64,000 nucleotides of DNA. Origin: Psychromonas sp. Urea-02u-13 (lineage in GTDB: Bacteria; Pseudomonadota; Gammaproteobacteria; Enterobacterales; Psychromonadaceae). The stretch covers positions 1-64,000 of the forward strand of contig NZ_PJBZ01000054.1 in assembly GCF_002835995.1 (NCBI RefSeq). The letters are read 5' to 3'. This document shows positions 1 to 64,000 of the stretch, piece after piece. Positions within the stretch are counted from its first letter, which is position 1; every line of letters begins with the position of its first letter. The position numbers and the translations under genes were made by a program. Under the pieces are notes generated by a model. That model saw only the letters and a program-made list of their open reading frames with translations. It had not been told where the DNA came from and ran no database searches.

Positions 1-3000
1 TATATCGATCTTGATGCGCAAGAACTTGCTGAAATTGAAGCGATTCAAGCTGCTATTGAAGAAAATGATGAACCGATTGAAGATGTTGAAACCGCTGCCG
101 GTGAAACTGGTGACGGTGGGAGCTCTTCTGCGGTAGACTTCTCTCGTGATGGTGCTGAGACACAAGCAAGTTCTGATTTTCAAACGGAAGGTTTTGACTT
201 TGCTTCGCAGAATGTTGAAATAACAGATAATAGTGCCTTACAACTTGCTGTTACAACTGAAATTATCGAGCCACAGCCTCAACCAGACACAACGGTGATT
301 GATCAGGACATTAGCTACGCCGAGAATCAAAGTGTTGATGCGGTTGTTGGCACACTTAAAGCTAATGCGGATGTCGCGAGTTACACGTTTGAAAATGGTG
401 GAAAAATCACTGCGGATGGTTATTACACGATTAACAATGCCGGGCAAATCACCATCACGGCAGTGGGTGCTGCAGCCCACGTGAATAATTTTGAACAAGA
501 TGACAATGATAACAGCGGTGACTATGTGGTTATTGCCAAAGACACGGCATTAAATGAAACCGAATTTACGCTGACTTTAGCGGAAAGTGATATTGATGAG
601 ATAGCGCCAAGTGTTGTCGCTCAAACGGTCACTTACGCAGAAAATCAAGTATCGGGCGCGGAAGTGGGCTCATTAGCCGAGAATACCGATGTTGCAAGTT
701 ACGTGTTCAAAGACAGCAATAGCCAAACCTCAGAAGATGGTTTTTACAGCATCGACAATGCGGGCAAGATTACGATCACCGACGCAGGTGCAACCGCCAC
801 GTTAATGATTTTGAAGCGGATGATAATGGCAACAGCGGTGACTATGTGGTTATTGCCAAAGACACGGCATTAAATGAAACCGAATTTACGCTGACTTTAG
901 CGGAAAGTGATATTGATGAAACTGTAAACGAACCCCCTATCGCCAAAGATGATGGCCTAAGCACAGAAATATTTTTAACTCTGAAGATGCTGGTTATAGC
1001 AATACGTTAATCGCATATTCAGTGATCGATGGCGTTGCAACTGATCCAGTGGTTGTTATTGCAAATACTAATTCAGCAACGGCTAGTGATAGCAACCCAA
1101 TAATGACTATTGAAGGAAAGGATGTTCAGTTTATTCTTGTTGCAAAAGGTGGTGATACCTGGAATGGCTTTGAAAATATAGAATTAGGTTTTAATGTGGA
1201 TGGGAAGTTAACTGCAGATGGTGTTGTTATAAGCAGTCATGTTTATTACCAAGACCATACGTTAAATGAGGGCAATGAAGATTACTTTGATGAAACTGAT
1301 AATGGGACTGGCACTAGCTTTACCATTGGTATTGAAGATACACCGAGCGGTGATGATGATTATAATGATTTAGTTATTACGATAAATCAAACATCAAAAT
1401 ATGTAACAAACGAAGACACAGCTATCACAATTGATGCCTTAAATAACGACAGTGATCCAGATGGCGATTTGTTAACAATAACTCATATTCAGGGACAGAG
1501 TGTTACAAATGGTTCGGTTGTTAGTGTGTCTGATTCAGGTGGTGTATTACTCGGTAATGCAAAATTGGTTGATGGCAAGATTTTGTTTACACCTGTCGAT
1601 TCATTGCAATCATTAAACGTTGGTCAAAACCAAGAAGTCAGTTTTCAATACACTGTCAATGATCGTATAGATGGCACTGGTGAGTCAGATACTGCGATGG
1701 TTGACCTAATTGTGAGTGGTTTAAATGATCCCTCAATTATTGAAGGTGATGATAATGGATCTGTAACGGAAAACGTTCAGATAGAAATTGTCAATGGTAC
1801 ATATGTCCTTTCGGACAATGGAAAATTAACTGTTTCTGATATAAACAATAATGACTCTCCAATATTTACTACTAATGTCACTTTCAACAATAACTTATCT
1901 GATAATAATTCAGCTTTAGGTCAGCTTGTTATTAGTAGCGATGGGACTTGGAATTATCAAGTAGATAACATTGAAGTACAGTATCTTGATAAACATGAAA
2001 CGGTGACTGAGGTTTATACAGTTCGATCGGAAGATGGTTCGGCACATGATATTACTATCGTGATTAACGGTGCAGCTGCAAGTGATGGTGTAGATACTTT
2101 ACCAATATTAAATGGTGGTACGTTAAATGATACTTACCGAGTTTTATTTGGAGAATATTGGTCGGCAAATCAGAATAACCTTCAAGTTGACATTGGTGGA
2201 AATCAGACAATTTCTTTCACAAAACCGGATGGAACTTTTGTTTCTGACTTTAAAACAGGCAGTATTGAATTTACTAACTCAGCCCAGATAATATCTAGTG
2301 GCTCTGGAAATGACCATGTCGAAACGGGTGCTGGAAATGATATTATTTACGCAGGAGAGACAGGAAGTTCAGGTTATGAAAGTGACGATGACTTAGAAAA
2401 CTCAGTTGAGACATTAAAGGCTACAAGTACTATGTCAAGTGATTTAGATACCATAGTTACACCATATTAGTAGTTACTAGTTGAAGACGTGAGTTCTAAT
2501 AAAGTTGATGTAGTAAATGCCGGAAGTGGTGATGATATTATATACGGTCAATCAGGCTCTGATTTATTATATGGCCATACTGGAAACGATTATATTGATG
2601 GCGGTAGCCACAATGATGGTCTCCGTGGTGGTTTAGGTCACGATACGTTAGATGGCGGAACGGGTAATGACGTATTGCGAGGTGATGCTGGAAATGACTG
2701 TCTAATTGGTGGACTAGGTAACGATATCTTAACCGGTGGCGGTGAAAAATACGGTAAGAATGTGTCAGATGCAGATACTTTCATCTGGAAGTCTGATGAT
2801 GTAGATGGTGGAACGGATCACATCACTGATTTTAAAGTTGATGAAGATAAATTGGATTTCAGCCAACTATTACCTAGCACGACAAGTTTAGGAAGTTATT
2901 TAGTCTTTTCTTATGAAAATAGCAGCACTGTTATCTCAATATACGTAAATGGGCTTGGATCTGATTTAAGCCAGACAATTATTTTGGATGATATTAGGTT

Positions 3001-3742
3001 AGATGGTATTAAAAAAGATGGTAGCGTTGATCAAGCCAAAGTCATTGAAAACTTAACGGATAGCCTGATTGTAGACGTCTCTACTTCGACTGCGGCCGAA
3101 GTGCTTACTGCATTACAATATCCTGTTGTTGAACCGTTAGAGGCTCTAGCGGCAGAGCCTGTTGTTGAACCGTTAGAGGCTCCGGCTGCAGAGCCTGTTG
3201 TTGAGCCAGTAGAGCTACTGTTTAATGAGATTTCCGGCACTAATGGTCCTGACCGATTAATTGGTACTGAGCAAGCTGATATAATCGACGGAGGGAAAAA
3301 AGCTGATACATTAATTGGTGGAGAAGGTAGTGATATACTTATTGGTGGCAAAGGCCAAGATACTTTAATTGGTGGTTTAGATGCTGACACCTTTGTTTGG
3401 TTAGACGGTGATACTGGAGTCGATCATATTAAAGACTTTGCACTTGATGAAGGCGATGTGATTGATATCAGTGATCTTTTGCATATCAGTAATGGCGATA
3501 ACCTGAATGATTTCTTAGACTTTGAAAGTAATGGTCAAGACACTACAATAAGTGTACATGCAGATGGTAATGCTGAAATAACACAAACGATTGTATTGGA
3601 TGGGATAGACCTCGGCAGCAATGATGTCACTATCATAAATGATTTGCTAACAGGTGGTCATCATGGTGCTTTATTTATCGGAGAGAACGCCAGTGTTGAT
3701 ACTGATATCTTGTTAATTACTATTCCCGAGGACCATGCGTAA
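1..3742 (+). pseudogene. LapA-like RTX adhesin, 3' part, apparently disrupted
   Basis: The coding region enters from the left edge in frame 1, so the start is outside the window. It reads as a retention module with a TAAG site, two ~107-residue cadherin/Ig-like repeats (about 295-920), a domain ending DYNDLVITIN (DUF4114-like), a cadherin-like and a VCBS-type repeat (about 1390-2080), then two blocks of GGxGxD RTX nonapeptides, each followed by a VCA0849-type type I secretion target module (about 2500-3080 and 3230-3740). The frame is broken three times: a 1-nt deletion near 797, another in the T-run near 970-978, and in-frame TAG TAG at 2468-2473. The 89-nt segment at 511-599 recurs exactly at 831-919, an offset of 320 nt (not a multiple of 3), which fits a deletion. 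The exporter and LapD/LapG genes follow directly. Sequencing error is the alternative to true decay. Confidence 0.8.
91..102 (+). other. Putative LapG cleavage site (TAAG)
   Basis: Frame 1 reads Glu-Thr-Ala-Ala-Gly-Glu here, within an acidic N-terminal region upstream of the adhesin repeats. In Pseudomonas LapA the LapG protease cuts between the two alanines of a TAAG motif in the retention module. A LapG-like gene lies at 9518-10216. The assignment is by motif, position and context. Confidence 0.65.
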
Positions 3743-3777
3743 AAGTAAGTAGGGACTAGCGTTTCGATAGCCTGTCA

Positions 3778-3813
3778 CGATGAAAGCAAAACAATATGCT
3801 TTCATCGTTTTTA
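3778..3813 (+). terminator. Rho-independent terminator after the adhesin gene
   Basis: An 11-bp perfect stem (cgatgaaagca at 3778-3788, tgctttcatcg at 3797-3807) with an 8-nt loop is followed by a T-run. It separates adhesin transcription from the exporter genes. Confidence 0.8.
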
Positions 3814-3937
3814 TAGAATAGGTAACTTCTCCCTATCTCTCACTTATTGTATATTTTATCTTTTATTAACCTCCATAATGCATATAACTCTTTATAAGTT
3901 ATATACTTGTAAAAATCACACTGACTCGAGTATTCAA

Positions 3938-6115
3938 ATGTCATCAGCACAGGCACAATGGACTATTAACGCTTCACAGCGTATCAGCGAAGACCCTTTA
4001 TTAGATTGCTTAGTTTTACTAAGTGAGCACTTTGGTAATCCTTGCTCTGCTGAAGCATTAGCTGCCGGACTGCCATTAACCAGTAGTGTGCTTTCTCCTG
4101 AATTATTACCACAAGCAGCCATGCGTGCAGGCCTAAGTGCGAAGTTAAGTCGTAAAAGCCTCGATAATATTCCGCAGATGTTACTGCCTTGCATTTTGAT
4201 GCTTAAAGATCAAAAAGCATGCGTTTTACAATCCTTAGATATTAAAGAAAATAAAGCGGTTATCTCACTACCTGAAACAGGCGGAGAAGAGCTGTTAACT
4301 ATTGAAGAGCTAGAGTCTGTTTATGTCGGTTACTTATTTTTAATTAAACAGAAATACCATGGCGATCGTGATTTTGATGTACATATAGGTAAGAATGAAA
4401 AACATTGGTTATGGGATACCATTCGGGAATCTGCTCCTATCTATCGTGATGTGATTATCGCATCAATATTAGTGAATATATTTGCCTTGGTATCCCCGTT
4501 ATTAGTAATGAATATTTACGATAAAATTGTACCTAATTTAGCCTTCGAGAGCTTATGGGTACTTGCTGTTGGCGCCTCTATTGCTTATACCTTTGATTTT
4601 ATTCTTAAGCAACTCCGCTCATACCTGATTGATGTTGCCGGTAAAAAAATAGATATCCAAACCTCTTCAAAATTGTTTGCCAAAGTGATTGGTATTTCAT
4701 TAGCCAAACGTGCACCGAGTGTTGGTGGTATGGCGAGGCAACTTGGTGAGTTTGATAGTGTACGAGAATTTTTATCATCCGCTACGGTGACGGCATTAGT
4801 TGATTTACCCTTTGCTTTCTTATTTGTATTTATTATCTACCTTGTAGCGGGGGATTTAGCGATTTTCTCGGTCATCGCAACCGTACTGATATTGGGTTAT
4901 GCATTACTTGTACAATCGCGATTACGTCATGCAATTGAAGAGAGCAATAAGTTCTCTGGTCTGCGACATGGGCATTTAGTTGAAAGCCTTTCATCGCTTG
5001 AATCAATTAAAGCGAATGGTGCTGAAGGTGTTGTACAAAACGCATGGCAGCAGATGTTAGGGCACACTTCGAACTGGCAACTTAAATCAAAAATCATTAC
5101 TAACTCAGTGGCAAACGTTTCTAGTTTCATTGTGCAGATGGTGGTTGTCGCAGTTATCGTATTAGGCGTTTATCGGGTTTCCGATGGGCTTATTTCAATG
5201 GGCGGAATTATTGCCGCGGTAATGCTCTCTAGTCGTGCTGTTGGACCAATGGCTAAAATTGCTTCTTTAATGATGCGTTATAATCAAACTGTGACATCAT
5301 TGAGACAGCTTGATGGCATCATGGAACAAGAAGGTGAATTTGAAAATAAAGGCCACCTTGCAAGCCGTACTAAGCTTGAAGGTAATATTGTTATGGAGCA
5401 TGTTACTTTTACTTACCCTGATATAGAAAAGTCTGCGTTATATCCGCTATCACTTAAAGTAAAACCGGGTGAAAAAATTGCGATTATCGGTCGTAACGGT
5501 TCAGGTAAAACAACCCTTGCCAAGCTACTCTTAGGGTTGTTTCAACCAAACCAAGGCAGCATTCGTTACGATGGTTTGCATCAAGGACAAATTCATCCGA
5601 GTGATCTTCGCCGTAATATTGGTTACTTACCACAGGATATCGTGCTGTTTCACGGGTCGATCAAAGACAATATTCTATTTGGTACTAAACAGGTTACCGA
5701 GTACCAGTTAATCCGCGCGGTTCAACTATCCGGTGTGAGTCTGTTTACTGATATGGAATCGCAAGGATTAGAGTTACAAGTTGGTGAAGGAGGGCAATCA
5801 CTTTCTAGAGGGCAAAGACAAGCGGTTGCATTAGCGCGTGCTATTTTGAATGATCCACAGATGTTGCTATTAGATGAGCCCACAGCCAGTTTAGATGCAC
5901 GTGCTGAAAAACTGTTTATCGAATCGATGAAGCAGACTGCACATCACCGTACACTCTTTTTAATCACCCATAAAATGCATCTGTTGCAGTTAGTGGACCG
6001 TATTATTGTGCTTGATAAAGGGCATTTGGTCGCAGATGGTGATAAAGATGCAATATTAGACAAACTCAAAAATGGACTATTAAACAGTGCTCCTAAACAG
6101 AGGACTCAGGTATGA
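3938..6115 (+). CDS. lapB: Type I secretion ABC transporter (LapB-like)
   Basis: This is the inner-membrane ATPase/permease that would export the adhesin upstream. The order is an N-terminal C39-peptidase-like domain without an obvious catalytic Cys (LapB type), a six-helix transmembrane domain, and a nucleotide-binding domain with Walker A GRNGSGKTT, signature LSRGQRQ and Walker B LLLDEPTASLD. I start at the ATG at 3938 (MSSAQAQW), near where the family N-terminus begins; an in-frame ATG at 3878 would add 20 residues, and neither has a strong ribosome-binding site. The 3' end overlaps the next gene by 4 nt (ATGA), so the two are translationally coupled. Length is normal for the family. Confidence 0.9.
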   Translation: MSSAQAQWTINASQRISEDPLLDCLVLLSEHFGNPCSAEALAAGLPLTSSVLSPELLPQAAMRAGLSAKLSRKSLDNIPQMLLPCILMLKDQKACVLQSLDIKENKAVISLPETGGEELLTIEELESVYVGYLFLIKQKYHGDRDFDVHIGKNEKHWLWDTIRESAPIYRDVIIASILVNIFALVSPLLVMNIYDKIVPNLAFESLWVLAVGASIAYTFDFILKQLRSYLIDVAGKKIDIQTSSKLFAKVIGISLAKRAPSVGGMARQLGEFDSVREFLSSATVTALVDLPFAFLFVFIIYLVAGDLAIFSVIATVLILGYALLVQSRLRHAIEESNKFSGLRHGHLVESLSSLESIKANGAEGVVQNAWQQMLGHTSNWQLKSKIITNSVANVSSFIVQMVVVAVIVLGVYRVSDGLISMGGIIAAVMLSSRAVGPMAKIASLMMRYNQTVTSLRQLDGIMEQEGEFENKGHLASRTKLEGNIVMEHVTFTYPDIEKSALYPLSLKVKPGEKIAIIGRNGSGKTTLAKLLLGLFQPNQGSIRYDGLHQGQIHPSDLRRNIGYLPQDIVLFHGSIKDNILFGTKQVTEYQLIRAVQLSGVSLFTDMESQGLELQVGEGGQSLSRGQRQAVALARAILNDPQMLLLDEPTASLDARAEKLFIESMKQTAHHRTLFLITHKMHLLQLVDRIIVLDKGHLVADGDKDAILDKLKNGLLNSAPKQRTQV

Positions 6116-7485
6116 AAATAAGTAAACAAGATTTAGAAATGGCAGATGATGTTTACGGTGCTATTTTAACGCAAACGCCAACGGTGCACCGTTTAACTAT
6201 TTGGTCTATGGCTGCACTTTTTACCTGTTTTATTGTTTGGGCTTATTACGCAGAGCTTGATCGTGTAACACGTGGAGAAGGCAAAATAATCCCCTCTTCA
6301 CAGGTACAAATTATTCAAAGTCTTGATGGTGGTATCTTACAAGAGCTTTACGTGAAAGAGGGCATGCAGGTAACCAAAGGGCAAATTATTGCACGTATTG
6401 ACGATACACGTTTTCGCTCTGATATGGCGCAGCAAACACAAGAAGTAGATTCTCTACGTGCTAATATTATCCGTTTGCGATCGGAATTAAGTCATGTCTT
6501 AGTGGCTGATGTGGCGGCATGGCAGCTACAAGTGAAAATAAAAAAAACACAATTACAGTTTCCGGATGACTTAAATAACAACTCTCCAGAGCTGGTTGCG
6601 CGTAACCAAGATGAATATAATACTCGGTTAAACAATCTTGAAAATAAAGTTGCTATTCAAGGCCAGCAAATTAAACAGCGTGAACAAGAAGTTAAAGAGC
6701 TCACCTCTAAGATCTGGACCCTTAAAGGCAGTTTGAAATTGGCAAATCGTGAACTAAAATTAACTATTCCTTTGGCCAAGAAAAGAATTGTTCCTGAAGT
6801 TGAGTTGTTAAAGTTACAGCGCACCGTTAATGATATTAAAGGTGAACTAAGTGCCTTACGTTTGTTAAAACCAAAAGTACAATCATCTTTTGAAGAAGCG
6901 GTACTCAAACGTCGAGAAGCAGTTTTTAAATTCCGTACAGAGGCACGAGCTCAACTCAATGAGTTCCAATCTAAACTTTCCCGTCTTAATGAAGCACAGG
7001 TCGGCGCACAAGATAAAGTCAGTAAAGCACTGATTATTTCACCGGTTGTTGGCACGGTTAAAATACTGCACAAAACCACCTTGGGTGGAGTCGTCAAACC
7101 GGGGGAAGTATTATTAGAAATTGTGCCATCGGAAGATAAATTGTTAGTAGAAGCAAAAATAATTCCTAAGGATATCGCCTTTCTATACGTCGGTTTACCT
7201 GCAGTGGTAAAAGTTACAGCCTATGACTTTACCCGATACGGGGGACTTGAAGGTGTTGTTGAGCACATTAGTGCTGATACTACACAAGACGAAGAGGGTA
7301 ACAGTTTTTATATTATAAGAGTGAGAACAACTGAATCAAGCATGCACAGTAGGGACAATAGAGAGATGCCAATCATTCCTGGGATGATGACCAGTGTTGA
7401 CGTAATGATCAGTAAACGAACAGTGCTGGAATATATTTTGAATCCTCTTTTAAGGGCGAAAGAACTCGCGCTCAGGGAGTATTAA
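6112..7485 (+). CDS. lapC: HlyD-family membrane fusion protein (LapC-like)
   Basis: This is the periplasmic adaptor of the type I secretion system, linking the ABC transporter to the TolC-like channel. One N-terminal transmembrane helix (about residues 25-47) is followed by a biotinyl-lipoyl-like half-motif, a long helical coiled coil (about 100-300) and a C-terminal beta barrel. The TEARAQLNEFQSKL stretch and the VVGTVK segment are typical of HlyD/PrtE proteins. It starts by ATGA overlap with the transporter gene and ends just before the TolC-like gene. At 457 residues it has the usual length. Confidence 0.92.
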   Translation: MKISKQDLEMADDVYGAILTQTPTVHRLTIWSMAALFTCFIVWAYYAELDRVTRGEGKIIPSSQVQIIQSLDGGILQELYVKEGMQVTKGQIIARIDDTRFRSDMAQQTQEVDSLRANIIRLRSELSHVLVADVAAWQLQVKIKKTQLQFPDDLNNNSPELVARNQDEYNTRLNNLENKVAIQGQQIKQREQEVKELTSKIWTLKGSLKLANRELKLTIPLAKKRIVPEVELLKLQRTVNDIKGELSALRLLKPKVQSSFEEAVLKRREAVFKFRTEARAQLNEFQSKLSRLNEAQVGAQDKVSKALIISPVVGTVKILHKTTLGGVVKPGEVLLEIVPSEDKLLVEAKIIPKDIAFLYVGLPAVVKVTAYDFTRYGGLEGVVEHISADTTQDEEGNSFYIIRVRTTESSMHSRDNREMPIIPGMMTSVDVMISKRTVLEYILNPLLRAKELALREY

Positions 7486-7511
7486 GAATGGAACATAGTG
7501 ATGGAGATATT

Positions 7512-8912
7512 ATGAAAAAAACCTATTTCAAGTTAATAAAAAAAACGGTACTAGGGCTATTGTGTAGTGCAATATTTTTACCTACTGCAGTAAACAGTCA
7601 ATCTCTCGAACAAGCGGTGGCGTTTACCTTTGATACGCACCCTGAGTTACGTGCTGCTTACACACGTTTTAAAGTAACTGAAAAACAGGTTGAGCAAGCT
7701 GAAGCTGGCTATTGGCCAACGATTGATGCTACCGCAGGTATTGGATATGAGTATACCGATAGTCCAGGTACACGACGCACGGGTTTAGCTGGAGGTGATG
7801 ATACCGAAGAGCTTCCTCGACGTGAAGTCGGTTTAAGTTTAAAACAGGAACTCTTTAGTGGTTTTCATACCAGTAGTGAAGTTGACCGTACGAGTTACGC
7901 AACGAGTGCAGAGCAGTGGCGTTTATACAGCATTGCAGAAGATTTAGCGCTTGAAGTGAGTAAAGTGTATATCGACCTGATTAAAGCTGAAAAATTAGTC
8001 TCGCTTTCGGAGAAAAATCTTGAAGCGCATCAAGAGATATATGAACAAATTAAAATCCGTACGGACTCTGGATTTGGCAGCTCAGCTGATCTCTCGCAAA
8101 TTAATGGACGTCTTGCTAAGGCGCATTCCAATTTAATTGCAGCTAAAAATAACTTTTTAGACAGTAAAGTTACGTTTTATCGGGTGATTGAGCAGCGTCC
8201 CGACAATTTAGTCATTCCGTATCCTGATGGCGCCTTATTACCAAAAACGAAAGAAGAAGGCCTCGCGTCAGCACTTATCAATCATCCTGTTATTAAGTCT
8301 GCGACTAATGATATTCAGTCAGCGCGCGCGCAGCATGATACGGCTAAATCTAGCTATTATCCGAAAGTGTCTTTCGATGTTAACGCTAATTTTAATGACA
8401 ATCTAGATGGTGAAGACGGTAAAGCAAACGGCAGTGACGTTGGCGGAGAAAATAATGAAGTGATTGCGATGATACGTGTCTCTTACAATATCTTCTCCGG
8501 AGGTAGAGATGATGCTTATGCCAAAGAAACAGCATATAAAATGAGTGAAGCCAAAGAATTAAACCGTAATGTGCACCGACAAGTAACGGAAGGATTTATT
8601 CTCTCATGGAATGCTTTTGAGCAACTAAACTTACAAAAGAAATATATCAAAATGCATGTTATTGCTTCTAAAGATACACAATCAGATTACACCGAGCAAT
8701 TTAAAATTGGCCAACGTAGTTTACTAGACTTATTAGATACTGAGAACGAATTATATCAAGCCCGCCGTGACTTCTTAGATGCTGAATTCACAGAAATTTC
8801 AGCGCAATATCGTATTTTGCACTCTATAGGTTTATTGGTGGACTCATTACGCGTAACCCGCCCAGAAAGTTGGTTAGGTGAAGAACAGTTTGATGGGGGA
8901 GTAAGGCAATGA
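7512..8912 (+). CDS. lapE: TolC-family outer membrane channel (LapE-like)
   Basis: This is the outer-membrane channel of the type I secretion system, with two OEP repeats typical of TolC/AggA. The chosen start is the ATG at 7512, because it has a GGAG box upstream and opens a clean signal peptide (MKKTYFKLIKK then a hydrophobic stretch ending near AVNSQS). An ATG at 7488 lies 24 nt earlier and would add a charged extension. The C-terminal segment RILHSIGLLVDSL is typical of the family. The 3' end overlaps the OmpA-like gene by 4 nt, so the exporter and the accessory genes form one operon. Confidence 0.9.
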   Translation: MKKTYFKLIKKTVLGLLCSAIFLPTAVNSQSLEQAVAFTFDTHPELRAAYTRFKVTEKQVEQAEAGYWPTIDATAGIGYEYTDSPGTRRTGLAGGDDTEELPRREVGLSLKQELFSGFHTSSEVDRTSYATSAEQWRLYSIAEDLALEVSKVYIDLIKAEKLVSLSEKNLEAHQEIYEQIKIRTDSGFGSSADLSQINGRLAKAHSNLIAAKNNFLDSKVTFYRVIEQRPDNLVIPYPDGALLPKTKEEGLASALINHPVIKSATNDIQSARAQHDTAKSSYYPKVSFDVNANFNDNLDGEDGKANGSDVGGENNEVIAMIRVSYNIFSGGRDDAYAKETAYKMSEAKELNRNVHRQVTEGFILSWNAFEQLNLQKKYIKMHVIASKDTQSDYTEQFKIGQRSLLDLLDTENELYQARRDFLDAEFTEISAQYRILHSIGLLVDSLRVTRPESWLGEEQFDGGVRQ

Positions 8913-9511
8913 AATTTGTAATATTTTTAGGTATATTTTTTATATCTGCTTGCTCAGTACAAGTGATCGATATGACAGCAGAACCAACGGTGCAAAAATT
9001 TGACTTAAGCGATAGCGAAGGTGACGGTATTATTTCCGCACGTGACGAGTGCCCTGAAAGTAATACGGGTGCTCAAGTGAGTAATAATGGTTGTGGATCT
9101 AATACGGTTGAAACAGTGCATCGTAAATTAGAAGTCAATTTTGATAATAACTCATATGCGGTTAAAAGCGAGTACCTTTTTGAAGTTGAAAAACTCGCTG
9201 ATTTTATGATTGAGTATCCACAAACTGAGGTCGCTATTGAAGGTCATACTAGTATTCGCGGTAAGGCTGCGCTCAATAAAAAATTATCACAAAATCGAGC
9301 TCAGGCGATTAAAAACATCTTAATTAAAAAATTCAATATTACTGATGAGCGTATTACTGCTGTCGGTTATGGTTTTGAAAATTTATTACTTGAGGGAGAT
9401 GATGAATATATTCATGCTCGAAATCGTCGTATTGTTGCTGAAATTAGTAGCGATAGAAGTCTTACTGATATGAAGTGGACCATCTACAGCGTTGATGACG
9501 AACTAGAGTAA
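8909..9511 (+). CDS. OmpA-family lipoprotein
   Basis: This 200-residue protein has a lipoprotein signal (IFFISAC, acylated Cys at residue 15), a short thrombospondin-type-3-like calcium segment (DSEGDGIISARDECPES), and a C-terminal OmpA/MotB peptidoglycan-binding domain (FDNNSYAVKSEY, then IEGHTSIRGKAALNKKLSQNRAQ and NRRIVAE). It probably anchors the envelope around the exporter or adhesin. It sits in the exporter operon, overlapping the TolC-like gene, and its stop is 7 nt before the LapG-like gene. OmpA-like proteins accompany many Lap-type loci in marine gammaproteobacteria. A specific role is inferred only from position. Confidence 0.85.
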   Translation: MKFVIFLGIFFISACSVQVIDMTAEPTVQKFDLSDSEGDGIISARDECPESNTGAQVSNNGCGSNTVETVHRKLEVNFDNNSYAVKSEYLFEVEKLADFMIEYPQTEVAIEGHTSIRGKAALNKKLSQNRAQAIKNILIKKFNITDERITAVGYGFENLLLEGDDEYIHARNRRIVAEISSDRSLTDMKWTIYSVDDELE

Positions 9512-9517
9512 CAAACA

Positions 9518-10216
9518 GTGAAAACCTTGCTTGCACTACCTGTGTACCGAATATTGATAATCAGTGTGTTACTGCTGGTTATGGTATCGGTATTGTATGC
9601 AAAAAAGACGAGCAAATTGAACGAGCCACAAATTGTCGCTGCGCTTATCAGTAATTATGGTGAACGAGCAGGAAAAAGAGGTAAGGCGTGGTTTCGTTTA
9701 ATGAATAAATCCTCTGCATTAGATGAAGCTCAAAAACTTAAAAGTGTTAATAATTTTTTTAACTTATTACGTTTTACCGATGACATTAAACTCTGGGGTG
9801 TCAGTAATTACTGGGCAACACCGATTGAATTTTTAGGTGTAAATGCGGGCGATTGTGAAGACTTTGCTATCGCTAAATATTTTACCTTATTAGAGCTTGG
9901 CATCCCTGATAAAAAAATGCGTATTACTATGGTAAAAGCAGTAACACTAGACCAGTACCATATGGTAGTTGCCTATTATGAAACACCCGGTTCAGTGCCT
10001 GTTATTCTTGATAATATCGACGGCAGAATCAAGCCTGCCACAAAACGTAAAGATCTTATTCCCGTTTACAGCTTTAACGGTAAACAACTTTGGCTCAATA
10101 AAAAGAAAGGCCAAGGTGTACTCGCAGGAAAATCGCAACGACTAAAACGTTGGACAGATTTAAATCAGCGCATGGGGATCTCAAACCTAAAACAACCAAA
10201 ATTGAGAATGGAGTAA
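9518..10216 (+). CDS. lapG: LapG-like periplasmic cysteine protease
   Basis: This belongs to the bacterial transglutaminase-like cysteine protease family (DUF920). The catalytic triad is visible: Cys113 in GDCEDFA, His148 in QYHMVV and Asp165 in VILDN. An N-terminal hydrophobic segment (about residues 9-27) is a signal peptide or anchor. In Pseudomonas the enzyme cuts LapA in its retention module and releases the adhesin when c-di-GMP is low. Translation starts at a GTG. The next gene, its regulator, begins 4 nt after the stop. A TAAG substrate site is visible in the upstream adhesin fragment. Confidence 0.92.
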   Translation: MKTLLALPVYRILIISVLLLVMVSVLYAKKTSKLNEPQIVAALISNYGERAGKRGKAWFRLMNKSSALDEAQKLKSVNNFFNLLRFTDDIKLWGVSNYWATPIEFLGVNAGDCEDFAIAKYFTLLELGIPDKKMRITMVKAVTLDQYHMVVAYYETPGSVPVILDNIDGRIKPATKRKDLIPVYSFNGKQLWLNKKKGQGVLAGKSQRLKRWTDLNQRMGISNLKQPKLRME

Positions 10217-10220
10217 AATA

Positions 10221-12161
10221 ATGACCCTTTTTAATCAGATAAATTCACTGTTATTTGCATTGTTTTTATTAGTGATGTCCAGCTTGGTCTATTTTCAGTT
10301 TACTGAAACCAAAACCTTCATGGTTAACCAAATGGAATCAGATCTGAATAATACAGTCACATCATTAAGTTTGATGTTAAAACCACATTTAGAAACCGGC
10401 GATGCAGCGACAGTTGATACTTTGGTAAATGTGATTTTTGAAGGTGGGTTTTATAAACAAGTTCATCTAACTTGGCTTGCGGACCAGAAACAGCAGGTCT
10501 GGGAAAATAGCATTACCATTAAAAAAGTGCCGCAATGGTTTATCAATTTAAACCTCTTCGAAACGCAGAGTAAAGAGGTCACTATTACCTCGGGGTGGTT
10601 GCAGTTAGCGACGCTAAAAGTGGAATCTAACCCTGCCATCGGATACCGCGAGTTGTGGCGTATTATGAATGATACGTTAATGATTTTAGCCGCATTATTT
10701 CTTATCTCTATTATGGTTTTGCGTTTACGTTTAAAAAGAATTTTAAAACCGTTACATGAAGTTGCCCAACATGCCACTGATGTATCACAACGAAAATTCC
10801 ACCCTGATATGCCATTACCTCCTACCAAAGAGCTAAAAGAAGTGGTGGGGGCGATTAACTCAATGTCCGGACAACTAAAACAAGTATTTAGCGCATTAGA
10901 TGATGAGGTCGACAACCTTAAAAACAATACCTTACGCGATCATGTTTCACAGTTACCCAATCGTTTATATTTTACAGGGCAGCTTAATAGTTGGTTAGAT
11001 TCGCCCGGATTTGGTGCATTATTACTGGCCGATTTTAACTGGTTGGATGATATTCATAGTAAATATGGGTACCAGGTCCGTGATGAAACCATCAAAGTAT
11101 TAGCTCAAAAACTGAGTAAAGACTTACCATTTTCTTCTGAGACACTGGTAGCACGTATATCAAATACGGAATTTGCGTTTTTGATTCGCGAAGTGGATAA
11201 ACAACAGGTTAGCGAATATTTACAAGGGCTGATTCGATTAATTAATCAAGAGATGTTAAACGCAGGTAGTGAACCCAATCAGGGTTTTGCGATTGGTATT
11301 AGCGAGCGAAGCGAAGGTGTCTCTCGTGCTGAATTATTATCACAGGCCGATAATGCACTGCAAAAATCCTTAAATGAGAATAAGAGAAGTAATTGGTTCT
11401 TTGTCGAAGAAGATCAAGAGTTTAGTCGTGAAGATTGGCGAGATGAGCTGGTTGAAGCGATTGACCAAAATAAATTTCTTTTCCAATGGCAGCATATTCA
11501 ACAATGTCGTGATGATAAAGTGATCCATCGTGAAATATACTGTCGTTTAGAAGTGGCTGGTAAAGTGATACGTGCGGGCCAATTCATGCCTTATATTGAA
11601 CGTTTTTCATTGGGTCATAAATTAGATAGATGCTTATTAGAGTCGATAGAAAGTAATAACTTGTTGAGTCTAAATAGTGAACCGATTGCGGTGAACTTGT
11701 CGCGAGAAAGTATCACTAACCCTGATTTTCATCTCTGGCTTGCTTCCTATCTTTCGGAAGTGAAAAACCCTGAAAAGTTACACTTTGAGATGCCAGAAGC
11801 GGGTATTACACAAAACTTAACCACCTGTTTGCTGCTTTGTGACATTATCACTCAAGGTGGCGCAAAATTTGGCGTAGATAACTGTGGCAGACAAATGGGT
11901 TCACTCACTTATTTACAGCAGTTAAAGCCATATTACATTAAATTAGATATGTCGCTTTCATGTTATAACAATGAAGAAAACGAAGAAAATCAGCAGAATT
12001 TAGAGCTTTGTCGTGCATTGGTTAATATTGCCAGAGGGTTAAATATTAAGGCAATTATTACTGGTATTGAAGATGAAAAGCATTTGAATACTATTAAGCC
12101 GTTAAGGGCTGAAGGCTACCAGGGTTATATCATGCCGCCGGTTGAAATAGACAAGCGTTAA
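10221..12161 (+). CDS. lapD: LapD-like c-di-GMP receptor (degenerate GGDEF-EAL)
   Basis: This inner-membrane receptor would sequester the LapG protease when it binds c-di-GMP. Order: transmembrane helix (about residues 8-25), LapD/MoxY-type periplasmic domain (about 26-145), second helix, HAMP, a GGDEF domain lacking its signature (ARISNTEFAFL in that position) and an EAL domain in which the EALLR motif reads EIYCRLE. Loss of both catalytic motifs is what is expected of LapD, which senses rather than makes or breaks c-di-GMP. It is the last gene of the exporter-LapG operon. Confidence 0.92.
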   Translation: MTLFNQINSLLFALFLLVMSSLVYFQFTETKTFMVNQMESDLNNTVTSLSLMLKPHLETGDAATVDTLVNVIFEGGFYKQVHLTWLADQKQQVWENSITIKKVPQWFINLNLFETQSKEVTITSGWLQLATLKVESNPAIGYRELWRIMNDTLMILAALFLISIMVLRLRLKRILKPLHEVAQHATDVSQRKFHPDMPLPPTKELKEVVGAINSMSGQLKQVFSALDDEVDNLKNNTLRDHVSQLPNRLYFTGQLNSWLDSPGFGALLLADFNWLDDIHSKYGYQVRDETIKVLAQKLSKDLPFSSETLVARISNTEFAFLIREVDKQQVSEYLQGLIRLINQEMLNAGSEPNQGFAIGISERSEGVSRAELLSQADNALQKSLNENKRSNWFFVEEDQEFSREDWRDELVEAIDQNKFLFQWQHIQQCRDDKVIHREIYCRLEVAGKVIRAGQFMPYIERFSLGHKLDRCLLESIESNNLLSLNSEPIAVNLSRESITNPDFHLWLASYLSEVKNPEKLHFEMPEAGITQNLTTCLLLCDIITQGGAKFGVDNCGRQMGSLTYLQQLKPYYIKLDMSLSCYNNEENEENQQNLELCRALVNIARGLNIKAIITGIEDEKHLNTIKPLRAEGYQGYIMPPVEIDKR

Positions 12162-12169
12162 GGGGAATT

Positions 12170-12205
12170 AGGCGTGCCATTTTCAATCTAACATGACACG
12201 CCGAT
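12170..12205 (+). terminator. Hairpin after lapD, possible terminator
   Basis: The sequence ggcgtgccat pairs imperfectly with atgacacgcc some 12 nt downstream. There is no clear T-run, so it may only stabilise the 3' end. Confidence 0.35.
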
Positions 12206-12248
12206 AGTAGGGTATTACTAACTGATTAATATCCGTTCAAAACGTCTA

Positions 12249-12623
12249 TTAATCAGAGAAACCTTCATGAACAAAATTATGTTTACGTTGGTAAAAAGTC
12301 GCTTCATCACTGTCTAAAAAGCTAAGTGCAAACTGATAACCTTCGATTTTGAATTTATCAAGTTTTGCCAACTCATATTCGTTCATAATAATATTCATCG
12401 CCTCACTTACCCATTCAGTTTCACCTAATCCAATGGCTATTTCAGGTGGATCATAATGTGTCACCATCCAATCTTGTAACTGCTCGTTTGAAATTTTTTG
12501 AGTGCCCCAAAGGTGCAGCTGTTCGACCAATTGCGCTTTACTAATATCTGTCATTTTTTGTCCGTCGGTATCTATTACAGTAAAAGCCATATGTTCATCG
12601 GCTAATGCGGTTTTGATACCCAA
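12249..12623 (-). pseudogene. Hypothetical protein, 5' end replaced by a MITE-like element
   Basis: The open frame gives 124 residues with no family I recognise; it is acidic, with no signal peptide or membrane segment. It has no ATG: the only start is a TTG inside the terminal inverted repeat of the element at 12615-12880, so the first codons (Met-Gly-Ile) come from the element. An in-frame stop follows a short way upstream. The simplest reading is that the element inserted into or at the start of a gene and removed its 5' end. Expression from the TTG cannot be excluded. Confidence 0.5.
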
Positions 12624-12880
12624 GCTACTTGAAGATGCAGGAATCAGCCAGTTGAGAGGTGGCCATATTCAAGGCATGAAGTTGAAGGTTTAGTCATTCT
12701 AAATCAATGCTTCATAACACTGAAGAGGGTTACCTCTCACCTGGCCCTACGGGAGGTTCGCTCGAAAGCCAGCTCTGCGTTACAACATTCGAAAAGGGAA
12801 TAACCCTTATCTTCATGTCGCGTCTTAATCTGACATTCGAGCGAGCCTCTGAATCTGCATCTTCAGGTAGTTTGGGTATA
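12615..12880. mobile_element. MITE-like element, family A, copy 1
   Basis: This 266-bp non-coding element has ~24-nt terminal inverted repeats: gatacccaagctacttgaag at the left, and the reverse complement of the right end reads tatacccaaactacctgaag. It is homologous along its length to 41692-41954, including the internal blocks gccctacggg, acaa-tcgaaaagggaat and ttgaag-ttagt-attctaa. It carries no credible gene. It separates the truncated gene on the left from radD on the right. Confidence 0.75.
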
Positions 12881-12944
12881 TACATCCATTATCACTATTT
12901 TTACGTTACACTGCTACGTTTTAAACGCTCCAAGTTGGAAAATA

Positions 12945-14693
12945 ATGTACACACTTCGCCCGTATCAACAAGATAGCGTCAATGCCACACTGCATTACTT
13001 TCGTAAAAGCAGTGATCCTGCCGTGTTGGCTTTATCAACAGGGGCGGGGAAAAGTCTCATTATTGCAGAGCTTGCGCGTCTTGCACGTGGCCGTGTTTTA
13101 ATATTGGCGCATGTTAAAGAGCTAGTTGAGCAAAACCATAAAAAGTATGAAAGCTACGATCTTAAAGCTTCTATATTTTCTGCGGGTTTAGGGCGAAAAG
13201 AATCTGACCAGCAAGTTGTATTCGCCTCGGTACAATCGATTGTGAATAGCCTTGATCAGTTTAGTGAGCAGTTCAGTTTATTAGTGATCGATGAATGCCA
13301 TCGTGTCCCGTTAGATGAAAACAGTGCTTATCAGCGTGTCATAAAACACCTGCAAAAAAATAATAGCAAACTGAAAATACTAGGCTTAACCGCAACACCT
13401 TATCGGTTAGGACTCGGCTGGATATATCAATACCATACCCGTGGGCAAGTACGCTCAGCAGAAGATCGTTTTTTCCGTGATTGTATTTTTGATTTACCGA
13501 TTCGTTTTCTATTAGATGAAAACTTTTTAACTACGCCTAAAGTGATGGATATGGCGGTATTAGGTTATGATTTTTCGTCGATCAACGCGTCAAAATCTGG
13601 AAATTATCGAGAAGCTGATTTAGATGGGGTGATAAAGCAATCGAAGCGCGCAACACCTTTAATCATCAAGCAAGTCATCGAACAGGCAAAAGATCGCTTA
13701 GGTATCATGATATTTGCGTCAACCGTCAATCATGCGCAAGAGATAATGGGCTATTTAGCGGCAGAGAATGCAGCGCTAGTGGTTGGCGATACGCCTATTG
13801 AAGAGCGCGACCGTATTATTAATGCGTTTAAAGAACAGAAAATTAAATATTTAGTCAATGTCTCTGTACTGACAACCGGTTTTGATGCACCACACGTTGA
13901 TTTGATTGCTATTTTACGTCCAACGGCATCGTTGAGTTTATATCAGCAAATTGTCGGTCGTGGTTTACGTTTATTTGAAGGTAAGAAAGATTGCCTGGTG
14001 ATGGAGTTTGCAGGTAACTGTTATGACCTTTATCAGCCCGAATTAGGCGACCCTAAACCGAACAGTGAAAGTGAGATGGTGACCATTCCTTGTCCTGCTT
14101 GTTTGTTTAACAATAATTTTTGGGCAAAGGTCGACCCTGCAGGTTTTGTGATTGAGCATTATGGACGCCAATGCCAAGGTTATAAATTATTAGAAGATGG
14201 CAGTCGTGATATTTGTGGTTACCGTTTTCGCGCTAAAATCTGTGAATTATGTGGTGAGGCGAATGACATTGCGGCACGTCGATGCAATGGTTGCGAGCAC
14301 GTATTGGTCGACCCCGATAAAAAATTACGTGATGCAATGAACTTGAAAGATGCCATGATCATAAAATGTGTTGATATGAAACTTGAAGCCAGTAAGAATC
14401 GCTTTGATAAAACCCAATTAACCGTGACGTATCAGGGCGAAAATAATGCAGAAATCAAACAGATTTGGCAAGTTTCAAGCAAAGCGCAAAAACGTGATTT
14501 TTTAAAACAATTTATCCAACCACATCTCATCGATCGACACCGTGAGTTTACAGACAGCGCGCCAACAAAAGTGATCAAAAACCAGCATCGATTACGTCAC
14601 CCAGAAATTGTTATTGCCCACAAAGACGGCCGTTTTTGGAAAGTGCGCGAAAAGTTGTTTGATCTCGCTTTTTACCAAGACACCACTGAATAG
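12945..14693 (+). CDS. radD: SF2 DNA helicase RadD (YejH)
   Basis: This is a superfamily 2 helicase-like ATPase of the RadD/YejH family, which acts with RecA and SSB in double-strand-break repair. Visible motifs are the Q-motif-like LRPYQQ at the start, Walker A STGAGKS (about residue 31), motif II DECH, motif III GLTATPYRLG, and the C-terminal motifs LTTGFDAPHVD and QQIVGRGLR. A cysteine-rich zinc region follows (CPAC near 385, CELC and CNGC near 432-450). Similarity to E. coli YejH runs end to end (582 versus 586 residues). The ATG lies 64 nt after the MITE, so the native promoter may be altered. Confidence 0.95.
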   Translation: MYTLRPYQQDSVNATLHYFRKSSDPAVLALSTGAGKSLIIAELARLARGRVLILAHVKELVEQNHKKYESYDLKASIFSAGLGRKESDQQVVFASVQSIVNSLDQFSEQFSLLVIDECHRVPLDENSAYQRVIKHLQKNNSKLKILGLTATPYRLGLGWIYQYHTRGQVRSAEDRFFRDCIFDLPIRFLLDENFLTTPKVMDMAVLGYDFSSINASKSGNYREADLDGVIKQSKRATPLIIKQVIEQAKDRLGIMIFASTVNHAQEIMGYLAAENAALVVGDTPIEERDRIINAFKEQKIKYLVNVSVLTTGFDAPHVDLIAILRPTASLSLYQQIVGRGLRLFEGKKDCLVMEFAGNCYDLYQPELGDPKPNSESEMVTIPCPACLFNNNFWAKVDPAGFVIEHYGRQCQGYKLLEDGSRDICGYRFRAKICELCGEANDIAARRCNGCEHVLVDPDKKLRDAMNLKDAMIIKCVDMKLEASKNRFDKTQLTVTYQGENNAEIKQIWQVSSKAQKRDFLKQFIQPHLIDRHREFTDSAPTKVIKNQHRLRHPEIVIAHKDGRFWKVREKLFDLAFYQDTTE

Positions 14694-15280
14694 TTTTATC
14701 CCCTCCAGAAAAAGGAATATCCCTATTGTCACGTTAAGAAAGTAAACCTTTAATAGCAGATCTTACGAGTACTTAACCCTATTTATTACTCGCTAAGCAG
14801 TAAATATATCGTTATTACCCATTATATTATTTGTGTTAATGGTGATTTCCTTCACGTTTTAAGTTCGTTATCGAACTATTTAAAAATAAGTTTATGTCAC
14901 TTAATGTGATGTATGTAACGGTTTTAGTGTCATTCAATCGTCAGAAAGATATGAAAATAAAATGTTTTCAAGTTTAAGTTTAGACGTTTAATAAGAAAGT
15001 TTTACTTTGTAAGTTATTGTTTTTTAAGTTTCGTGTCTTTTGTTGGTTTGTTTTTGATTAAATGTTTGTGGATGTTTGTGGATGTTATTGAGTTGTTGTT
15101 TTTAGGTTGAAAACCGACCGTTTTTAGGTTTTTTCAAAAAGTTCAATTTAATTGCAAAAAAAAATACTCTTGGTATTGTTGCTTGCGAAATATGCGAAAT
15201 ATTCGAAATATTCGAAATGTGCAAAGGATTTTGCACAAGGACTTATAGTATTAATTAAGTAAATTAAAGGGTATTAAGAA
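14694..15280. other. Long intergenic region / porin leader
   Basis: This 587-nt stretch is AT-rich and has no credible open frame on either strand. It holds two short direct-repeat tracts, at 15063-15086 and 15186-15221, and must contain the porin promoter and a long 5' leader. I could not fix a promoter. Confidence 0.6.
15186..15221 (+). repeat. Four tandem 9-nt repeats in the porin leader
   Basis: The units are cgaaatatg, cgaaatatt, cgaaatatt and cgaaatgtg, ending 59 nt before the porin ATG. They could be tandem operator half-sites or a leader structure. No function is known. Confidence 0.7.
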
Positions 15281-16348
15281 ATGAAAAAAACAATATTAGC
15301 TACAGTTATCCCTGCATTATTCATCGCGACAAGCGTTTCTGCTACTGAATTATACAACGATGAAGTAAACACATTTTCTGTTGGCGGACATCTTTCTGGT
15401 GGATTAATTGGTTCTGATGAAGACGATACTGAAGTAAATTCAGTTTCTCCACGTATTAACTTCGGCGCAACACGTGATTTAGGTAATGGTTTTGCTGCAG
15501 ACGCACGTCTTGAATGGAGCATCAATACTTCAGGTGGCGAGCAAGCACTTAGCACTCGTTTAGCTTACATTGGTTTAACACACGAAGCTTACGGTCGCGC
15601 TGCAATCGGTACACAGTGGGCACCTACTTACGATGTAACAGGTTATGCTGATATGCCAATCGCATTCGCAAATGACTTCTTATACCCAAGTGACATGAGC
15701 GCAATGGGTACGGGTCGTGCTGATGACATGATTAGTTACCGCAATGGTGTTGAATTCGGTAGCAACATGGCGTTAAACCTAGGTTTAGGTTGGCAGGGTG
15801 CTAACGATATCACTAGTATTGATAGTAATACTGCAGATGGTAAAGATGTTGAAACAACTACAGCATATGATGCGCGTTACCAAGTTGCATTATCGTTTGA
15901 TATTGCTCAATTCTCGATTGGTGCAGCATACAATGCAGGTGATATCGATTTTTCTGGCCAAACAAAAGAGTCAACAGCTGCAAATGTTTCAGCTAAATAC
16001 GGTTCATACGGCCAAGGTCTTTATGTAGCGGCTGTTTACGGTGACAATGAAAATGTGTTCCGTGGTAAATCTAAATCTAGGTACGCTGAAGCACAAGATA
16101 TGGAAGCTATCGTTGCATACGCTTTTGAAAACAGCATTAACGTAAGCTTAAACTACGAAGCAGTAGATGCTAAGTTACTTGAAAAGTCTTCAAGCAAAAC
16201 AGTTTACAGCCAATCTGCACTACAAGTTGAATATAACTTCCTATCAAACGTAGTAGGTTATGTTGGTTACCAAGTTGATTTAGGCTCTGATTTAGCGGGT
16301 CATAAAGACGACAACGTTTGGATGATCGGTGGACGTATCTACCTATAA
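15281..16348 (+). CDS. Gram-negative general porin
   Basis: This is a trimeric outer-membrane porin of the OmpU/OmpC type. It has a 21-residue signal peptide (MKKTILATVIPALFIATSVSA), alternating amphipathic strands across the whole 355 residues, and a C-terminal strand ending in an aromatic-hydrophobic pair (GGRIYL). The central SPRINFGATRDLGNGFAADARLEW stretch matches the conserved early strands of Vibrio/Psychromonas porins. The gene is monocistronic, with a long leader upstream and a terminator downstream. Codon use looks like that of a highly expressed gene. Substrate preference cannot be read from the sequence. Confidence 0.92.
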   Translation: MKKTILATVIPALFIATSVSATELYNDEVNTFSVGGHLSGGLIGSDEDDTEVNSVSPRINFGATRDLGNGFAADARLEWSINTSGGEQALSTRLAYIGLTHEAYGRAAIGTQWAPTYDVTGYADMPIAFANDFLYPSDMSAMGTGRADDMISYRNGVEFGSNMALNLGLGWQGANDITSIDSNTADGKDVETTTAYDARYQVALSFDIAQFSIGAAYNAGDIDFSGQTKESTAANVSAKYGSYGQGLYVAAVYGDNENVFRGKSKSRYAEAQDMEAIVAYAFENSINVSLNYEAVDAKLLEKSSSKTVYSQSALQVEYNFLSNVVGYVGYQVDLGSDLAGHKDDNVWMIGGRIYL

Positions 16349-16777
16349 TTTTGTAAAACGAAACGTTTTTATTAAATTATAAATTGAAAGGACCAACTTA
16401 GTTGGTCCTTTTTTTTACCTCTACAAACCATGCTTATTTCTTTATTACCTGCCTCCTATTAAATCAAAATTGATATTTTTATTAATCTAACTCTTTCGTT
16501 TTTCAAGTAAATCGTGGTTTCATTATTTTTTGTTTTTTATTAGATGTGTAAAATACATATCTCTTTTTTAATAAACAAATCACATTTATACTTCAAAAAC
16601 ATTTCATTTATTTACTCTTTGTTGGTGTTTTTTGTTTTTACTAAAACGGTTACAAAAAATTGAGAGTTATATCCGTATTCGACTGTAATTGTTACGTAAG
16701 TACATTGATCTATAGATAAAGCTACCGTATTCTTTTTAACTATAAATGGTGCCCATCAACAAAAAGAATCTATTATT
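16349..16777. other. Intergenic region upstream of the TOMM-type locus
   Basis: Apart from the porin terminator at its left end, this 429-nt AT-rich stretch holds no gene I can see. It should contain the promoter of the kinase gene at 16778. No operator is recognisable. Confidence 0.5.
16388..16416 (+). terminator. Rho-independent terminator of the porin gene
   Basis: The stem aaggaccaac-ttag-ttggtcctt is followed by seven or more T residues. Confidence 0.85.
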
Positions 16778-19700
16778 ATGACTCTTCTAAACGATAAAAT
16801 TTCCCAGCAGTTCGACTCATCTGCCTATCAATTATTAGAAAAAATAGGCGAAGGTGGATTTGGACATGTGTACCTTGCAAAGCAAGTAAATACTGGCCAG
16901 TCTGTTGCGATTAAATTTTTATCGATTAGCAATGATTTTGATGACAATAAACGCCAACGTTATGTCGAACGTTTTGAACGTGAAACCTTGCTGGGTAGCC
17001 GCTTACAGCATCCTAATATTGTGCGCCTATTAGATAAAGGCGAAAGTGGTGATCTGTTATTTGCCGTATTTGAATACGTTGAGGGGATAACCCTTAAGCA
17101 ACGTTTAACGCAGTCCGGCGCATTATCCGCCGTTGAAGCCACCGATGTGATGACGCAAGTATTAGATGCCTTAGCACATGCGCATCAACAAGGCGTGGTA
17201 CATCGAGACATTAAACCCGCGAATATCATGCTCACAGAAAGTGCCGCCAAATTACATATCAAAGTATTAGACTTTGGTATCGGCACGTTAGTGAATGAAG
17301 CACGTGTTCAAGACTACAAAAGCATTACCTTAACCCAGGAAACCTTAGGTACACCTTCCTACAGCTCACCAGAGCAGTTGCGTGGTGAGCCCGCAACGGT
17401 TAAAACCGACCTTTATGTGTGGGGTTTGGTCTTTATAGAGTGTTTAACGGGTCAACCTGCCATGTCGGGATCGAATTTAGCCTCTATTTTCCATAAACAA
17501 CTTAGCCAAGAAAATGTGGCGTTGCCTAGTGCCATTGTGGGTCACCCTTTAGCTGCTTTATTACGCCGAGTATTACAGAAAAAAGCGCACCTACGCAGTG
17601 TGAACGCCCCTGATTTGTATCATGAGATTCAGCACATTAATGTGGCTAATTTGGTGGGTGAATTACAGTCAGACAATGAATCAAAGGCGACCCTGGTTAA
17701 TGTCGTGTTAGACAACGATGTAACACTGATTAACGATAATCCTATTTTTAATACCGGCCATGTAGAGCGCAAACAATTTACAGTGATGGCGGTGCGTTTA
17801 AATGCACATATTGTCAAGGGAAAAGAGGTCGATCAAGAGGTAATTGATACCTTGCATCGTGATCAAAAAAATCAATGTTTAGATACCGCCATTCGTTATG
17901 GGGCATTTCATGTAGGCACGTTAGGGGATACGCAACTGTTCTATTACGGGTATCCAGCTGCCAGTGATAACGATGCAAGGCTTTGTGCACGAACAGCGCT
18001 GGATTTAATCAGCGATCTTAAGAAACGTAATGCATTATTAAAAGTGAATCAAGGCATTCAATTAGAGATTAAAATTGGTATTCATACAGGGCTATTAACC
18101 TGTTATGCCGATGCAACGCCAGAGGGTGATACTGCCAATATTGCATTACAATTGGTCAGATTGGCGGGCAACGATCAAATATTATGCTCTGATAGCAGTC
18201 AAAAAATACTACAAAGTTACCTTGAATTTAACCCTGTAAGCCATCAACCGTTAGGGGTAAGTTCAACCACTACACCCTTGTTTAATTTAATGGCCGAGCG
18301 CCATGTAGAGGCCTTCGGTTTCTTACGGGCCGCACACAATAACCACCTGTTTATTGGGCGAGAACAAGAGATAAGCGCATTACGTGCGCTGCAAACATCA
18401 GATAGCGAAGTGAAACTGGCACACGTATTTGGCGAAGCGGGTATTGGTAAATCACGCTTAACCTTTGAGTTTAGACATCAAAGCAGTCAATACACCCACT
18501 TTATGGGCCAGTGTTTACCAGAGCATATCAATAACGCCTTATATCCCATCCTGAATATTTTAAAATACAAATACGCGTTAACTAGCTTATCAGACAGTGA
18601 TGCAATCAGTAAATTAAGCACAGAAATTTCATTGTTTGATGAGATTAACCTTGACGATATTTTACCGATATTATGCGCTTGGTTAGGCTACCAACTACTC
18701 GATGACATGGCACCGAGTAGTTTAAGTCCAGATTTGCAAAAACAGTTGTTATTTAAAACGCTCAACGCATTATTAAATAAGCAGGATAACCAACAAGCAA
18801 ACTTATTTGTATTCGAAGATATGCACTGGGCAGACCCAACCAGTCTTGAATTCATTCATCATTTATCAACATCTGAGTCGTTTAAAAACAGCAATAACGT
18901 GTTTATTAGTAACTCTCGCCAACCGTTACCCGCAATATTTGACAGTGAAATTTATCAAAGCATTGCATTAAACAAACTAACCGAGCAGGACAGTAAAAGC
19001 TTTATTAACAACCTTTTTGATAATCAAAATGTCGCAAGCCAAGTGATGAATGCAGTGCTCAGCCGTACCGATGGTATTCCGCTGTTTATTGAAGAATTGG
19101 TGGATATGCTCAAACAAAAGGGCTTGGTCCAACATATCAATGGTATTACCGATTTTATCAATAGTGAAAAAATCGCCCAGCTACCAACCAGCTTGCGTGA
19201 TTCCTTGCAACAAAAACTTGATAGTTTGGTGTACAGCAAAGAGACCGCACAGCTTGCTGCCACTATCGGGCGAGAGTTTGATTATGACCTGTTAGTTGCT
19301 TCATCAAACCGCAGTGAAGCACAATTACAAACAGACTTAGATGAGTTAGTCTGCGCAGATATTATTTTACAAAAGCGTCGTGTTACTGGTGATAGCTACC
19401 TCTTTAAACATGCTTTGGTGAGAGATGCTGCTTATGAGTCAATGCCTTCAAATTCAAGACAAAAAAAACATAAAACAGTTGCTCTTAGTTTAGAATCGCA
19501 ACTAGAAAACCATCAATCAAGTAGTTTATTTCTTATTGCTACACACTTTTCATCTGCTGAAATGTTTAATAAAGCAGTCTCATTTGGGCTTAAGTCTGCC
19601 AATCAAGCCCTAGAACAATTAGCCACTGCAGAGGTTGTATTACAAACCGATCAAATTTTATTATGGAGTGATCATCTAGACAAAGCACAACAGATAGAGA

Positions 19701-20773
19701 TGAAACTTGCTATTAATAATTTGCTTACCACTACCTATATGCAAACTCACGGCTGGGCTTCAGAGAAAGTGAAACAGTGTACTGATATATCGATTGAATT
19801 ATTAAAAGCAAAACCATCTAAAAATAATAATGAAATTATCCCTCTGCTATGGTGGAGAATGTTTACTGGTTTGGTTTCTGGACAACGTAGCGATTTAGAA
19901 AATGTAGAAAAAGAGTTAGAAAGTGTTGTAAAAGAGGCGCCTATTTCTGACAAAGCGAATATTTTTGGTGCATTAGCTTATTATCGTTATACCGGTGGTT
20001 TTGTTGGTAAATATATAACCGATAATGATGAAATAAGTGAAGATGAATTGCCAGCAGTTCAAGTTGCCTTGAAATATGCTTTACGCTCAGCTACTTATAA
20101 CGTGGACATTAAAGAAACAGATCATATCAATATTTATGGTTGGGATTACCAATCATTTGCGTGGGCACTATTAGGACGTGTCTATTGGGATTTAGGGCAA
20201 GTAGATAATGCTTTGAAGTTTGCTCAGAAAGGTGTTGCTAAAGCGCGCTTAATTAATCATCCGCCTTCATTATGTATTTCATTAATGTACTTAAGTATTG
20301 TGCATCAATACCAAGGTGATCATAGCGCCTGTGAGCAATCTGCTTTTGAATTAGTAAATGTCGCTAAAGAAAACAGTATGCCCATTTACGAAGCCTATGG
20401 AGGCCCAATTTATAGCTGGGCAATTAATGATGCGACGCACGAGCAAAAATATCTAAATGGCTTAGAAATTGGAGAGTCTAAGCATGCCGTTGCATTCTTT
20501 TCATCTCTATTTTCAGATGTTTTTATTAATCAGAAAGAGTATAAAAAAGCACTAGAAAGATTAACGTCATGCATTGCGCTTTGTGAGTCTGTTAATGAAC
20601 ATTATTACGAACCACAATTATATCAACGTCGTGCTCTATGCAGACTAGATCACTACCCCGCACAAAATGAAATTGCACTCAACGACTTAAAGAAAGGTAG
20701 AGATATCGCTAAGAAAATGGGTGCGATTCATATTGTTCATGAAATCGAAAAAGATATTCATAAATATTTTTAA
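16778..20773 (+). CDS. Ser/Thr kinase - cyclase-like - ATPase - TPR fusion (TOMM kinase/cyclase type)
   Basis: A 1331-residue cytoplasmic signalling protein. Order: Hanks-type kinase (residues ~15-285; GEGGFG at 24-29, Lys46, HRDIKPAN at 142-149, DFG at 165), class III cyclase-homology domain (~330-500), an NTPase with Walker A GEAGIGKS at 552-559 and a Walker-B-like FVFEDMHWAD, then helical TPR-like repeats to the end. The kinase looks intact. The cyclase domain keeps GDTQLFYYG, but where the first metal-binding Asp is expected it reads MAVRLNAH, so cyclase activity is doubtful. The domain order and length match the 'TOMM system kinase/cyclase fusion' family (TIGR03903), found beside cyclodehydratase genes in Burkholderia and Sorangium. 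The gene opens the locus, 23 nt before the putative precursor. Confidence 0.85.
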   Translation: MTLLNDKISQQFDSSAYQLLEKIGEGGFGHVYLAKQVNTGQSVAIKFLSISNDFDDNKRQRYVERFERETLLGSRLQHPNIVRLLDKGESGDLLFAVFEYVEGITLKQRLTQSGALSAVEATDVMTQVLDALAHAHQQGVVHRDIKPANIMLTESAAKLHIKVLDFGIGTLVNEARVQDYKSITLTQETLGTPSYSSPEQLRGEPATVKTDLYVWGLVFIECLTGQPAMSGSNLASIFHKQLSQENVALPSAIVGHPLAALLRRVLQKKAHLRSVNAPDLYHEIQHINVANLVGELQSDNESKATLVNVVLDNDVTLINDNPIFNTGHVERKQFTVMAVRLNAHIVKGKEVDQEVIDTLHRDQKNQCLDTAIRYGAFHVGTLGDTQLFYYGYPAASDNDARLCARTALDLISDLKKRNALLKVNQGIQLEIKIGIHTGLLTCYADATPEGDTANIALQLVRLAGNDQILCSDSSQKILQSYLEFNPVSHQPLGVSSTTTPLFNLMAERHVEAFGFLRAAHNNHLFIGREQEISALRALQTSDSEVKLAHVFGEAGIGKSRLTFEFRHQSSQYTHFMGQCLPEHINNALYPILNILKYKYALTSLSDSDAISKLSTEISLFDEINLDDILPILCAWLGYQLLDDMAPSSLSPDLQKQLLFKTLNALLNKQDNQQANLFVFEDMHWADPTSLEFIHHLSTSESFKNSNNVFISNSRQPLPAIFDSEIYQSIALNKLTEQDSKSFINNLFDNQNVASQVMNAVLSRTDGIPLFIEELVDMLKQKGLVQHINGITDFINSEKIAQLPTSLRDSLQQKLDSLVYSKETAQLAATIGREFDYDLLVASSNRSEAQLQTDLDELVCADIILQKRRVTGDSYLFKHALVRDAAYESMPSNSRQKKHKTVALSLESQLENHQSSSLFLIATHFSSAEMFNKAVSFGLKSANQALEQLATAEVVLQTDQILLWSDHLDKAQQIEMKLAINNLLTTTYMQTHGWASEKVKQCTDISIELLKAKPSKNNNEIIPLLWWRMFTGLVSGQRSDLENVEKELESVVKEAPISDKANIFGALAYYRYTGGFVGKYITDNDEISEDELPAVQVALKYALRSATYNVDIKETDHINIYGWDYQSFAWALLGRVYWDLGQVDNALKFAQKGVAKARLINHPPSLCISLMYLSIVHQYQGDHSACEQSAFELVNVAKENSMPIYEAYGGPIYSWAINDATHEQKYLNGLEIGESKHAVAFFSSLFSDVFINQKEYKKALERLTSCIALCESVNEHYYEPQLYQRRALCRLDHYPAQNEIALNDLKKGRDIAKKMGAIHIVHEIEKDIHKYF

Positions 20774-20796
20774 TAACTTAAAGGAATGAAAGTGAA

Positions 20797-21933
20797 ATGA
20801 AAGAATTTAATATCCCAGAAAAACTAACTTCTTTACGTCAGTTACACCTGAGATCAAGTGCTAAAATTTGGTCTGAGAGCGAAAGCATTGAACAGTTTTT
20901 AGTAACATGTAATAGCGAAGAACTTGATTTTAGATTTCAAGACCCGAGTGATTATTCAGAATTTAAAGATAAATACTGGGTAACTTTTATGAAAGAATTA
21001 GGGCCTAAAAATCCTTTAAAAGTAGCGTGTAAAGATAACCCATATCTATTTTGGTATGAAGGCGTTGTTCCATTCTTTAACACTACGAATGGAGAGTATT
21101 TAGTTCAACCTTATATCAACAATAGTATTGTCCTAAAATTACCTAAAGCGCCAGAAGTCGGTGGTTATGAGTTAGCTAATGCACTTTCGTCTTATAGCGC
21201 TATTTCTTCGTGGTTGTTTACTGATGAAGACCCGCAAAAACAAAAAGAGTTTGAATATAAAAACTCTGGAGCGAATACATTAGGAGATTTGCATTTCACG
21301 GAAGAGCTTTTTAATACTGATCCTGAATTATTTATTAAAAACGTAGGACGTTACAGTGTTTATTTTTCACCAGCTTACGCAATATTTTATGAAAAAGAAT
21401 ACGGTAAACCTTTATTATATGATAATCCTACTGAATTGATTGCCAATTCACTTGCCCCTATTCAACCTAAACCCTCTTATGATTTGAATAATGATACAGG
21501 TACTTATTTATCATTTGGTGCCGCAATGCAAAAATTAGTTGCATTAATGTGGACAGATAATGATGTTTGGAAACTTATTATAACCAAAGACAAAGATGCA
21601 CATAAACCTGGCCAAACGATTAAATTAATCGAGCAATTATTAGGTTATAACTACCCATTTTATTTAGATCTCGTATTAGAAGAAGATGAAAATATTGTTT
21701 ATGACCAGGCCCAAGATAAATGGGTTTGGTTATATGATGAGGAGACCTGTAATAGTTTGGTACATAAACAAGGTGAGCGTGGACTTAAAGCAGGGAAAAA
21801 ATATAATAATCCTCAACTTCCTTTGCAAGAGTTAATACTTGCTATTCCAGCTCCACCAAAGCAAGCAAGTCTTTCTCCAGTCGCTTTAATGAGCTACAAC
21901 ACTGATAACTCTGGCTATCCATTCTCTTGTTAA
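20797..21933 (+). CDS. Putative TOMM precursor with duplicated leader-like module
   Basis: A 378-residue acidic protein without signal peptide or membrane segment. Its last ~150 residues have the layout I associate with BMA_0021/0022-family TOMM precursors: a helical segment FGAAMQKLVALMWTDNDVWK, then ILAIPAPPKQ, then LSPVALMSYN and the tail MSYNTDNSGYPFSC. The tail offers Ser, Thr and Cys for heterocyclisation. The first half repeats the pattern more weakly (SLRQLHLRSSAKIWSES, IVLKLPKAPE, ELANALSSYSA) without a Cys tail, suggesting an internal duplication. The ATG has an AAGGAATG box upstream. A hairpin follows the stop, then the first YcaO gene. Its role as precursor is inferred; 378 residues is very long for one, and it could be a leader-like accessory protein. 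Confidence 0.6.
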   Translation: MKEFNIPEKLTSLRQLHLRSSAKIWSESESIEQFLVTCNSEELDFRFQDPSDYSEFKDKYWVTFMKELGPKNPLKVACKDNPYLFWYEGVVPFFNTTNGEYLVQPYINNSIVLKLPKAPEVGGYELANALSSYSAISSWLFTDEDPQKQKEFEYKNSGANTLGDLHFTEELFNTDPELFIKNVGRYSVYFSPAYAIFYEKEYGKPLLYDNPTELIANSLAPIQPKPSYDLNNDTGTYLSFGAAMQKLVALMWTDNDVWKLIITKDKDAHKPGQTIKLIEQLLGYNYPFYLDLVLEEDENIVYDQAQDKWVWLYDEETCNSLVHKQGERGLKAGKKYNNPQLPLQELILAIPAPPKQASLSPVALMSYNTDNSGYPFSC

Positions 21934-21938
21934 CCTAT

Positions 21939-21962
21939 GCCCAGCGACCTCAGTCGCTGGGC
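21939..21962 (+). promoter_or_regulatory. Strong hairpin between putative precursor and YcaO gene
   Basis: A perfect 10-bp GC-rich stem (gcccagcgac / gtcgctgggc) with a ctca loop lies 6 nt after the precursor stop and 20 nt before the next ATG. There is no T-run. It could partly terminate transcription or protect the upstream mRNA, either of which would give more precursor than enzyme. Confidence 0.7.
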
Positions 21963-21982
21963 ACTTCTAATGAATAAACTAT

Positions 21983-24148
21983 ATGAATATTTTTGATCAA
22001 CGGTTAGATTGGCACCGTAAATTTACTGTTGCTACTGTTTCAAATTTGCACGTGAAATTTGTGTCTGAGTCTATATCTTCATTATTAGAAATTGAAACCT
22101 ACAACGCTGTTAATGATTTTATTAGTAGTGGAAAAACACTTATAGACTATTCGATGGGGGTAAACCCTCAGTACGCAGCCTATTTACATCATTGTATTCA
22201 ATCTCTTGTTGATTCTGACTATCTGGCTCCATTGGATGTGGAGGGGGAGTCGTATTTTCATCCTGATTTTAAGGTAGCCTACGAACTTAAATCGGAATCT
22301 GATGGTTATAGTCTTGTTATGTTATCGCAATGCATTGAAGAAGATCGCATAAAAGCACTGTTGATTGCGACGAAGATAACCGAAAAAACTAATATAGTGA
22401 TTGTTGATGACTATTTAGATCCGCGTATAAAAGAGATAGAACAACACTTTAATTCACTGAAAGAATCTTGGTTATTACTTAAACTCACCGGTGAAAGGGC
22501 GTTAATTGGTCCTTTTTTTTCAGGACTGGCAGGAAGGGCGTGCTGGCAGTGTTTACAGTATCGGATGAAAGCAAATGATGTATTAAAATGGATTCAGTAT
22601 GATCAGGGGGAAAATAGAGCATCCCCAATTTCGGTAGCCAGACTTAACTGTAAAGAAACCATAGAGACCTATTTAACTGATGCTTTACCGTTAATAAAGC
22701 GCTTGTTAATAGAGAAGAATACTGACAGCTTATATGAGCTATCAGTATTAAGTGATATTCCGCGATTACATCCTGTTATTTATCGACCTCAGTGCCCGTC
22801 ATGTGGAGACGATAAATATTATGAGAAGCAAGTAAGCAAAGCACTTAGGTTGTCTTTATCAGTCAAGACGCAATATAAAGATGGTGGCGTTCGTAGCCTT
22901 ACACCAGAAAAAACTAACGCGAAACTGACTGGTTTAATAAGCCCCTTATCTGGTCTTTTAACGCATTTATCAATGTTGTCAAAAGATACAAATAAAACCA
23001 GTAAAATATATCGAAGTGGTTTTTATCAATCTCCGATGACACTTGATTTCCTCACTTATAAACTATCAAATTCAACTTTTATGCATACCACCATGGGCAA
23101 AGGTATTAGCGAAGAGCAATCAAAAGCCAGTGCTTTAAGTGAAGCAATTGAACGATTAGCATCACAATTTCAAGGTGATGAGCCACATCATTTATCTGCG
23201 TTAATAAATGATGATTACATTTCTCCTCATCAGTTATCCCCTTATAGTGAGTCTCAATATCATGATTTTTGTGTGCAAGAAAACAATGTCGAGCACCAAC
23301 TGTATTCTGTTGCTAAGTACGATAAAAATGTGCCAATACATTGGACGCCTGTATGGTCATTAAGCCAACATAAAACGCAATATTTACCCTTAAGTTATTG
23401 TTATGCGCATACTCCTTATGCAGAGCAAAAATTTAGTCGTTTCTACCATAATGGTGGTGCTGCGGGTAACACATTAGAAGAAGCGCTGTTACAAGCATTT
23501 TTAGAAATAGTAGAACGAGATGCGGTGTCAATCTGGTGGTATAACCAATTACAAAAACCAGCTATTCAATGGAATGTTGTAAGCCCTATTTTGATAGAGC
23601 AAATGCAATATACTTTAGGGCAAGAATGGGAGTATTGGACGCTAGACCTAACGCATGACTTAAATATCCCTGTTGTTGCTGCCATTGCCCAGCACAAAAC
23701 AGATAACACATTTAGTTTTGGCTTTGGTTGTCACATCGATCCAATTATTGCCTGCCAGCGTGCATTAACAGAGTTATGTCAAATAACTGAAATACGCCAT
23801 AGTAATGTTGCCCCTTTTGAATTTGATAAAATAAAAGAGAAAGACTATTTATTCCCGTCAAAAGCAACCACTGAACTGTCTGATTTTATGACTCCTAAGA
23901 ATGTAGATATCGTTGATGATTTACATTTCTGTTTCGAACAAGCAACGAATGCTGGATTAGATGTTTTAGCCTTAAATTACACACGTCCAGATATGGTATT
24001 GCATACTGCTAAAGTTATCTTGCCTGGCGCATGCCACATATTTCCATACTTTGCTGCCGAGCGTCTTTATCAAGTACCGGTTAAAATGGGCTGGTTAGAA
24101 AAACCAAAATTGGAAAGTGAATTAAACCAGCAGGCGTTGTTAATATAA
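21983..24148 (+). CDS. YcaO cyclodehydratase fused to E1-like docking domain (zinc-site copy)
   Basis: A 721-residue fusion as used to make azolines in TOMM peptides. The N-terminal ~280 residues form the precursor-docking/E1-like part with a likely four-Cys zinc site: CWQC (187, 190) in GPFFSGLAGRACWQC and CPSC (271, 274). The C-terminal half is a YcaO/SagD-type ATP-dependent cyclodehydratase with GKGISEEQSKASALSEAIER, EEALLQAFLEIVERDAVSIWW and RALTELCQ, the expected nucleotide- and Mg-binding stretches. The C-terminus (LNQQALLI) lacks the PxPxP tail seen in many azoline-forming YcaO enzymes. It is about 50% alike by eye to the gene at 26073 through the YcaO half. It follows the putative precursor across a hairpin. 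Confidence 0.88.
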   Translation: MNIFDQRLDWHRKFTVATVSNLHVKFVSESISSLLEIETYNAVNDFISSGKTLIDYSMGVNPQYAAYLHHCIQSLVDSDYLAPLDVEGESYFHPDFKVAYELKSESDGYSLVMLSQCIEEDRIKALLIATKITEKTNIVIVDDYLDPRIKEIEQHFNSLKESWLLLKLTGERALIGPFFSGLAGRACWQCLQYRMKANDVLKWIQYDQGENRASPISVARLNCKETIETYLTDALPLIKRLLIEKNTDSLYELSVLSDIPRLHPVIYRPQCPSCGDDKYYEKQVSKALRLSLSVKTQYKDGGVRSLTPEKTNAKLTGLISPLSGLLTHLSMLSKDTNKTSKIYRSGFYQSPMTLDFLTYKLSNSTFMHTTMGKGISEEQSKASALSEAIERLASQFQGDEPHHLSALINDDYISPHQLSPYSESQYHDFCVQENNVEHQLYSVAKYDKNVPIHWTPVWSLSQHKTQYLPLSYCYAHTPYAEQKFSRFYHNGGAAGNTLEEALLQAFLEIVERDAVSIWWYNQLQKPAIQWNVVSPILIEQMQYTLGQEWEYWTLDLTHDLNIPVVAAIAQHKTDNTFSFGFGCHIDPIIACQRALTELCQITEIRHSNVAPFEFDKIKEKDYLFPSKATTELSDFMTPKNVDIVDDLHFCFEQATNAGLDVLALNYTRPDMVLHTAKVILPGACHIFPYFAAERLYQVPVKMGWLEKPKLESELNQQALLI

Positions 24149-24177
24149 ACGATCTAAATTAGGTAAAAGAGTGAGTT

Positions 24178-26022
24178 ATGTGCGGTCTTATTTTTTATTC
24201 GTCATCTTCAAAACAGGTTAACCACAGCCAATTTGTGCGTGCCTTAAATACCTTAAATAGCCGCGGTCCAGATAATAAGGGGCTGTGGTTTTCTGAAACA
24301 AAGAATGTCGCTTTAGGTCATACTCGCCTACAAATTAATGGTGGCGACAGTGCATCGCAGCCGATGTGTGGTGATGTTGATAACACGCTAGTGGTTGCGG
24401 TTAATGGTGAAATTTACAATGATCGCGCACCACTTGAATTACAAGGCATTCGTTTTAATACTGCGAGTGACAGTGAGTTTTTATTACATCAGTTTCATTT
24501 ATCAGGTATTAGCGGATTAGCTGAGCTCGATGGCGAATTTGCATTTGTCATTGTTGATAAAAAAAGTCATCAGGTGACATTAGGGCGTGATCGCCATGGC
24601 ATTAAACCACTGTTTTATGCCTTTATTGAGGGAGAGCTCATTGCTGCTTCTGAAATTAAAGCGCTACTCGCTTATGGTGTGCCGGCTAAGTGGAATAAAG
24701 ATTACTTGTCAGGGGCTGAATATTTTCTACAGGATGCTTCACAAACCTTTGTTGAGGGTATTTATAGCGTGCCACCCGGTCATGTTGTACAGGTATCAGG
24801 TTCCACGTTAACCGTTATTCCTTATATTGAACGTTCACCTTTAAACCCAAGCCTATTCGCAGTATCAACATTGAGTTATAGCGAAGCTTGTACTCAATTT
24901 GAAACATTATTAGTAGATGCGATTGATAAACGTCTATTAAAAGATCAGACCAATAACACCTATTTGAGCAGTGGTATTGATTCCTCAATCATTACTGCAA
25001 TAGCGTCTGGTTTATCAGATTCAATGCATTCCTACACCATTGCCTTTCCCGATAAAGCGATTGATGAAAGTCAGCAAGCCAAGCAGTTTGCAAAACAGCT
25101 AGCTATCACTAATGATACTGTACTCGTTGATGACTATATTCTCGCTGATCATTTGCAATCGGCAGTCTTACAATCTGAAATGGCTATTCCTAATATCAAT
25201 GTAGCGGCTAAATTATACCTGAGTAAACAATTGGCCTTAGCAGGAAAGAAAACCGTACTAACCGGTGAAGGCGCTGATGAATCACTGCTCGGATATGGAT
25301 TTTTCAGGCAAGATTTAAGCGCGCCTTATACAAGCGTGTCGCAATTTCCGGCAACATGGCATACACATTTACAGGCTGTAAAAAACAAACTCGGTTGCTT
25401 ACCTGCACAGGCGGTGCATGCAACAGCAAATGGCGTGTTATTAACTAGTTTACGTGCGCCTCAGTTTCAGCTTGAAAGCACCATGAATAACTTTTCAACC
25501 TTGTTGATAGCGCCCAGTGCGTCACCGATCACTACCTCACAGATAACGGTATCTCAACAGTTGCATTACCAATCCGTGTTTCAAACCTATAATTTGGGTG
25601 CCTTGGCGGATAGAACCGAAATGGCGAACGGTATTGAAGGGCGTCCACCCTTTTTAGATAATCAATTAGTGGCATTTATCCATGGTTTACCACTGAGTTA
25701 TAAATTTGATGGCGGCGTGGATAAGCGTATTTTGCGAGACGTTGCCACGAAATATATGCCTAAGCAATACACTGCCATTGCTAAAAAACCGTTTATCAGC
25801 AGTCCTGCTAGTTTGCACACCGTGGGGCCGTTGGCGGAAGTGTTCCAAAGCTACTTCTTAGATTTGACACACTTACCCGATTTCTATGATAAACAAAAAG
25901 TATCTAACCTCTATCACCATGCACTGCAATTACCAATAGCACAGCAAGCCCAGTTAGATCCCGTATTTATGTTTTTATGCAGTGTGATGATATTACAAGC
26001 CGCGTATAAGATGGAATTCTGA
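24178..26022 (+). CDS. Asparagine-synthetase-like glutamine amidotransferase
   Basis: A 614-residue AsnB-family protein. The class II glutaminase domain is complete: Cys2 after the initiator Met, then RGPDNKG, GHTRLQ, NGEIYND and DSEF. The synthetase domain has the pyrophosphate loop LSSGIDSS, the later GEGADE and the MANGIEGRPPFLD and KRILRD motifs. It should form an acyl-adenylate and transfer ammonia from glutamine or join an amine. Lying between two YcaO genes with short gaps (29 and 50 nt), it is more likely a tailoring enzyme of this pathway than the housekeeping asparagine synthetase. Its target (a core side chain, the C-terminal carboxylate, or a ring closure as in lasso peptides) cannot be read from sequence. 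Confidence 0.85.
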   Translation: MCGLIFYSSSSKQVNHSQFVRALNTLNSRGPDNKGLWFSETKNVALGHTRLQINGGDSASQPMCGDVDNTLVVAVNGEIYNDRAPLELQGIRFNTASDSEFLLHQFHLSGISGLAELDGEFAFVIVDKKSHQVTLGRDRHGIKPLFYAFIEGELIAASEIKALLAYGVPAKWNKDYLSGAEYFLQDASQTFVEGIYSVPPGHVVQVSGSTLTVIPYIERSPLNPSLFAVSTLSYSEACTQFETLLVDAIDKRLLKDQTNNTYLSSGIDSSIITAIASGLSDSMHSYTIAFPDKAIDESQQAKQFAKQLAITNDTVLVDDYILADHLQSAVLQSEMAIPNINVAAKLYLSKQLALAGKKTVLTGEGADESLLGYGFFRQDLSAPYTSVSQFPATWHTHLQAVKNKLGCLPAQAVHATANGVLLTSLRAPQFQLESTMNNFSTLLIAPSASPITTSQITVSQQLHYQSVFQTYNLGALADRTEMANGIEGRPPFLDNQLVAFIHGLPLSYKFDGGVDKRILRDVATKYMPKQYTAIAKKPFISSPASLHTVGPLAEVFQSYFLDLTHLPDFYDKQKVSNLYHHALQLPIAQQAQLDPVFMFLCSVMILQAAYKMEF

Positions 26023-26072
26023 CGTGTTACTCGCAACTAATTTTCAGAAAACAATGAAATAGACAGGAAAAA

Positions 26073-28214
26073 ATGACTGAACTTCTCAATTGGCATCCAA
26101 AATTTAAAGCATTTAACCTTGAAAGTGGCGACATGTTATTACTCAGTGAAATGAGTAGTTTCGCATTACCTAAAAAACAGTTTAGCGCGTTAACGTTAAT
26201 TGATGGCAAACGCTCAACTGATGACATTATCGCAATCTTGTTGGATCGCCAGCAAGATATCGCGACTTTTCTGTATCAAGTGAGCCAGTTTAAGCAACAG
26301 CAGTTATTGGTGGATGTGAGAGAAGCTGGTGGTTTAAAGGCTAATGAGCTGTGTTTTGTTACTCAAAGGTGTTCTTTGAGTAAACCCATTTATAAAAATC
26401 AACATTATGCTGTTGTTAACCTCACTGAAAATACAGCACCTGCGCTTAGCTTATGGCTTGAATGTTTTACTCAACTTGAATGTCTGACTTGCCAATACGT
26501 TACTTTTATTGTTTGTGATGATCTCTTAAACCCTGCGTTACTCGCTGAAGTCGGAAAACATGATGCTGTGTGCATTATTAAAATAACCGGCGAGCAGCTA
26601 CAAATTGTATCGTTACTCGGGCTGGTTAATGCGTCACAATATTTTGCTAAGTTACAACATCGTTTAGCGCATAATAATCCCACATTAGGTTTGATTGCCA
26701 CCTGCTTTCCGGATGCTGATTTAATGTCTGCTTATATCGCTAATCAGCCATTAACAGCGATGCTATTACCTATTTTACAGCAACAACTAACGAATCAACT
26801 AACAGCTGTTAAACCACAACTCACTGTAATTAATAGAGCGAGCGGGGCGGTTGAACAGCACCCTATTAGTTTGATAAACGAACATCAGGCCGATTTTAAA
26901 ACACAAATATTATCAAAAATCACGTTAACCACTTGTCCTGCTCAATTTAATAAAGATGGTGGCTCACGAACGGTCTGTCCACAGCAAACCGTAGACAACA
27001 TCACGCCCTTTATTAGCCCAATAACGGGGCTTATTACCCATATTCAGGCGTTACCTGACAGCCTTGATAAACCAGTGAAAATCTACACCACTGCCTTTTT
27101 CAAGAAACCTGCAATAAATCGCCTGACTAATATCGATAATGGCAGTTTTGTACATCAGTGCATGGGCAAAGGTGTTTCGCATAACCAATCACAAGCCAGT
27201 GCGTTGTGTGAAGCGATTGAACGTTTCAGTGCGCATTTCCAAGGCGATGAGCCTCTACATTTGAGTAAACCTGATGTTTTAGCTAAACGTTATTATGACT
27301 TCCAACAGTTAGTCCCTTATAGTGTCTTGCAATATCAGCAGTTTAATGATGAAAATCATCCAGACTCATTATTAAAACAAGCAGCTATCGCTTATCAAGG
27401 TGAAGCGATACATTGGTTACCAACATGGTCGTTGACTGAGCATGAACAAGTTCACCTGCCTCTCACACATTGTTTTGCCAATATTCCCTTCGATGATGAT
27501 AAATTTGCTCGCTGGCACTCTAACGGCTGTGCTGCCGGTAATACCTTAGAGGAAGCGATTTTACAGGCTTTATTTGAATTGATTGAACGTGATGCCGTGG
27601 CTATCTGGTGGTATAACCGCATCGAACGTCCGGCGTTTGATTTAACGCGACTTGATAAAGACAATTTAAAGGTCATTGATGAAACCTTAGCTGATCATGA
27701 TTATTGGGTATTAGATTTAACCCATGATATTGAGGTACCCGTGATGATAGCGATTGGGCAACATAAACAAAATGGTGGGTTAAGTTTTGGTTTTGGTTGT
27801 CATCTGCAAAGTGACTTGGCTGCGCAACGGGCACTCACGGAATTGTGTCAGTTGATTCCAATACGGAATCAAAAAGACGCGCCTTTTGATTTTGATGCGG
27901 TGCAACCTGATGCTTATTTATTCCCATTGGATAGCATCAAAACTGTACCGAAGGATATTGAAAGTAGCGGTGATATAAAATTGGATATTGAAATGCTGGT
28001 GGATAAATTGCAGTCATTAGGATTAGAAACCTTGGCGCTTGATTATTCTCGCGCGCCTTTGCCAATAAAAAGCGCAAAAGTGTTTGTACCTGGGTTATGT
28101 CATATTTGGCCACAATTTGATAATCAGCGCCTTTATCAAACGCCGGTTAAACTGGGCTGGTTAGATAAAGCCTATTGTGAACAAACGATAAATCAACAAG
28201 CTTTGTATGTATAG
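26073..28214 (+). CDS. YcaO cyclodehydratase fusion, paralogue without the zinc cysteines
   Basis: A 713-residue paralogue of the protein at 21983-24148. The YcaO half is well kept (GKGVSHNQSQASALCEAIER, EEAILQALFELIERDAVAIWW, RALTELCQ; C-terminus INQQALYV). The N-terminal half keeps its fold-level layout but not the zinc site: the stretch aligned to GRACWQCLQYR reads NASQYFAKLQHR, and the CPSC position has no Cys. It may have lost docking or act as a partner of the other copy, or modify a different residue type. The start is an ATG with an AGGAAAAA box. It ends the enzyme cluster, with an imperfect hairpin 18 nt downstream. Confidence 0.87.
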   Translation: MTELLNWHPKFKAFNLESGDMLLLSEMSSFALPKKQFSALTLIDGKRSTDDIIAILLDRQQDIATFLYQVSQFKQQQLLVDVREAGGLKANELCFVTQRCSLSKPIYKNQHYAVVNLTENTAPALSLWLECFTQLECLTCQYVTFIVCDDLLNPALLAEVGKHDAVCIIKITGEQLQIVSLLGLVNASQYFAKLQHRLAHNNPTLGLIATCFPDADLMSAYIANQPLTAMLLPILQQQLTNQLTAVKPQLTVINRASGAVEQHPISLINEHQADFKTQILSKITLTTCPAQFNKDGGSRTVCPQQTVDNITPFISPITGLITHIQALPDSLDKPVKIYTTAFFKKPAINRLTNIDNGSFVHQCMGKGVSHNQSQASALCEAIERFSAHFQGDEPLHLSKPDVLAKRYYDFQQLVPYSVLQYQQFNDENHPDSLLKQAAIAYQGEAIHWLPTWSLTEHEQVHLPLTHCFANIPFDDDKFARWHSNGCAAGNTLEEAILQALFELIERDAVAIWWYNRIERPAFDLTRLDKDNLKVIDETLADHDYWVLDLTHDIEVPVMIAIGQHKQNGGLSFGFGCHLQSDLAAQRALTELCQLIPIRNQKDAPFDFDAVQPDAYLFPLDSIKTVPKDIESSGDIKLDIEMLVDKLQSLGLETLALDYSRAPLPIKSAKVFVPGLCHIWPQFDNQRLYQTPVKLGWLDKAYCEQTINQQALYV

Positions 28215-28231
28215 GGATACAAAAGCCCGGT

Positions 28232-28264
28232 GTAATAACGTGTAATATTTATTACAGGTTATTA
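28232..28264 (+). terminator. Stem-loop after the second YcaO gene, possible terminator
   Basis: The arm gtaataacgtgtaat pairs with attacaggttatta, one mismatch, with a very short loop. No T-run follows, so termination is uncertain. The rest of the 291-nt gap to the next gene is AT-rich with nothing recognisable. Confidence 0.4.
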
Positions 28265-28505
28265 TCTGTCGCCTGACTTTATAGATACAAGTTTAAAATA
28301 ATCATTATTATTAGTATGTTAGTGTGTAAATTGTCATTTTTTCAGTAATTTCTTCACTGCGAGTAAAATAGATTGAAAGGTTCATTTCCTGTAATAAGTT
28401 GTAATGGTTATCTTTGCATTAAGCCGCTAATCTACACCTAGTTTAATTAATTGCTCCTGCATGCAGACGTATTTTCGTTTGTTTCAGGATATTTAGGAGT
28501 AGAAT

Positions 28506-29033
28506 ATGGGTCAATTAATGTTGCAGGATAATTTAACCGGACTTGCAAACCGTAAACAGTTTGTTATCGCTTTTGAAAATTCAGTAAAAATGAGCATTCA
28601 AAAGAAAAGAAACATCTCTCTACTCTTAATCGATTTAGATGGTCTCAAATCAATTAACGAAGCACACGGTCATAAATCGGGTGATTTAGTCATTAGCACT
28701 TTTGCGAGTCTATTATCGCAATGTATTCACTTTACCGATCAAGTTTTTCGCTACGGCGGCGACCAATTTACTGTGATTTTAAATCACACAGAAGATACCT
28801 CAGTGACGGACCTCGTCAGACAAATATGCAAAGTATTAGACAGTAATGTCATTATGAGAGAGTTTGACATTGCATGCTCTGTTGGCCGTGCTGATGTCAC
28901 TGATCACGATGATTTTAACAGTTTGGTTGAACGCACTGAACAATCACTTAATATTAGAAAAAACATACAAATAGCAACTGGTATCAATTATGCGGATTAC
29001 CCGCTTTATGATTTAGTGGCAAATGGTCAGTAA
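28506..29033 (+). CDS. Short stand-alone GGDEF protein with variant GGDQF motif
   Basis: A 175-residue protein that is little more than one GGDEF domain (DNLTGLANRKQF near the start, IDLDGLKSINEAHGHKSGD, then RYGGDQFTVIL). The signature has Gln in place of the Glu that helps bind metal, and the RxxD inhibitory site upstream is absent (reads HFTD). Diguanylate cyclase activity is therefore doubtful, and it may bind nucleotide or a partner instead. No sensor or membrane segment. It lies between the YcaO cluster and the FHA gene, in the same direction, separated from the former by 291 nt. Membership of the TOMM locus is only positional. Confidence 0.8.
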   Translation: MGQLMLQDNLTGLANRKQFVIAFENSVKMSIQKKRNISLLLIDLDGLKSINEAHGHKSGDLVISTFASLLSQCIHFTDQVFRYGGDQFTVILNHTEDTSVTDLVRQICKVLDSNVIMREFDIACSVGRADVTDHDDFNSLVERTEQSLNIRKNIQIATGINYADYPLYDLVANGQ

Positions 29034-29086
29034 GATTTGCTGCATAAATATGATGTTAGTGCATTGAATTGCATGGAGAAATAAAA

Positions 29087-30037
29087 ATGACAAGAATGAT
29101 TAATAACAATACCGAAGAGCAAATCACGTTATTGATTCAGCATATATTTGGTCGTCATCCAAGCACTTCGCATACGGTTTTGCAAAATCCAGATGCCTCG
29201 CGCATGCATGCAACTATTCTTTGGGATGGTGAGGATTGGTTAGTGCAGGACTCAAGTAGTAACGGTACCTTTGTAAACGGTAACCCGGTATTACGTGGCA
29301 CGATGCAAAAATTAAACAAAGGGGATAAAATCCATTTTGCGAGTTTAGCGGGTGACGCGTGGGAAATACTGGAAGTGGTTGCACCTAAAAGTTTGCTTGT
29401 GCCAGTGACTGCGGGTTTAAAAACCATTGAATTAGATAATATCGCTATTTTACCCAACGAAGAACTAGCAGAAGTTACGTTGTATCAATCACCTAATGGC
29501 CACTGGGTCTGCGAAAGCAAGTCGGGTATTTCGGTATTAAAAACCGGTGATTTGGTCGGTTGTGAAGGTCATACTTGGCGTTTTATTGAAGCCCGAGCAA
29601 GCGAAGAAACGACCTATTTAGTGTCAAACGAGCTACCTACGTCTCCACAAGTGGGCATCTTTTTTAATGTTAGCCAAAATGAAGAGCACGTATCATTCAA
29701 ATTTAAAATGGGTGATCATGTTTATGATTTAGGTAAACGAAACCACCATTATTTGATGTTACTGTTAGCGCGTAAACGTTTAGAAGATCGTGAAAGTGGT
29801 GTGTGTGATGCTGAGCAAGGTTGGATGGATAAAGACCAACTTTGTAAAATATTGGGGTTAAGTGAAAACCATATTAATATTCTTGTTTACCGTTTTAGAA
29901 AACAAGTGATTAGTTTACTGCCTCGTTCATTAAACTTTCCGCAGGCGATTGAAAGAAGAACCTGCGAAATTCGTTTTGCTTACGAAGATATCGACATTTC
30001 AGGTGGCTCAATTGTTGAAGTCGCGAGTAACCAGTAA
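29087..30037 (+). CDS. FHA-domain protein with C-terminal winged helix
   Basis: The N-terminal forkhead-associated domain (residues ~20-95) has the phosphothreonine-binding residues: GR (22-23), SRMHA, and SSSNGTFVNG. A linker follows, and the last ~110 residues look like a winged-helix DNA-binding domain (DKDQLCKILGLSENHINILVYRFRKQV). FHA domains read phosphothreonines made by Hanks-type kinases, and a kinase of that type opens the locus at 16778, so this is a candidate transcription factor for its output. I chose the ATG at 29087, preceded by GGAGAAA; an ATG 18 nt upstream gives MHGEIK. A terminator follows. The kinase-FHA link is inferred. Confidence 0.82.
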   Translation: MTRMINNNTEEQITLLIQHIFGRHPSTSHTVLQNPDASRMHATILWDGEDWLVQDSSSNGTFVNGNPVLRGTMQKLNKGDKIHFASLAGDAWEILEVVAPKSLLVPVTAGLKTIELDNIAILPNEELAEVTLYQSPNGHWVCESKSGISVLKTGDLVGCEGHTWRFIEARASEETTYLVSNELPTSPQVGIFFNVSQNEEHVSFKFKMGDHVYDLGKRNHHYLMLLLARKRLEDRESGVCDAEQGWMDKDQLCKILGLSENHINILVYRFRKQVISLLPRSLNFPQAIERRTCEIRFAYEDIDISGGSIVEVASNQ

Positions 30038-30080
30038 CCAGTAACCAGTTACTAATAAGATGCGTTATTCATCCAGTTAA

Positions 30081-30108
30081 AATCCCAAATTATTTGGGAT
30101 TTTTTTTC
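30081..30108 (+). terminator. Rho-independent terminator after the FHA gene
   Basis: The stem aatcccaaat-tatttgggatt is followed by eight T residues. It marks the end of the transcription block that may include the TOMM locus. Just upstream, gtaaccagtaaccagtaacc is a short tandem repeat. Confidence 0.85.
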
Positions 30109-30142
30109 CTAAAAAACGGTAAGTTATATTTCGTTAGAAACA

Positions 30143-30367
30143 ATACCAATTGGAGTAAGTATGTGGTCTAAGTTTTACGCAGATAAAATAGCTTAATTCA
30201 AGGCGGAAGTTGACGCCTTTCGAGCGGTTAACTTGGTTAACCCTCTACCGGTGAATTAAATTAAAGACTTTAATTCATTAATGGTTGTTCCCTTTACGAA
30301 ATTTTCAACGAAGAAGTAAGTTATTTTAGCCAGTAAAATAGATCAGCTATTTATTTCGATTGGTATA
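30143..30367 (-). mobile_element. MITE-like element, family B, copy 1
   Basis: Ends are short inverted repeats (aataccaattgg and, at the right, cgattggtataat). It is in the opposite orientation to the copies at 44495 and 54865: its reverse complement reads cgtaaagggaacaaccatta and cttccgccttgaatt, matching the 44495 copy. It is non-coding and fills most of the gap between the FHA gene terminator and the small gene at 30460. Confidence 0.65.
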
Positions 30368-30459
30368 ATAGTGAAATTTTATCATTATTTGTCTTGCTGA
30401 CTGCGGTGCTTGCGGTAATATCCCCCTTCTTAAAAAATTAAACTTAAAAGGGCAATAAA

Positions 30460-30720
30460 ATGGCACGTCAAGTGACTTATAAATTCAAAAAGAAGCTTAA
30501 AACAATCCAATTTTCATACGGTATCTTTCACGATATTTACGAAGCGGTTGCTGATGCTGAAGGCGTTGATTTAACAAACTTTCTTGAGATGGAAAAACAA
30601 CTAGCAATGAGTTGCCGTGGCCAGGGAATTTTAAAAAACCACCGTCAAACAGAATTTGCTGCTATGGGGTTTTCAGATATAAAATTTGTTCGTGATGAAG
30701 AGAAAGATGCAAAAAAATAA
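30460..30720 (+). CDS. Small conserved protein, DUF2960-like
   Basis: An 86-residue basic protein without signal or membrane segment. The pattern YKFKKKLKTIQFSYGIFHDIYEAVADAEGVDLTNFLEMEKQ resembles the DUF2960 family of short proteins from Vibrio and Shewanella. Its function is unknown. It has a clear AAGGG ribosome-binding site and overlaps the next gene slightly, so they are probably co-transcribed. Confidence 0.7.
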   Translation: MARQVTYKFKKKLKTIQFSYGIFHDIYEAVADAEGVDLTNFLEMEKQLAMSCRGQGILKNHRQTEFAAMGFSDIKFVRDEEKDAKK

Positions 30721-31420
30721 TATTCCCTGTGCGAGTTTAACAAGTGCTAGTTCAACAAGAGCGAGCACTGCAGAGGAAATAGAGTACCTAAAACACCGAC
30801 TACAACAAACCCTAAGCCCACGTAAACGATTACTAAAAGCGATTTTAAACACGCTGGTAATGTGGGGTGGGGCGTTACTCGGTTTATTGTTAATCAGTGG
30901 TGTTGCGAGTTCTTTAGCGCATTACAGTGAGTTACTTAGCCAAATCCTCTCTTATTCAGGGGGACAGAAATTAGTGATTGTAGGTACTGCATTGTATGCA
31001 CTATTTAGCACTTATCTATGGTTAACCACAACAGAGAATACCTACCCCCTCATTTTACAAGACATCACAGACGCAACCGTCGTTGATGAAACTTACCCTA
31101 TACAAGCCGTGTGTCGATTTCAGGAACCTGAAATGGGCGGTTTTATCTATTTATTGAAAGTCTCTGAACAAGCTATTTTTGTACTTTACGATTATCAAAG
31201 CCAAACTAAGCCCGATAATGTATTTTTAATACAAGACAAGCTAATCTTAAGCAAAGCATCTCATTGTGATCATTATGTGAAACGACAGTTTACTGGTGAG
31301 CCCCTTATTGTTAAAAACACATACCCACTTACGCTTCCTCCTGAACAATGGCCGGTGCCCGATACATGGTTATCAATGCCTTGGTTAGATATAACGTCAT
31401 ATTTTAGTCAAAAACAATAA
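30707..31420 (+). CDS. Hypothetical membrane protein with two transmembrane helices
   Basis: About 237 residues from the ATG at 30707, which overlaps the preceding gene by 14 nt; in-frame starts at 30686 (TTG) and 30695 (ATG) are also possible. After a charged helical region (TAEEIEYLKHRLQQTLSPRKRLL) come two hydrophobic segments (VMWGGALLGLLLISGVASSL and KLVIVGTALYALFSTYLW), then a C-terminal soluble domain. I recognise no family. The arrangement suggests an inner-membrane protein with both ends in the cytoplasm. Confidence 0.65.
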   Translation: MQKNNIPCASLTSASSTRASTAEEIEYLKHRLQQTLSPRKRLLKAILNTLVMWGGALLGLLLISGVASSLAHYSELLSQILSYSGGQKLVIVGTALYALFSTYLWLTTTENTYPLILQDITDATVVDETYPIQAVCRFQEPEMGGFIYLLKVSEQAIFVLYDYQSQTKPDNVFLIQDKLILSKASHCDHYVKRQFTGEPLIVKNTYPLTLPPEQWPVPDTWLSMPWLDITSYFSQKQ

Positions 31421-31586
31421 TATTCATAAACCCTACAAGATATATTTGTGAATATTATAAAAGTAATCTTCTTATTGATAATAATGCGCATTAAAAGCAA
31501 ACATCATTTAAAAACTGCCCTACTATATAAGTGTTAGTTATATTGGTTTTGATTTTTAGTTCATAAAAGCATAAAGAGAGGTGGAT

Positions 31587-31874
31587 ATGAGTAAAAATAA
31601 CATGGATAAAATAGGTTATAAGGTGATCGTTACTGGTCGTGTTCAGGGGGTTGGTTTTCGATATTTCACGGCAAAAGAGGCTAATAAATTAACTATTTAT
31701 GGCCACGCTAAGAATTTAATCGACGGCTCTGTAGAGGTAAAAATGTATGGCGAAAAGCCACAATTACTCATACTACTGAAATGGCTAGAGAAGGGTCCTA
31801 AAACATCTATTGTTGATGACATTAAGGTGACTGAAACAGTATATATTCATAAAGAAGGCTTTTTATGCCTCTAG
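31587..31874 (+). CDS. yccX: Acylphosphatase
   Basis: A small enzyme that hydrolyses acyl phosphates. The catalytic Arg is in GRVQGVGFRYFT and the catalytic Asn in HAKNLIDGSVEV, the two signature motifs of the family. I chose the ATG at 31587, with GAGAGGTGG directly upstream; a GTG 6 nt earlier lies inside that box. Length (95 residues) is normal. It stands alone, 65 nt before the chemoreceptor gene. Confidence 0.93.
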   Translation: MSKNNMDKIGYKVIVTGRVQGVGFRYFTAKEANKLTIYGHAKNLIDGSVEVKMYGEKPQLLILLKWLEKGPKTSIVDDIKVTETVYIHKEGFLCL

Positions 31875-31939
31875 GTATCTATTTATCATACCAAATTGAC
31901 TATAATATTGATCTATATCACCTTTAAAGGAACTGTTAA

Positions 31940-33556
31940 GTGTCATTTACTATAAAACAAAAAGTTTATTTTTTCGTCGCATTCTCACTGTTGTCTATTT
32001 TGTTCATAGGTTACAGCGGTATCTCTTTATTAAAAGAGGAGATGTACGAAGATCGAAAAACCCAGCTAAAAGTACAAATAGAAACAGTGGAAGGTATTTT
32101 AAAATTCTACCAACAAAAAGCAGCATCCGATGAGTTAAGTCTAGAAGAGGCACAAACAGCTTTTTACTCGACACTGCAAGAGATGCAATATAGTGGAGAT
32201 GGCTACTTTTTTGCTTTCACCACCGATATGGTATTAAAAGCGAGTTTAAAAGGTAAAAAAATAGGCGGTAACGTTGCCACTGTTAAAGATGCCAATGGCC
32301 GTTATGTATATCAAGATATTCTCAACGCGACACGTTATACCGGTGGCCGAGGTTATGTAGAGTATCAATTTCAGCGTGTTGCTAATGGCATACCTGAAGA
32401 TAAACTTTCTTATTCATTACACTTTAAACCGTGGAATATCGTCGTAGGTACGGGTATCTATATTAGCGATGTAACAGAAAAAGTGGTGAGTAATATTATT
32501 GAGATGGCCATCATTGTTTCCTTGGTATTAGCGGGACTTGCATTTATTGCTTGGAAAATTATCTCTGCGGTTATCGCACCGATTAGCAATATTCAAAAAG
32601 TGATGGCTAAGGTCGAAGCGGGTGATATTACCCTACGTTTGGCGGTTAACAAAAATGATGAGCTAGGGTTATTGAGCCAATCAATTAACTCTATGTTAAC
32701 TGAATTTCATAATTTGTTGAAAAAGCTATCGGGTTCTTCACATGATTTAACCAATGCCTCGAACAGCTTATCAGTGATTGCACAACAGACTAACCGTGGT
32801 GTGAACAAGCAAACGCAAGAGATTCAAACGGTAGTCAGTGCGATTGAGCAGATGTCACTGACGGTAAAAGAAGTAGAAGGTAATACAGTAACGGCTTCTA
32901 ATACGACACAAGAAACCAATGACATGATTCATGATGCAAGCTTGATGGTGGCTGAAACGATGGGGCTTGTTGATAATGCAGCGCAAAAGATTGATCATGC
33001 TGGTGCGGTTGTTGATGAATTGAAACAGGGATCATCTGAAATTGCTGAAGTATTAAATGTTATCACGGGTATTTCTGATCAAACTAACTTGTTAGCGTTA
33101 AATGCAGCCATTGAAGCCGCACGTGCGGGTGAAGCGGGTCGTGGTTTTGCCGTTGTAGCAGATGAAGTAAGGAGCCTTGCACACAGTACGCAAGACTCAA
33201 CGGTTGAGATTCGCAAGATCATCGAGAAGTTACAATCATTGTCACAAACCGCATCTCAAAGTATGGCTGACGGTAAAGAGGCTGCTAATCAAACCATTGA
33301 AGCTGCAGCGAGTACGGATGAGAAGCTAAAATTAGTGGTGCAACATGTTGCTCGAATCAATGAGATGACCGGACAAATTGCATCAGCAACAACAGAGCAG
33401 GCAGCGGTTGCGGAGGAAGTGGCACGTGCAATGGTCAGTATTAGTGATATATCTGTTGAGACAGAGCAAGCCAGTGAGCAAACTAAACTGGAAAGTTTAA
33501 ATGTGAAATCGTTATCGCAAGATGTTGATCGACGTATTGAACGTTTTACCATTTAA
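31940..33556 (+). CDS. Methyl-accepting chemotaxis protein with Cache sensor
   Basis: A transmembrane chemoreceptor. Helix 1 (about residues 8-28), a periplasmic single-Cache domain ([23 protein letters not shown], then [12 protein letters not shown]), helix 2 (about 190-212), HAMP and a cytoplasmic signalling domain with the hairpin tip [42 protein letters not shown]. The Cache type often binds small organic acids, but the ligand is not predictable here. Translation starts at GTG with AAAGGA upstream. No C-terminal CheR-tethering pentapeptide is visible (ends ERFTI). Confidence 0.93.
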
Positions 33557-33583
33557 GAAAGTGAACTGGAAGGTTTAATATTG

Positions 33584-33618
33584 AAAGGCTAGAAGGCATT
33601 TATGCGTTCTAGCCTTTT
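33584..33618. terminator. Bidirectional terminator
   Basis: The stem aaaggctagaa (33584-33594) pairs with ttctagccttt, ending in a T-run on the plus strand. It lies between the convergent chemoreceptor and DUF2496 genes. Confidence 0.8.
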
Positions 33619-33622
33619 GCCT

Positions 33623-33784
33623 TTATTTAGTCTGTGCTTTCTTTTGGAAATCATTTAATACAATTTGAAGCGCTTCAACGGCAGTTTGATTATCTATTTT
33701 ATTTTCTTCAAGTAACTGAATTAAATCCACTGCAATTTGTACTGCTGGTGGCGCATCGGCTAGTTTATGTTGTTCTTCACTCAT
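33623..33784 (-). CDS. ybaM: DUF2496 family protein (YbaM-like)
   Basis: A 53-residue small protein. It begins MSEEQHKLADAPPAVQIAVD and continues LIQLLEENKIDNQTAVEAL, matching E. coli YbaM (NAPDDVKLAVDLIVLLEEN). In E. coli ybaM also follows priC, and here its ATG overlaps the end of the priC gene. Function is unknown. Confidence 0.85.
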   Translation of the reverse strand: MSEEQHKLADAPPAVQIAVDLIQLLEENKIDNQTAVEALQIVLNDFQKKAQTK

Positions 33785-34337
33785 CGTCTATTTCCTCAAG
33801 TTGAAACTCTAATTTTTGGGTAAAACTATTACATTTCTGAAAACGACCTTTTAATGCTTCGATTTTTTCTTTGGTATAAGCGCGATCACAGCCGTTGTCG
33901 TCAGCCAATAACTCTTCCTGTTCAGAAATCATGGCAATCAATCTATGTTCATATTCAGATTGCTTTTTAAGTTGTTGAAATATTTTCTCTTTCGGTGACG
34001 AATAAGACTTATATAGCAACGACGCTTTGCCTTTGTCGACGGATTGTACCAATTGTAAGAGCAACTGAAATTGAACAACAAATTTCTCACACTCTATTTT
34101 AATCAATAGCTCACTGCGTTTTTTACTGATACAACTTTCCAGTGAATTCAGTGTTTTCTCAATTTGGGTTAAATAACCCAGCAGCGTCAAACTACGTTTT
34201 GGAAATTGATGTGCTTCAAAAACAAAACAACGATTTTCTGTTTGTTTTATCTCACTATCAATTTTAATACATCGTAATTTAAGTGCGTTTAATTGTGCCT
34301 GAAGTTGTTGTATTGATCCACTGTCTAACTGAGCCAT
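33777..34337 (-). CDS. priC: Primosomal replication protein N'' (PriC)
   Basis: PriC helps reload the DnaB helicase at stalled forks. The 186-residue, mostly alpha-helical basic protein has the family features: an N-terminal LQAQLNALKLRC, a middle FEAHQFPKRSLTLLGYLTQIEKTLNSLE, and a C-terminal YEHRLIAMISEQEELL. Similarity to E. coli PriC is modest, but neighbourhood (YbaM-like gene directly downstream) supports it. It overlaps the upstream TSUP permease gene by 13 nt, so the four genes dinG to ybaM form one operon. Confidence 0.82.
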   Translation of the reverse strand: MAQLDSGSIQQLQAQLNALKLRCIKIDSEIKQTENRCFVFEAHQFPKRSLTLLGYLTQIEKTLNSLESCISKKRSELLIKIECEKFVVQFQLLLQLVQSVDKGKASLLYKSYSSPKEKIFQQLKKQSEYEHRLIAMISEQEELLADDNGCDRAYTKEKIEALKGRFQKCNSFTQKLEFQLEEIDDE

Positions 34338-35104
34338 GCGTTATACCCTAGTTTGAGTGCCATGATCATGACAATAACAATAAAGATAGGTCGAATAAAT
34401 TTACTGCCAAAACGAATCGCAGAATGCGCGCCGATATAAGCGCCTAACATTAAACAACAACCCATGGTTAAACCAATCAGCCAGTTGACCTGACCAAAAT
34501 AAATAAAGGCTAATAGCGAGGTAAAGTTACTGGTAAAGTTCATCGATTTCGCGACGCCACTGGCCAACAAAATATTCAGTTTATATAAACGCATGTTTGA
34601 GATAACCCAAAATGCGCCCGTACCAGGCCCTGATGAACCATCGTAAAAACCCAATAAAAAACCCTGGATGCGTTGCTTGAATACTAATTGTTTATTTTGT
34701 GTGGGTAGTGCATCACCTTCAACCTCTTTTAAACGGCTAAATAAGCTGTATATGGCAGCTACCAGAATAATAAGGGGGAGAAATTTTTCTAACCAGTAAG
34801 TACTGACAAAGTTTATAAAAATAGTCCCGAATAAAGCGCCTATAAAGGTGCTATAAAGGCTTTCTTTCCAAAACTTGGGTGTAAATAGTTGTTTTTTAAA
34901 ATAGGTGTAAGCCGCCGTACCAGAGGCAAAACAGGCAGACAGTTTATTAGTGCCTAATGTTAAATGTGGGGGTAAACCTAAGCTTAATAACGCAGGTACG
35001 GTTAACATGCCACCGCCTCCAACAATCGCATCAATAAAGCCAGCCAATAAACCAACACCCATTAACAAAGCTAAGCAGCTTGGGTCAAGTAGCAGTTCGG
35101 TCAT
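34325..35104 (-). CDS. yfcA: TauE/SafE (TSUP) family permease, YfcA-like
   Basis: An inner-membrane permease of the sulfite exporter TauE/SafE family with about eight transmembrane segments over 259 residues. The family signature GFIDAIVGGGGMLTVPALLSLGLPP near the N-terminus and the second repeat's GFYDGSSGPGTGAF are clear, matching the YfcA branch. The substrate is uncertain; family members move sulfite, sulfoacetate or other sulphur anions. The start overlaps the dinG stop (ATGA), and the end overlaps priC. Confidence 0.9.
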   Translation of the reverse strand: MTELLLDPSCLALLMGVGLLAGFIDAIVGGGGMLTVPALLSLGLPPHLTLGTNKLSACFASGTAAYTYFKKQLFTPKFWKESLYSTFIGALFGTIFINFVSTYWLEKFLPLIILVAAIYSLFSRLKEVEGDALPTQNKQLVFKQRIQGFLLGFYDGSSGPGTGAFWVISNMRLYKLNILLASGVAKSMNFTSNFTSLLAFIYFGQVNWLIGLTMGCCLMLGAYIGAHSAIRFGSKFIRPIFIVIVMIMALKLGYNAWLS

Positions 35105-37164
35105 GAAGATTTTTGCTCGTATTGAATATTAAAAGGAGGTAATGCGTCAAGCAAACCTTTGCCATAACGTTTTGTTTTTACGCGTTTATCCAAAATAATT
35201 ATTTTACCTGTATCTTGTTCTTTACGAATAAGTCGTCCGCAAGATTGAATGAGTTTTTTGCTGGTTTCTGGGATAGCGAGTTGCATGAATGGATTCCCTC
35301 CCTGTGAGGTTATCCATTCTGAATGTGCTTCTTCAACAGGAGAATTAGGCACCGCAAAGGGCAACTTAGTGATCATTAAATTCGTCAGATAATGCCCTGG
35401 TAAATCTAATCCTTCGGATAAACTACCGGTACCAAATAAAATGGAGGTTTGGCCTTTGTCACAGCGTTCTTTATGATCAATGATTAACTGACTACGTGAA
35501 AGCACACCTTGTATTAACAGCGCCGGTCCATATTTTTTAGCCAGTTTGTCTGCGACTAAATTCATCTGCCAATAAGAGGCAAACAAAACTAAGTTCGCTT
35601 CTTTATCTTCAATGAACTGTTCAACTTTATCAACCAGCTCATTATCAAATTCAGGATGAGTAGGTTCGTGCATCATGTCGGCGACAATCAATGGGATCGC
35701 AGGGTAATCAAAAGGAGATTTCAAACGTAGGTATTGTGTTCCGTCGTCGCTACGCAGCCCACTTTGACGTTTAAAATATTCAAAACTATTCATCGAGGTG
35801 AGGGTTGCCGAGGTGACGATAACGCCTGCTGCCTGAGACCAAAGCATATATTCTAATAAACCACCGACTTCGATGGGAGAAGCATGCACGCTTAGTTCGT
35901 TATTCTCATTATCGACCCAAGCGGCAATCGGTGCATATTTATCAGAGCGTTCTTTAGTGAGCATTTTACTTAAGCTATTAATGGTTTCAAAACGCTGTAA
36001 AAATAGACCTGTTTCTATTAACAAAGGCTCAGCATCACGTAACTTAATATTGTCATCTTTTATCTCTTCATCAATAATCGAAGACAGCTTGGTTAATGCA
36101 GCGAGTCCTTTTTTGCTTTCCATGGCAATATTATTCATGATATTGAGCAATGCATCGGGTAATTCACCCAGTGCAAATCGGCATTGATTTTTTTCGCCTA
36201 AGAGCTGTGGATTATCACGGAAAAAGTGATCTACTTTTTTAAATTCCGCTTCTAGTTCTACGCCACTTTCCAGTAAATTTAAGCAGGGCGTGATAGTGGT
36301 ATGTTTTTTAATACTTTTAGAAATATGCTGATTCAGCGGTTTAAGTTTTTTTAACCATTCCTGTGAATTTTTGATATTGGTTGAAGCACTGGCAAAATCA
36401 CGTGATATTTTTGGCAGGTGATGGGCTTCATCTAAGACATAAAAACAGTTATCAGGATCAGGCAGAATAATACCGCCACCCAATTCGAGATCTGCGAGTA
36501 ATAAGGCATGATTAACAACAATAACGTCAGCTTTATTTATATCGTCACGTGCACGATGAAACGGACATTGTCGATGATTTGAAAGCGCGCGTTTACAGCT
36601 AAATTTATCGGAGACGATATGTTGCCAAATTCTATTTGGGATAGGTGTTGGCCAGCTATCGCGATCGCCTTGCCATTTCCCCGCAAGGTAAGCATCAGTT
36701 AAACGTTTTAATAACGCTTTATCACCCGCTTTAGGTTTCTCTTCAAATAAGACCGGTTGTGCAGCGGTCTGTTGTGTTGCGAGTAATTTATGTTCGCAGC
36801 AATAACGTTGTCTGCCTTTGGCCAGCGTAAAAGAGAATTGATAATCACTGTGACGCAGGAAAAAAGGCAGATCTTTATTGATTAACTGCTCTTGCAACGT
36901 AATAGTCGCGGTAGAGATAACTAATTTTTTGTTATTCGCTTGTGCAACAGGCAGGGCTGCCAGAATATATGCTAACGACTTACCAATGCCGGTACCCGCT
37001 TCAGCCACCAGAATCCGTCGAGATTTGTCATACTCACCAGCAAGTACCTTTGCTATTTCAGCAACTAAATAGTTTTGCGCTTTACGTTTTGCAAAATTAG
37101 GTAACGCTTCTGTGAGTCGCTCATATCCATTGCGGATCTGTTTTTTAACTGTGTCTGAGAGCAT
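35101..37164 (-). CDS. dinG: ATP-dependent DNA helicase DinG
   Basis: A 5'-3' XPD-like SF2 helicase with an iron-sulphur cluster that unwinds R-loops and G-quadruplexes and aids repair. Walker A AGTGIGKSLAY sits near residue 57; the DEAH motif reads DEAH in YVLDEAHHLP; the C-terminal motif VI region includes QSCGRLIRKEQD. Cluster cysteines are visible in RQRYCCEH and in SCKRALSNHRQCPFHRA. Length (687) is close to E. coli DinG (716). It opens a four-gene operon. No LexA box was confirmed upstream. Confidence 0.93.
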   Translation of the reverse strand: MLSDTVKKQIRNGYERLTEALPNFAKRKAQNYLVAEIAKVLAGEYDKSRRILVAEAGTGIGKSLAYILAALPVAQANNKKLVISTATITLQEQLINKDLPFFLRHSDYQFSFTLAKGRQRYCCEHKLLATQQTAAQPVLFEEKPKAGDKALLKRLTDAYLAGKWQGDRDSWPTPIPNRIWQHIVSDKFSCKRALSNHRQCPFHRARDDINKADVIVVNHALLLADLELGGGIILPDPDNCFYVLDEAHHLPKISRDFASASTNIKNSQEWLKKLKPLNQHISKSIKKHTTITPCLNLLESGVELEAEFKKVDHFFRDNPQLLGEKNQCRFALGELPDALLNIMNNIAMESKKGLAALTKLSSIIDEEIKDDNIKLRDAEPLLIETGLFLQRFETINSLSKMLTKERSDKYAPIAAWVDNENNELSVHASPIEVGGLLEYMLWSQAAGVIVTSATLTSMNSFEYFKRQSGLRSDDGTQYLRLKSPFDYPAIPLIVADMMHEPTHPEFDNELVDKVEQFIEDKEANLVLFASYWQMNLVADKLAKKYGPALLIQGVLSRSQLIIDHKERCDKGQTSILFGTGSLSEGLDLPGHYLTNLMITKLPFAVPNSPVEEAHSEWITSQGGNPFMQLAIPETSKKLIQSCGRLIRKEQDTGKIIILDKRVKTKRYGKGLLDALPPFNIQYEQKSS

Positions 37165-37187
37165 ATATTCCGAACTGTGTTAGGGCG

Positions 37188-37829
37188 TTATTTAGGCTGT
37201 TGCAGATATAATACCGCTGCTTCAACGCGTGATTTTATGGCCAACTTTTTCAATAAGCTTTTAACATGTACTTTTACCGTACCTTCAGAGATATGTAAAC
37301 TTTCTGATATCTCTTTATTGCTTAAACCTTTAGCAACTTCAGCAATAATTTGCTGTTCTCGCTTGGTTAAATTAGCTAATTTCTCGCGGATATTATCTTC
37401 TTGGTCAAGCTCATCTAAAAATGCAGTCAGTTTATCGGTCACAATTAATTTGCCCGAAAGTACTTTGATGATATTGCTTAATAAGAGTTCTGGCTCTGAG
37501 TCTTTTAATAAGTAACCATCTGCCCCTTGGTTGATCATCGCAATCACATCTTGTTTGTTATCACTAACAGTCAGAATGATGATTTTAGCGGGACAGTTGT
37601 CTTTTCTTAATGCTTTTAGTGTTTCTAAACCAGAAATACCCTGCATATTATAATCAAGTAGAATGAGTTCCGGATGAACTTTTTTAGCGTAACTCACCGC
37701 TTCAATGCCATTGGTTGCCTCTGCAACAACAAGAAAACTGGGTTCGATAGACAACAGCTGCTGTATTCCTTTGCGCATGAGTGGGTGATCATCGACAATC
37801 ATAATACGTGTTACATTAGACATTTTCAC
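37188..37829 (-). CDS. narP: NarL/NarP-family response regulator
   Basis: A two-component response regulator: receiver domain (acidic pocket IVDDH, phosphoacceptor Asp59 in LLDYNM, Lys in LLKDSEP) and a LuxR/GerE helix-turn-helix (LTKREQQIIAEVAKGLSNKEISESLHISEGTVKVHVKSLLKKL). It overlaps the upstream sensor kinase gene by 14 nt, so the pair is coupled. Closeness to napFDABC and moaA makes nitrate/nitrite response the likely role, with NarP as best guess. An internal ATG two codons in (MSNV) is an alternative start. Confidence 0.88.
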   Translation of the reverse strand: MKMSNVTRIMIVDDHPLMRKGIQQLLSIEPSFLVVAEATNGIEAVSYAKKVHPELILLDYNMQGISGLETLKALRKDNCPAKIIILTVSDNKQDVIAMINQGADGYLLKDSEPELLLSNIIKVLSGKLIVTDKLTAFLDELDQEDNIREKLANLTKREQQIIAEVAKGLSNKEISESLHISEGTVKVHVKSLLKKLAIKSRVEAAVLYLQQPK

Positions 37830-39540
37830 TTCCTTGATTAAGTATTGAGTCTTTATAAGGGAATATCAGCTTAACTTCAGTTCCTTTGCTTAAGCTGTTA
37901 AATGAAAGTGTTGCACCTAATTCATCGGCACGCTGCTTCATTATGGATAGCCCGTAGTGGTTATTCTTTTCACTATTATCAATGATGCCTAAGCCATCAT
38001 CAATAACACTAATCCATACCTTATGCTGATCAGTAATAATGCATGACACTTCAATACGTTCACACTGAGCATGTTTAATCGCATTAATGATCGCTTCACG
38101 CACTATTTGTAACAGATGGATATGTTGACTGGCATCGGTATAAAAATGTGTTTCAAATTGTCTGATACAGATCAGAGCATTGGTTTGTTTTTGCAATGTT
38201 TTTATCATAGTGACCATGGCTTCTTTAAAGTTTGATTCGGTGACACTCAAACGGAAAGTCGATAACAGCGAGCGTAATTGTATGTACGCATCGGACACGG
38301 CTTCTTCGATATTACCAATGGTTTGTTGCGCCTCTTGTTGCGCTGAGTTGTTCACATGGCGATGTAATAATGTGCATTGAATCTTGAGAAATGAAAGTGA
38401 TTGCGCAATAGAGTCGTGTAACTCACGGGCAATAATGCCGCGCTCTTCCATCAACAATATTTTTTGTTCTTGTAAGCTGTATTCTTCTTGATAAAGCGCA
38501 CGTGCGACTAAACCGGTGAAACTTTCGATTAAACCGTGTTGCTCCTGCGAGCCTTTAATTAAGACATAGTTTAAAAATCCGTAAGGTTTTCCATTGATGA
38601 TAATCGCAATACGTAACATATTTTCATCAATGCCAGCACAGCCAAGTTCACTATTGATAAAGGTGCCATTGTTGAGCTCGATACACAATTTTTCTAAATT
38701 GGCTTGTTTGGCTAATGCATTAAGTGCGTTATACAGAATAGGCGAGGTGAGTTTTACTGTGCTTAACTGCTGCGAAATAGAATATAAAAATTCAATCGTT
38801 TGGTGCGCTTTTTCGAGGGCGATGGTTTGCTCTGAAACTTGAGTTTGCATGGTGCTAATTAGGTGGTGAAGTTCGTTTGAGGTGTCTTCAATACCCTGAG
38901 ATAAAATGCCGATTTCATTTTTTGATTGTGGAAATTCAAGATCAAATTGGCGTTCTTTAATCAACTTTACATTTTTAACTAATTGTTTAATCGGTAAAAC
39001 TATCTGTTTTTGGGAATACAAATACAGTGTGATACCGATGAGCATGATAAGGAAAAAACTGATCAATTCAGCCAGGTGCACTAAGTGCATTTTTTTAGTG
39101 GCCAGTATTTGATATTGTTTTACAAGTTGATTAAGCGAAGCAGAAAAAGGGCGGAGTAATAAATCCGTCTCTGAAAAGTTACCAGCATTGATGCTTTTAT
39201 GTATCGCTTGCCATTGCACGGCAAGGTGTTTGTTGGTTTGATTAATCTGTTTGGTATTAAACCACGAGCTTTCAAATAATTTTGGGACGGGTAATTGTTT
39301 ATCTATTTTCTGCATAATATGCGACATATCTTGCGGATAATAGTGTGATGCATAAATGAGTTCGTTGGTGGAAATTTTAAGTGTCGTGAGCTTATCGATG
39401 ATTTTCATATTAACAATATGACTGTCGAAAGTCGCAAATACGCTTATAATATGTACTGCCGATATGATAAGAATCAACAAACAAGCGTTTGTAATCACTT
39501 TTACAACAGAATGGGAATGAAAGAGTAGATTAATTTTCAT
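37816..39540 (-). CDS. narQ: NarX/NarQ-type sensor histidine kinase
   Basis: A 574-residue membrane kinase. Two transmembrane helices (about residues 12-36 and 158-180) flank a periplasmic domain; then HAMP, a GAF-like linker, the HisKA_3 dimerisation helix with the phosphorylated His in ARELHDSIAQSLSFL, and a GHKL ATPase (REAIINAIKHAQ, DDGLGI). This is the NarX/NarQ layout. I do not see the conserved nitrate-binding P-box (enteric form GSLRMQSYR) after the first helix, so nitrate sensing rests on gene context. The gene is divergent from moaA, with the Moco riboswitch between them. Confidence 0.8.
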   Translation of the reverse strand: MKINLLFHSHSVVKVITNACLLILIISAVHIISVFATFDSHIVNMKIIDKLTTLKISTNELIYASHYYPQDMSHIMQKIDKQLPVPKLFESSWFNTKQINQTNKHLAVQWQAIHKSINAGNFSETDLLLRPFSASLNQLVKQYQILATKKMHLVHLAELISFFLIMLIGITLYLYSQKQIVLPIKQLVKNVKLIKERQFDLEFPQSKNEIGILSQGIEDTSNELHHLISTMQTQVSEQTIALEKAHQTIEFLYSISQQLSTVKLTSPILYNALNALAKQANLEKLCIELNNGTFINSELGCAGIDENMLRIAIIINGKPYGFLNYVLIKGSQEQHGLIESFTGLVARALYQEEYSLQEQKILLMEERGIIARELHDSIAQSLSFLKIQCTLLHRHVNNSAQQEAQQTIGNIEEAVSDAYIQLRSLLSTFRLSVTESNFKEAMVTMIKTLQKQTNALICIRQFETHFYTDASQHIHLLQIVREAIINAIKHAQCERIEVSCIITDQHKVWISVIDDGLGIIDNSEKNNHYGLSIMKQRADELGATLSFNSLSKGTEVKLIFPYKDSILNQGSENV

Positions 39541-39603
39541 GACTAATAGAGAATAAAAAAACAGAACGCAAATGTAACATAATGTTCACATTTATACCTA
39601 CAG

Positions 39604-39720
39604 CTCCGAGCTTAATATCGCTAAGTTTTTTGAATATGTGAATTAAGCCGCTTAACGTTAACCATTTGTTAAGAAGGGTAAAACAAGAAATTGTTTTGCC
39701 TCCCGTGTTTGGAAAGGAAC
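39604..39720 (+). promoter_or_regulatory. Molybdenum cofactor (Moco) riboswitch
   Basis: The leader of moaA holds ctccgagc at 39604-39611, a helix gcttaat/attaagc (39610 and 39651), a hairpin with a gaaa-type loop (aaacaagaaattgttt, about 39681-39696), then the conserved gcctcccg at 39698-39705 and tggaaagg at 39710-39717. The last block matches what I recall of the E. coli moaA leader, including the hairpin just before it. The expression-platform box ggaaagga is also the ribosome-binding site, so cofactor binding could block translation. Confidence 0.85.
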
Positions 39721-39726
39721 TAAAAC

Positions 39727-40707
39727 ATGCAACAGCTAAAAGATAACTTCGAGCGTAAGTTCGAATACCTGCGCCTGTCGATAACCGACGAATGCAATTT
39801 TAAATGTAATTATTGTCTACCTGATGGGTACAAACGTAGCCACCAAGGTGAGTTTTTATCTCATCAAGAAATTAACCATCTGGTTAATGCTTTTTCTGAG
39901 TTAGGCACTAAAAAAGTACGTATCACTGGTGGTGAACCGAGCTTACGTAAAGACTTTCCTGATATCATTAAATCGGTTGCGAGTGTGCCGGGTATCCAAA
40001 AGGTGGCGACCACTACCAATGGATTTCGACTGCAAAAAGACGCACAGCAGTGGTTTGATGCGGGTCTCGATGCAATCAATGTCAGTATTGATAGCTTAGA
40101 TGCTAGAACCTTTCATTTAATCACTGGCAAAAACATCTTTCAAAAAGTGATGGATGGCGTTTCTGCTTGCGTTGATGCGGGTTATAAACAGGTCAAAATT
40201 AACAGTGTATTAATGAAAGGCCTGAATGATAAAGATCTGGATCTTTATATCGATTGGATAAAAACACGTCCCATTCAACTGCGCTTTATTGAGTTAATGC
40301 AAACCGGTGATAATGCTGAATTTTTCGATAAACACCATCTTTCAGGTTTGTGGATAAAAGAGAAATTATTAGCCGAGGGTTGGACACAAAAAGTCCCCTT
40401 AAGTCATGATGGACCTGCACAAATTTTTACCCACGATGAGTTTCAAGGTGAAGTTGGGTTAATTATGCCCTACAGCAAAGATTTTTGTAAAAGCTGTAAC
40501 CGTTTACGTGTTTCTTCAACTGGCAAATTACACCTTTGTTTATTTGGTGAGCAGGGCGTTGATCTACGTGATTTATTGGTGGATGCTTCGCAAAAAGAAG
40601 CGTTGAAGCATCGTATTATATTGGCGTTAAATGACAAAAAAGAAAGCCACTACTTACAATCGGGCAATACTGGTGCAACGCCTCATTTAGCCTCTATCGG
40701 CGGATAG
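39727..40707 (+). CDS. moaA: GTP 3',8-cyclase MoaA
   Basis: A radical SAM enzyme for the first step of molybdopterin synthesis, GTP to 3',8-cyclo-7,8-dihydro-GTP. The N-terminal cluster motif reads CNFKCNYC, the second cluster's cysteines are in FCKSCNRLR and LHLC, and the C-terminus ends in Gly-Gly (ASIGG), needed for activity. Length 326 is normal. It follows the riboswitch by a few nt and uses its ggaaagga as ribosome-binding site. The other moa genes lie 6 kb downstream, with the nap operon between. Confidence 0.95.
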   Translation: MQQLKDNFERKFEYLRLSITDECNFKCNYCLPDGYKRSHQGEFLSHQEINHLVNAFSELGTKKVRITGGEPSLRKDFPDIIKSVASVPGIQKVATTTNGFRLQKDAQQWFDAGLDAINVSIDSLDARTFHLITGKNIFQKVMDGVSACVDAGYKQVKINSVLMKGLNDKDLDLYIDWIKTRPIQLRFIELMQTGDNAEFFDKHHLSGLWIKEKLLAEGWTQKVPLSHDGPAQIFTHDEFQGEVGLIMPYSKDFCKSCNRLRVSSTGKLHLCLFGEQGVDLRDLLVDASQKEALKHRIILALNDKKESHYLQSGNTGATPHLASIGG

Positions 40708-40714
40708 TATAAAC

Positions 40715-40762
40715 ACTCTCACGTTACTACTCCTTACTGAGTACCCCCGTAAACGTGAGAGT
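40715..40762 (+). terminator. Inverted repeat after moaA, possible terminator
   Basis: The 11-bp perfect stem actctcacgtt (40715-40725) / aacgtgagagt (40752-40762) has a loop of 26 nt and no T-run. It may act with Rho or as an mRNA stabiliser. Confidence 0.5.
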
Positions 40763-40833
40763 AAACCACCTTACTAAATTAAATTATTTACCCCTGTTTT
40801 TTGTTTGTCAACTCCCATTATTCGACCAAGTTA

Positions 40834-40847
40834 TTGATGTGCATCAA
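40834..40847 (+). promoter_or_regulatory. FNR-type binding site upstream of napF
   Basis: ttgatgtgcatcaa is a perfect match to the FNR/CRP-FNR palindrome TTGAT-N4-ATCAA. It ends 108 nt before the napF start, so the promoter would have a leader of about 60-70 nt. It fits anaerobic activation of nitrate reductase. Confidence 0.75.
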
Positions 40848-40955
40848 TAGATCTCTTCTTTAGCATACCTGTCTAATGCATATTTGTTATTATTTGTTAC
40901 AAAGTAAAAACAATAATTAACGTTTACATAACAATAATTAAAGTAGGGTTATATT

Positions 40956-41435
40956 GTGCACTTTGATGATACGAAACGCAGTCTATTTAAGCGAAAAAAA
41001 GAGATAACCACGGATAATTTATTACCTTGGATTATCGATGCACAGCAATTTTTAGAAAAATGTACACAATGTGCTGATTGTATTTCTGTTTGTCCAGAAA
41101 ATATTATTATCAAAGGGGACGGCGGCTTTCCAAATATTGATTTTGATTTAGGCGAATGTGTTTTTTGTGGGAAATGTGCAGATGTTTGTAAAGAGCCTAT
41201 ATTTACAGCTACTAGTGCATCTCCGTGGCAGAAAAAAGCCCTCATTAAGCAAACATGTTTAGCCCATGAAAATATTTATTGTCGCAGTTGCGCTGAAAGT
41301 TGTGAGGCTCAAGCGTTAACGTTTCAACTTGGTATCAGTGCTATACCAATAATTGATACTGATTTATGTATCGGTTGCGGTGCTTGTGTTGCGCCTTGTC
41401 CAACGAAAGCAATTGAAATAAAGGAACTAAAATGA
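40956..41435 (+). CDS. napF: Ferredoxin-type protein NapF
   Basis: A cytoplasmic 4Fe-4S protein of the periplasmic nitrate reductase system, interacting with NapA. Cluster motifs are CTQCADCISVCPE, CVFCGKCADVCKE and CIGCGACVAPCP; 159 residues is the usual length. Translation starts at GTG with a weak AGTAGGG box. It is the first gene of napFDABC and overlaps napD by 4 nt. An FNR-type site lies upstream. Confidence 0.93.
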   Translation: MHFDDTKRSLFKRKKEITTDNLLPWIIDAQQFLEKCTQCADCISVCPENIIIKGDGGFPNIDFDLGECVFCGKCADVCKEPIFTATSASPWQKKALIKQTCLAHENIYCRSCAESCEAQALTFQLGISAIPIIDTDLCIGCGACVAPCPTKAIEIKELK

Positions 41436-41686
41436 AACCTGAAGAACTACATATCTCAAGTTTGATCGTGCATGTGAATATCCTAAAAGTGGATATGATC
41501 CGTGCCAAAATTAACTTATTACAGGGTGCTGAGGTGATCACTGTTTCAGAGCAAGGGAAAGCGATCGTGGTGCTAGAAGCACCAAATCAACGCATTATTA
41601 TGGAAGTAATTGATAGTATTAATGAAATAGATGGGGTTATCAATACCGGCCTTGTCTACCATGAGTTTGAAAAAGCAGAAGCCTAA
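41432..41686 (+). CDS. napD: NapA chaperone NapD
   Basis: An 84-residue cytoplasmic chaperone that binds the twin-arginine signal of NapA until it is folded. The opening LHISSLIVHVNILKVDMIRAKINLLQGAEVI and the pattern VIDSINEIDGVINTGLVYH are typical. It overlaps napF by ATGA. Downstream a MITE-like element fills the 302-nt gap to napA, so this operon is longer between D and A than usual. Confidence 0.93.
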   Translation: MKPEELHISSLIVHVNILKVDMIRAKINLLQGAEVITVSEQGKAIVVLEAPNQRIIMEVIDSINEIDGVINTGLVYHEFEKAEA

Positions 41687-41691
41687 CCATT

Positions 41692-41954
41692 TATACCCAT
41701 GCTACCTCAAAATGCAAAGTCAGCAAGGAAAATTGTGCCGAGATGCTAGGCATAAAATTGAAGCCTAGTTATTCTAAGTCGATATTTTATAACGACGTAG
41801 ATTGGTGCAAGTTGCCTTGCCCTACGGGGCGCTAGCTTGAAAAACAGCCCTACGTTGCAACAATCGAAAAGGGAATGACCATTAACTCTTGTTGCGCCTT
41901 GCTCTGCTTATCAAGCTAGTGCCTGACAAAGTATCTTGAGATAACATGGGTATA
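41692..41954. mobile_element. MITE-like element, family A, copy 2, between napD and napA
   Basis: The ends are inverted repeats (tatacccatgctacctcaa at the left; ttgagataacatgggtata at the right). It shares internal blocks with copy 1 at 12615-12880. It sits inside the napFDABC operon, 34 nt before the napA ATG. It is non-coding and its stem could affect expression of napA relative to napFD. Confidence 0.75.
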
Positions 41955-41988
41955 TAACGCAGTTCAAAAAAATCAGTGAGGAAGAAAC

Positions 41989-44484
41989 ATGACATTTACC
42001 AGACGTGAATTTATGAAAGCACAGGCAGCCGCATCGGCAGCCGTTGTTGCAGGCATAACATTACCGGCTTCTGCTAGCAATTTAATTGCCAGCAAGGATG
42101 CAAGTAAAATCAAATGGGATAAAGCCCCATGTCGTTTTTGTGGTACCGGTTGTAGTGTACTTGTAGGAACACAAGACGGGAAAGTAGTGGCGACGCAGGG
42201 GGATCCAGAATCACCTGTGAATAAGGGCCTTAATTGTATCAAAGGTTATTTCCTGTCAAAAATCATGTACGGGAAAGATCGCTTAACAACCCCTTTATTA
42301 CGCCAAACTAATGGTGTGTACGATAAAGAAGGCGATTTTGCACCGGTTTCTTGGGATGTTGCATTTGATGTGATGGCTGAGAAATTCAAAAAAACATTAA
42401 AAGAGAAAGGGCCTACCGCGGTGGGTATGTTTGGCTCTGGTCAATGGACAGTAATGGAAGGTTACGCTGCCTCTAAATTGATGAAAGCCGGTTTCCGTAG
42501 TAATAATATCGACCCCAATGCACGTCACTGTATGGCATCTGCGGTAGGTGGGTTCATGCGTACCTTCGGTATTGATGAGCCAATGGGCTGTTATGACGAC
42601 CTTGAAAATGCAGATGCATTTGTATTATGGGGATCGAACATGGCAGAGATGCATCCGATTCTTTGGTCGCGTTTAACTGACAGACGTTTAAGCAATGCTG
42701 ATGTTAGTGTGCATGTTTTATCTACTTATACGCATCGCTCATTTGAGCTTGCTGATAACGGTATGATCTTTACGCCACAGTCTGATTTAGCCATCTTAAA
42801 CTTTATTGCTAACTACATTATTCAAAATGATGGTGTGGATAAAGACTTCGTTAAAAAGCATACAAACTTCCGTAAAGGTGCCACTGATATTGGTTATGGA
42901 CTTCGTCCTGAAAACCCATTACAACAAGAAGCTAAAAACCCAGATTCAGGTGCGTCAACACCCATCAGTTTTGATGAGTTTGCTAAGTATGTTTCTGAAT
43001 TTGATGTTGAATATGCAGAGAGAATGTCTGGTGTACCTGCCAAGAAATTAATTGAGCTTGCAAAAGTTTACGCAAATCCAAAAATTAAAGTAACGTCATA
43101 TTGGACAATGGGGTTCAACCAACATACACGTGGTGTTTGGGCGAACAACCTGATGTACAACATTCATTTGTTAACCGGTAAGATTTCTAAACCGGGTTCT
43201 GGTCCATTCTCATTAACAGGCCAACCATCAGCTTGTGGTACAGCACGTGAAGTGGGTACCTTCTCACATCGCTTACCTGCTGATTTAGTGGTTAAAAATC
43301 CTAAGCATCGTGCGATTGCTGAGAAAATTTGGAAGTTACCTGAAGGGACTATCCCAGCAAAACCGGGTTATCACGCTGTATTGCAAAACCGCATGCTTAA
43401 AGACGGCAAGCTAAATGCTTATTGGACAATGTGTAACAACAACGTACAAGCCGGTGCAAATATTAATGAAGAGATTATTCCGGGTTACCGTAATCCAGAG
43501 AACTTTATTGTTTGTTCAGACCCATACCCAACGGTAACAGCGCAAATGGCTGACCTTATTTTACCAACAGCAATGTGGGTTGAAAAAGAGGGCGCTTACG
43601 GTAATGCAGAACGTCGTACACAAACTTGGTACCAACAAGTTGAAGCGCCAACGGGTGCAAAATCTGATTTATGGCAATTAATGGAATTTGCTAAACGCTT
43701 CAAAATTGAAGAAGTTTGGACAGAAGAGTTAATCGCTAAAATGCCTGAAGTACGTGGAAAAACTATGTATGACGTGCTTTACCGTAACGGTAATGTTGAT
43801 GCATTTAGTTTAGATGAAGTGCCTGCAGACCGTCTCAATGATGAAGCGCGTGATTGTGGTTTCTACATTCAAAAAGGCTTATTTGAAGAGTATGCTCAGT
43901 TTGGTCGTGGTCATGGACATGATTTAGCACCATATGACAGATACCATAAAGAACGTGGTTTACGCTGGCCGGTTGTGGATGGCAAAGAAACGTTATGGCG
44001 TTTCCGCGAAGGAAGCGATCCGTATGTTGAAAAAGGCTCTGAATACCAGTTCTATGGTAAAAAAGATAAAAAAGCGGTTATTTTTGCACTACCATACGAG
44101 CCACCTGCAGAATCACCTGATGAAGAATATGACCTGTGGTTAAGTACTGGTCGTGTGCTTGAGCATTGGCATTCTGGTTCAATGACACGTCGCGTACCTG
44201 AATTACATCGTGCTTTCCCTGACGCGGTTGTGTTCATGCACCCTGATGATGCTAAATCACGTGGTTTACGCCGTGGTGATGAGATTGTATTAGCATCTCG
44301 TCGTGGCGAGTTAACCTCTCGTGTTGAAACGCGTGGTCGTAACCGTCCACCAAGAGGCTTGGTATTTATGCCTTGGTTCGATGCTAAACAGTTAGTTAAC
44401 AAAATCACACTCGATGCAACGGATCCGCTTTCAAAACAAACGGATTACAAAAAGTGTGCGGTTAAGATAACCAAAAAAGCATAA
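41989..44484 (+). CDS. napA: Periplasmic nitrate reductase catalytic subunit NapA
   Basis: An 831-residue bis-MGD molybdenum enzyme that reduces nitrate to nitrite in the periplasm. It has a twin-arginine signal ([12 protein letters not shown]), the 4Fe-4S motif [10 protein letters not shown] with the fourth Cys in LNCIKGYF, and the Mo-ligand Cys in ARHCMASAV. The later cofactor-binding regions (NADQ-type [34 protein letters not shown]) are present. Start ATG with AGGAAG box. Its partners NapB and NapC follow after another short repeat element. Confidence 0.97.
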
Positions 44485-44494
44485 TCAAGGGGAT

Positions 44495-44659
44495 TAATAC
44501 CAATTTCACTAAATAACGGATCAATCTTGCTGGTTAAAAGAAGCGATTTCCACGTTGTAAGTTTTGTAAAGGGAACAACCATTTACAGCAACTTTCGCCT
44601 TGAACTCGCTTATTTTTCCTGCGCAATATTAGACCATTAAATTAATGGAACTGGTATAA
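44495..44659 (+). mobile_element. MITE-like element, family B, copy 2, between napA and napB
   Basis: The ends are taataccaattt and aactggtata. It shares with the copy at 54865 the blocks gatca-cttgctggttaaaa, ccttga and catttttcctgcgcaata (catt/tatt at the first positions), and with 30143 the block gtaaagggaacaaccatt. The rest of the 341-nt gap before napB holds nothing I can identify except the napB ribosome-binding site. Confidence 0.7.
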
Positions 44660-44825
44660 CCAAAACAATAATAAGAATGGCTAGGCAGTTTTACTTAGCC
44701 ACTCTTATAGCTAGTGTGAAATACAGAGTAATTTAAGGTGTTCACGCGTGTATTGTTATCGTTATGATTATTTTAGGTTGCAGAAAAACAGCCTAAAATA
44801 AGATAAAAAAAGTCGGAGAGACAAA

Positions 44826-45296
44826 ATGAAAAAATTGCTAACAGCTATTATTGCAGCTGGAATCGTTGCATTAACCGCATCACCTGTTTGGAGCGATGGC
44901 TCAGATGAGTTAGTTTCGAATACTGGGGGTGTTAGTTCATTGCGTGGTTTGGTTGAAATTTCGGATATTAATAAATCTGAGCCAATGAAGCGTGTGCCAA
45001 GAGACCAACAACCTATCGATCGAAACTATGTGCAACAACCACCATTAGTACCACACACAACACGTGGTTATCAGGTGAACTTAAATGCTAATAAATGTTT
45101 GTCATGCCATAGCTTCAAAAATGCGGGTGATATGGGCGCAACAAAAATTAGTGTGACGCATTTTGAAGCGCGCGATGGTACAACGTTATCTGATGTATCG
45201 CCACGTCGTTACTTTTGTTTGCAGTGTCACGTAACGCAAGCCGATGCAAAACCATTGGTAGGAAATACTTTCCAACCAGTCGACTCGTTGAGATAA
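44826..45296 (+). CDS. napB: Diheme cytochrome c NapB
   Basis: The small electron-transfer subunit of periplasmic nitrate reductase. It has a Sec signal peptide (MKKLLTAIIAAGIVALTASPVWS) and two heme-binding motifs, CLSCH and CLQCH, with conserved MKRVPRDQQPI and PPLVPHTT upstream. Length 156 is normal. It is 341 nt from napA because of the repeat, and 13 nt from napC. Confidence 0.96.
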   Translation: MKKLLTAIIAAGIVALTASPVWSDGSDELVSNTGGVSSLRGLVEISDINKSEPMKRVPRDQQPIDRNYVQQPPLVPHTTRGYQVNLNANKCLSCHSFKNAGDMGATKISVTHFEARDGTTLSDVSPRRYFCLQCHVTQADAKPLVGNTFQPVDSLR

Positions 45297-45309
45297 AGGA
45301 GCAAAAATT

Positions 45310-45885
45310 ATGCTGAATTTATTAAAACGGTTATGGTTAGTGATGAAGTCTCCCTCTTCAGCTGCTATGGGGTTTATCCTCATACTCGGTTTTACCGGTG
45401 GTATCATCTTTTGGGGTGGTTTCAATATGGGCATGGAAGCGACCAATTCAGAAGAGTTCTGTGCGGGTTGTCATGCGCCAATTGTAAAAGAGATCAAAGA
45501 GACGATTCATTACTCAAACCGATCGGGTGTACGTGCTATTTGTAGTGATTGCCATGTACCACATAACTGGACAGATAAAATTGTACGTAAAGTACAAGCG
45601 TCTAAAGAGTTAGTGGCATTTGCAATGGGTACCATTAGCACCCAAGAGAAATTTGAAGAACGTCGAGGTTATCTTGCTAATCGTGAGTGGCATCGTATGA
45701 AAGAGAATGATTCACAGGAATGTCGTAATTGTCATGAGTTCGACTTTATGGACTTCAGTGAGCAGGGCGCACGTAGTGTAAAACAGCACTCTACCGCACT
45801 TGCTTCGGGTGAAAAGACCTGTGTTGATTGCCACAAAGGTATTGCACATCAACTTCCAAATATGGAAGGTATTGAAGGCTGGTAA
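45310..45885 (+). CDS. napC: Tetraheme cytochrome c NapC
   Basis: A membrane-anchored quinol dehydrogenase of the NapC/NirT family that passes electrons from the quinol pool to NapB. One transmembrane helix (GFILILGFTGGIIFWGGF) and four heme motifs CAGCH, CSDCH, CRNCH and CVDCH are visible in 191 residues. It is the last gene of the operon, followed by a terminator. Confidence 0.96.
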   Translation: MLNLLKRLWLVMKSPSSAAMGFILILGFTGGIIFWGGFNMGMEATNSEEFCAGCHAPIVKEIKETIHYSNRSGVRAICSDCHVPHNWTDKIVRKVQASKELVAFAMGTISTQEKFEERRGYLANREWHRMKENDSQECRNCHEFDFMDFSEQGARSVKQHSTALASGEKTCVDCHKGIAHQLPNMEGIEGW

Positions 45886-45928
45886 AATAGCTGTATTATC
45901 TCAATACTGTTGAGTCATACGTAAACTA

Positions 45929-45953
45929 AAAAGGGGCTACTAGCCCCTTTTTT
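45929..45953 (+). terminator. Rho-independent terminator of the nap operon
   Basis: The stem aaaaggggcta-ctagcccctttt ends in a T-run. Confidence 0.85.
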
Positions 45954-45971
45954 AATTTTATTATAAAAAAG

Positions 45972-46565
45972 ATGAAAGGAATTTTTTTGAACGTTGCAGG
46001 AATTGTATTAGCGGGTGGATTATCATCGCGTATGGGGCGAGATAAAGCGCAACTTTTATTAGCCGAACAAACATTGTTAACGCGTAATGTGGCACTTTTA
46101 TCGACATTAAAACTCAGTGATGTTTTTGTAAGTGGTCAATATAAAGACTTCCAATGCATAGAGGATGTTAATCCTTTATTAGGTCCTATTGGTGGCTTAG
46201 ATGCCTGTGTTAATACATTGTTTTCAGAGTATGATGCTTTATTTGTTATTCCTGTTGATATGCCTCTTTTAGGGCTTGAAGAGTGTCAGTTCTTATTAAA
46301 TGCTTTTGCTACTTATCCGCAAGGAGTATTTTATGCGCAAGCAACTTTCCCGATGATTCTGCCTTTAACAAAGCAGCTAAAAGAATATTTAACAGAAGCA
46401 CTCGCTTCACCCCATAATAGGCAACGTTCACTTTATCGTTTGTTAAAAATACTTAAACTACAGCCTATTAATGTGCAAGCCGAAAACAGTCATCGTTTTC
46501 AAAATAGTAATACGCCACAAGAGTGGACTGATTGCTTAGCAACGTATCACGCGTTACCAAAATAA
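45972..46565 (+). CDS. mobA: Molybdenum cofactor guanylyltransferase MobA
   Basis: It attaches GMP to Mo-molybdopterin, giving the MGD cofactor needed by NapA. The nucleotide-binding N-terminus VLAGGLSSRMGRDKAQL is diagnostic, and the PLLGPIGGLDAC and VPVDMPLL-type (reads IPVDMPLL) motifs follow. Length 197 is normal. The ATG at 45972 is annotated; a TTG at 45987 has a better-placed AAAGGA box and gives MNVAGIV. Confidence 0.93.
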   Translation: MKGIFLNVAGIVLAGGLSSRMGRDKAQLLLAEQTLLTRNVALLSTLKLSDVFVSGQYKDFQCIEDVNPLLGPIGGLDACVNTLFSEYDALFVIPVDMPLLGLEECQFLLNAFATYPQGVFYAQATFPMILPLTKQLKEYLTEALASPHNRQRSLYRLLKILKLQPINVQAENSHRFQNSNTPQEWTDCLATYHALPK

Positions 46566-46672
46566 TATTTACAGTGCATTCGTTTAATACGGGTGTTTTA
46601 TATAAAAACAAACAATACCTATTCAGAGCAAAATGATGGACTCTGAATGGTTACAAAAACAAAGGAATACAA

Positions 46673-47188
46673 ATGAGTCACCTTAGTGTTAAAGCATTCA
46701 AACCTGCAAAAATGGCAGTATTAACAGTATCAGATACTCGTAACGAAGAAACAGATACGTCGGGAAAGTATTTAGCGGACGCATTAGTGGAAGCGGGACA
46801 TCAATTAGCGGATAAGCAGATTGTCATTGATTGCCCTTATAAAATTCGTGCAATCGTATCGCAGTGGATTGCGGATGATAATATCGAGTCGATATTGATT
46901 ACTGGCGGTACTGGTTTCACCTCACGTGATACAACACCTGAAGCGGTATCTGTTTTGTTTGATAAACATGTTGAAGGATTTGGCGAATTGTTCCGCCACG
47001 TTTCTTACCAAGAGATTGGCTCGTCAACGATTCAAAGTCGTGCTATTGCTGGTTTTGCTAATAAGACGGTTATCTTCTGCATGCCTGGCTCTACGGGCGC
47101 ATGTAAAACCGCTTGGACAAAAATCATTAAAGAACAGATGAATAGCACCCATAAGCCGTGTAATTTTATGCCACACATCGGTGTTTAA
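46673..47188 (+). CDS. moaB: Molybdopterin adenylyltransferase-type protein MoaB
   Basis: A MogA/MoaB-family protein that adenylylates molybdopterin before Mo insertion (in E. coli the MoaB role is less certain, MogA doing this step). The ligand-binding motifs ITGGTGFTSRDTTPEAV and MPGSTGACKTAW are present. Length 171 fits MoaB. It stands alone between mobA and a large palindrome that precedes moaC. Confidence 0.92.
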   Translation: MSHLSVKAFKPAKMAVLTVSDTRNEETDTSGKYLADALVEAGHQLADKQIVIDCPYKIRAIVSQWIADDNIESILITGGTGFTSRDTTPEAVSVLFDKHVEGFGELFRHVSYQEIGSSTIQSRAIAGFANKTVIFCMPGSTGACKTAWTKIIKEQMNSTHKPCNFMPHIGV

Positions 47189-47191
47189 TGT

Positions 47192-47293
47192 TTCAGTCGT
47201 CGCTATATTGTTAACTTCTGCGTTGAAAGTGCTCACTTGGTAAACCAAGCTCCGCGCTTTCGCCTTGAATTTAACAATCTAGCTTAGACTGAA
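47192..47293. repeat. Large imperfect palindrome between moaB and moaC
   Basis: About 48 nt on each side fold back on each other (ttcagtcg-tcgctatattgttaa pairs with ttaacaat-ctagct-tagactgaa) around cttggtaaaccaag. The right arm carries gctttcgccttgaattta, related to a block in the family B elements, so this may be a shorter relative. It may act as a terminator or just be a repeat. Confidence 0.65.
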
Positions 47294-47348
47294 TTCATCA
47301 AACATATTTAGTTAGTATATTCCGTTACATCGAAAACAAAGGTTCATC

Positions 47349-47849
47349 ATGGAAAATAAATTTACTCATATCAATCAAGATGGTAAAGCCAATATGGTTG
47401 ATGTGACAGAGAAAAGTGTTACCGTTCGCGAAGCGATTGCTGAAGCTTATATTGAGATGGCACCTGAAACATTGGCGTTAATCATAGGTGGCAATCACCA
47501 TAAAGGTGATGTGTTCGCGACAGCACGTATTGCTGGCATTATGGCGGCTAAAAAAACATCGGATCTTATTCCGTTATGTCATCCATTAGCGCTGACAAAA
47601 GTAGAAGTTGAATTAACTGCTGAGCCAGAACTGAATCGTGTGCGTATTCAAAGCTTATGTAAATTATCTGGTAAAACAGGTGTTGAGATGGAAGCATTAA
47701 CGGCCGCTTCTGTGGCGGCGCTGACGATTTACGATATGTGCAAAGCAGTGCAAAAAGATATGATCATTTCACAAGTTAAATTACTTGAGAAAACCGGTGG
47801 TAAATCAGGCCATTTTAAAGCAGCAAGCAATATGGAAAGTAAGGCATGA
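47349..47849 (+). CDS. moaC: Cyclic pyranopterin monophosphate synthase MoaC
   Basis: It turns the MoaA product into cyclic pyranopterin monophosphate. Motifs are [46 protein letters not shown] and [26 protein letters not shown], with the catalytic Lys and Asp regions intact. Length 166 is normal. The next gene, moaD, overlaps it by 4 nt, so moaCDE are translationally coupled. Confidence 0.96.
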
Positions 47850-48094
47850 TTAAAGTTCTATTTTTTGCGCAATTGCGCGACCAACTCGGTGTGTCTGAAT
47901 TAAGTGTCAGCAGCGATGAAAATCCAAACGTACAAGTATTATTAAACAATTTAAAAAACAAAGATGAACAGTGGGAAAAACTACTTTCAAGAGCGACATT
48001 AATGGTAGCTGTTAATCAAACCATTAGTAATAAAACCGCTACTTTGTCGAGTGGTGACGAAGTTGCTTTCTTTCCCCCTGTGACGGGTGGCTAG
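47846..48094 (+). CDS. moaD: Molybdopterin synthase sulfur carrier subunit MoaD
   Basis: An 82-residue ubiquitin-like carrier that ends in the Gly-Gly (FPPVTGG) which is thiocarboxylated by MoeB. It provides the dithiolene sulfurs through MoaE. It overlaps moaC and abuts moaE. No moeB is present in this window. Confidence 0.95.
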
Positions 48095-48547
48095 ATGATA
48101 AAAGTTCAAACTGAAGATTTTAATCAACAAGTTCAATATGATCGATTGCGCCAAGCAAGCCATACGGGCGCCGTTGTGACCTTTACTGGTTTAGTGCGTG
48201 ATATTAATCAAGGTGAGAAGATAAGTGCGTTGACGCTTGAGCATTACCCTGCAATGACTGAAAAAGCCTTAGCTGATATTGTTGAACAAGCGAAGTTACG
48301 TTGGTCCATCATCAATGCGACGGTTATTCATCGTGTGGGTGAATTACAGTTATTGGATCAAATTGTTTTTGTGGGTGTGGCAAGTCTTCATCGTGGTGAT
48401 GCATTTGCTGCTTGTGAATTTATAATGGACTACTTAAAAACACAGGCGCCATTTTGGAAAAAAGAAACCAACAGTGTTGGTGAATCTTATTGGGTTGATG
48501 CCCGTGAAAGTGATCAAACGGCACTCTCTAAATGGGATATTGTGTGA
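48095..48547 (+). CDS. moaE: Molybdopterin synthase catalytic subunit MoaE
   Basis: The large subunit of molybdopterin synthase. Conserved parts are GAVVTFTGLVRD, LTLEHYPAMTEKAL, HRVGELQLLDQIVFVGVASLHRGDAFAAC and the catalytic Lys region LKTQAPFWKKE. Length 150 is typical. The ATG directly follows the moaD stop, and its stop overlaps the modA start. Confidence 0.95.
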   Translation: MIKVQTEDFNQQVQYDRLRQASHTGAVVTFTGLVRDINQGEKISALTLEHYPAMTEKALADIVEQAKLRWSIINATVIHRVGELQLLDQIVFVGVASLHRGDAFAACEFIMDYLKTQAPFWKKETNSVGESYWVDARESDQTALSKWDIV

Positions 48548-49257
48548 AACAGTTAGTTGCTCTTTTATTGCTTTGTTTTATCTTGCCAGCGCATGCTTCG
48601 TTGAAGGTAGCGGTTGCGAGTAATTTTAAAGTCACATTGAGTGAAATTATTGATTTATATGCACAACAATCTGATCAAAAAGTATTAATTTCAAGTGGCT
48701 CTACGGGCATTTTATATAATCAGATCAAACACGGCGCTCCCTTTGACCTGTTTTTATCTGCTGATAAAGAAAGAGCCCAATTGATTGAACAATCCAAATT
48801 AGGTATCAAGGGATCTCGTTTTACTTACGCACGTGGTAAGTTGGCTTTTTGGGTGCCGAAAAGTGATACAGAAGTTAACAAACAAAGTCTGATTGATTTT
48901 GAAGGACATGTTGCCATTGCTAACCCTAAACTTGCTCCCTACGGCCTTGCCACTCAACAAGCATTGCAGAAGTTTAAGTTATGGAATAAGTTTTCTTATA
49001 TAAAAGGCAATAATATTGCTCAAGCCTATCAATTTATCGATACCGGCAATATCGGTGCAGGTTTTGTCGCACAGACATTATTATTACAAAATAATGAAAG
49101 CCAATATTATCTGTTACCCATTGATAGCTATCTGCCAATTTTACAACAAGGTGTGATGTTATCAGGCAGTAAAAATAAACAAGCGCTACAAGACTTTGTC
49201 GACTTTTTACAATCTGATGCTATTCAGGATTTGATACGCCAAAAAGGGTACTTATAA
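48544..49257 (+). CDS. modA: Molybdate-binding periplasmic protein ModA
   Basis: The substrate-binding protein of the molybdate ABC transporter. A signal peptide (KQLVALLLLCFILPAHA) precedes AVASNFKVTLSEI, SSGSTGILYNQI and PYGLATQQALQ, all typical of ModA. I chose the GTG at 48544, which overlaps the moaE stop as GTGA and opens the signal peptide cleanly; an ATG 12 nt upstream lies further in moaE. ModB and ModC follow. Confidence 0.94.
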   Translation: MKQLVALLLLCFILPAHASLKVAVASNFKVTLSEIIDLYAQQSDQKVLISSGSTGILYNQIKHGAPFDLFLSADKERAQLIEQSKLGIKGSRFTYARGKLAFWVPKSDTEVNKQSLIDFEGHVAIANPKLAPYGLATQQALQKFKLWNKFSYIKGNNIAQAYQFIDTGNIGAGFVAQTLLLQNNESQYYLLPIDSYLPILQQGVMLSGSKNKQALQDFVDFLQSDAIQDLIRQKGYL

Positions 49258-49330
49258 CCATGACTTATAACTATAACTATGATTTCTAAGCATGACTGCT
49301 AACTATGGCTTCTCACGATGATTTATAAAT

Positions 49331-50017
49331 ATGCTCAGTGAACTTGATCTAAGCGCCATCTATTTAACGTTAAAACTTGCGAGTTTAACAACGCTGACCT
49401 TATTAATAATTTCGCCTCCGCTTGCCTGGTGGCTCGCGCGTAGTAAATTGTTTTTTAGACCCTTTATCGAATCGCTGGTGGCATTACCCTTAGTATTACC
49501 GCCTACTGTATTAGGATTTTACCTTCTACTTTCATTTTCTCCTGACAGTTATTTTGGGGCTTTTTGGATACAATTAACCGGCAGTGGTTTAGCCTTTTCT
49601 TTTGCCGGACTGTTAATCGCCTCTGTTATCTATTCATTACCTTTTGTTGTACAGCCTCTGCAAAGTGCTTTTGTAAACCTAGATAAAAACTATTTAGAAG
49701 TGGCGTCAACCTTAGGTTTTAGTCCTATTAAAACCTTTTATAAAGTCGTTTTCCCGATGACCTTGCCCAGTTTTATTATTGCTGGCGCATTAGGGTTTGC
49801 ACATACCATTGGTGAATTTGGCGTGGTATTGATGATTGGGGGAAATATCCCTGGTGAGACACAGGTATTGTCGATTACGCTGTTTGATCATGTTGAAACA
49901 TTACAGTACGAACAAGCGCATTTACTGTCTATATCACTGCTCATTTTCTCAATGTCTTTACTCATCTTAATTTACGGTGTGCTTCAAAAACGCCAGAAGC
50001 GATTAAACGATGCCTAA
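49331..50017 (+). CDS. modB: Molybdate ABC transporter permease ModB
   Basis: The inner-membrane permease for molybdate, 228 residues with about five transmembrane segments. The EAA loop that contacts ModC reads EVASTLGFSPIKTFYKVVFP, followed by GFAHTIGEFGVVLMIGGNIPGETQ, which is diagnostic for ModB. The gap from modA (73 nt) is filled with short imperfect repeats of the type aactat/tgactt. It overlaps modC by 8 nt. Confidence 0.95.
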   Translation: MLSELDLSAIYLTLKLASLTTLTLLIISPPLAWWLARSKLFFRPFIESLVALPLVLPPTVLGFYLLLSFSPDSYFGAFWIQLTGSGLAFSFAGLLIASVIYSLPFVVQPLQSAFVNLDKNYLEVASTLGFSPIKTFYKVVFPMTLPSFIIAGALGFAHTIGEFGVVLMIGGNIPGETQVLSITLFDHVETLQYEQAHLLSISLLIFSMSLLILIYGVLQKRQKRLNDA

Positions 50018-51068
50018 TAATATGCTTAAATTTACGCTCTGCAAAGCAGGGTTATTTAATTTTGCTGCTGAGATTAATTTAGCGGGCGTTTGTGGCGTTT
50101 TTGGCGACTCTGGCGCGGGTAAAACCTCACTAGTACGTGCCCTAATTGGATTAGATGAACAATTTATTGGCTCAGTTAATTTTAATAATAACGTTTGGCA
50201 AGATGACAAACATTTTGTCAAAACAGAGCATCGTCAAATTGGTATGGTATTTCAGGAACCTCGTTTGTTTCCCCATTTAGATGCCTTAGGAAACCTAACG
50301 TTAGCGCACAATAAACGCAGTCTATATACGATAGAGACACTGGCTAAGTTACTGGATTTTGAAAACCTACTTGATAAAAAAACGATTGCCCTCTCAGGAG
50401 GTCAAAAGCAGCGTATCGCGATTGCACGTGCTATTTTAACCGCGCCCCAATTGTTAATCATGGATGAGCCACTTTCATCACTTGATGCGCATAGCCGTGC
50501 GTTACTGTTACCGTTTATCAAGCGCTTAGCCAAGCAGATTCCTATTTTATATATTACCCATTCGATGCAAGAGCTCTTTTATTTGGCCAATAATATGTTA
50601 TTGATTAATGACGGGAAAATAGAAGCGGTAGGGGACCCTCAAAAATTATTTATTGACCCTAGGTTAAGCTTAGTAAAGCACGCTCATTCTGGTTTGTTGC
50701 TTAATGTAACGTGTTTATCGTGGGATGAAACACATGCGATGTTGCAGGGTAAAGTTGATGGTCAGGCTATATATCTCGCCATGGATAAACCTGTTGAGCA
50801 AGAAATTTTACAGATAAAGGTAGAAAGCAAAGACGTTATCATTGCAACGCAACAATTCCCGCATAGTTCATTACAAAACTGTTTTACTAGCGAGGTGGAA
50901 CAAATAGAACAGATATCAGCCAGTCATATATTGTTAACGCTGAATCTTGGAAAGCAAAAATTATTAGCCAAAATAACAGCTAAGTCGTTGCAACAGTTAC
51001 AGTTGAAAGTAGGGCAATCTGTTTATAGTTATATTAAAGCGGTCAGTATTATTGGCGAGATAACCTAA
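50010..51068 (+). CDS. modC: Molybdate ABC transporter ATPase ModC
   Basis: The ATPase of the molybdate importer, 352 residues. Walker A GDSGAGKTSLVRAL, signature LSGGQKQRIAIARAIL, Walker B LLIMDEPLSSLD and the switch His (THSMQEL) are present. The C-terminal ~130 residues form the Mop/TOBE-like molybdate-binding domain (AKITAKSLQQLQLKVGQSVYSYIKAVSI) seen in regulated ModC proteins. It is the last gene of the moaCDE-modABC run. Confidence 0.95.
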   Translation: MPNNMLKFTLCKAGLFNFAAEINLAGVCGVFGDSGAGKTSLVRALIGLDEQFIGSVNFNNNVWQDDKHFVKTEHRQIGMVFQEPRLFPHLDALGNLTLAHNKRSLYTIETLAKLLDFENLLDKKTIALSGGQKQRIAIARAILTAPQLLIMDEPLSSLDAHSRALLLPFIKRLAKQIPILYITHSMQELFYLANNMLLINDGKIEAVGDPQKLFIDPRLSLVKHAHSGLLLNVTCLSWDETHAMLQGKVDGQAIYLAMDKPVEQEILQIKVESKDVIIATQQFPHSSLQNCFTSEVEQIEQISASHILLTLNLGKQKLLAKITAKSLQQLQLKVGQSVYSYIKAVSIIGEIT

Positions 51069-51185
51069 TCATTTTTAATTCATTCCTTCAAAGCTAAATC
51101 TTTAGTCAAACTTTAAGTTACCCCATTTACTTGGTAGTGATTATCAATTACATTGTATTGTAACCTGATAAACAATGGAATGCTA

Positions 51186-51920
51186 ATGAGTCACTTTAAA
51201 CACCTTAATGCACGTCAACTACTCGAATTAATGGAAACAAAACGTTACGGGGCTGAATATCAGCCGATTGTATCAACAGTGGATGGGCGAATTTTTGCTT
51301 ATGAATGTCTTTCTCGTTTTTATAAAGCGGATGGTCAGACTATCCCCCCAGATTTAGTTTACGCTTCATTACATGACAACCCTTTGAGCCTTTTTCAAGT
51401 AGAGTACGAACAAAAAAAATTACAACTTTCCTATGCGCCACACAGCGCCAATATATTTGTGAACCTGGATCAGGACTCTTACTCGGCATCCGGATTGTTA
51501 GACAGTAATAATCCTTTTGTGGCGTTGTTTAAAAATTATAATAAAGCGAATGTTATCGTAGAACTTATTGAAAACTCGGAATTAAGTGATGCTGTAATGA
51601 GTTTGTCGATGATTGATAACTTATCAAAAAATAACATTAGCACTGCTATTGATGATTTATTTAATCCACAATCAATGCTGTCAACGTCCGTTGTTCAGAT
51701 GGTGGATTATATTAAGCTTGATAAATACGTCATTAAAAAACGCCACAGTAAAAATTTTATGCCCTTAGTCAACGCGATGATCTCTTATGCGCACGAAACA
51801 GGGAAAAAAATCATTTTAGAAGGGGTGGAAACACTAGAAGATCTCACTTTTGCAAAACAGATTGGTGCGGATTATGTGCAGGGTTTTTTATATAAAAAAT
51901 TATTTAATAATGTTACCTGA
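51186..51920 (+). CDS. Stand-alone EAL-domain protein
   Basis: About 244 residues, almost entirely an EAL c-di-GMP phosphodiesterase domain, with no membrane segment. The signature Glu is present as YECLSRF, and NLDQ, ELIENS, KLDKYV and EGVETLED, QGFLY follow in the right order; however the loop-6 motif DDFGxG reads DDLFNP. It might be a weak or regulated enzyme, or an effector. I chose the ATG at 51186, 6 nt after GGA; upstream starts at 51153 (TTG) and 51180 (ATG) are in frame. It converges with the protease gene through a shared hairpin. Confidence 0.82.
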   Translation: MSHFKHLNARQLLELMETKRYGAEYQPIVSTVDGRIFAYECLSRFYKADGQTIPPDLVYASLHDNPLSLFQVEYEQKKLQLSYAPHSANIFVNLDQDSYSASGLLDSNNPFVALFKNYNKANVIVELIENSELSDAVMSLSMIDNLSKNNISTAIDDLFNPQSMLSTSVVQMVDYIKLDKYVIKKRHSKNFMPLVNAMISYAHETGKKIILEGVETLEDLTFAKQIGADYVQGFLYKKLFNNVT

Positions 51921-51929
51921 GAGCGAAAG

Positions 51930-51958
51930 CGAATGATCAATAAAACATTGATCATTCG
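51930..51958. terminator. Shared terminator of the convergent EAL and protease genes
   Basis: A 12-bp perfect stem (cgaatgatcaat / attgatcattcg) with a 5-nt loop lies between the stops. It overlaps neither gene. Confidence 0.75.
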
Positions 51959-52915
51959 TTATGGGGAGTCAAAAATATACTGCTTCACTTGAGCAAGTGT
52001 CATATGCCCGCTTGAGTGAGCGACATCTTTGTCTACCATTAAATGGGGTTTAAAGCCGTAACAACGCTCATTCTTACGTAAACCAAAAGTTGAATTAAAG
52101 CCTTGATTCACCGTTATCGCGATAAGGTCGCCTGTTTCAACATCAAATAATGGACCACCAGAATTTCCCTGTAATGTTTCAATATTGGTGGTCATATAAT
52201 AAGGGCTGGCCATCTCTTTTAGCGTGCCGTTAGTATTTTGCTTTAAAGATAAACCCAGTGGATAACCGACGGATATCGCCTTTCGTCCAGAGAAGAACGG
52301 GGTGAAGTTAATATTAAAAGCAATGTAACCCTCGACCTCAGCCTCCAGTTCAAGCAATGCAATATCTCGATAATTTGAATAATCGTGCATATCAGGAGGT
52401 AGGGGACCCACTCCAATTTTTTGGCGCTGACGATTAATGGTATTACGTTCAAAGGAATAGCCGCTTCGGATTAATTCAAAATTTTTAAAAATGACTCGTT
52501 GTACTTTGTAACCTTTCTTTAATGCTAGGTTGTCACCATTTTGGTAATTAAAAAACCATGTTTTAGAAAATATATTCTTATCAACGCAATGGCCCGCTGT
52601 CGCCACAAGATTTGGTTTAAGTAAGACACCGCTGCAGGTGCCAATTGCGATTTGCTTGATAAAAGGGACATCTTCACAGACATTGCGGTTTTTGGTGTTG
52701 TTATAAAATATAGAAAGAATACGATCTGCTAACAGGGTTTTTTTATGGATATTATTATCATCAACTAAAATACCGGTATTAGTCAGCATATGTTTGTACT
52801 GAAGGGTGTGTGTATTACTATTTTTGAAATCAATAACGCGATTTTCACTCAGCCTCTCTGCACATAATTGCAGTGAAAAGAGTAACAATAGGATCGCACT
52901 TAAAAATTTATTCAT
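51959..52915 (-). CDS. Secreted trypsin-like serine protease
   Basis: A 318-residue S1-family protease with a signal peptide (MNKFLSAILLLLFSLQLCA). The catalytic triad is visible: His in LVATAGHCVD, Asp in YRDIALLELE and Ser in TLQGNSGGPLFD. The spacing and the single domain resemble V8/glutamyl endopeptidase-like proteins more than digestive trypsins. No C-terminal PDZ domain, so not DegP/DegS. It may act in the periplasm or be exported. Its upstream region (52916-53125) holds nothing else I can recognise. Confidence 0.85.
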   Translation of the reverse strand: MNKFLSAILLLLFSLQLCAERLSENRVIDFKNSNTHTLQYKHMLTNTGILVDDNNIHKKTLLADRILSIFYNNTKNRNVCEDVPFIKQIAIGTCSGVLLKPNLVATAGHCVDKNIFSKTWFFNYQNGDNLALKKGYKVQRVIFKNFELIRSGYSFERNTINRQRQKIGVGPLPPDMHDYSNYRDIALLELEAEVEGYIAFNINFTPFFSGRKAISVGYPLGLSLKQNTNGTLKEMASPYYMTTNIETLQGNSGGPLFDVETGDLIAITVNQGFNSTFGLRKNERCYGFKPHLMVDKDVAHSSGHMTLAQVKQYIFDSP

Positions 52916-53125
52916 TTAAAAAGCATACGTTCGATTCGCAAAAAATCCAGTAACATTTTTTTGGTTTTTTAAAAATACATTTAAGTATAAACTGTGAGGT
53001 GTGTTTTGTATTTAAGTGCTTTAAAGGCTAAGCGAATGTAAATAAAGCAATCTTTACTATATACCTATTAATTATTAGCAGTATTATGTAATAAGATTAA
53101 TTCATTAAAATAATTAGGAAATGTT

Positions 53126-53470
53126 ATGAAAACAATTACACAAGTAAAAAGAAGTAACCGTCTTGATAAAAAACTTTATGTTGGTAAGTACGCTGTATTA
53201 GGCTTTGATGTTTCATTTAAATTTGCCGATCTTGATGAGCAAGCTTTTGATCGTTTTTTTGCTGATATAGTGACATTTGTTGATTCGCGTAATCTTATTA
53301 TGGGCGGTGCCGGTGGTACGCAAAGTTTTACTATCTTCATCAGCAGCTACGGCCGTTACCTAAGTGCAACAGACGAAGACCGTAGCGCATTTGAGCAATG
53401 GTTAGCAGGTTATGAATTCATTATTGATAGTTCTGTTGCGCCTCTTTCAGATGCATATTACGGTCAGTAA
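53126..53470 (+). CDS. YggL-like protein (DUF469)
   Basis: A 114-residue protein resembling YggL, a ribosome-associated protein of the DUF469 family: the start RSNRLDKKLYVGKYAVLGFDVSFKF, the FDRFFADIVTFVDSRNLIMGGAGG loop and the acidic C-terminal region. It is single-copy here and has its own terminator. The similarity is moderate, so the assignment is probable, not certain. Confidence 0.75.
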   Translation: MKTITQVKRSNRLDKKLYVGKYAVLGFDVSFKFADLDEQAFDRFFADIVTFVDSRNLIMGGAGGTQSFTIFISSYGRYLSATDEDRSAFEQWLAGYEFIIDSSVAPLSDAYYGQ

Positions 53471-53487
53471 TAAACACTTATTTTATA

Positions 53488-53526
53488 ATCCTTAACTTTT
53501 CTATAAAATAAGTTAAGGATTTCTTT
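53488..53526 (+). terminator. Rho-independent terminator after the YggL-like gene
   Basis: The stem atccttaactt (53488-53498) / aagttaaggat (53510-53520) is followed by ttcttt. Confidence 0.75.
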
Positions 53527-53582
53527 GTAAATGTCGATAACTATCAAAGGTGATAATTTTTTCGAGCGTATTGGAGAGTAGC

Positions 53583-54701
53583 ATGAAAGTAGATATGCAA
53601 AATTTTCAGCCTTTAGCGATGTTTAATCAATTGACACAAGGTAATGTGAAAATTGCTTCAGATGCAAAGGCTCTTAACGATAACCATATTGATAAAAATA
53701 ATGTTGCTGCCAATGTTGTTAATAATCGATTAAATGAAGCGCTGGGGTTGCCTGCACAAGGGGCAAACAAAGACGTGACTGTTTTTGACTTTGAGACGGT
53801 GACTAAGAATATTCTTAACGTTGTTACCGGTGCAATCAACAACGCTAAAAATAATGGTGCAACGGAAGGCGAGTTAAATAAGATGCTTTCCGATGCGCAA
53901 AAAGGCATGAAAGAAGGCCTTAATGGTGCTTCAAAAGAGCTTGCTGAACTTGGATTATTAACGAGTAATATTAAACAAGGTATTGATGAAACTGCGAAGC
54001 AACTTACAAGCGGTTTAAATACCTTTGCTGATGAAATTTTGGCTAATACTGACTCCCCGCCAATGGGGTTAACTAGCTATAAAGAAGCCAGCCATTATAA
54101 TTTAACCAAAGACGCCTCTTTTAAATTCATTACTAAAGAGGGTGATCAAGTTAATATTACCTTTAACTCTGAGTACCTGCAGCAGAACGTATCCGTTTCC
54201 AATTTGACTGAAAATGGTTTAAATCACGCCTCTTCCCAAAAAACAAGCTCTCAGACTGCCTTTTCCTTTGAGGTAAATGGCGAGCTAAATGAAGATGAAC
54301 AGCAGACCATCAATAAATTGCTTGGTAGTTTACAAAATGTCAGTGATCTATTCTTTAATGGCGACCTGGAAGACGCTTTTGATGAAGCGCAAACTATCTC
54401 GATGGACCCAACACATTTAGCCGCGTTTTCGATGGATCTTAATCGGAGCGAAACGGTCGCCTCTATTAAAGAATACCAAAAAGTGATGCCAGGAAAAGAG
54501 CTTGCGCAGAATTTCAGGCCTATTAATGATGAGTTAACGCAAGCATACGAGCAAGCAAAGCCTTTTGCTATTGAAGAACATCTTACTGAATTACTTCAGT
54601 GGTTAGCACCGGATGACAAAGAATCAGATAATTTATTGGAGTACAGTGAGTCTGTCTTTGAACAATTAGCTAATTTAGCGTCTCAACGTGAAAATAGATG
54701 A
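53583..54701 (+). CDS. Hypothetical protein, DUF5610-like
   Basis: A 372-residue soluble protein without signal peptide. An N-terminal region (VFDFETVTKNILNVVTGAINNAK, then EGELNKMLSDAQKGMKEGLNGASKELAELGLLT) resembles the DUF5610 family of marine gammaproteobacteria; the rest is acidic and low in aromatic residues, with no recognised fold. I chose the ATG at 53583, after a GGAGAG box, rather than an upstream ATT. Its role is unknown; it has no obvious operon partner. Confidence 0.7.
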   Translation: MKVDMQNFQPLAMFNQLTQGNVKIASDAKALNDNHIDKNNVAANVVNNRLNEALGLPAQGANKDVTVFDFETVTKNILNVVTGAINNAKNNGATEGELNKMLSDAQKGMKEGLNGASKELAELGLLTSNIKQGIDETAKQLTSGLNTFADEILANTDSPPMGLTSYKEASHYNLTKDASFKFITKEGDQVNITFNSEYLQQNVSVSNLTENGLNHASSQKTSSQTAFSFEVNGELNEDEQQTINKLLGSLQNVSDLFFNGDLEDAFDEAQTISMDPTHLAAFSMDLNRSETVASIKEYQKVMPGKELAQNFRPINDELTQAYEQAKPFAIEEHLTELLQWLAPDDKESDNLLEYSESVFEQLANLASQRENR

Positions 54702-54864
54702 CAATTTAGTCATTGATTTAACTAATATTTTACAGAGTTGTTGTTGATTTAAAAAAACACAAAGCGTACTCTTTAATTATATCGGCTTCAATGTCGATAT
54801 GGTCATGTATTTGGCTAAGCATACGGAAATGCTTAATTAGTCAGGGATAAACGGCAATGTGTGA

Positions 54865-55028
54865 TAATACCAACTGAATTTAATTTTTGATCAGCCTTGC
54901 TGGTTAAAATGAACGCTATCTGCGTTATGAATATTGAAAGGAGAATAACTACTTCCTGCAACTCATGCCTTGATAGCCCTCATTTTTCCTGCGCAATACA
55001 AGATCACATATTTAATACACTTGGTATA
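54865..55028 (+). mobile_element. MITE-like element, family B, copy 3
   Basis: The ends are ataataccaact and acttggtata. It shares long blocks with the copy at 44495 (cttgctggttaaaa, catttttcctgcgcaata, gatca). It fills most of the 464-nt gap before the chitinase gene. The remaining 137 nt up to the gene should carry its promoter. Confidence 0.7.
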
Positions 55029-55165
55029 AGGATTATTAACCCTAATATTGCTATAAGTTAGCCTTTTTTGTTGAAACGTAAAGGGGCCTCCGGTTATATC
55101 TTACTTTTTACTCTTCTCCTCATTGCTTAGTTAAATCGTTCATTAATTTAACAAGGATGAGTTAA

Positions 55166-56959
55166 ATGTTTAAATTTAGTCCAGCGAAAAAAGCCGTTTC
55201 TATTGCGTTACTTTCTTCATCACTGACACTTCTCGCAAGTCATAGTGCGTTTGCTGCTGAGGGTGCTATCAGCGCTTTTGTACCAGGTAAAACAAAAGTA
55301 TCTAATGGTGATGTTGTTTCTTATAAAGGCGAATGTTTTAGTGCAAAACATAACCCTGGCACATGGGAAACACCAAGTGCTGCTTCATGGTTTTGGGATG
55401 TTAGCTCGTGCAATAACATCGTGACACCAACGGGAATACCGACACCTGTTATTATACCAACCCCCATTAGCACCCCAACACCTGTTGTTGTCGCGACACC
55501 ATTTATTGCAGGTAAAACAAAAGCAAAGAATGGCGATATTGTTAGTTATAAAGGCGAATGTTTTGTTGCTAAAAATAATCCCGGTACATGGGAGACACCA
55601 AGTGTTGCTTCATGGTTCTGGGAGCTGGCGGGTTGTGACAGTGTTGTCATTACACCCACGCCAGTTGTTATTACACCAACGCCAGTTTTCATTACGCCAA
55701 CACCGGTTGTAATTACGCCAACACCTATTGTGATTACACCCACGCCGGTTGTGATTACGCCAACACCTATACCGCCATTTACAGGCGAACTAAGTGTAAC
55801 GGAAGATGGTAACGGTGGTTTCTTAATTCCACGTGCACAATTATCAGCAATTGAAACAGAGCTAACGAGTGGCGAGTTATTTGATTTAATTCGTGCTGAC
55901 GCGGTAACACTCGATAATATTGCTGTTGAAGCCGTATTACCAATGCGTCTGGCGAACCCTGATAACGTGTTACGTGCTGAATCAATAATTGATAGCGCAC
56001 TATGGGAGTTCTTATTCCCAATACGTAATGAGGCTTATACTTACCGTCGTTTTTTACAGGCAATTGCTAAGTTCCCTGCGTTCTGTCGTACCTATGAAGA
56101 TGGTCGTGATTCAGACGCTATCTGTAAACGTTCAATGGCAACAATGTTTGCACACTTTACACAAGAAACGGGTGCGCATGCTCCTGGCTGGGAAGGTGCG
56201 AAGGGTAATCCCGAATGGCGTCAAGGTCTCTATTATCTCCGTGAGATGTATAAATCAGAATCGGATACAACAGGACCTTATAATGCGTGTTCAGGATGGC
56301 AAGGTGAGCGTTGGCCTTGTGCAAAAGATAAAAGCTACTTTGGTCGTGGTGCAAAACAGTTAAGTTGGAATTATAACTACGGTCCATTTTCTGAGGCGAT
56401 GTTTGGCGATAAAGATGTCTTGTTAGAAAATCCAGATTTGGTCGCTGATACTTGGTTAAATCTTGCTTCTGCCGTGTTCTTTTATGTTTACCCGCAGCCG
56501 CCTAAACCAAGCATGTTACATGTTATAGATGGAACGTGGCAGCCAAATGCAGCGGATAAAGCAGCTGGCATTGAGCATGGTTTTGGTGCAACTATTCAAA
56601 TCATCAATGGTGCATTTGAATGTAATAAAGGCACTACGTCTAATCAAGCGAAAAGTCGTATTGCTTATTACAAAGAGTTTTCAAACTACTTAAATCTTGA
56701 TATTTCTGCTGAGAAATTAGATTGTGCTGATATGAAAGCATTCAATACTGATGGTGCAGGCGCATTAATGATCAACTGGGATAAAGATTGGGGATGGGAT
56801 GCAAATACACCTGCCAACCATAGCTTCAAATGTAAACTCGCAGGTTACCAAACCGCTTATAGCGCTTGGGCAAGTGGTGATTATGAAATGTGTGTTGAAG
56901 ATAATTTTAATACGCAAGCAACCGATGGTAATGGCGTGATCATTCCTAAAGGTGAGTAA
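55166..56959 (+). CDS. GH19 chitinase with two chitin-binding modules
   Basis: A secreted 597-residue chitinase. After a signal peptide (ends near SHSAFA) come two ~40-residue carbohydrate-binding modules of CBM5/12 type (NGDVVSYKGECFSAKHNPGTWETP and its near-repeat), separated and followed by Thr-Pro-rich linkers; the second linker has six or so TPTPVVI units. The GH19 catalytic domain follows (about residues 210-597): general acid Glu in AHFTQETGAH, and YFGRGAKQLSWNYNYGPFS, the family's substrate motif. It hydrolyses chitin with inversion. A terminator lies just downstream. Confidence 0.92.
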   Translation: MFKFSPAKKAVSIALLSSSLTLLASHSAFAAEGAISAFVPGKTKVSNGDVVSYKGECFSAKHNPGTWETPSAASWFWDVSSCNNIVTPTGIPTPVIIPTPISTPTPVVVATPFIAGKTKAKNGDIVSYKGECFVAKNNPGTWETPSVASWFWELAGCDSVVITPTPVVITPTPVFITPTPVVITPTPIVITPTPVVITPTPIPPFTGELSVTEDGNGGFLIPRAQLSAIETELTSGELFDLIRADAVTLDNIAVEAVLPMRLANPDNVLRAESIIDSALWEFLFPIRNEAYTYRRFLQAIAKFPAFCRTYEDGRDSDAICKRSMATMFAHFTQETGAHAPGWEGAKGNPEWRQGLYYLREMYKSESDTTGPYNACSGWQGERWPCAKDKSYFGRGAKQLSWNYNYGPFSEAMFGDKDVLLENPDLVADTWLNLASAVFFYVYPQPPKPSMLHVIDGTWQPNAADKAAGIEHGFGATIQIINGAFECNKGTTSNQAKSRIAYYKEFSNYLNLDISAEKLDCADMKAFNTDGAGALMINWDKDWGWDANTPANHSFKCKLAGYQTAYSAWASGDYEMCVEDNFNTQATDGNGVIIPKGE

Positions 56960-56996
56960 TTAGCTCGCCGTTAACAAATGAACGTTAAGTGACAGC

Positions 56997-57032
56997 AAAG
57001 GCCAATATCATTTTATGATACTGGCCTTTTTT
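56997..57032. terminator. Terminator after the chitinase gene, likely bidirectional
   Basis: The stem aaaggccaatatca / tgatactggccttt (one mismatch) with a short tttta loop ends in a T-run; it also ends the convergent ytjB gene. Confidence 0.85.
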
Positions 57033-57039
57033 AATGCGT

Positions 57040-57660
57040 TTAAGTTTTAGTGTTCGCTGTAATTAAGTTCGGTATTAGTCGATTCAAGCGGTAATACCAG
57101 CCTTTAAGACGTTTAAAAAAGAGTGCCATGATGATACTTCCTGCTAGAAAAGAGAGTATTAATAGCGAAATAAGTGTTTCTAATGTTTGCTCTTGAGAAT
57201 CAAAAATAATGCGTAAAATATGATCTTGTCTTAGTGATATTCTAATGTAGCCAATCTTCTCATCTTCTTTATATAATTCGGCGATATAAGGAATAATGCC
57301 TTTGATCTCTTTACCTGATGAAGGGTTTATTTTTAACAGGATAGGTAATAATAACGGCTCATTTGACTGGAACAATACCTTGCCTAAATTATCGTAAATC
57401 GTCGCATCACGCACCATAGGGTCGTTACTTAAATCATTAATTAATAGCTGTAAATCTTTGTTTTTTTGTTGAGCAAGGTAACGAGCAGCCTCCGCCGCAG
57501 CCAAATTAGTTAGCGAGTATGAGAATTTTTCAGTTTGTTGGTAGCGCACTTCATTGGAGATAACGCGTAATGCATTTAATTGAAAAATAATAATAATAGA
57601 AACGACTAATAAACCGCTAATTTGAAAAAATCGTAAGCAGTAATACATTTTTTTATTCAT
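57040..57660 (-). CDS. ytjB: YtjB/Smp family membrane protein
   Basis: A 206-residue protein with an N-terminal transmembrane helix (about 10-30), a periplasmic domain and a second helix near the C-terminus (about 160-182). The pattern AAAEAARYLAQQKNKDLQLLINDLSNDPMVRDATIYDNLGKVLFQS is typical of Smp (AhpA). In E. coli smp also lies divergent from serB, as here. Function is poorly known. Confidence 0.88.
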   Translation of the reverse strand: MNKKMYYCLRFFQISGLLVVSIIIIFQLNALRVISNEVRYQQTEKFSYSLTNLAAAEAARYLAQQKNKDLQLLINDLSNDPMVRDATIYDNLGKVLFQSNEPLLLPILLKINPSSGKEIKGIIPYIAELYKEDEKIGYIRISLRQDHILRIIFDSQEQTLETLISLLILSFLAGSIIMALFFKRLKGWYYRLNRLIPNLITANTKT

Positions 57661-57763
57661 CGATTATTCCTTGGGATCGCTTGTAATCGTTAAAAGCAAT
57701 CGCTATTGTTATTGCGCTTCAGTGGATGAGGCTCATCTCATTATAAATGATAGGTATATTACT

Positions 57764-58807
57764 GTGAAAACGATACAAAAAATGCACATCCCTTCAACAT
57801 CTCAGTCATTAATTCAATGGAGAGATGCTTTAAAACAAGATGTTACTAATCTTGAGTCTCTTTTATTTCAAAAAGGCATATTAACACAGATTAACGATCC
57901 TGCCTTTGTAAAAAAATCTGAATTGATTGTGATGGGGAAATCATTTTCTTGCGAAGAACTAAGCGCTTTATTAACCCTATTAAATGAGCAAGGTATCGAC
58001 TCTATAATGCTTTGCTCACCAGAGGAAATTGCAGGTGTTAGCACTATCAGATTGTTATTAAATGCATTTCCAACGTCATTAAAAAAACGATTAGATGAAT
58101 TTAGTAAAAGCAGTGCACTTGATTTTGCGTTAATGGAAAGCTTTCCAGATTGGTCGCAGCCAGGTCTTGTGTTAATGGATATGGACTCAACCACAATACA
58201 AATTGAATGTATTGATGAGATTGCACGACTGTATGGTGTAGGCGAGCAAGTTTCAGCGGTGACAGCACTTGCGATGCAAGGCAAGCTTGATTTTAATGAA
58301 AGCTTGCGTACACGTGTCGGCAAGCTGGAGAATATGCCACTTTCTATTATGGATGAAGTCGCAGACAACATGCCATTAATGCCGGGTTTACAAACCTTAA
58401 TTGCAGGGCTCAAAAAGGCAGGCTGGAAAGTCGCGATTGCGTCAGGCGGGTTTAACTATTTTGCAGACAGACTAAAACAAGATCATGGGTTTGATTTTAC
58501 CATCGCTAATACATTAGAAGTGGCTGATGGCGCCTTAACAGGAAAAGTTGTTGGCGAAATAGTCAATGCAGATGTAAAAGCGCGTACGTTAATAGAGCTC
58601 GCGAAACAATACGATATTCCAATGACACAAACCATTGCTATTGGTGATGGTGCGAATGATTTAGTGATGATGGCCGCTTCAGCAATGGGCATTGCGATTC
58701 ATGCAAAACCTATCGTACAAGAACAAGCTGCAATATCATTGAACAGTTTAGATTTAGAAGGTGCTCTCGCTATTTTAAGTGCAAATAGCAGTACTAATTG
58801 GTCTTAA
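57764..58807 (+). CDS. serB: Phosphoserine phosphatase SerB
   Basis: It dephosphorylates O-phosphoserine in the last step of serine synthesis. HAD-family motifs: MDMDSTTIQIECIDEIA (nucleophile Asp), ASGGF (motif II), Lys in NADVKARTL, and GDGANDLVMMAAS. An N-terminal ACT-like region precedes them. The start is uncertain: I give the GTG at 57764 (about 347 residues); the open frame runs back to a TTG at 57671 and an ATG at 57782 is also in frame, none with a strong ribosome-binding site. It is divergent from ytjB. Confidence 0.92.
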   Translation: MKTIQKMHIPSTSQSLIQWRDALKQDVTNLESLLFQKGILTQINDPAFVKKSELIVMGKSFSCEELSALLTLLNEQGIDSIMLCSPEEIAGVSTIRLLLNAFPTSLKKRLDEFSKSSALDFALMESFPDWSQPGLVLMDMDSTTIQIECIDEIARLYGVGEQVSAVTALAMQGKLDFNESLRTRVGKLENMPLSIMDEVADNMPLMPGLQTLIAGLKKAGWKVAIASGGFNYFADRLKQDHGFDFTIANTLEVADGALTGKVVGEIVNADVKARTLIELAKQYDIPMTQTIAIGDGANDLVMMAASAMGIAIHAKPIVQEQAAISLNSLDLEGALAILSANSSTNWS

Positions 58808-58816
58808 TCGCGATTA

Positions 58817-58862
58817 GATGAAACAAGCGATAAGCGCAATGCTTACTGCTTGTTTCTTTAGA
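58817..58862 (+). terminator. Hairpin after serB, likely terminator
   Basis: The stem gaaacaagc...gcttgtttc has an inner part (gataagc / gcttactg) and is followed by ttta. Confidence 0.6.
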
Positions 58863-58889
58863 CGTGAGCGCTCTCAGGCTAACAACTAA

Positions 58890-61244
58890 CTAGTTGGCTA
58901 ATTTAACCTCTTTTTTTTCAACCGTACTGATAATATCTGCTGTTCGGTCTGTTATCTCAATCATCGCTTCCACTGCGTGTAATTCCTCTTCAAGTTTCTT
59001 CGTTAAATGAATCGCAAAGCGTGAAATAGCACGTACTTCATTTTTAATACTGTCTATATCTACGTTAGGCAGTGGCGTCAAACGATAGTGCAGTGCGTAG
59101 AAGGAGGCATTAAATTGACTCTCACGGATAAACGTTGCTTTTGCTTGGTCTGATTTGAAATCTTCATCAAGAAAGCTACTCACTTTCAATTGTTGTTTTT
59201 CATCTTTGACCACTTTGATATAAATCAGCGCTTCTTTATTTAATGATCCTGCTTCACTTGCTTTTAAAGGTTGTGTAATCAGACGCTCATAAAGCTGGTT
59301 GTTTGCTAGTGGAGAGTAATTTACTTCATGCTTGTTATCACTAAACATGGAAAAAAGTGCATGCAAAGGGTGGTCTGTGGTTTCCATTGCTGCAAAGGTG
59401 ATTTTATGACGAGCACCGATTTTACTGATAAAAAAGACCGTATTGGTAAACGATTCTTCGGCAACTTCAATCAGATGTTTTCCCGGTGGCTGCTGTTTTT
59501 CTTTTAAAGGTCTACAGGTGAAATGTTTGGCATTATTTTTCACTAAAACGGAAAAAAATTGTTGGCATATATCGAGCGTTTTTTTATCGCATACCTGTAG
59601 GTGTAATATATTGTTAGCACCTGTTCTAACCACTTTGTACTGCAAATTTGAAAGGGCAAACTTTTTAGAGATTTTTTGTAACTCAGTTAAATTAACCGTT
59701 AATTTGGTTGAAGTTGAGAATGCCGTAATTTGATTCAGTTTTATTTTTAAACCGGTATAAGAAAAATCAATAATCTTGCCATTATAAGCACTCTTTTTAT
59801 CTGCAACCGAAAGGTTACTTGAGTACAGGTAGCGTGCCTCTTTACGTTGCTCAGTAGAAAAAAGGGTAAACACAGGGGTAGGCGCAATGGTGTTTTCATT
59901 ACGATGTACAAACTGATTGAGTTGGTTTACATCACTCTTACTCAGTTCTTCATCGATGACAAAAGGGTAAGCCTTACTTAATCGTTGTAAGGTCGCCATA
60001 TGTGTCACTTTTTTAAATATCGCGGGAACAGGCTCTGCGACCTGTTGTCGTTTGGCTGTTTGATATTGGTAATCTGATAATGTTAAGTGGTACACCCGCC
60101 AATTTGACTTACTACGGCCATAGTTAATAAAAGTGTGTTTGAGGTCTTTCTCAATGAGTTCTTCTTCGCTTGCAGAAAGAAAATATTGTTTACCTTTCAC
60201 CGTATGAGTAAAAGTATAAATGGTCGTACTATCTAACGTCTGCATACTGGCAATCAGTTTAATTAAGCGTAATTCATTAAACAAAAAGTTGAGCTGGTTA
60301 ACGCCTTCGCAGTGCCATTCATTGAGTAACTGCTGATTGATTTTGTTTTTTAATGCAAAAATAAACGGCGAAGGAGCATGGGCATCAAGACAAATTGGCA
60401 GTGTATTCATCTGGGCCAGATAACTTTGCTTTAAAGCGCTTATTTTGGCTAATTGGTAGTAATAATGTACATCTATTTTGTATTTGTATTGATTAAGGCG
60501 AATAAATTCACTCATGAAGGTGAGAAAACGCTGCTTGTCATCTGCATAATTAAGATACAAATAGTGGCTATCATCAGCATCACTTTCTTGTTTTACGAGT
60601 TGATAAGTTATCGGCTCTTTTAATACTTTCTCATGATATTCAAGATCTAACCCAGAAAAAGTAAGTGACATTAACGTTTGAGGCTGAAATTGAATATGCT
60701 CTTTTAATTTCAATTTCACACCCGAAAGAGAAATATTAGAAGTGTGGGCCTTCAACGCTTTTCCATCACTAAGGGTGATCGTGATATCAGAAACAAAAAA
60801 CATACGTGGTGCGCCACGTTTATTCTTTTGTGAAAGCGTGATCAGTTCACATTGCTCTTGTGTTATGACTTTGGTTTCTGGTGAGCGCTGTTGGGATTTT
60901 TTCTTGATTTTTTCTAGTGCGATATAGGCGTGTACCGCTTCATATACACCGACGGTATAAAGTCCGTATAGCGTTATATTTTTCTGTAATACAACCGTAG
61001 TGGGCTTTGTTAAATAGTGCTTTAATTTGTCCTGTTCAACAAGGTCACATTTCTCTGTGACCTTGTCTCGTATGTCGAGTATACGTTGGCAGGGTTTCGC
61101 AAGGCGACTGAGTTCCATTTTGATGAGAAACTTATCACTTGCACTTTCACCAAATAATATCTTATTGAGAAGGTCATTGAAATCGGGCTCATTACGCAGT
61201 GGGATGAGCTCAATTATTTGAGTTTGATAGGCCTTTAAATCCAT
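58890..61244 (-). CDS. Large protein with two PilZ domains
   Basis: A 784-residue cytoplasmic protein. The first PilZ-like domain (about residues 150-250) reads PRMFFVSDI then NISLSGVKLKL; the second (about 460-560) reads EQRKEARYLYSSN then IIDFSYTGLKIKL. The second keeps an RxxxR-type (KEARY) and D-x-S-x-x-G-like motif (DFSYTG); the first has NxSxxG. The rest is helical and unassigned. It probably binds c-di-GMP and acts on motility or surface functions, which is an inference. It is transcribed away from serB; a second small PilZ protein is encoded 144 nt upstream. Confidence 0.8.
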   Translation of the reverse strand: MDLKAYQTQIIELIPLRNEPDFNDLLNKILFGESASDKFLIKMELSRLAKPCQRILDIRDKVTEKCDLVEQDKLKHYLTKPTTVVLQKNITLYGLYTVGVYEAVHAYIALEKIKKKSQQRSPETKVITQEQCELITLSQKNKRGAPRMFFVSDITITLSDGKALKAHTSNISLSGVKLKLKEHIQFQPQTLMSLTFSGLDLEYHEKVLKEPITYQLVKQESDADDSHYLYLNYADDKQRFLTFMSEFIRLNQYKYKIDVHYYYQLAKISALKQSYLAQMNTLPICLDAHAPSPFIFALKNKINQQLLNEWHCEGVNQLNFLFNELRLIKLIASMQTLDSTTIYTFTHTVKGKQYFLSASEEELIEKDLKHTFINYGRSKSNWRVYHLTLSDYQYQTAKRQQVAEPVPAIFKKVTHMATLQRLSKAYPFVIDEELSKSDVNQLNQFVHRNENTIAPTPVFTLFSTEQRKEARYLYSSNLSVADKKSAYNGKIIDFSYTGLKIKLNQITAFSTSTKLTVNLTELQKISKKFALSNLQYKVVRTGANNILHLQVCDKKTLDICQQFFSVLVKNNAKHFTCRPLKEKQQPPGKHLIEVAEESFTNTVFFISKIGARHKITFAAMETTDHPLHALFSMFSDNKHEVNYSPLANNQLYERLITQPLKASEAGSLNKEALIYIKVVKDEKQQLKVSSFLDEDFKSDQAKATFIRESQFNASFYALHYRLTPLPNVDIDSIKNEVRAISRFAIHLTKKLEEELHAVEAMIEITDRTADIISTVEKKEVKLAN

Positions 61245-61388
61245 AAATAACTATATTTCATCCAATTATTTCTATTATTATATTCAACATATCTGCGCAG
61301 TCGCTTACTGTTGAGTGATTACATATTAAAGACTAGGAAGTCGTGCGAGAGAAAAGGTTACCCCAACGATTTCTGAGGCACTTTAGTA

Positions 61389-61769
61389 CTAGTCTTCATC
61401 TAAATTAATAAGTTGTGACATTTCGCGGTGCATTAATTCACTATCTGCAAGGTTTAATTGAATTAAGCGTTTGAGATGTGAAATGCTTTCTAAACTCAGT
61501 GTTAAGAATTTAATGCCCAGTAAGTCTTCTTTCTGGTGACATATAATCCCATTAATTTCCAAAATGATATCAGATCCTGCCAGTGTTAGGTTTAAATTAA
61601 CCAATGCATCCGGTTCATCGTGCCATGCTTCTGGACGATGCACTAAGGCTCCATTTAATGAAATATCTACTAATTCAGTTTTTGATATTTCTATTTCACC
61701 TGCGACCTCTTCACTTAGTGAACAGTCACCAGAAAAAATAACTCGTGAAAATCGACGTCTTTCTGACAT
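61389..61769 (-). CDS. Single-domain PilZ protein
   Basis: A 126-residue protein with the c-di-GMP-binding motifs RRRFSRV at residues 4-10 and DISLNGALV further on (RxxxR and D/NxSxxG types). It resembles the short Vibrio PilZ proteins of the PlzD kind. It probably signals by binding c-di-GMP and a partner protein. It lies just upstream of the large two-PilZ gene on the same strand. Confidence 0.88.
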   Translation of the reverse strand: MSERRRFSRVIFSGDCSLSEEVAGEIEISKTELVDISLNGALVHRPEAWHDEPDALVNLNLTLAGSDIILEINGIICHQKEDLLGIKFLTLSLESISHLKRLIQLNLADSELMHREMSQLINLDED

Positions 61770-61783
61770 TTTTATTTCCTATT

Positions 61784-62449
61784 TTAGTTGATATTACAAA
61801 TATATTGCTTATATATCATAGGTAACTGTTGGCAAATTAGCGACTTACCGAGGACATTATTTTTGTTAATGAGATCATAAATAACATCAATAGTTAATTT
61901 TTCTAAACAGCCTTGTGAAATAGGGCGATAACTAATATGCCACGGCTCGGCAGCAACGCCACCTTGGTAAGTTTGATAGGGGCGATAAAAACCAAAGGTG
62001 CCCATATTCTCTGATAACCATTGGTTTAATTCAAAGAAATAACCTGACTGCTGATACTCAGAACACACTAATTGAAGCTTTTTCCCTTGAGGTAATAGGC
62101 TTGGGTCATAGATATCAATATCGGTGCCCCAATGATGACGACTTACACCCGGTAACGCTGACCAGTGTAAAATAGCGAAGAGCTTTTCTAATTCAGAAAG
62201 TTGCTCTGTATCAAGTGGTGTTTCATCTTTATTAAGCAGCGGGGCTTTTCCTGCGTACTTATTATTCCAAATTAATCGTTGTCGTTCAAAACTTCGAAAG
62301 CCACTGGCAATTTGTAAATTAAAACCTGCTTTTTTAGCACTTTCTTGCAGTGCTAAAAAAGGAGCAACCACATCACTGTGAATCGCTGTACGCGCATCAA
62401 GTTGAGTCAAATGTGTTTCTATTTGACCCGTGAGCTCTGTTATTTGCAT
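61784..62449 (-). CDS. Peptidase M15 family (D-alanyl-D-alanine carboxypeptidase-like)
   Basis: A 221-residue metal-dependent peptidase of the VanY/LdcB type, which trims D-Ala from peptidoglycan or releases small peptides. Zinc ligands are visible in [11 protein letters not shown] (His, Asp) and EPWHISY (His), with SGFRS upstream. No signal peptide is apparent, so it may act in the cytoplasm or be a shortened form. It overlaps dapE by 10 nt and follows it in the same operon. Confidence 0.85.
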
Positions 62450-63579
62450 GCTAATAGGTTTTCTAAAGTAAGTGCATAGATATCAACTAAAGACTCTAAA
62501 TCGTCGATATTCACGCTTTCATTGATTTTATGAATGGTTTTATTACTTGGACCTAATTCTACAACCTGCGCACCTGTTGGGGCGATAAAACGTGCATCTG
62601 ATGTGCCACCACTTGTTGAAAGTTCAGTGGTTAAGCCAGTCACTGTTTTAATCGCTTGGCTTGCTGCATCTGTTAATGAACCTGGTTGGGTGATAAAAGG
62701 AGAACCGTTATAAGTCCACTTTACATCAAAAGCAACATCATGACTTTTTAGTATTTCTTCAACACGTGCGGTGATTTGATCTGCCGTTAATTCTGTTGAA
62801 TAACGGAAGTTACATTGAATATGTGCCTGTGCAGGCACCACATTACTTGCACCAGTACCTGAATTGAAATTAGTGATTTGGAAACTAGTCGGCGGAAAAT
62901 ATGCATTGCCACTATCCCAGGTCGTCGCAGTCAGCTCTGTCATCGCTGACATACAATTATGAATCGGGTTCTTCACTAAATGAGGATAAGCAACATGGCC
63001 TTGTACACCATTAATGGTTAAATCGGCTGTCAGGGAGCCGCGGCGGCCATTTTTGATGGTATCACCCACGTGATCGGTACTTGAAGGTTCACCAACAATG
63101 CAATAATCGATTTTTTCATTACGTGCTTCGAGTGTATCAATGACACGTGTTGTGCCATTAATAAATGGGCCTTCTTCATCGCTGGTGATGAGCATCGCGA
63201 TAGAGCCATTATGATCTTGATTATTTTCAATGAATTTTTCAAGGCCAACCATAAATGCAGCTAGTCCACTCTTCATATCAGCAGCACCTCGTCCATAAAG
63301 GTAGCCATCAATGACGGTCGGTTCAAAAGGAGGGCACTTCCATAGGTGCTCAGGTCCGGTCGGCACAACATCAGTATGGCCTGCAAAACATAATAAAGGT
63401 TTTTCACTGCCGCGACGTGCCCAAAGGTTAAGCGTATCTTCAAACTCCATGACTTCACAGGTAAAGCCGATTTTTTCTAAACGTTTAATTAGTAGTGGTT
63501 GGCATCCCGCATCATTAGGCGTGAGGGATGGACGGCTTATTAAATCTTTTAAAAGTGCTAATACAGGAGAGTCTGACAT
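62440..63579 (-). CDS. dapE: Succinyl-diaminopimelate desuccinylase DapE
   Basis: A zinc-dependent hydrolase of the lysine/diaminopimelate pathway. Metal ligands sit in [12 protein letters not shown] (His, with the supporting Asp), [10 protein letters not shown] (bridging Asp) and SDEEGP (Glu pair), and GGTSDARF and the final His in [10 protein letters not shown] are present. At 379 residues it matches E. coli DapE. The yffB-dapE order is as in E. coli. Confidence 0.96.
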
Positions 63580-63588
63580 TTGTGTTCC

Positions 63589-63936
63589 TTAAATGGCGAA
63601 AAATGCTTGGTATGTTTCAGCTTTAAAACCCAAAATCGGGGTGTTGTTACTGATTAATAAAGGGCGTTTGATTAACGTGGGAAATTCAATAAACAGGGGG
63701 ATGGCAGTGGCTTCGCTGAGTGATTCCTTTTGCTCTGCGCTAAGTGCTCGAAAACTCGTGCTGCGTTTATTAAGTAAGTCTGTCCACGCGAGGTTTTTAA
63801 GAAACACGGTAAGCAGTGCTTCATCTAAACCCTCTTTTCGATAATCGTGAAAAGTATAAGTAATGTTATTGGTGATTAACCATTTTTGTGCTTTTTTAAC
63901 TGTGTCGCAGTTCGGGATGCCGTAGAGAGTCGTCAC
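63589..63936 (-). CDS. yffB: ArsC/Spx-family protein YffB
   Basis: A 115-residue thioredoxin-fold protein of the ArsC/Spx family. It has the single-Cys motif YGIPNCDTVKKAQKWL and the C-terminal IKRPLLI motif; no other Cys, so it is not a classical arsenate reductase. It lies 9 nt upstream of dapE, in the same operon as in E. coli. Function is not established. Confidence 0.93.
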   Translation of the reverse strand: MTTLYGIPNCDTVKKAQKWLITNNITYTFHDYRKEGLDEALLTVFLKNLAWTDLLNKRSTSFRALSAEQKESLSEATAIPLFIEFPTLIKRPLLISNNTPILGFKAETYQAFFAI

Positions 63937-64000
63937 AACTGTTTATCCATTGAAAATAAAAACAATTATAACAGAAGAAGAGAGGGGATCAGAAACAAAA

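Follow-up and report, generated by a model that had tools for sequence, protein, structure and literature searches.

What does a large Ser/Thr kinase do beside two YcaO enzymes and a protein whose tail resembles their substrate? The question is raised by positions 16778-30037 of a 64,000-nucleotide stretch of a Psychromonas contig (hereafter the window), where seven genes, here called KIN, PRE, YC1, ASN, YC2, GGD and FHA, lie in this order on the + strand, every open reading frame named in the initial annotation being found in its place. As judged from the encoded proteins, a small ring is probably formed at the extreme C-terminus of a carrier protein, and a phosphorylation switch is probably tied to this step. 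The explanation we favor, with a rough probability of 0.58, is a single operon in which the kinase and the FHA protein would control the cyclization, by YcaO enzymes, of a Ser/Thr-Cys tail on a nitrile-hydratase-like carrier. The locus is related, in an atypical form, to the NHLP-Burk TOMM loci, a group known from Burkholderia that has received little study, and the proposal of a TOMM-type locus accompanied by a TIGR03903 kinase was borne out, KIN scoring 957.9 bits in a profile search (cut-off 705.75). The features are as follows.

16386..16412, + strand: putative terminator-like hairpin, 12-pair stem and T run (pattern scan), at the end of the upstream porin unit
16778..20773, + strand: KIN, Ser/Thr (Hanks) kinase, pseudo class III cyclase, AAA_16 (STAND-like) ATPase and TPR fusion, 1331 aa (TIGR03903, Pfam)
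20797..21933, + strand: PRE, precursor-like carrier of 378 aa with the conserved tail SPVALMSYNTDNSGYPFSC (TIGR03795, alignments with relatives)
21874..21930, + strand: codons of the conserved C-terminal tail of PRE, its last 19 residues, with the candidate cyclized Ser377-Cys378 (alignment)
21983..24148, + strand: YC1, E1-like/RRE and YcaO cyclodehydratase fusion, putative zinc cysteines 187, 190, 271 and 274 (PF02624, TIGR03882)
24178..26022, + strand: ASN, AsnB-like glutamine amidotransferase/synthetase with Cys2 and SSGIDSS (TIGR01536, translation)
26073..28214, + strand: YC2, second YcaO fusion, lacking zinc cysteines, of another old lineage (PF02624, LynD match, tree)
28506..29033, + strand: GGD, GGDEF-like protein, motif altered to GGDQF (PF00990, translation)
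29087..30037, + strand: FHA, FHA-domain protein of 316 aa, C-terminal part without recognized fold (PF00498, 49-member alignment)
30079..30103, + strand: putative terminator-like hairpin 3' of the FHA gene (pattern scan)

The genes are separated, in order, by 23, 49, 29, 50, 291 and 53 bases, and the set is flanked by the two hairpins, which come from a scan that found 7 such structures in the whole region against a mean of 11.9 in shuffles. The gene order is conserved in Psychromonas aquimarina, P. ossibalaenae and Thalassomonas sp. RHCl1, which argues against a chance grouping.

PRE, put forward as the precursor, does belong with the precursor family: it aligns with 25 precursors from related loci, 23 of the 26 aligned proteins match TIGR03795 at E<=0.01, and PRE itself scores 40.8 bits, a hair below the cut-off of 41. 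Its C-terminus reads ...GYPFSC and is thus Cys-ended like the NHLP-Burk precursors. Mean pairwise identity among 26 chosen precursors is 48% in the tail and 26% in the body (second half). The tail motif [IV]AL..Y.......PF[ST]C is common to Psychromonas, Thalassomonas, Shewanella, SAR324 and Variovorax; Burkholderiaceae keep it with L or V replacing P, and certain relatives have tails without Cys (PFSSI, PFSTI, PFTSV, PFTAS). Such cores have been called hypervariable in the literature, whereas the core here is conserved across distant lineages, which argues for one conserved job rather than an arms-race antibiotic. The N-terminal half of PRE lines up with that half of fused precursors which lacks Cys, BLAST between its own two halves gives no match, and a profile search of the PDB returned non-significant matches only, including nitrile hydratase alpha (E about 0.17). 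Among ORFs of at least 25 aa in 28200-34000, inspected by eye, there is no short hidden precursor with the tail.

The absence of a SagB-like dehydrogenase from the locus, as initially described, is supported by both TIGR03605 and phmmer. The host genome has 4 TIGR03605 matches, all on other contigs and below the cut-off; across the genomes of 34 relatives, the 17 matches at E<=1e-6 all lie on contigs without a KIN match; and phmmer with two SagB-like proteins found no match in the ORFs of 86 loci or of the window. An exporter is likewise missing from the operon but not from the window, as LapB-like genes for type I secretion, accompanied by LapG- and LapD-like ones, occupy 3878-12161, about 8-13 kb upstream. 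These genes, together with the two-peptide product suggested in 2010 for paired or fused precursors (accessible text of PMC2887384), would suit a classical secreted two-peptide bacteriocin, its tail being cleaved and released by a protease and a transporter encoded outside the cluster, the scheme put forward for NHLP-Burk loci. We nevertheless consider this unlikely. The upstream transporter is of the LssB/LapB type (914.9 versus 693.1 bits) and falls far below the NHLM exporter cut-offs (304.9 versus 853.3 and 255.4 versus 709.4), and the secretion genes probably serve an RTX adhesin. No protease was seen by eye (not by profile) among the 22 largest flanking-ORF clusters printed for 86 loci, where an ABC ATPase cluster comprises nine ORFs in 7 loci, on either strand. 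Moreover, the core hardly varies, unlike that of most bacteriocins.

Both YcaO proteins score far above the PF02624 threshold of 25.7 (YC1, 253.9 bits; YC2, 250.3 bits). Of the further family models proposed for the locus, TIGR03903 was matched, TIGR03882 was matched by YC1 only (72.5, cut-off 36.9), and TIGR03795 and TIGR03604 stayed below cut-off, YC1 scoring 215.9 and YC2 179.0 against the 219.25 of the latter. The nearest solved chains are LynD, TruD and MusD; YC1 matches LynD (4v1t) at E 1.1e-104 and TruD (4bs9) at E 3.3e-98, and YC2 matches LynD at E 1.8e-79. Ten acidic, Arg or Gln positions, which we take from known YcaO structures to be the ATP site, are kept with E/D exchanges only in YC1, YC2 and 45 others (47/47, some genomes being present twice), so the objection that ATP-binding residues might be missing, raised in the initial annotation, falls. 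In the YcaO tree, which has some long branches and leaves out repeated or cut rows from L025, L033 and L066, YC1 (4 rows) and YC2 (13 rows) fall in separate clades at 100/100, and a recent tandem duplication is rejected on this ground. By sequence, the two are old lineages, that of YC2 being devoid of the zinc cysteines. In P. hadalis, Shewanella and Marinomonas, the fetched locus has a YcaO of the YC2 lineage only, and the activity of this lineage, if present, would be new enzymology.

ASN exceeds the TIGR01536 cut-off (324.1 bits versus 267.1), its Cys2 and SSGIDSS, read in the translation, are kept in relatives, and the nearest solved chain is 7ylz, a 'hydroxyamidotransferase'. The version with two YcaO genes and AsnB was seen in four genomes; an AsnB alongside cyclodehydratase, YcaO and RiPP receives one passing mention in the accessible text of PMC12710340.

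A different role for these enzymes was weighed against azoline formation. The YcaO proteins could make another backbone change (thioamide, amidine) or hit another target, with the tail serving as a docking tag. A PxPxP C-terminus is typical of azoline-forming YcaOs and is absent from the window's proteins, which end in NQQALLI and NQQALYV, the aligned family, with one truncated row (L066), having ends such as NQQALLI or NPQALYV; AsnB-type enzymes perform other amide chemistry; and YC2 has neither zinc cysteines nor a TIGR03882 match. Such a role seems rather improbable to us, since the nearest solved relatives are all cyclodehydratases and the Ser/Thr-Cys end of the tail is what YcaO enzymes usually act on.

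KIN carries Pkinase, Guanylate_cyc and AAA_16 domains above their own cut-offs and a TPR_12 match of 27.0 bits, below its 30.1. Its description as a kinase/cyclase-like fusion stands for the kinase: HRD and DFG are kept in 51/51 aligned proteins (a few genomes entered twice), the catalytic Lys in 50/51 (one row cut), and the Walker A Lys and the activation-loop Thr184 in 51/51. It does not extend to cyclase catalysis, as the first of what we take to be the two metal-binding Asp of a class III cyclase is present in 0/51 (the window protein and 50 others), which suggests that this domain is probably inactive. The family is rare, with TIGR03903 above cut-off in 2/369 sampled genomes of the host's class, the host's own included. 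A defense-system assignment for KIN was rejected: among the PADLOC matches listed (25 of 35), it is the kinase domain that is hit, as would happen with any Hanks kinase.

GGD similarly retains the PF00990 domain expected of a GGDEF protein but not the catalytic motif; with GGDQF in place of GG[DE]EF, it is probably not a catalytic diguanylate cyclase. GGDQF recurs in the GGDEF-like neighbors of P. aquimarina and P. hadalis. GGDEF or AGDEF is intact in the neighbors of five other genera, and a cyclic-di-GMP link may exist in the Moritella, Pseudoalteromonas and Oceanospirillum loci among them, where the motif is kept.

The FHA ORF spans 29069-30037, and ATG 29087 is the more likely start because it lines up with relatives in the alignment. 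Gly22, Arg23, Ser38, His41, Asn59 and Gly60, the phosphothreonine-site residues (GR, S, H, NG), are invariant in 49/49. The winged helix initially assigned alongside the FHA domain found no Pfam wHTH match; 3/49 family members match Sigma70_r4_2 weakly in the C-terminal part (best E 0.053).

The distribution of these genes was surveyed in 80 loci, the best relatives fetched by the window's FHA alone, with up to 10 kb on each side; being anchored on this protein, the survey leans to the window's kin. KIN matches occur in 67/80 loci (three weak, at 100-119 bits) and YcaO in 39/80. A single KIN match was found in 28/34 genomes searched, yet KIN lies near FHA in 67 of the 80 loci, making the FHA protein a frequent partner of KIN. 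The tailed precursor is present in 36 of the 39 YcaO-bearing loci, and the two loci with a tailed precursor and no full YcaO have the YcaO cut by the contig end. In nineteen loci a long KIN is found without a YcaO match (in L067, L097 and L111, at least, because the contig ends), indicating that KIN and FHA are not YcaO-specific. Whereas the kinase family had mainly been ascribed to Burkholderia and Sorangium, the 80 loci reach beyond these genera to many marine gammaproteobacteria, SAR324 and a Desulfatitalea MAG. KIN and FHA without YcaO in L045, L048, L049 and L052 could suggest that two systems adjoin here, a kinase-FHA(-GGDEF-like) signaling unit with a different target and a RiPP unit of YcaO and AsnB. 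This is very unlikely: FHA comes last, beyond the YcaO genes, yet shares one terminator-bounded stretch with them, and loci of Comamonadaceae, Shewanella and Marinomonas repeat the order KIN-precursor-YcaO-FHA, those of Burkholderia and SAR324 having FHA-KIN-precursor(s)-YcaO.

For the favored single operon we infer the following course. YC1 and/or YC2 would use ATP to cyclize the C-terminal Ser/Thr-Cys of PRE to azoline ring(s), YC1 docking the substrate via its E1-like/RRE half, and the ring would be left at the azoline state because the locus holds no dehydrogenase, the product remaining attached to PRE. In the double-YcaO/AsnB version, seen in four genomes, the AsnB-like enzyme may introduce a further modification, the simplest being an amide on the exposed C-terminus or on the conserved Asp370. 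KIN, a STAND-type sensor kinase, would sense a signal, possibly its own carrier, given that each carrier is matched by a kinase in two Psychromonas relatives, P. aquimarina (2:2) and P. ossibalaenae (3:3), and would autophosphorylate on the invariant Thr184; the FHA protein would then read this phosphothreonine and adjust the operon or its enzymes.

More tentatively, the YcaO-modified tail could be a conserved protein-borne group (a sensor or cofactor tail) on the carrier, acting as ligand or substrate of a dedicated STAND kinase with its FHA reader, and not a secreted antibiotic. On this possible reading the kinase-carrier pairing, the kept core, the missing dehydrogenase and the lack of a recognized exporter or protease become one fact, and the locus would encode a phospho-signaling circuit in which a ribosomal azoline acts as the signal. 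Should the ring stay on its carrier, signaling would be a novel role for YcaO chemistry.

Several characterized systems share parts of this arrangement. In mycobacteria, PknB-type Ser/Thr kinases have FHA readers such as EmbR and GarA; the window shares with these pairs an intact Hanks kinase, an activation-loop Thr and an FHA domain similar to the GarA and EmbR chains, whereas KIN has a pseudo-cyclase and a STAND/TPR tail instead of PASTA repeats, and the window's FHA protein bears its additional C-terminal part. The cyanobactin cyclodehydratases LynD and TruD share the E1-like/RRE and YcaO layout with YC1, and the LynD alignment with YC2 is restricted to residues 283-707. In the Mpr pathway (MprC/MprD/MprE), MprC, a characterized NHLP YcaO, makes azolines on the C-terminal core of a folded NHLP carrier; it has an oxidase, MprD, and ten precursors, and the accessible text mentions no kinase (PMC12455567). 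The accessible passages of literature naming TIGR03903, NHLP-Burk or TIGR03795, among them PMC6997564 and PMC4513790, do not tell the function of this kinase, the former reporting lowered transcription of a TOMM kinase cyclase in a myxobacterium; nor did we find work joining FHA with YcaO, azoline or cyclodehydratase and a kinase in a search reaching a minority of subscription journals. The nearest relatives, the NHLP-Burk loci of Haft, Basu and Mitchell (2010) with their TIGR03795 precursors, share a large Ser/Thr kinase, a NHase-related precursor ending in Cys or Cys-Cys, and a cyclodehydratase-docking fusion, with fused tandem precursors known in Delftia and Acidovorax (accessible text of PMC2887384). 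The two YcaO lineages, the AsnB-like enzyme, the 378-aa precursor and the GGDEF-like gene set the present locus apart, and that text names neither an FHA partner nor a conserved core. The kinase, known beside Burkholderia TOMM genes since 2010 with no role found in the literature, thus gains a frequent partner in FHA and a candidate phosphosite in Thr184; new here are the FHA partnership, the conserved core, the lack of SagB-like matches on KIN-bearing contigs in 34 relatives' genomes, the two YcaO lineages and the four-genome double-YcaO/AsnB version.

The seven open reading frames of the initial annotation were all found at the places it gave, and profile matches recovered the domains that had been assigned to them. 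They encode a 1331-aa Ser/Thr kinase/pseudo-cyclase/AAA/TPR protein (KIN, family TIGR03903), a 378-aa precursor-like carrier protein with a conserved C-terminal tail ending in Ser377-Cys378 (PRE, precursor family TIGR03795), two YcaO fusions (YC1 and YC2) with an AsnB-like enzyme (ASN) between them, a GGDEF-like protein (GGD) and an FHA-domain protein (FHA).

16386-16412, + strand, terminator-like hairpin
16778-30037, + strand, seven-gene set
30079-30103, + strand, terminator-like hairpin

The pattern scan that placed hairpins on both sides of the set returned one further + strand match after the KIN start codon, at 19842 within the KIN reading frame; hairpins here are pattern matches, 7 in total versus a shuffle mean of 11.9. 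Intergenic gaps measure 23-53 bases, except for 291 ahead of the GGDEF-like gene, and we infer that the seven genes form a single transcription unit.

Relatives of PRE were present in three of the 24 genomes of the family, own genome counted, and in the same three out of 394 in the order sample. TIGR03903 scored over its cut-off in 2 of 369 class-sample genomes (own genome counted), and TIGR03795 was found in 1 of 398 phylum-sample genomes at E<=1e-4, a limit at which the own genome is missed.

Genome contigs were searched with a profile of the FHA alignment, a query carrying no neighbour information, and the best 80 of 134 relatives were analyzed. Neighbouring genes were matched by phmmer with the window proteins plus a 7-sequence profile, so that distant members may be missed. 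Among these best 80 loci, 67 carried a KIN match (minimum length 250 aa, score >100 bits), those of L062, L090 and L096 being weak (100-119 bits), and in 66 of the 67 every KIN match lay on the FHA strand. Since 28 of the 34 searched genomes bearing YcaO/FHA loci hold a single KIN match (E<=1e-60), the closeness of KIN and FHA does not stem from an abundance of kinases. YcaO was detected in 39/80 loci, 36 of which also encode a tailed precursor. Of the remaining three, L102 is truncated by the end of its contig, L069 lacks both KIN and a tailed reading frame upstream, and L047 has a diverged YcaO adjoined by a 252-aa protein ending in IFTS.

A KIN match was absent from the fetched stretch of 13/80 loci, one of which (L042) has a match just outside; in 12 loci the kinase was short or cut only, and 19 had a long KIN without a YcaO match, L067, L097 and L111 among them being truncated where the contig or locus stops. 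Psychromonas sp. GLG-1 (L044, 12.4-kb contig) carries KIN, GGD and FHA, and a search there for precursor and YcaO found neither. Loci without KIN, with a short kinase, or with KIN minus YcaO count against a tight link.

Several loci merit individual description. The TIGR03903 kinase at 2659-7863 of L029 (contig shared with L080) scores 1011.8 bits, more than the window KIN, and adjoins FHA; its genome (86% complete) gave no YcaO match. Short kinase matches (about 300-540 aa) without a YcaO match occur in L076, L079, L084, L085, L088, L094, L095, L098, L100 and L103, that of L084 matching TIGR03903 over positions 2-446 only. KIN/FHA loci L045 (6486-8136), L048 (6480-8740), L049 (8035-8736) and L052 (7573-9694) encode, in place of YcaO, a 448-501-aa CxxCH-motif protein together with a small protein ending in A[ST]W; those of L045 and L048 had no Pfam or NCBIfam match. 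These loci perhaps represent a second tail type on the same kinase module.

In the KIN alignment, all 51 sequences retain HRD, DFG and the Walker A lysine, and all 51 have the activation-loop Thr184, which we equate with PknB Thr171; in none of them (0/51) does an Asp occupy the first metal site of the cyclase domain. Phosphothreonine-site residues of the FHA protein are invariant (49/49). The motif of the GGDEF-like protein is GGDQF in the window as well as in P. aquimarina and P. hadalis, but loci of Moritella, Pseudoalteromonas and Oceanospirillum have GGDEF neighbours whose motif is still GGDEF or AGDEF. A kinase-to-FHA relay would be the simplest reading of this arrangement.

All seven genes are kept in P. 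aquimarina and P. ossibalaenae, with YC2 before ASN rather than after it as in the window. Both species possess extra kinases, each followed by a 130-aa precursor (kinases to precursors 2:2 and 3:3, respectively), and on the opposite strand of their clusters lies a gene for a KamA-like radical SAM protein. The order in Thalassomonas sp. RHCl1 is KIN-PRE-YcaO-YcaO-ASN-FHA. Within stretches of up to 10 kb on each side, AsnB was seen only in the window, P. aquimarina, P. ossibalaenae and Thalassomonas loci (3/80 named loci), and Asp370 and Cys378 are invariant in the alignment of the four long precursors accompanying it. Psychromonas hadalis (L041, 3831-9172) encodes two other precursors, whose tails are YPLC and YVFTC, along with a methyltransferase and a KamA-like radical SAM protein; the single YcaO of its fetched locus is zinc-less, and AsnB was not seen there.

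YC1 keeps four putative zinc cysteines, three of which line up in its Thalassomonas counterpart, and its match to the cyanobactin cyclodehydratase LynD spans residues 136-716; in YC2 these cysteines are missing, and the LynD match is limited to residues 283-707. In a 43-row YcaO tree the two fall in clades of 4 and 13 rows, respectively (both 100/100). For P. hadalis, Shewanella and Marinomonas, the one YcaO seen in the fetched locus belongs to the YC2 lineage. Across 47 aligned proteins, with some genomes represented twice, the residues of the ATP-site set are unchanged apart from E/D exchanges. A C-terminal PxPxP, a mark of azoline-forming YcaOs, is absent from the aligned proteins. The AsnB-like protein carries Cys2 and SSGIDSS, and of the solved chains 7ylz, labelled a hydroxyamidotransferase, is closest to it.

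In an alignment of 26 precursors, chosen from 63 listed reading frames plus PRE, mean pairwise identity was 48% over the last 21 columns versus 26% in the second-half body, a figure covering the tailed kind only because Cys-less partner precursors were omitted. The window tail is SPVALMSYNTDNSGYPFSC; other forms are APIALMNYDVDDYGMPFTC, APVALNRYNIDDSAFPFTC, LPIALAAYNDDGNSYPFTCC (Shewanella), EPIALSLYNDTGPPYPFTCS (SAR324), AIALTSYNNTGDPYPFTC (Variovorax) and EAVALAAYCDAGPSYLFTCC (Burkholderia), the last having a partner precursor with a Cys-less end. Cys-less tails (PFSSI, PFSTI, PFTSV, PFTAS) are a minority. Cox and others 2015 (PMC4603692) describe NHLP cores as hypervariable; those of the kinase/FHA branch are not.

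The own genome gave four matches to TIGR03605 (SagB-like dehydrogenase), all below cut-off and on contigs other than the window's, and none of 17 matches (E<=1e-6) in 34 relatives' genomes, a set that excludes the L053 genome, lay on a KIN-bearing contig. Phmmer with two SagB-like proteins found no match in the reading frames of 86 loci or the window, and no SagB-kind dehydrogenase or protease was seen by eye among the 22 largest clusters of 495 flanking reading frames. The widest of these clusters were an amidohydrolase (8 marine loci) and an ABC ATPase (7 loci, mixed strands). The amidohydrolase gene lies at 6523-7716 in L053, whose product is Amidohydro_2 (Pfam, this member only), and also in L054-L058, L066 and L068; it was not seen in the window locus. 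In bottromycin biosynthesis, too, an amidohydrolase occurs alongside YcaO. One family of 180-aa proteins occurs near five Burkholderia-type loci (L083, 18224-18766, - strand; L086, L093, L099, L119), on the opposite strand in most. Elsewhere in the window, 1022-12161 probably represents a Lap adhesin secretion system and encodes RTX and cadherin-type protein pieces, an LssB/LapB-type ABC transporter with a C39-like domain, and HlyD, TolC-type, LapG-like and LapD-like proteins (the last two below NCBIfam cut-offs); 41989-44484 encodes the periplasmic nitrate reductase NapA (1604.5 bits).

A large Ser/Thr kinase accompanies the precursors of NHLP-Burk, TOMM loci known from Burkholderia, according to Haft, Basu and Mitchell 2010 (PMC2887384). 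What is new here is that an FHA partner is widespread in such kinase/TOMM loci. Compared with NHLP-Burk loci, the window locus shares the known core but has a long carrier and brings in both an AsnB-like enzyme and a second lineage of YcaO.
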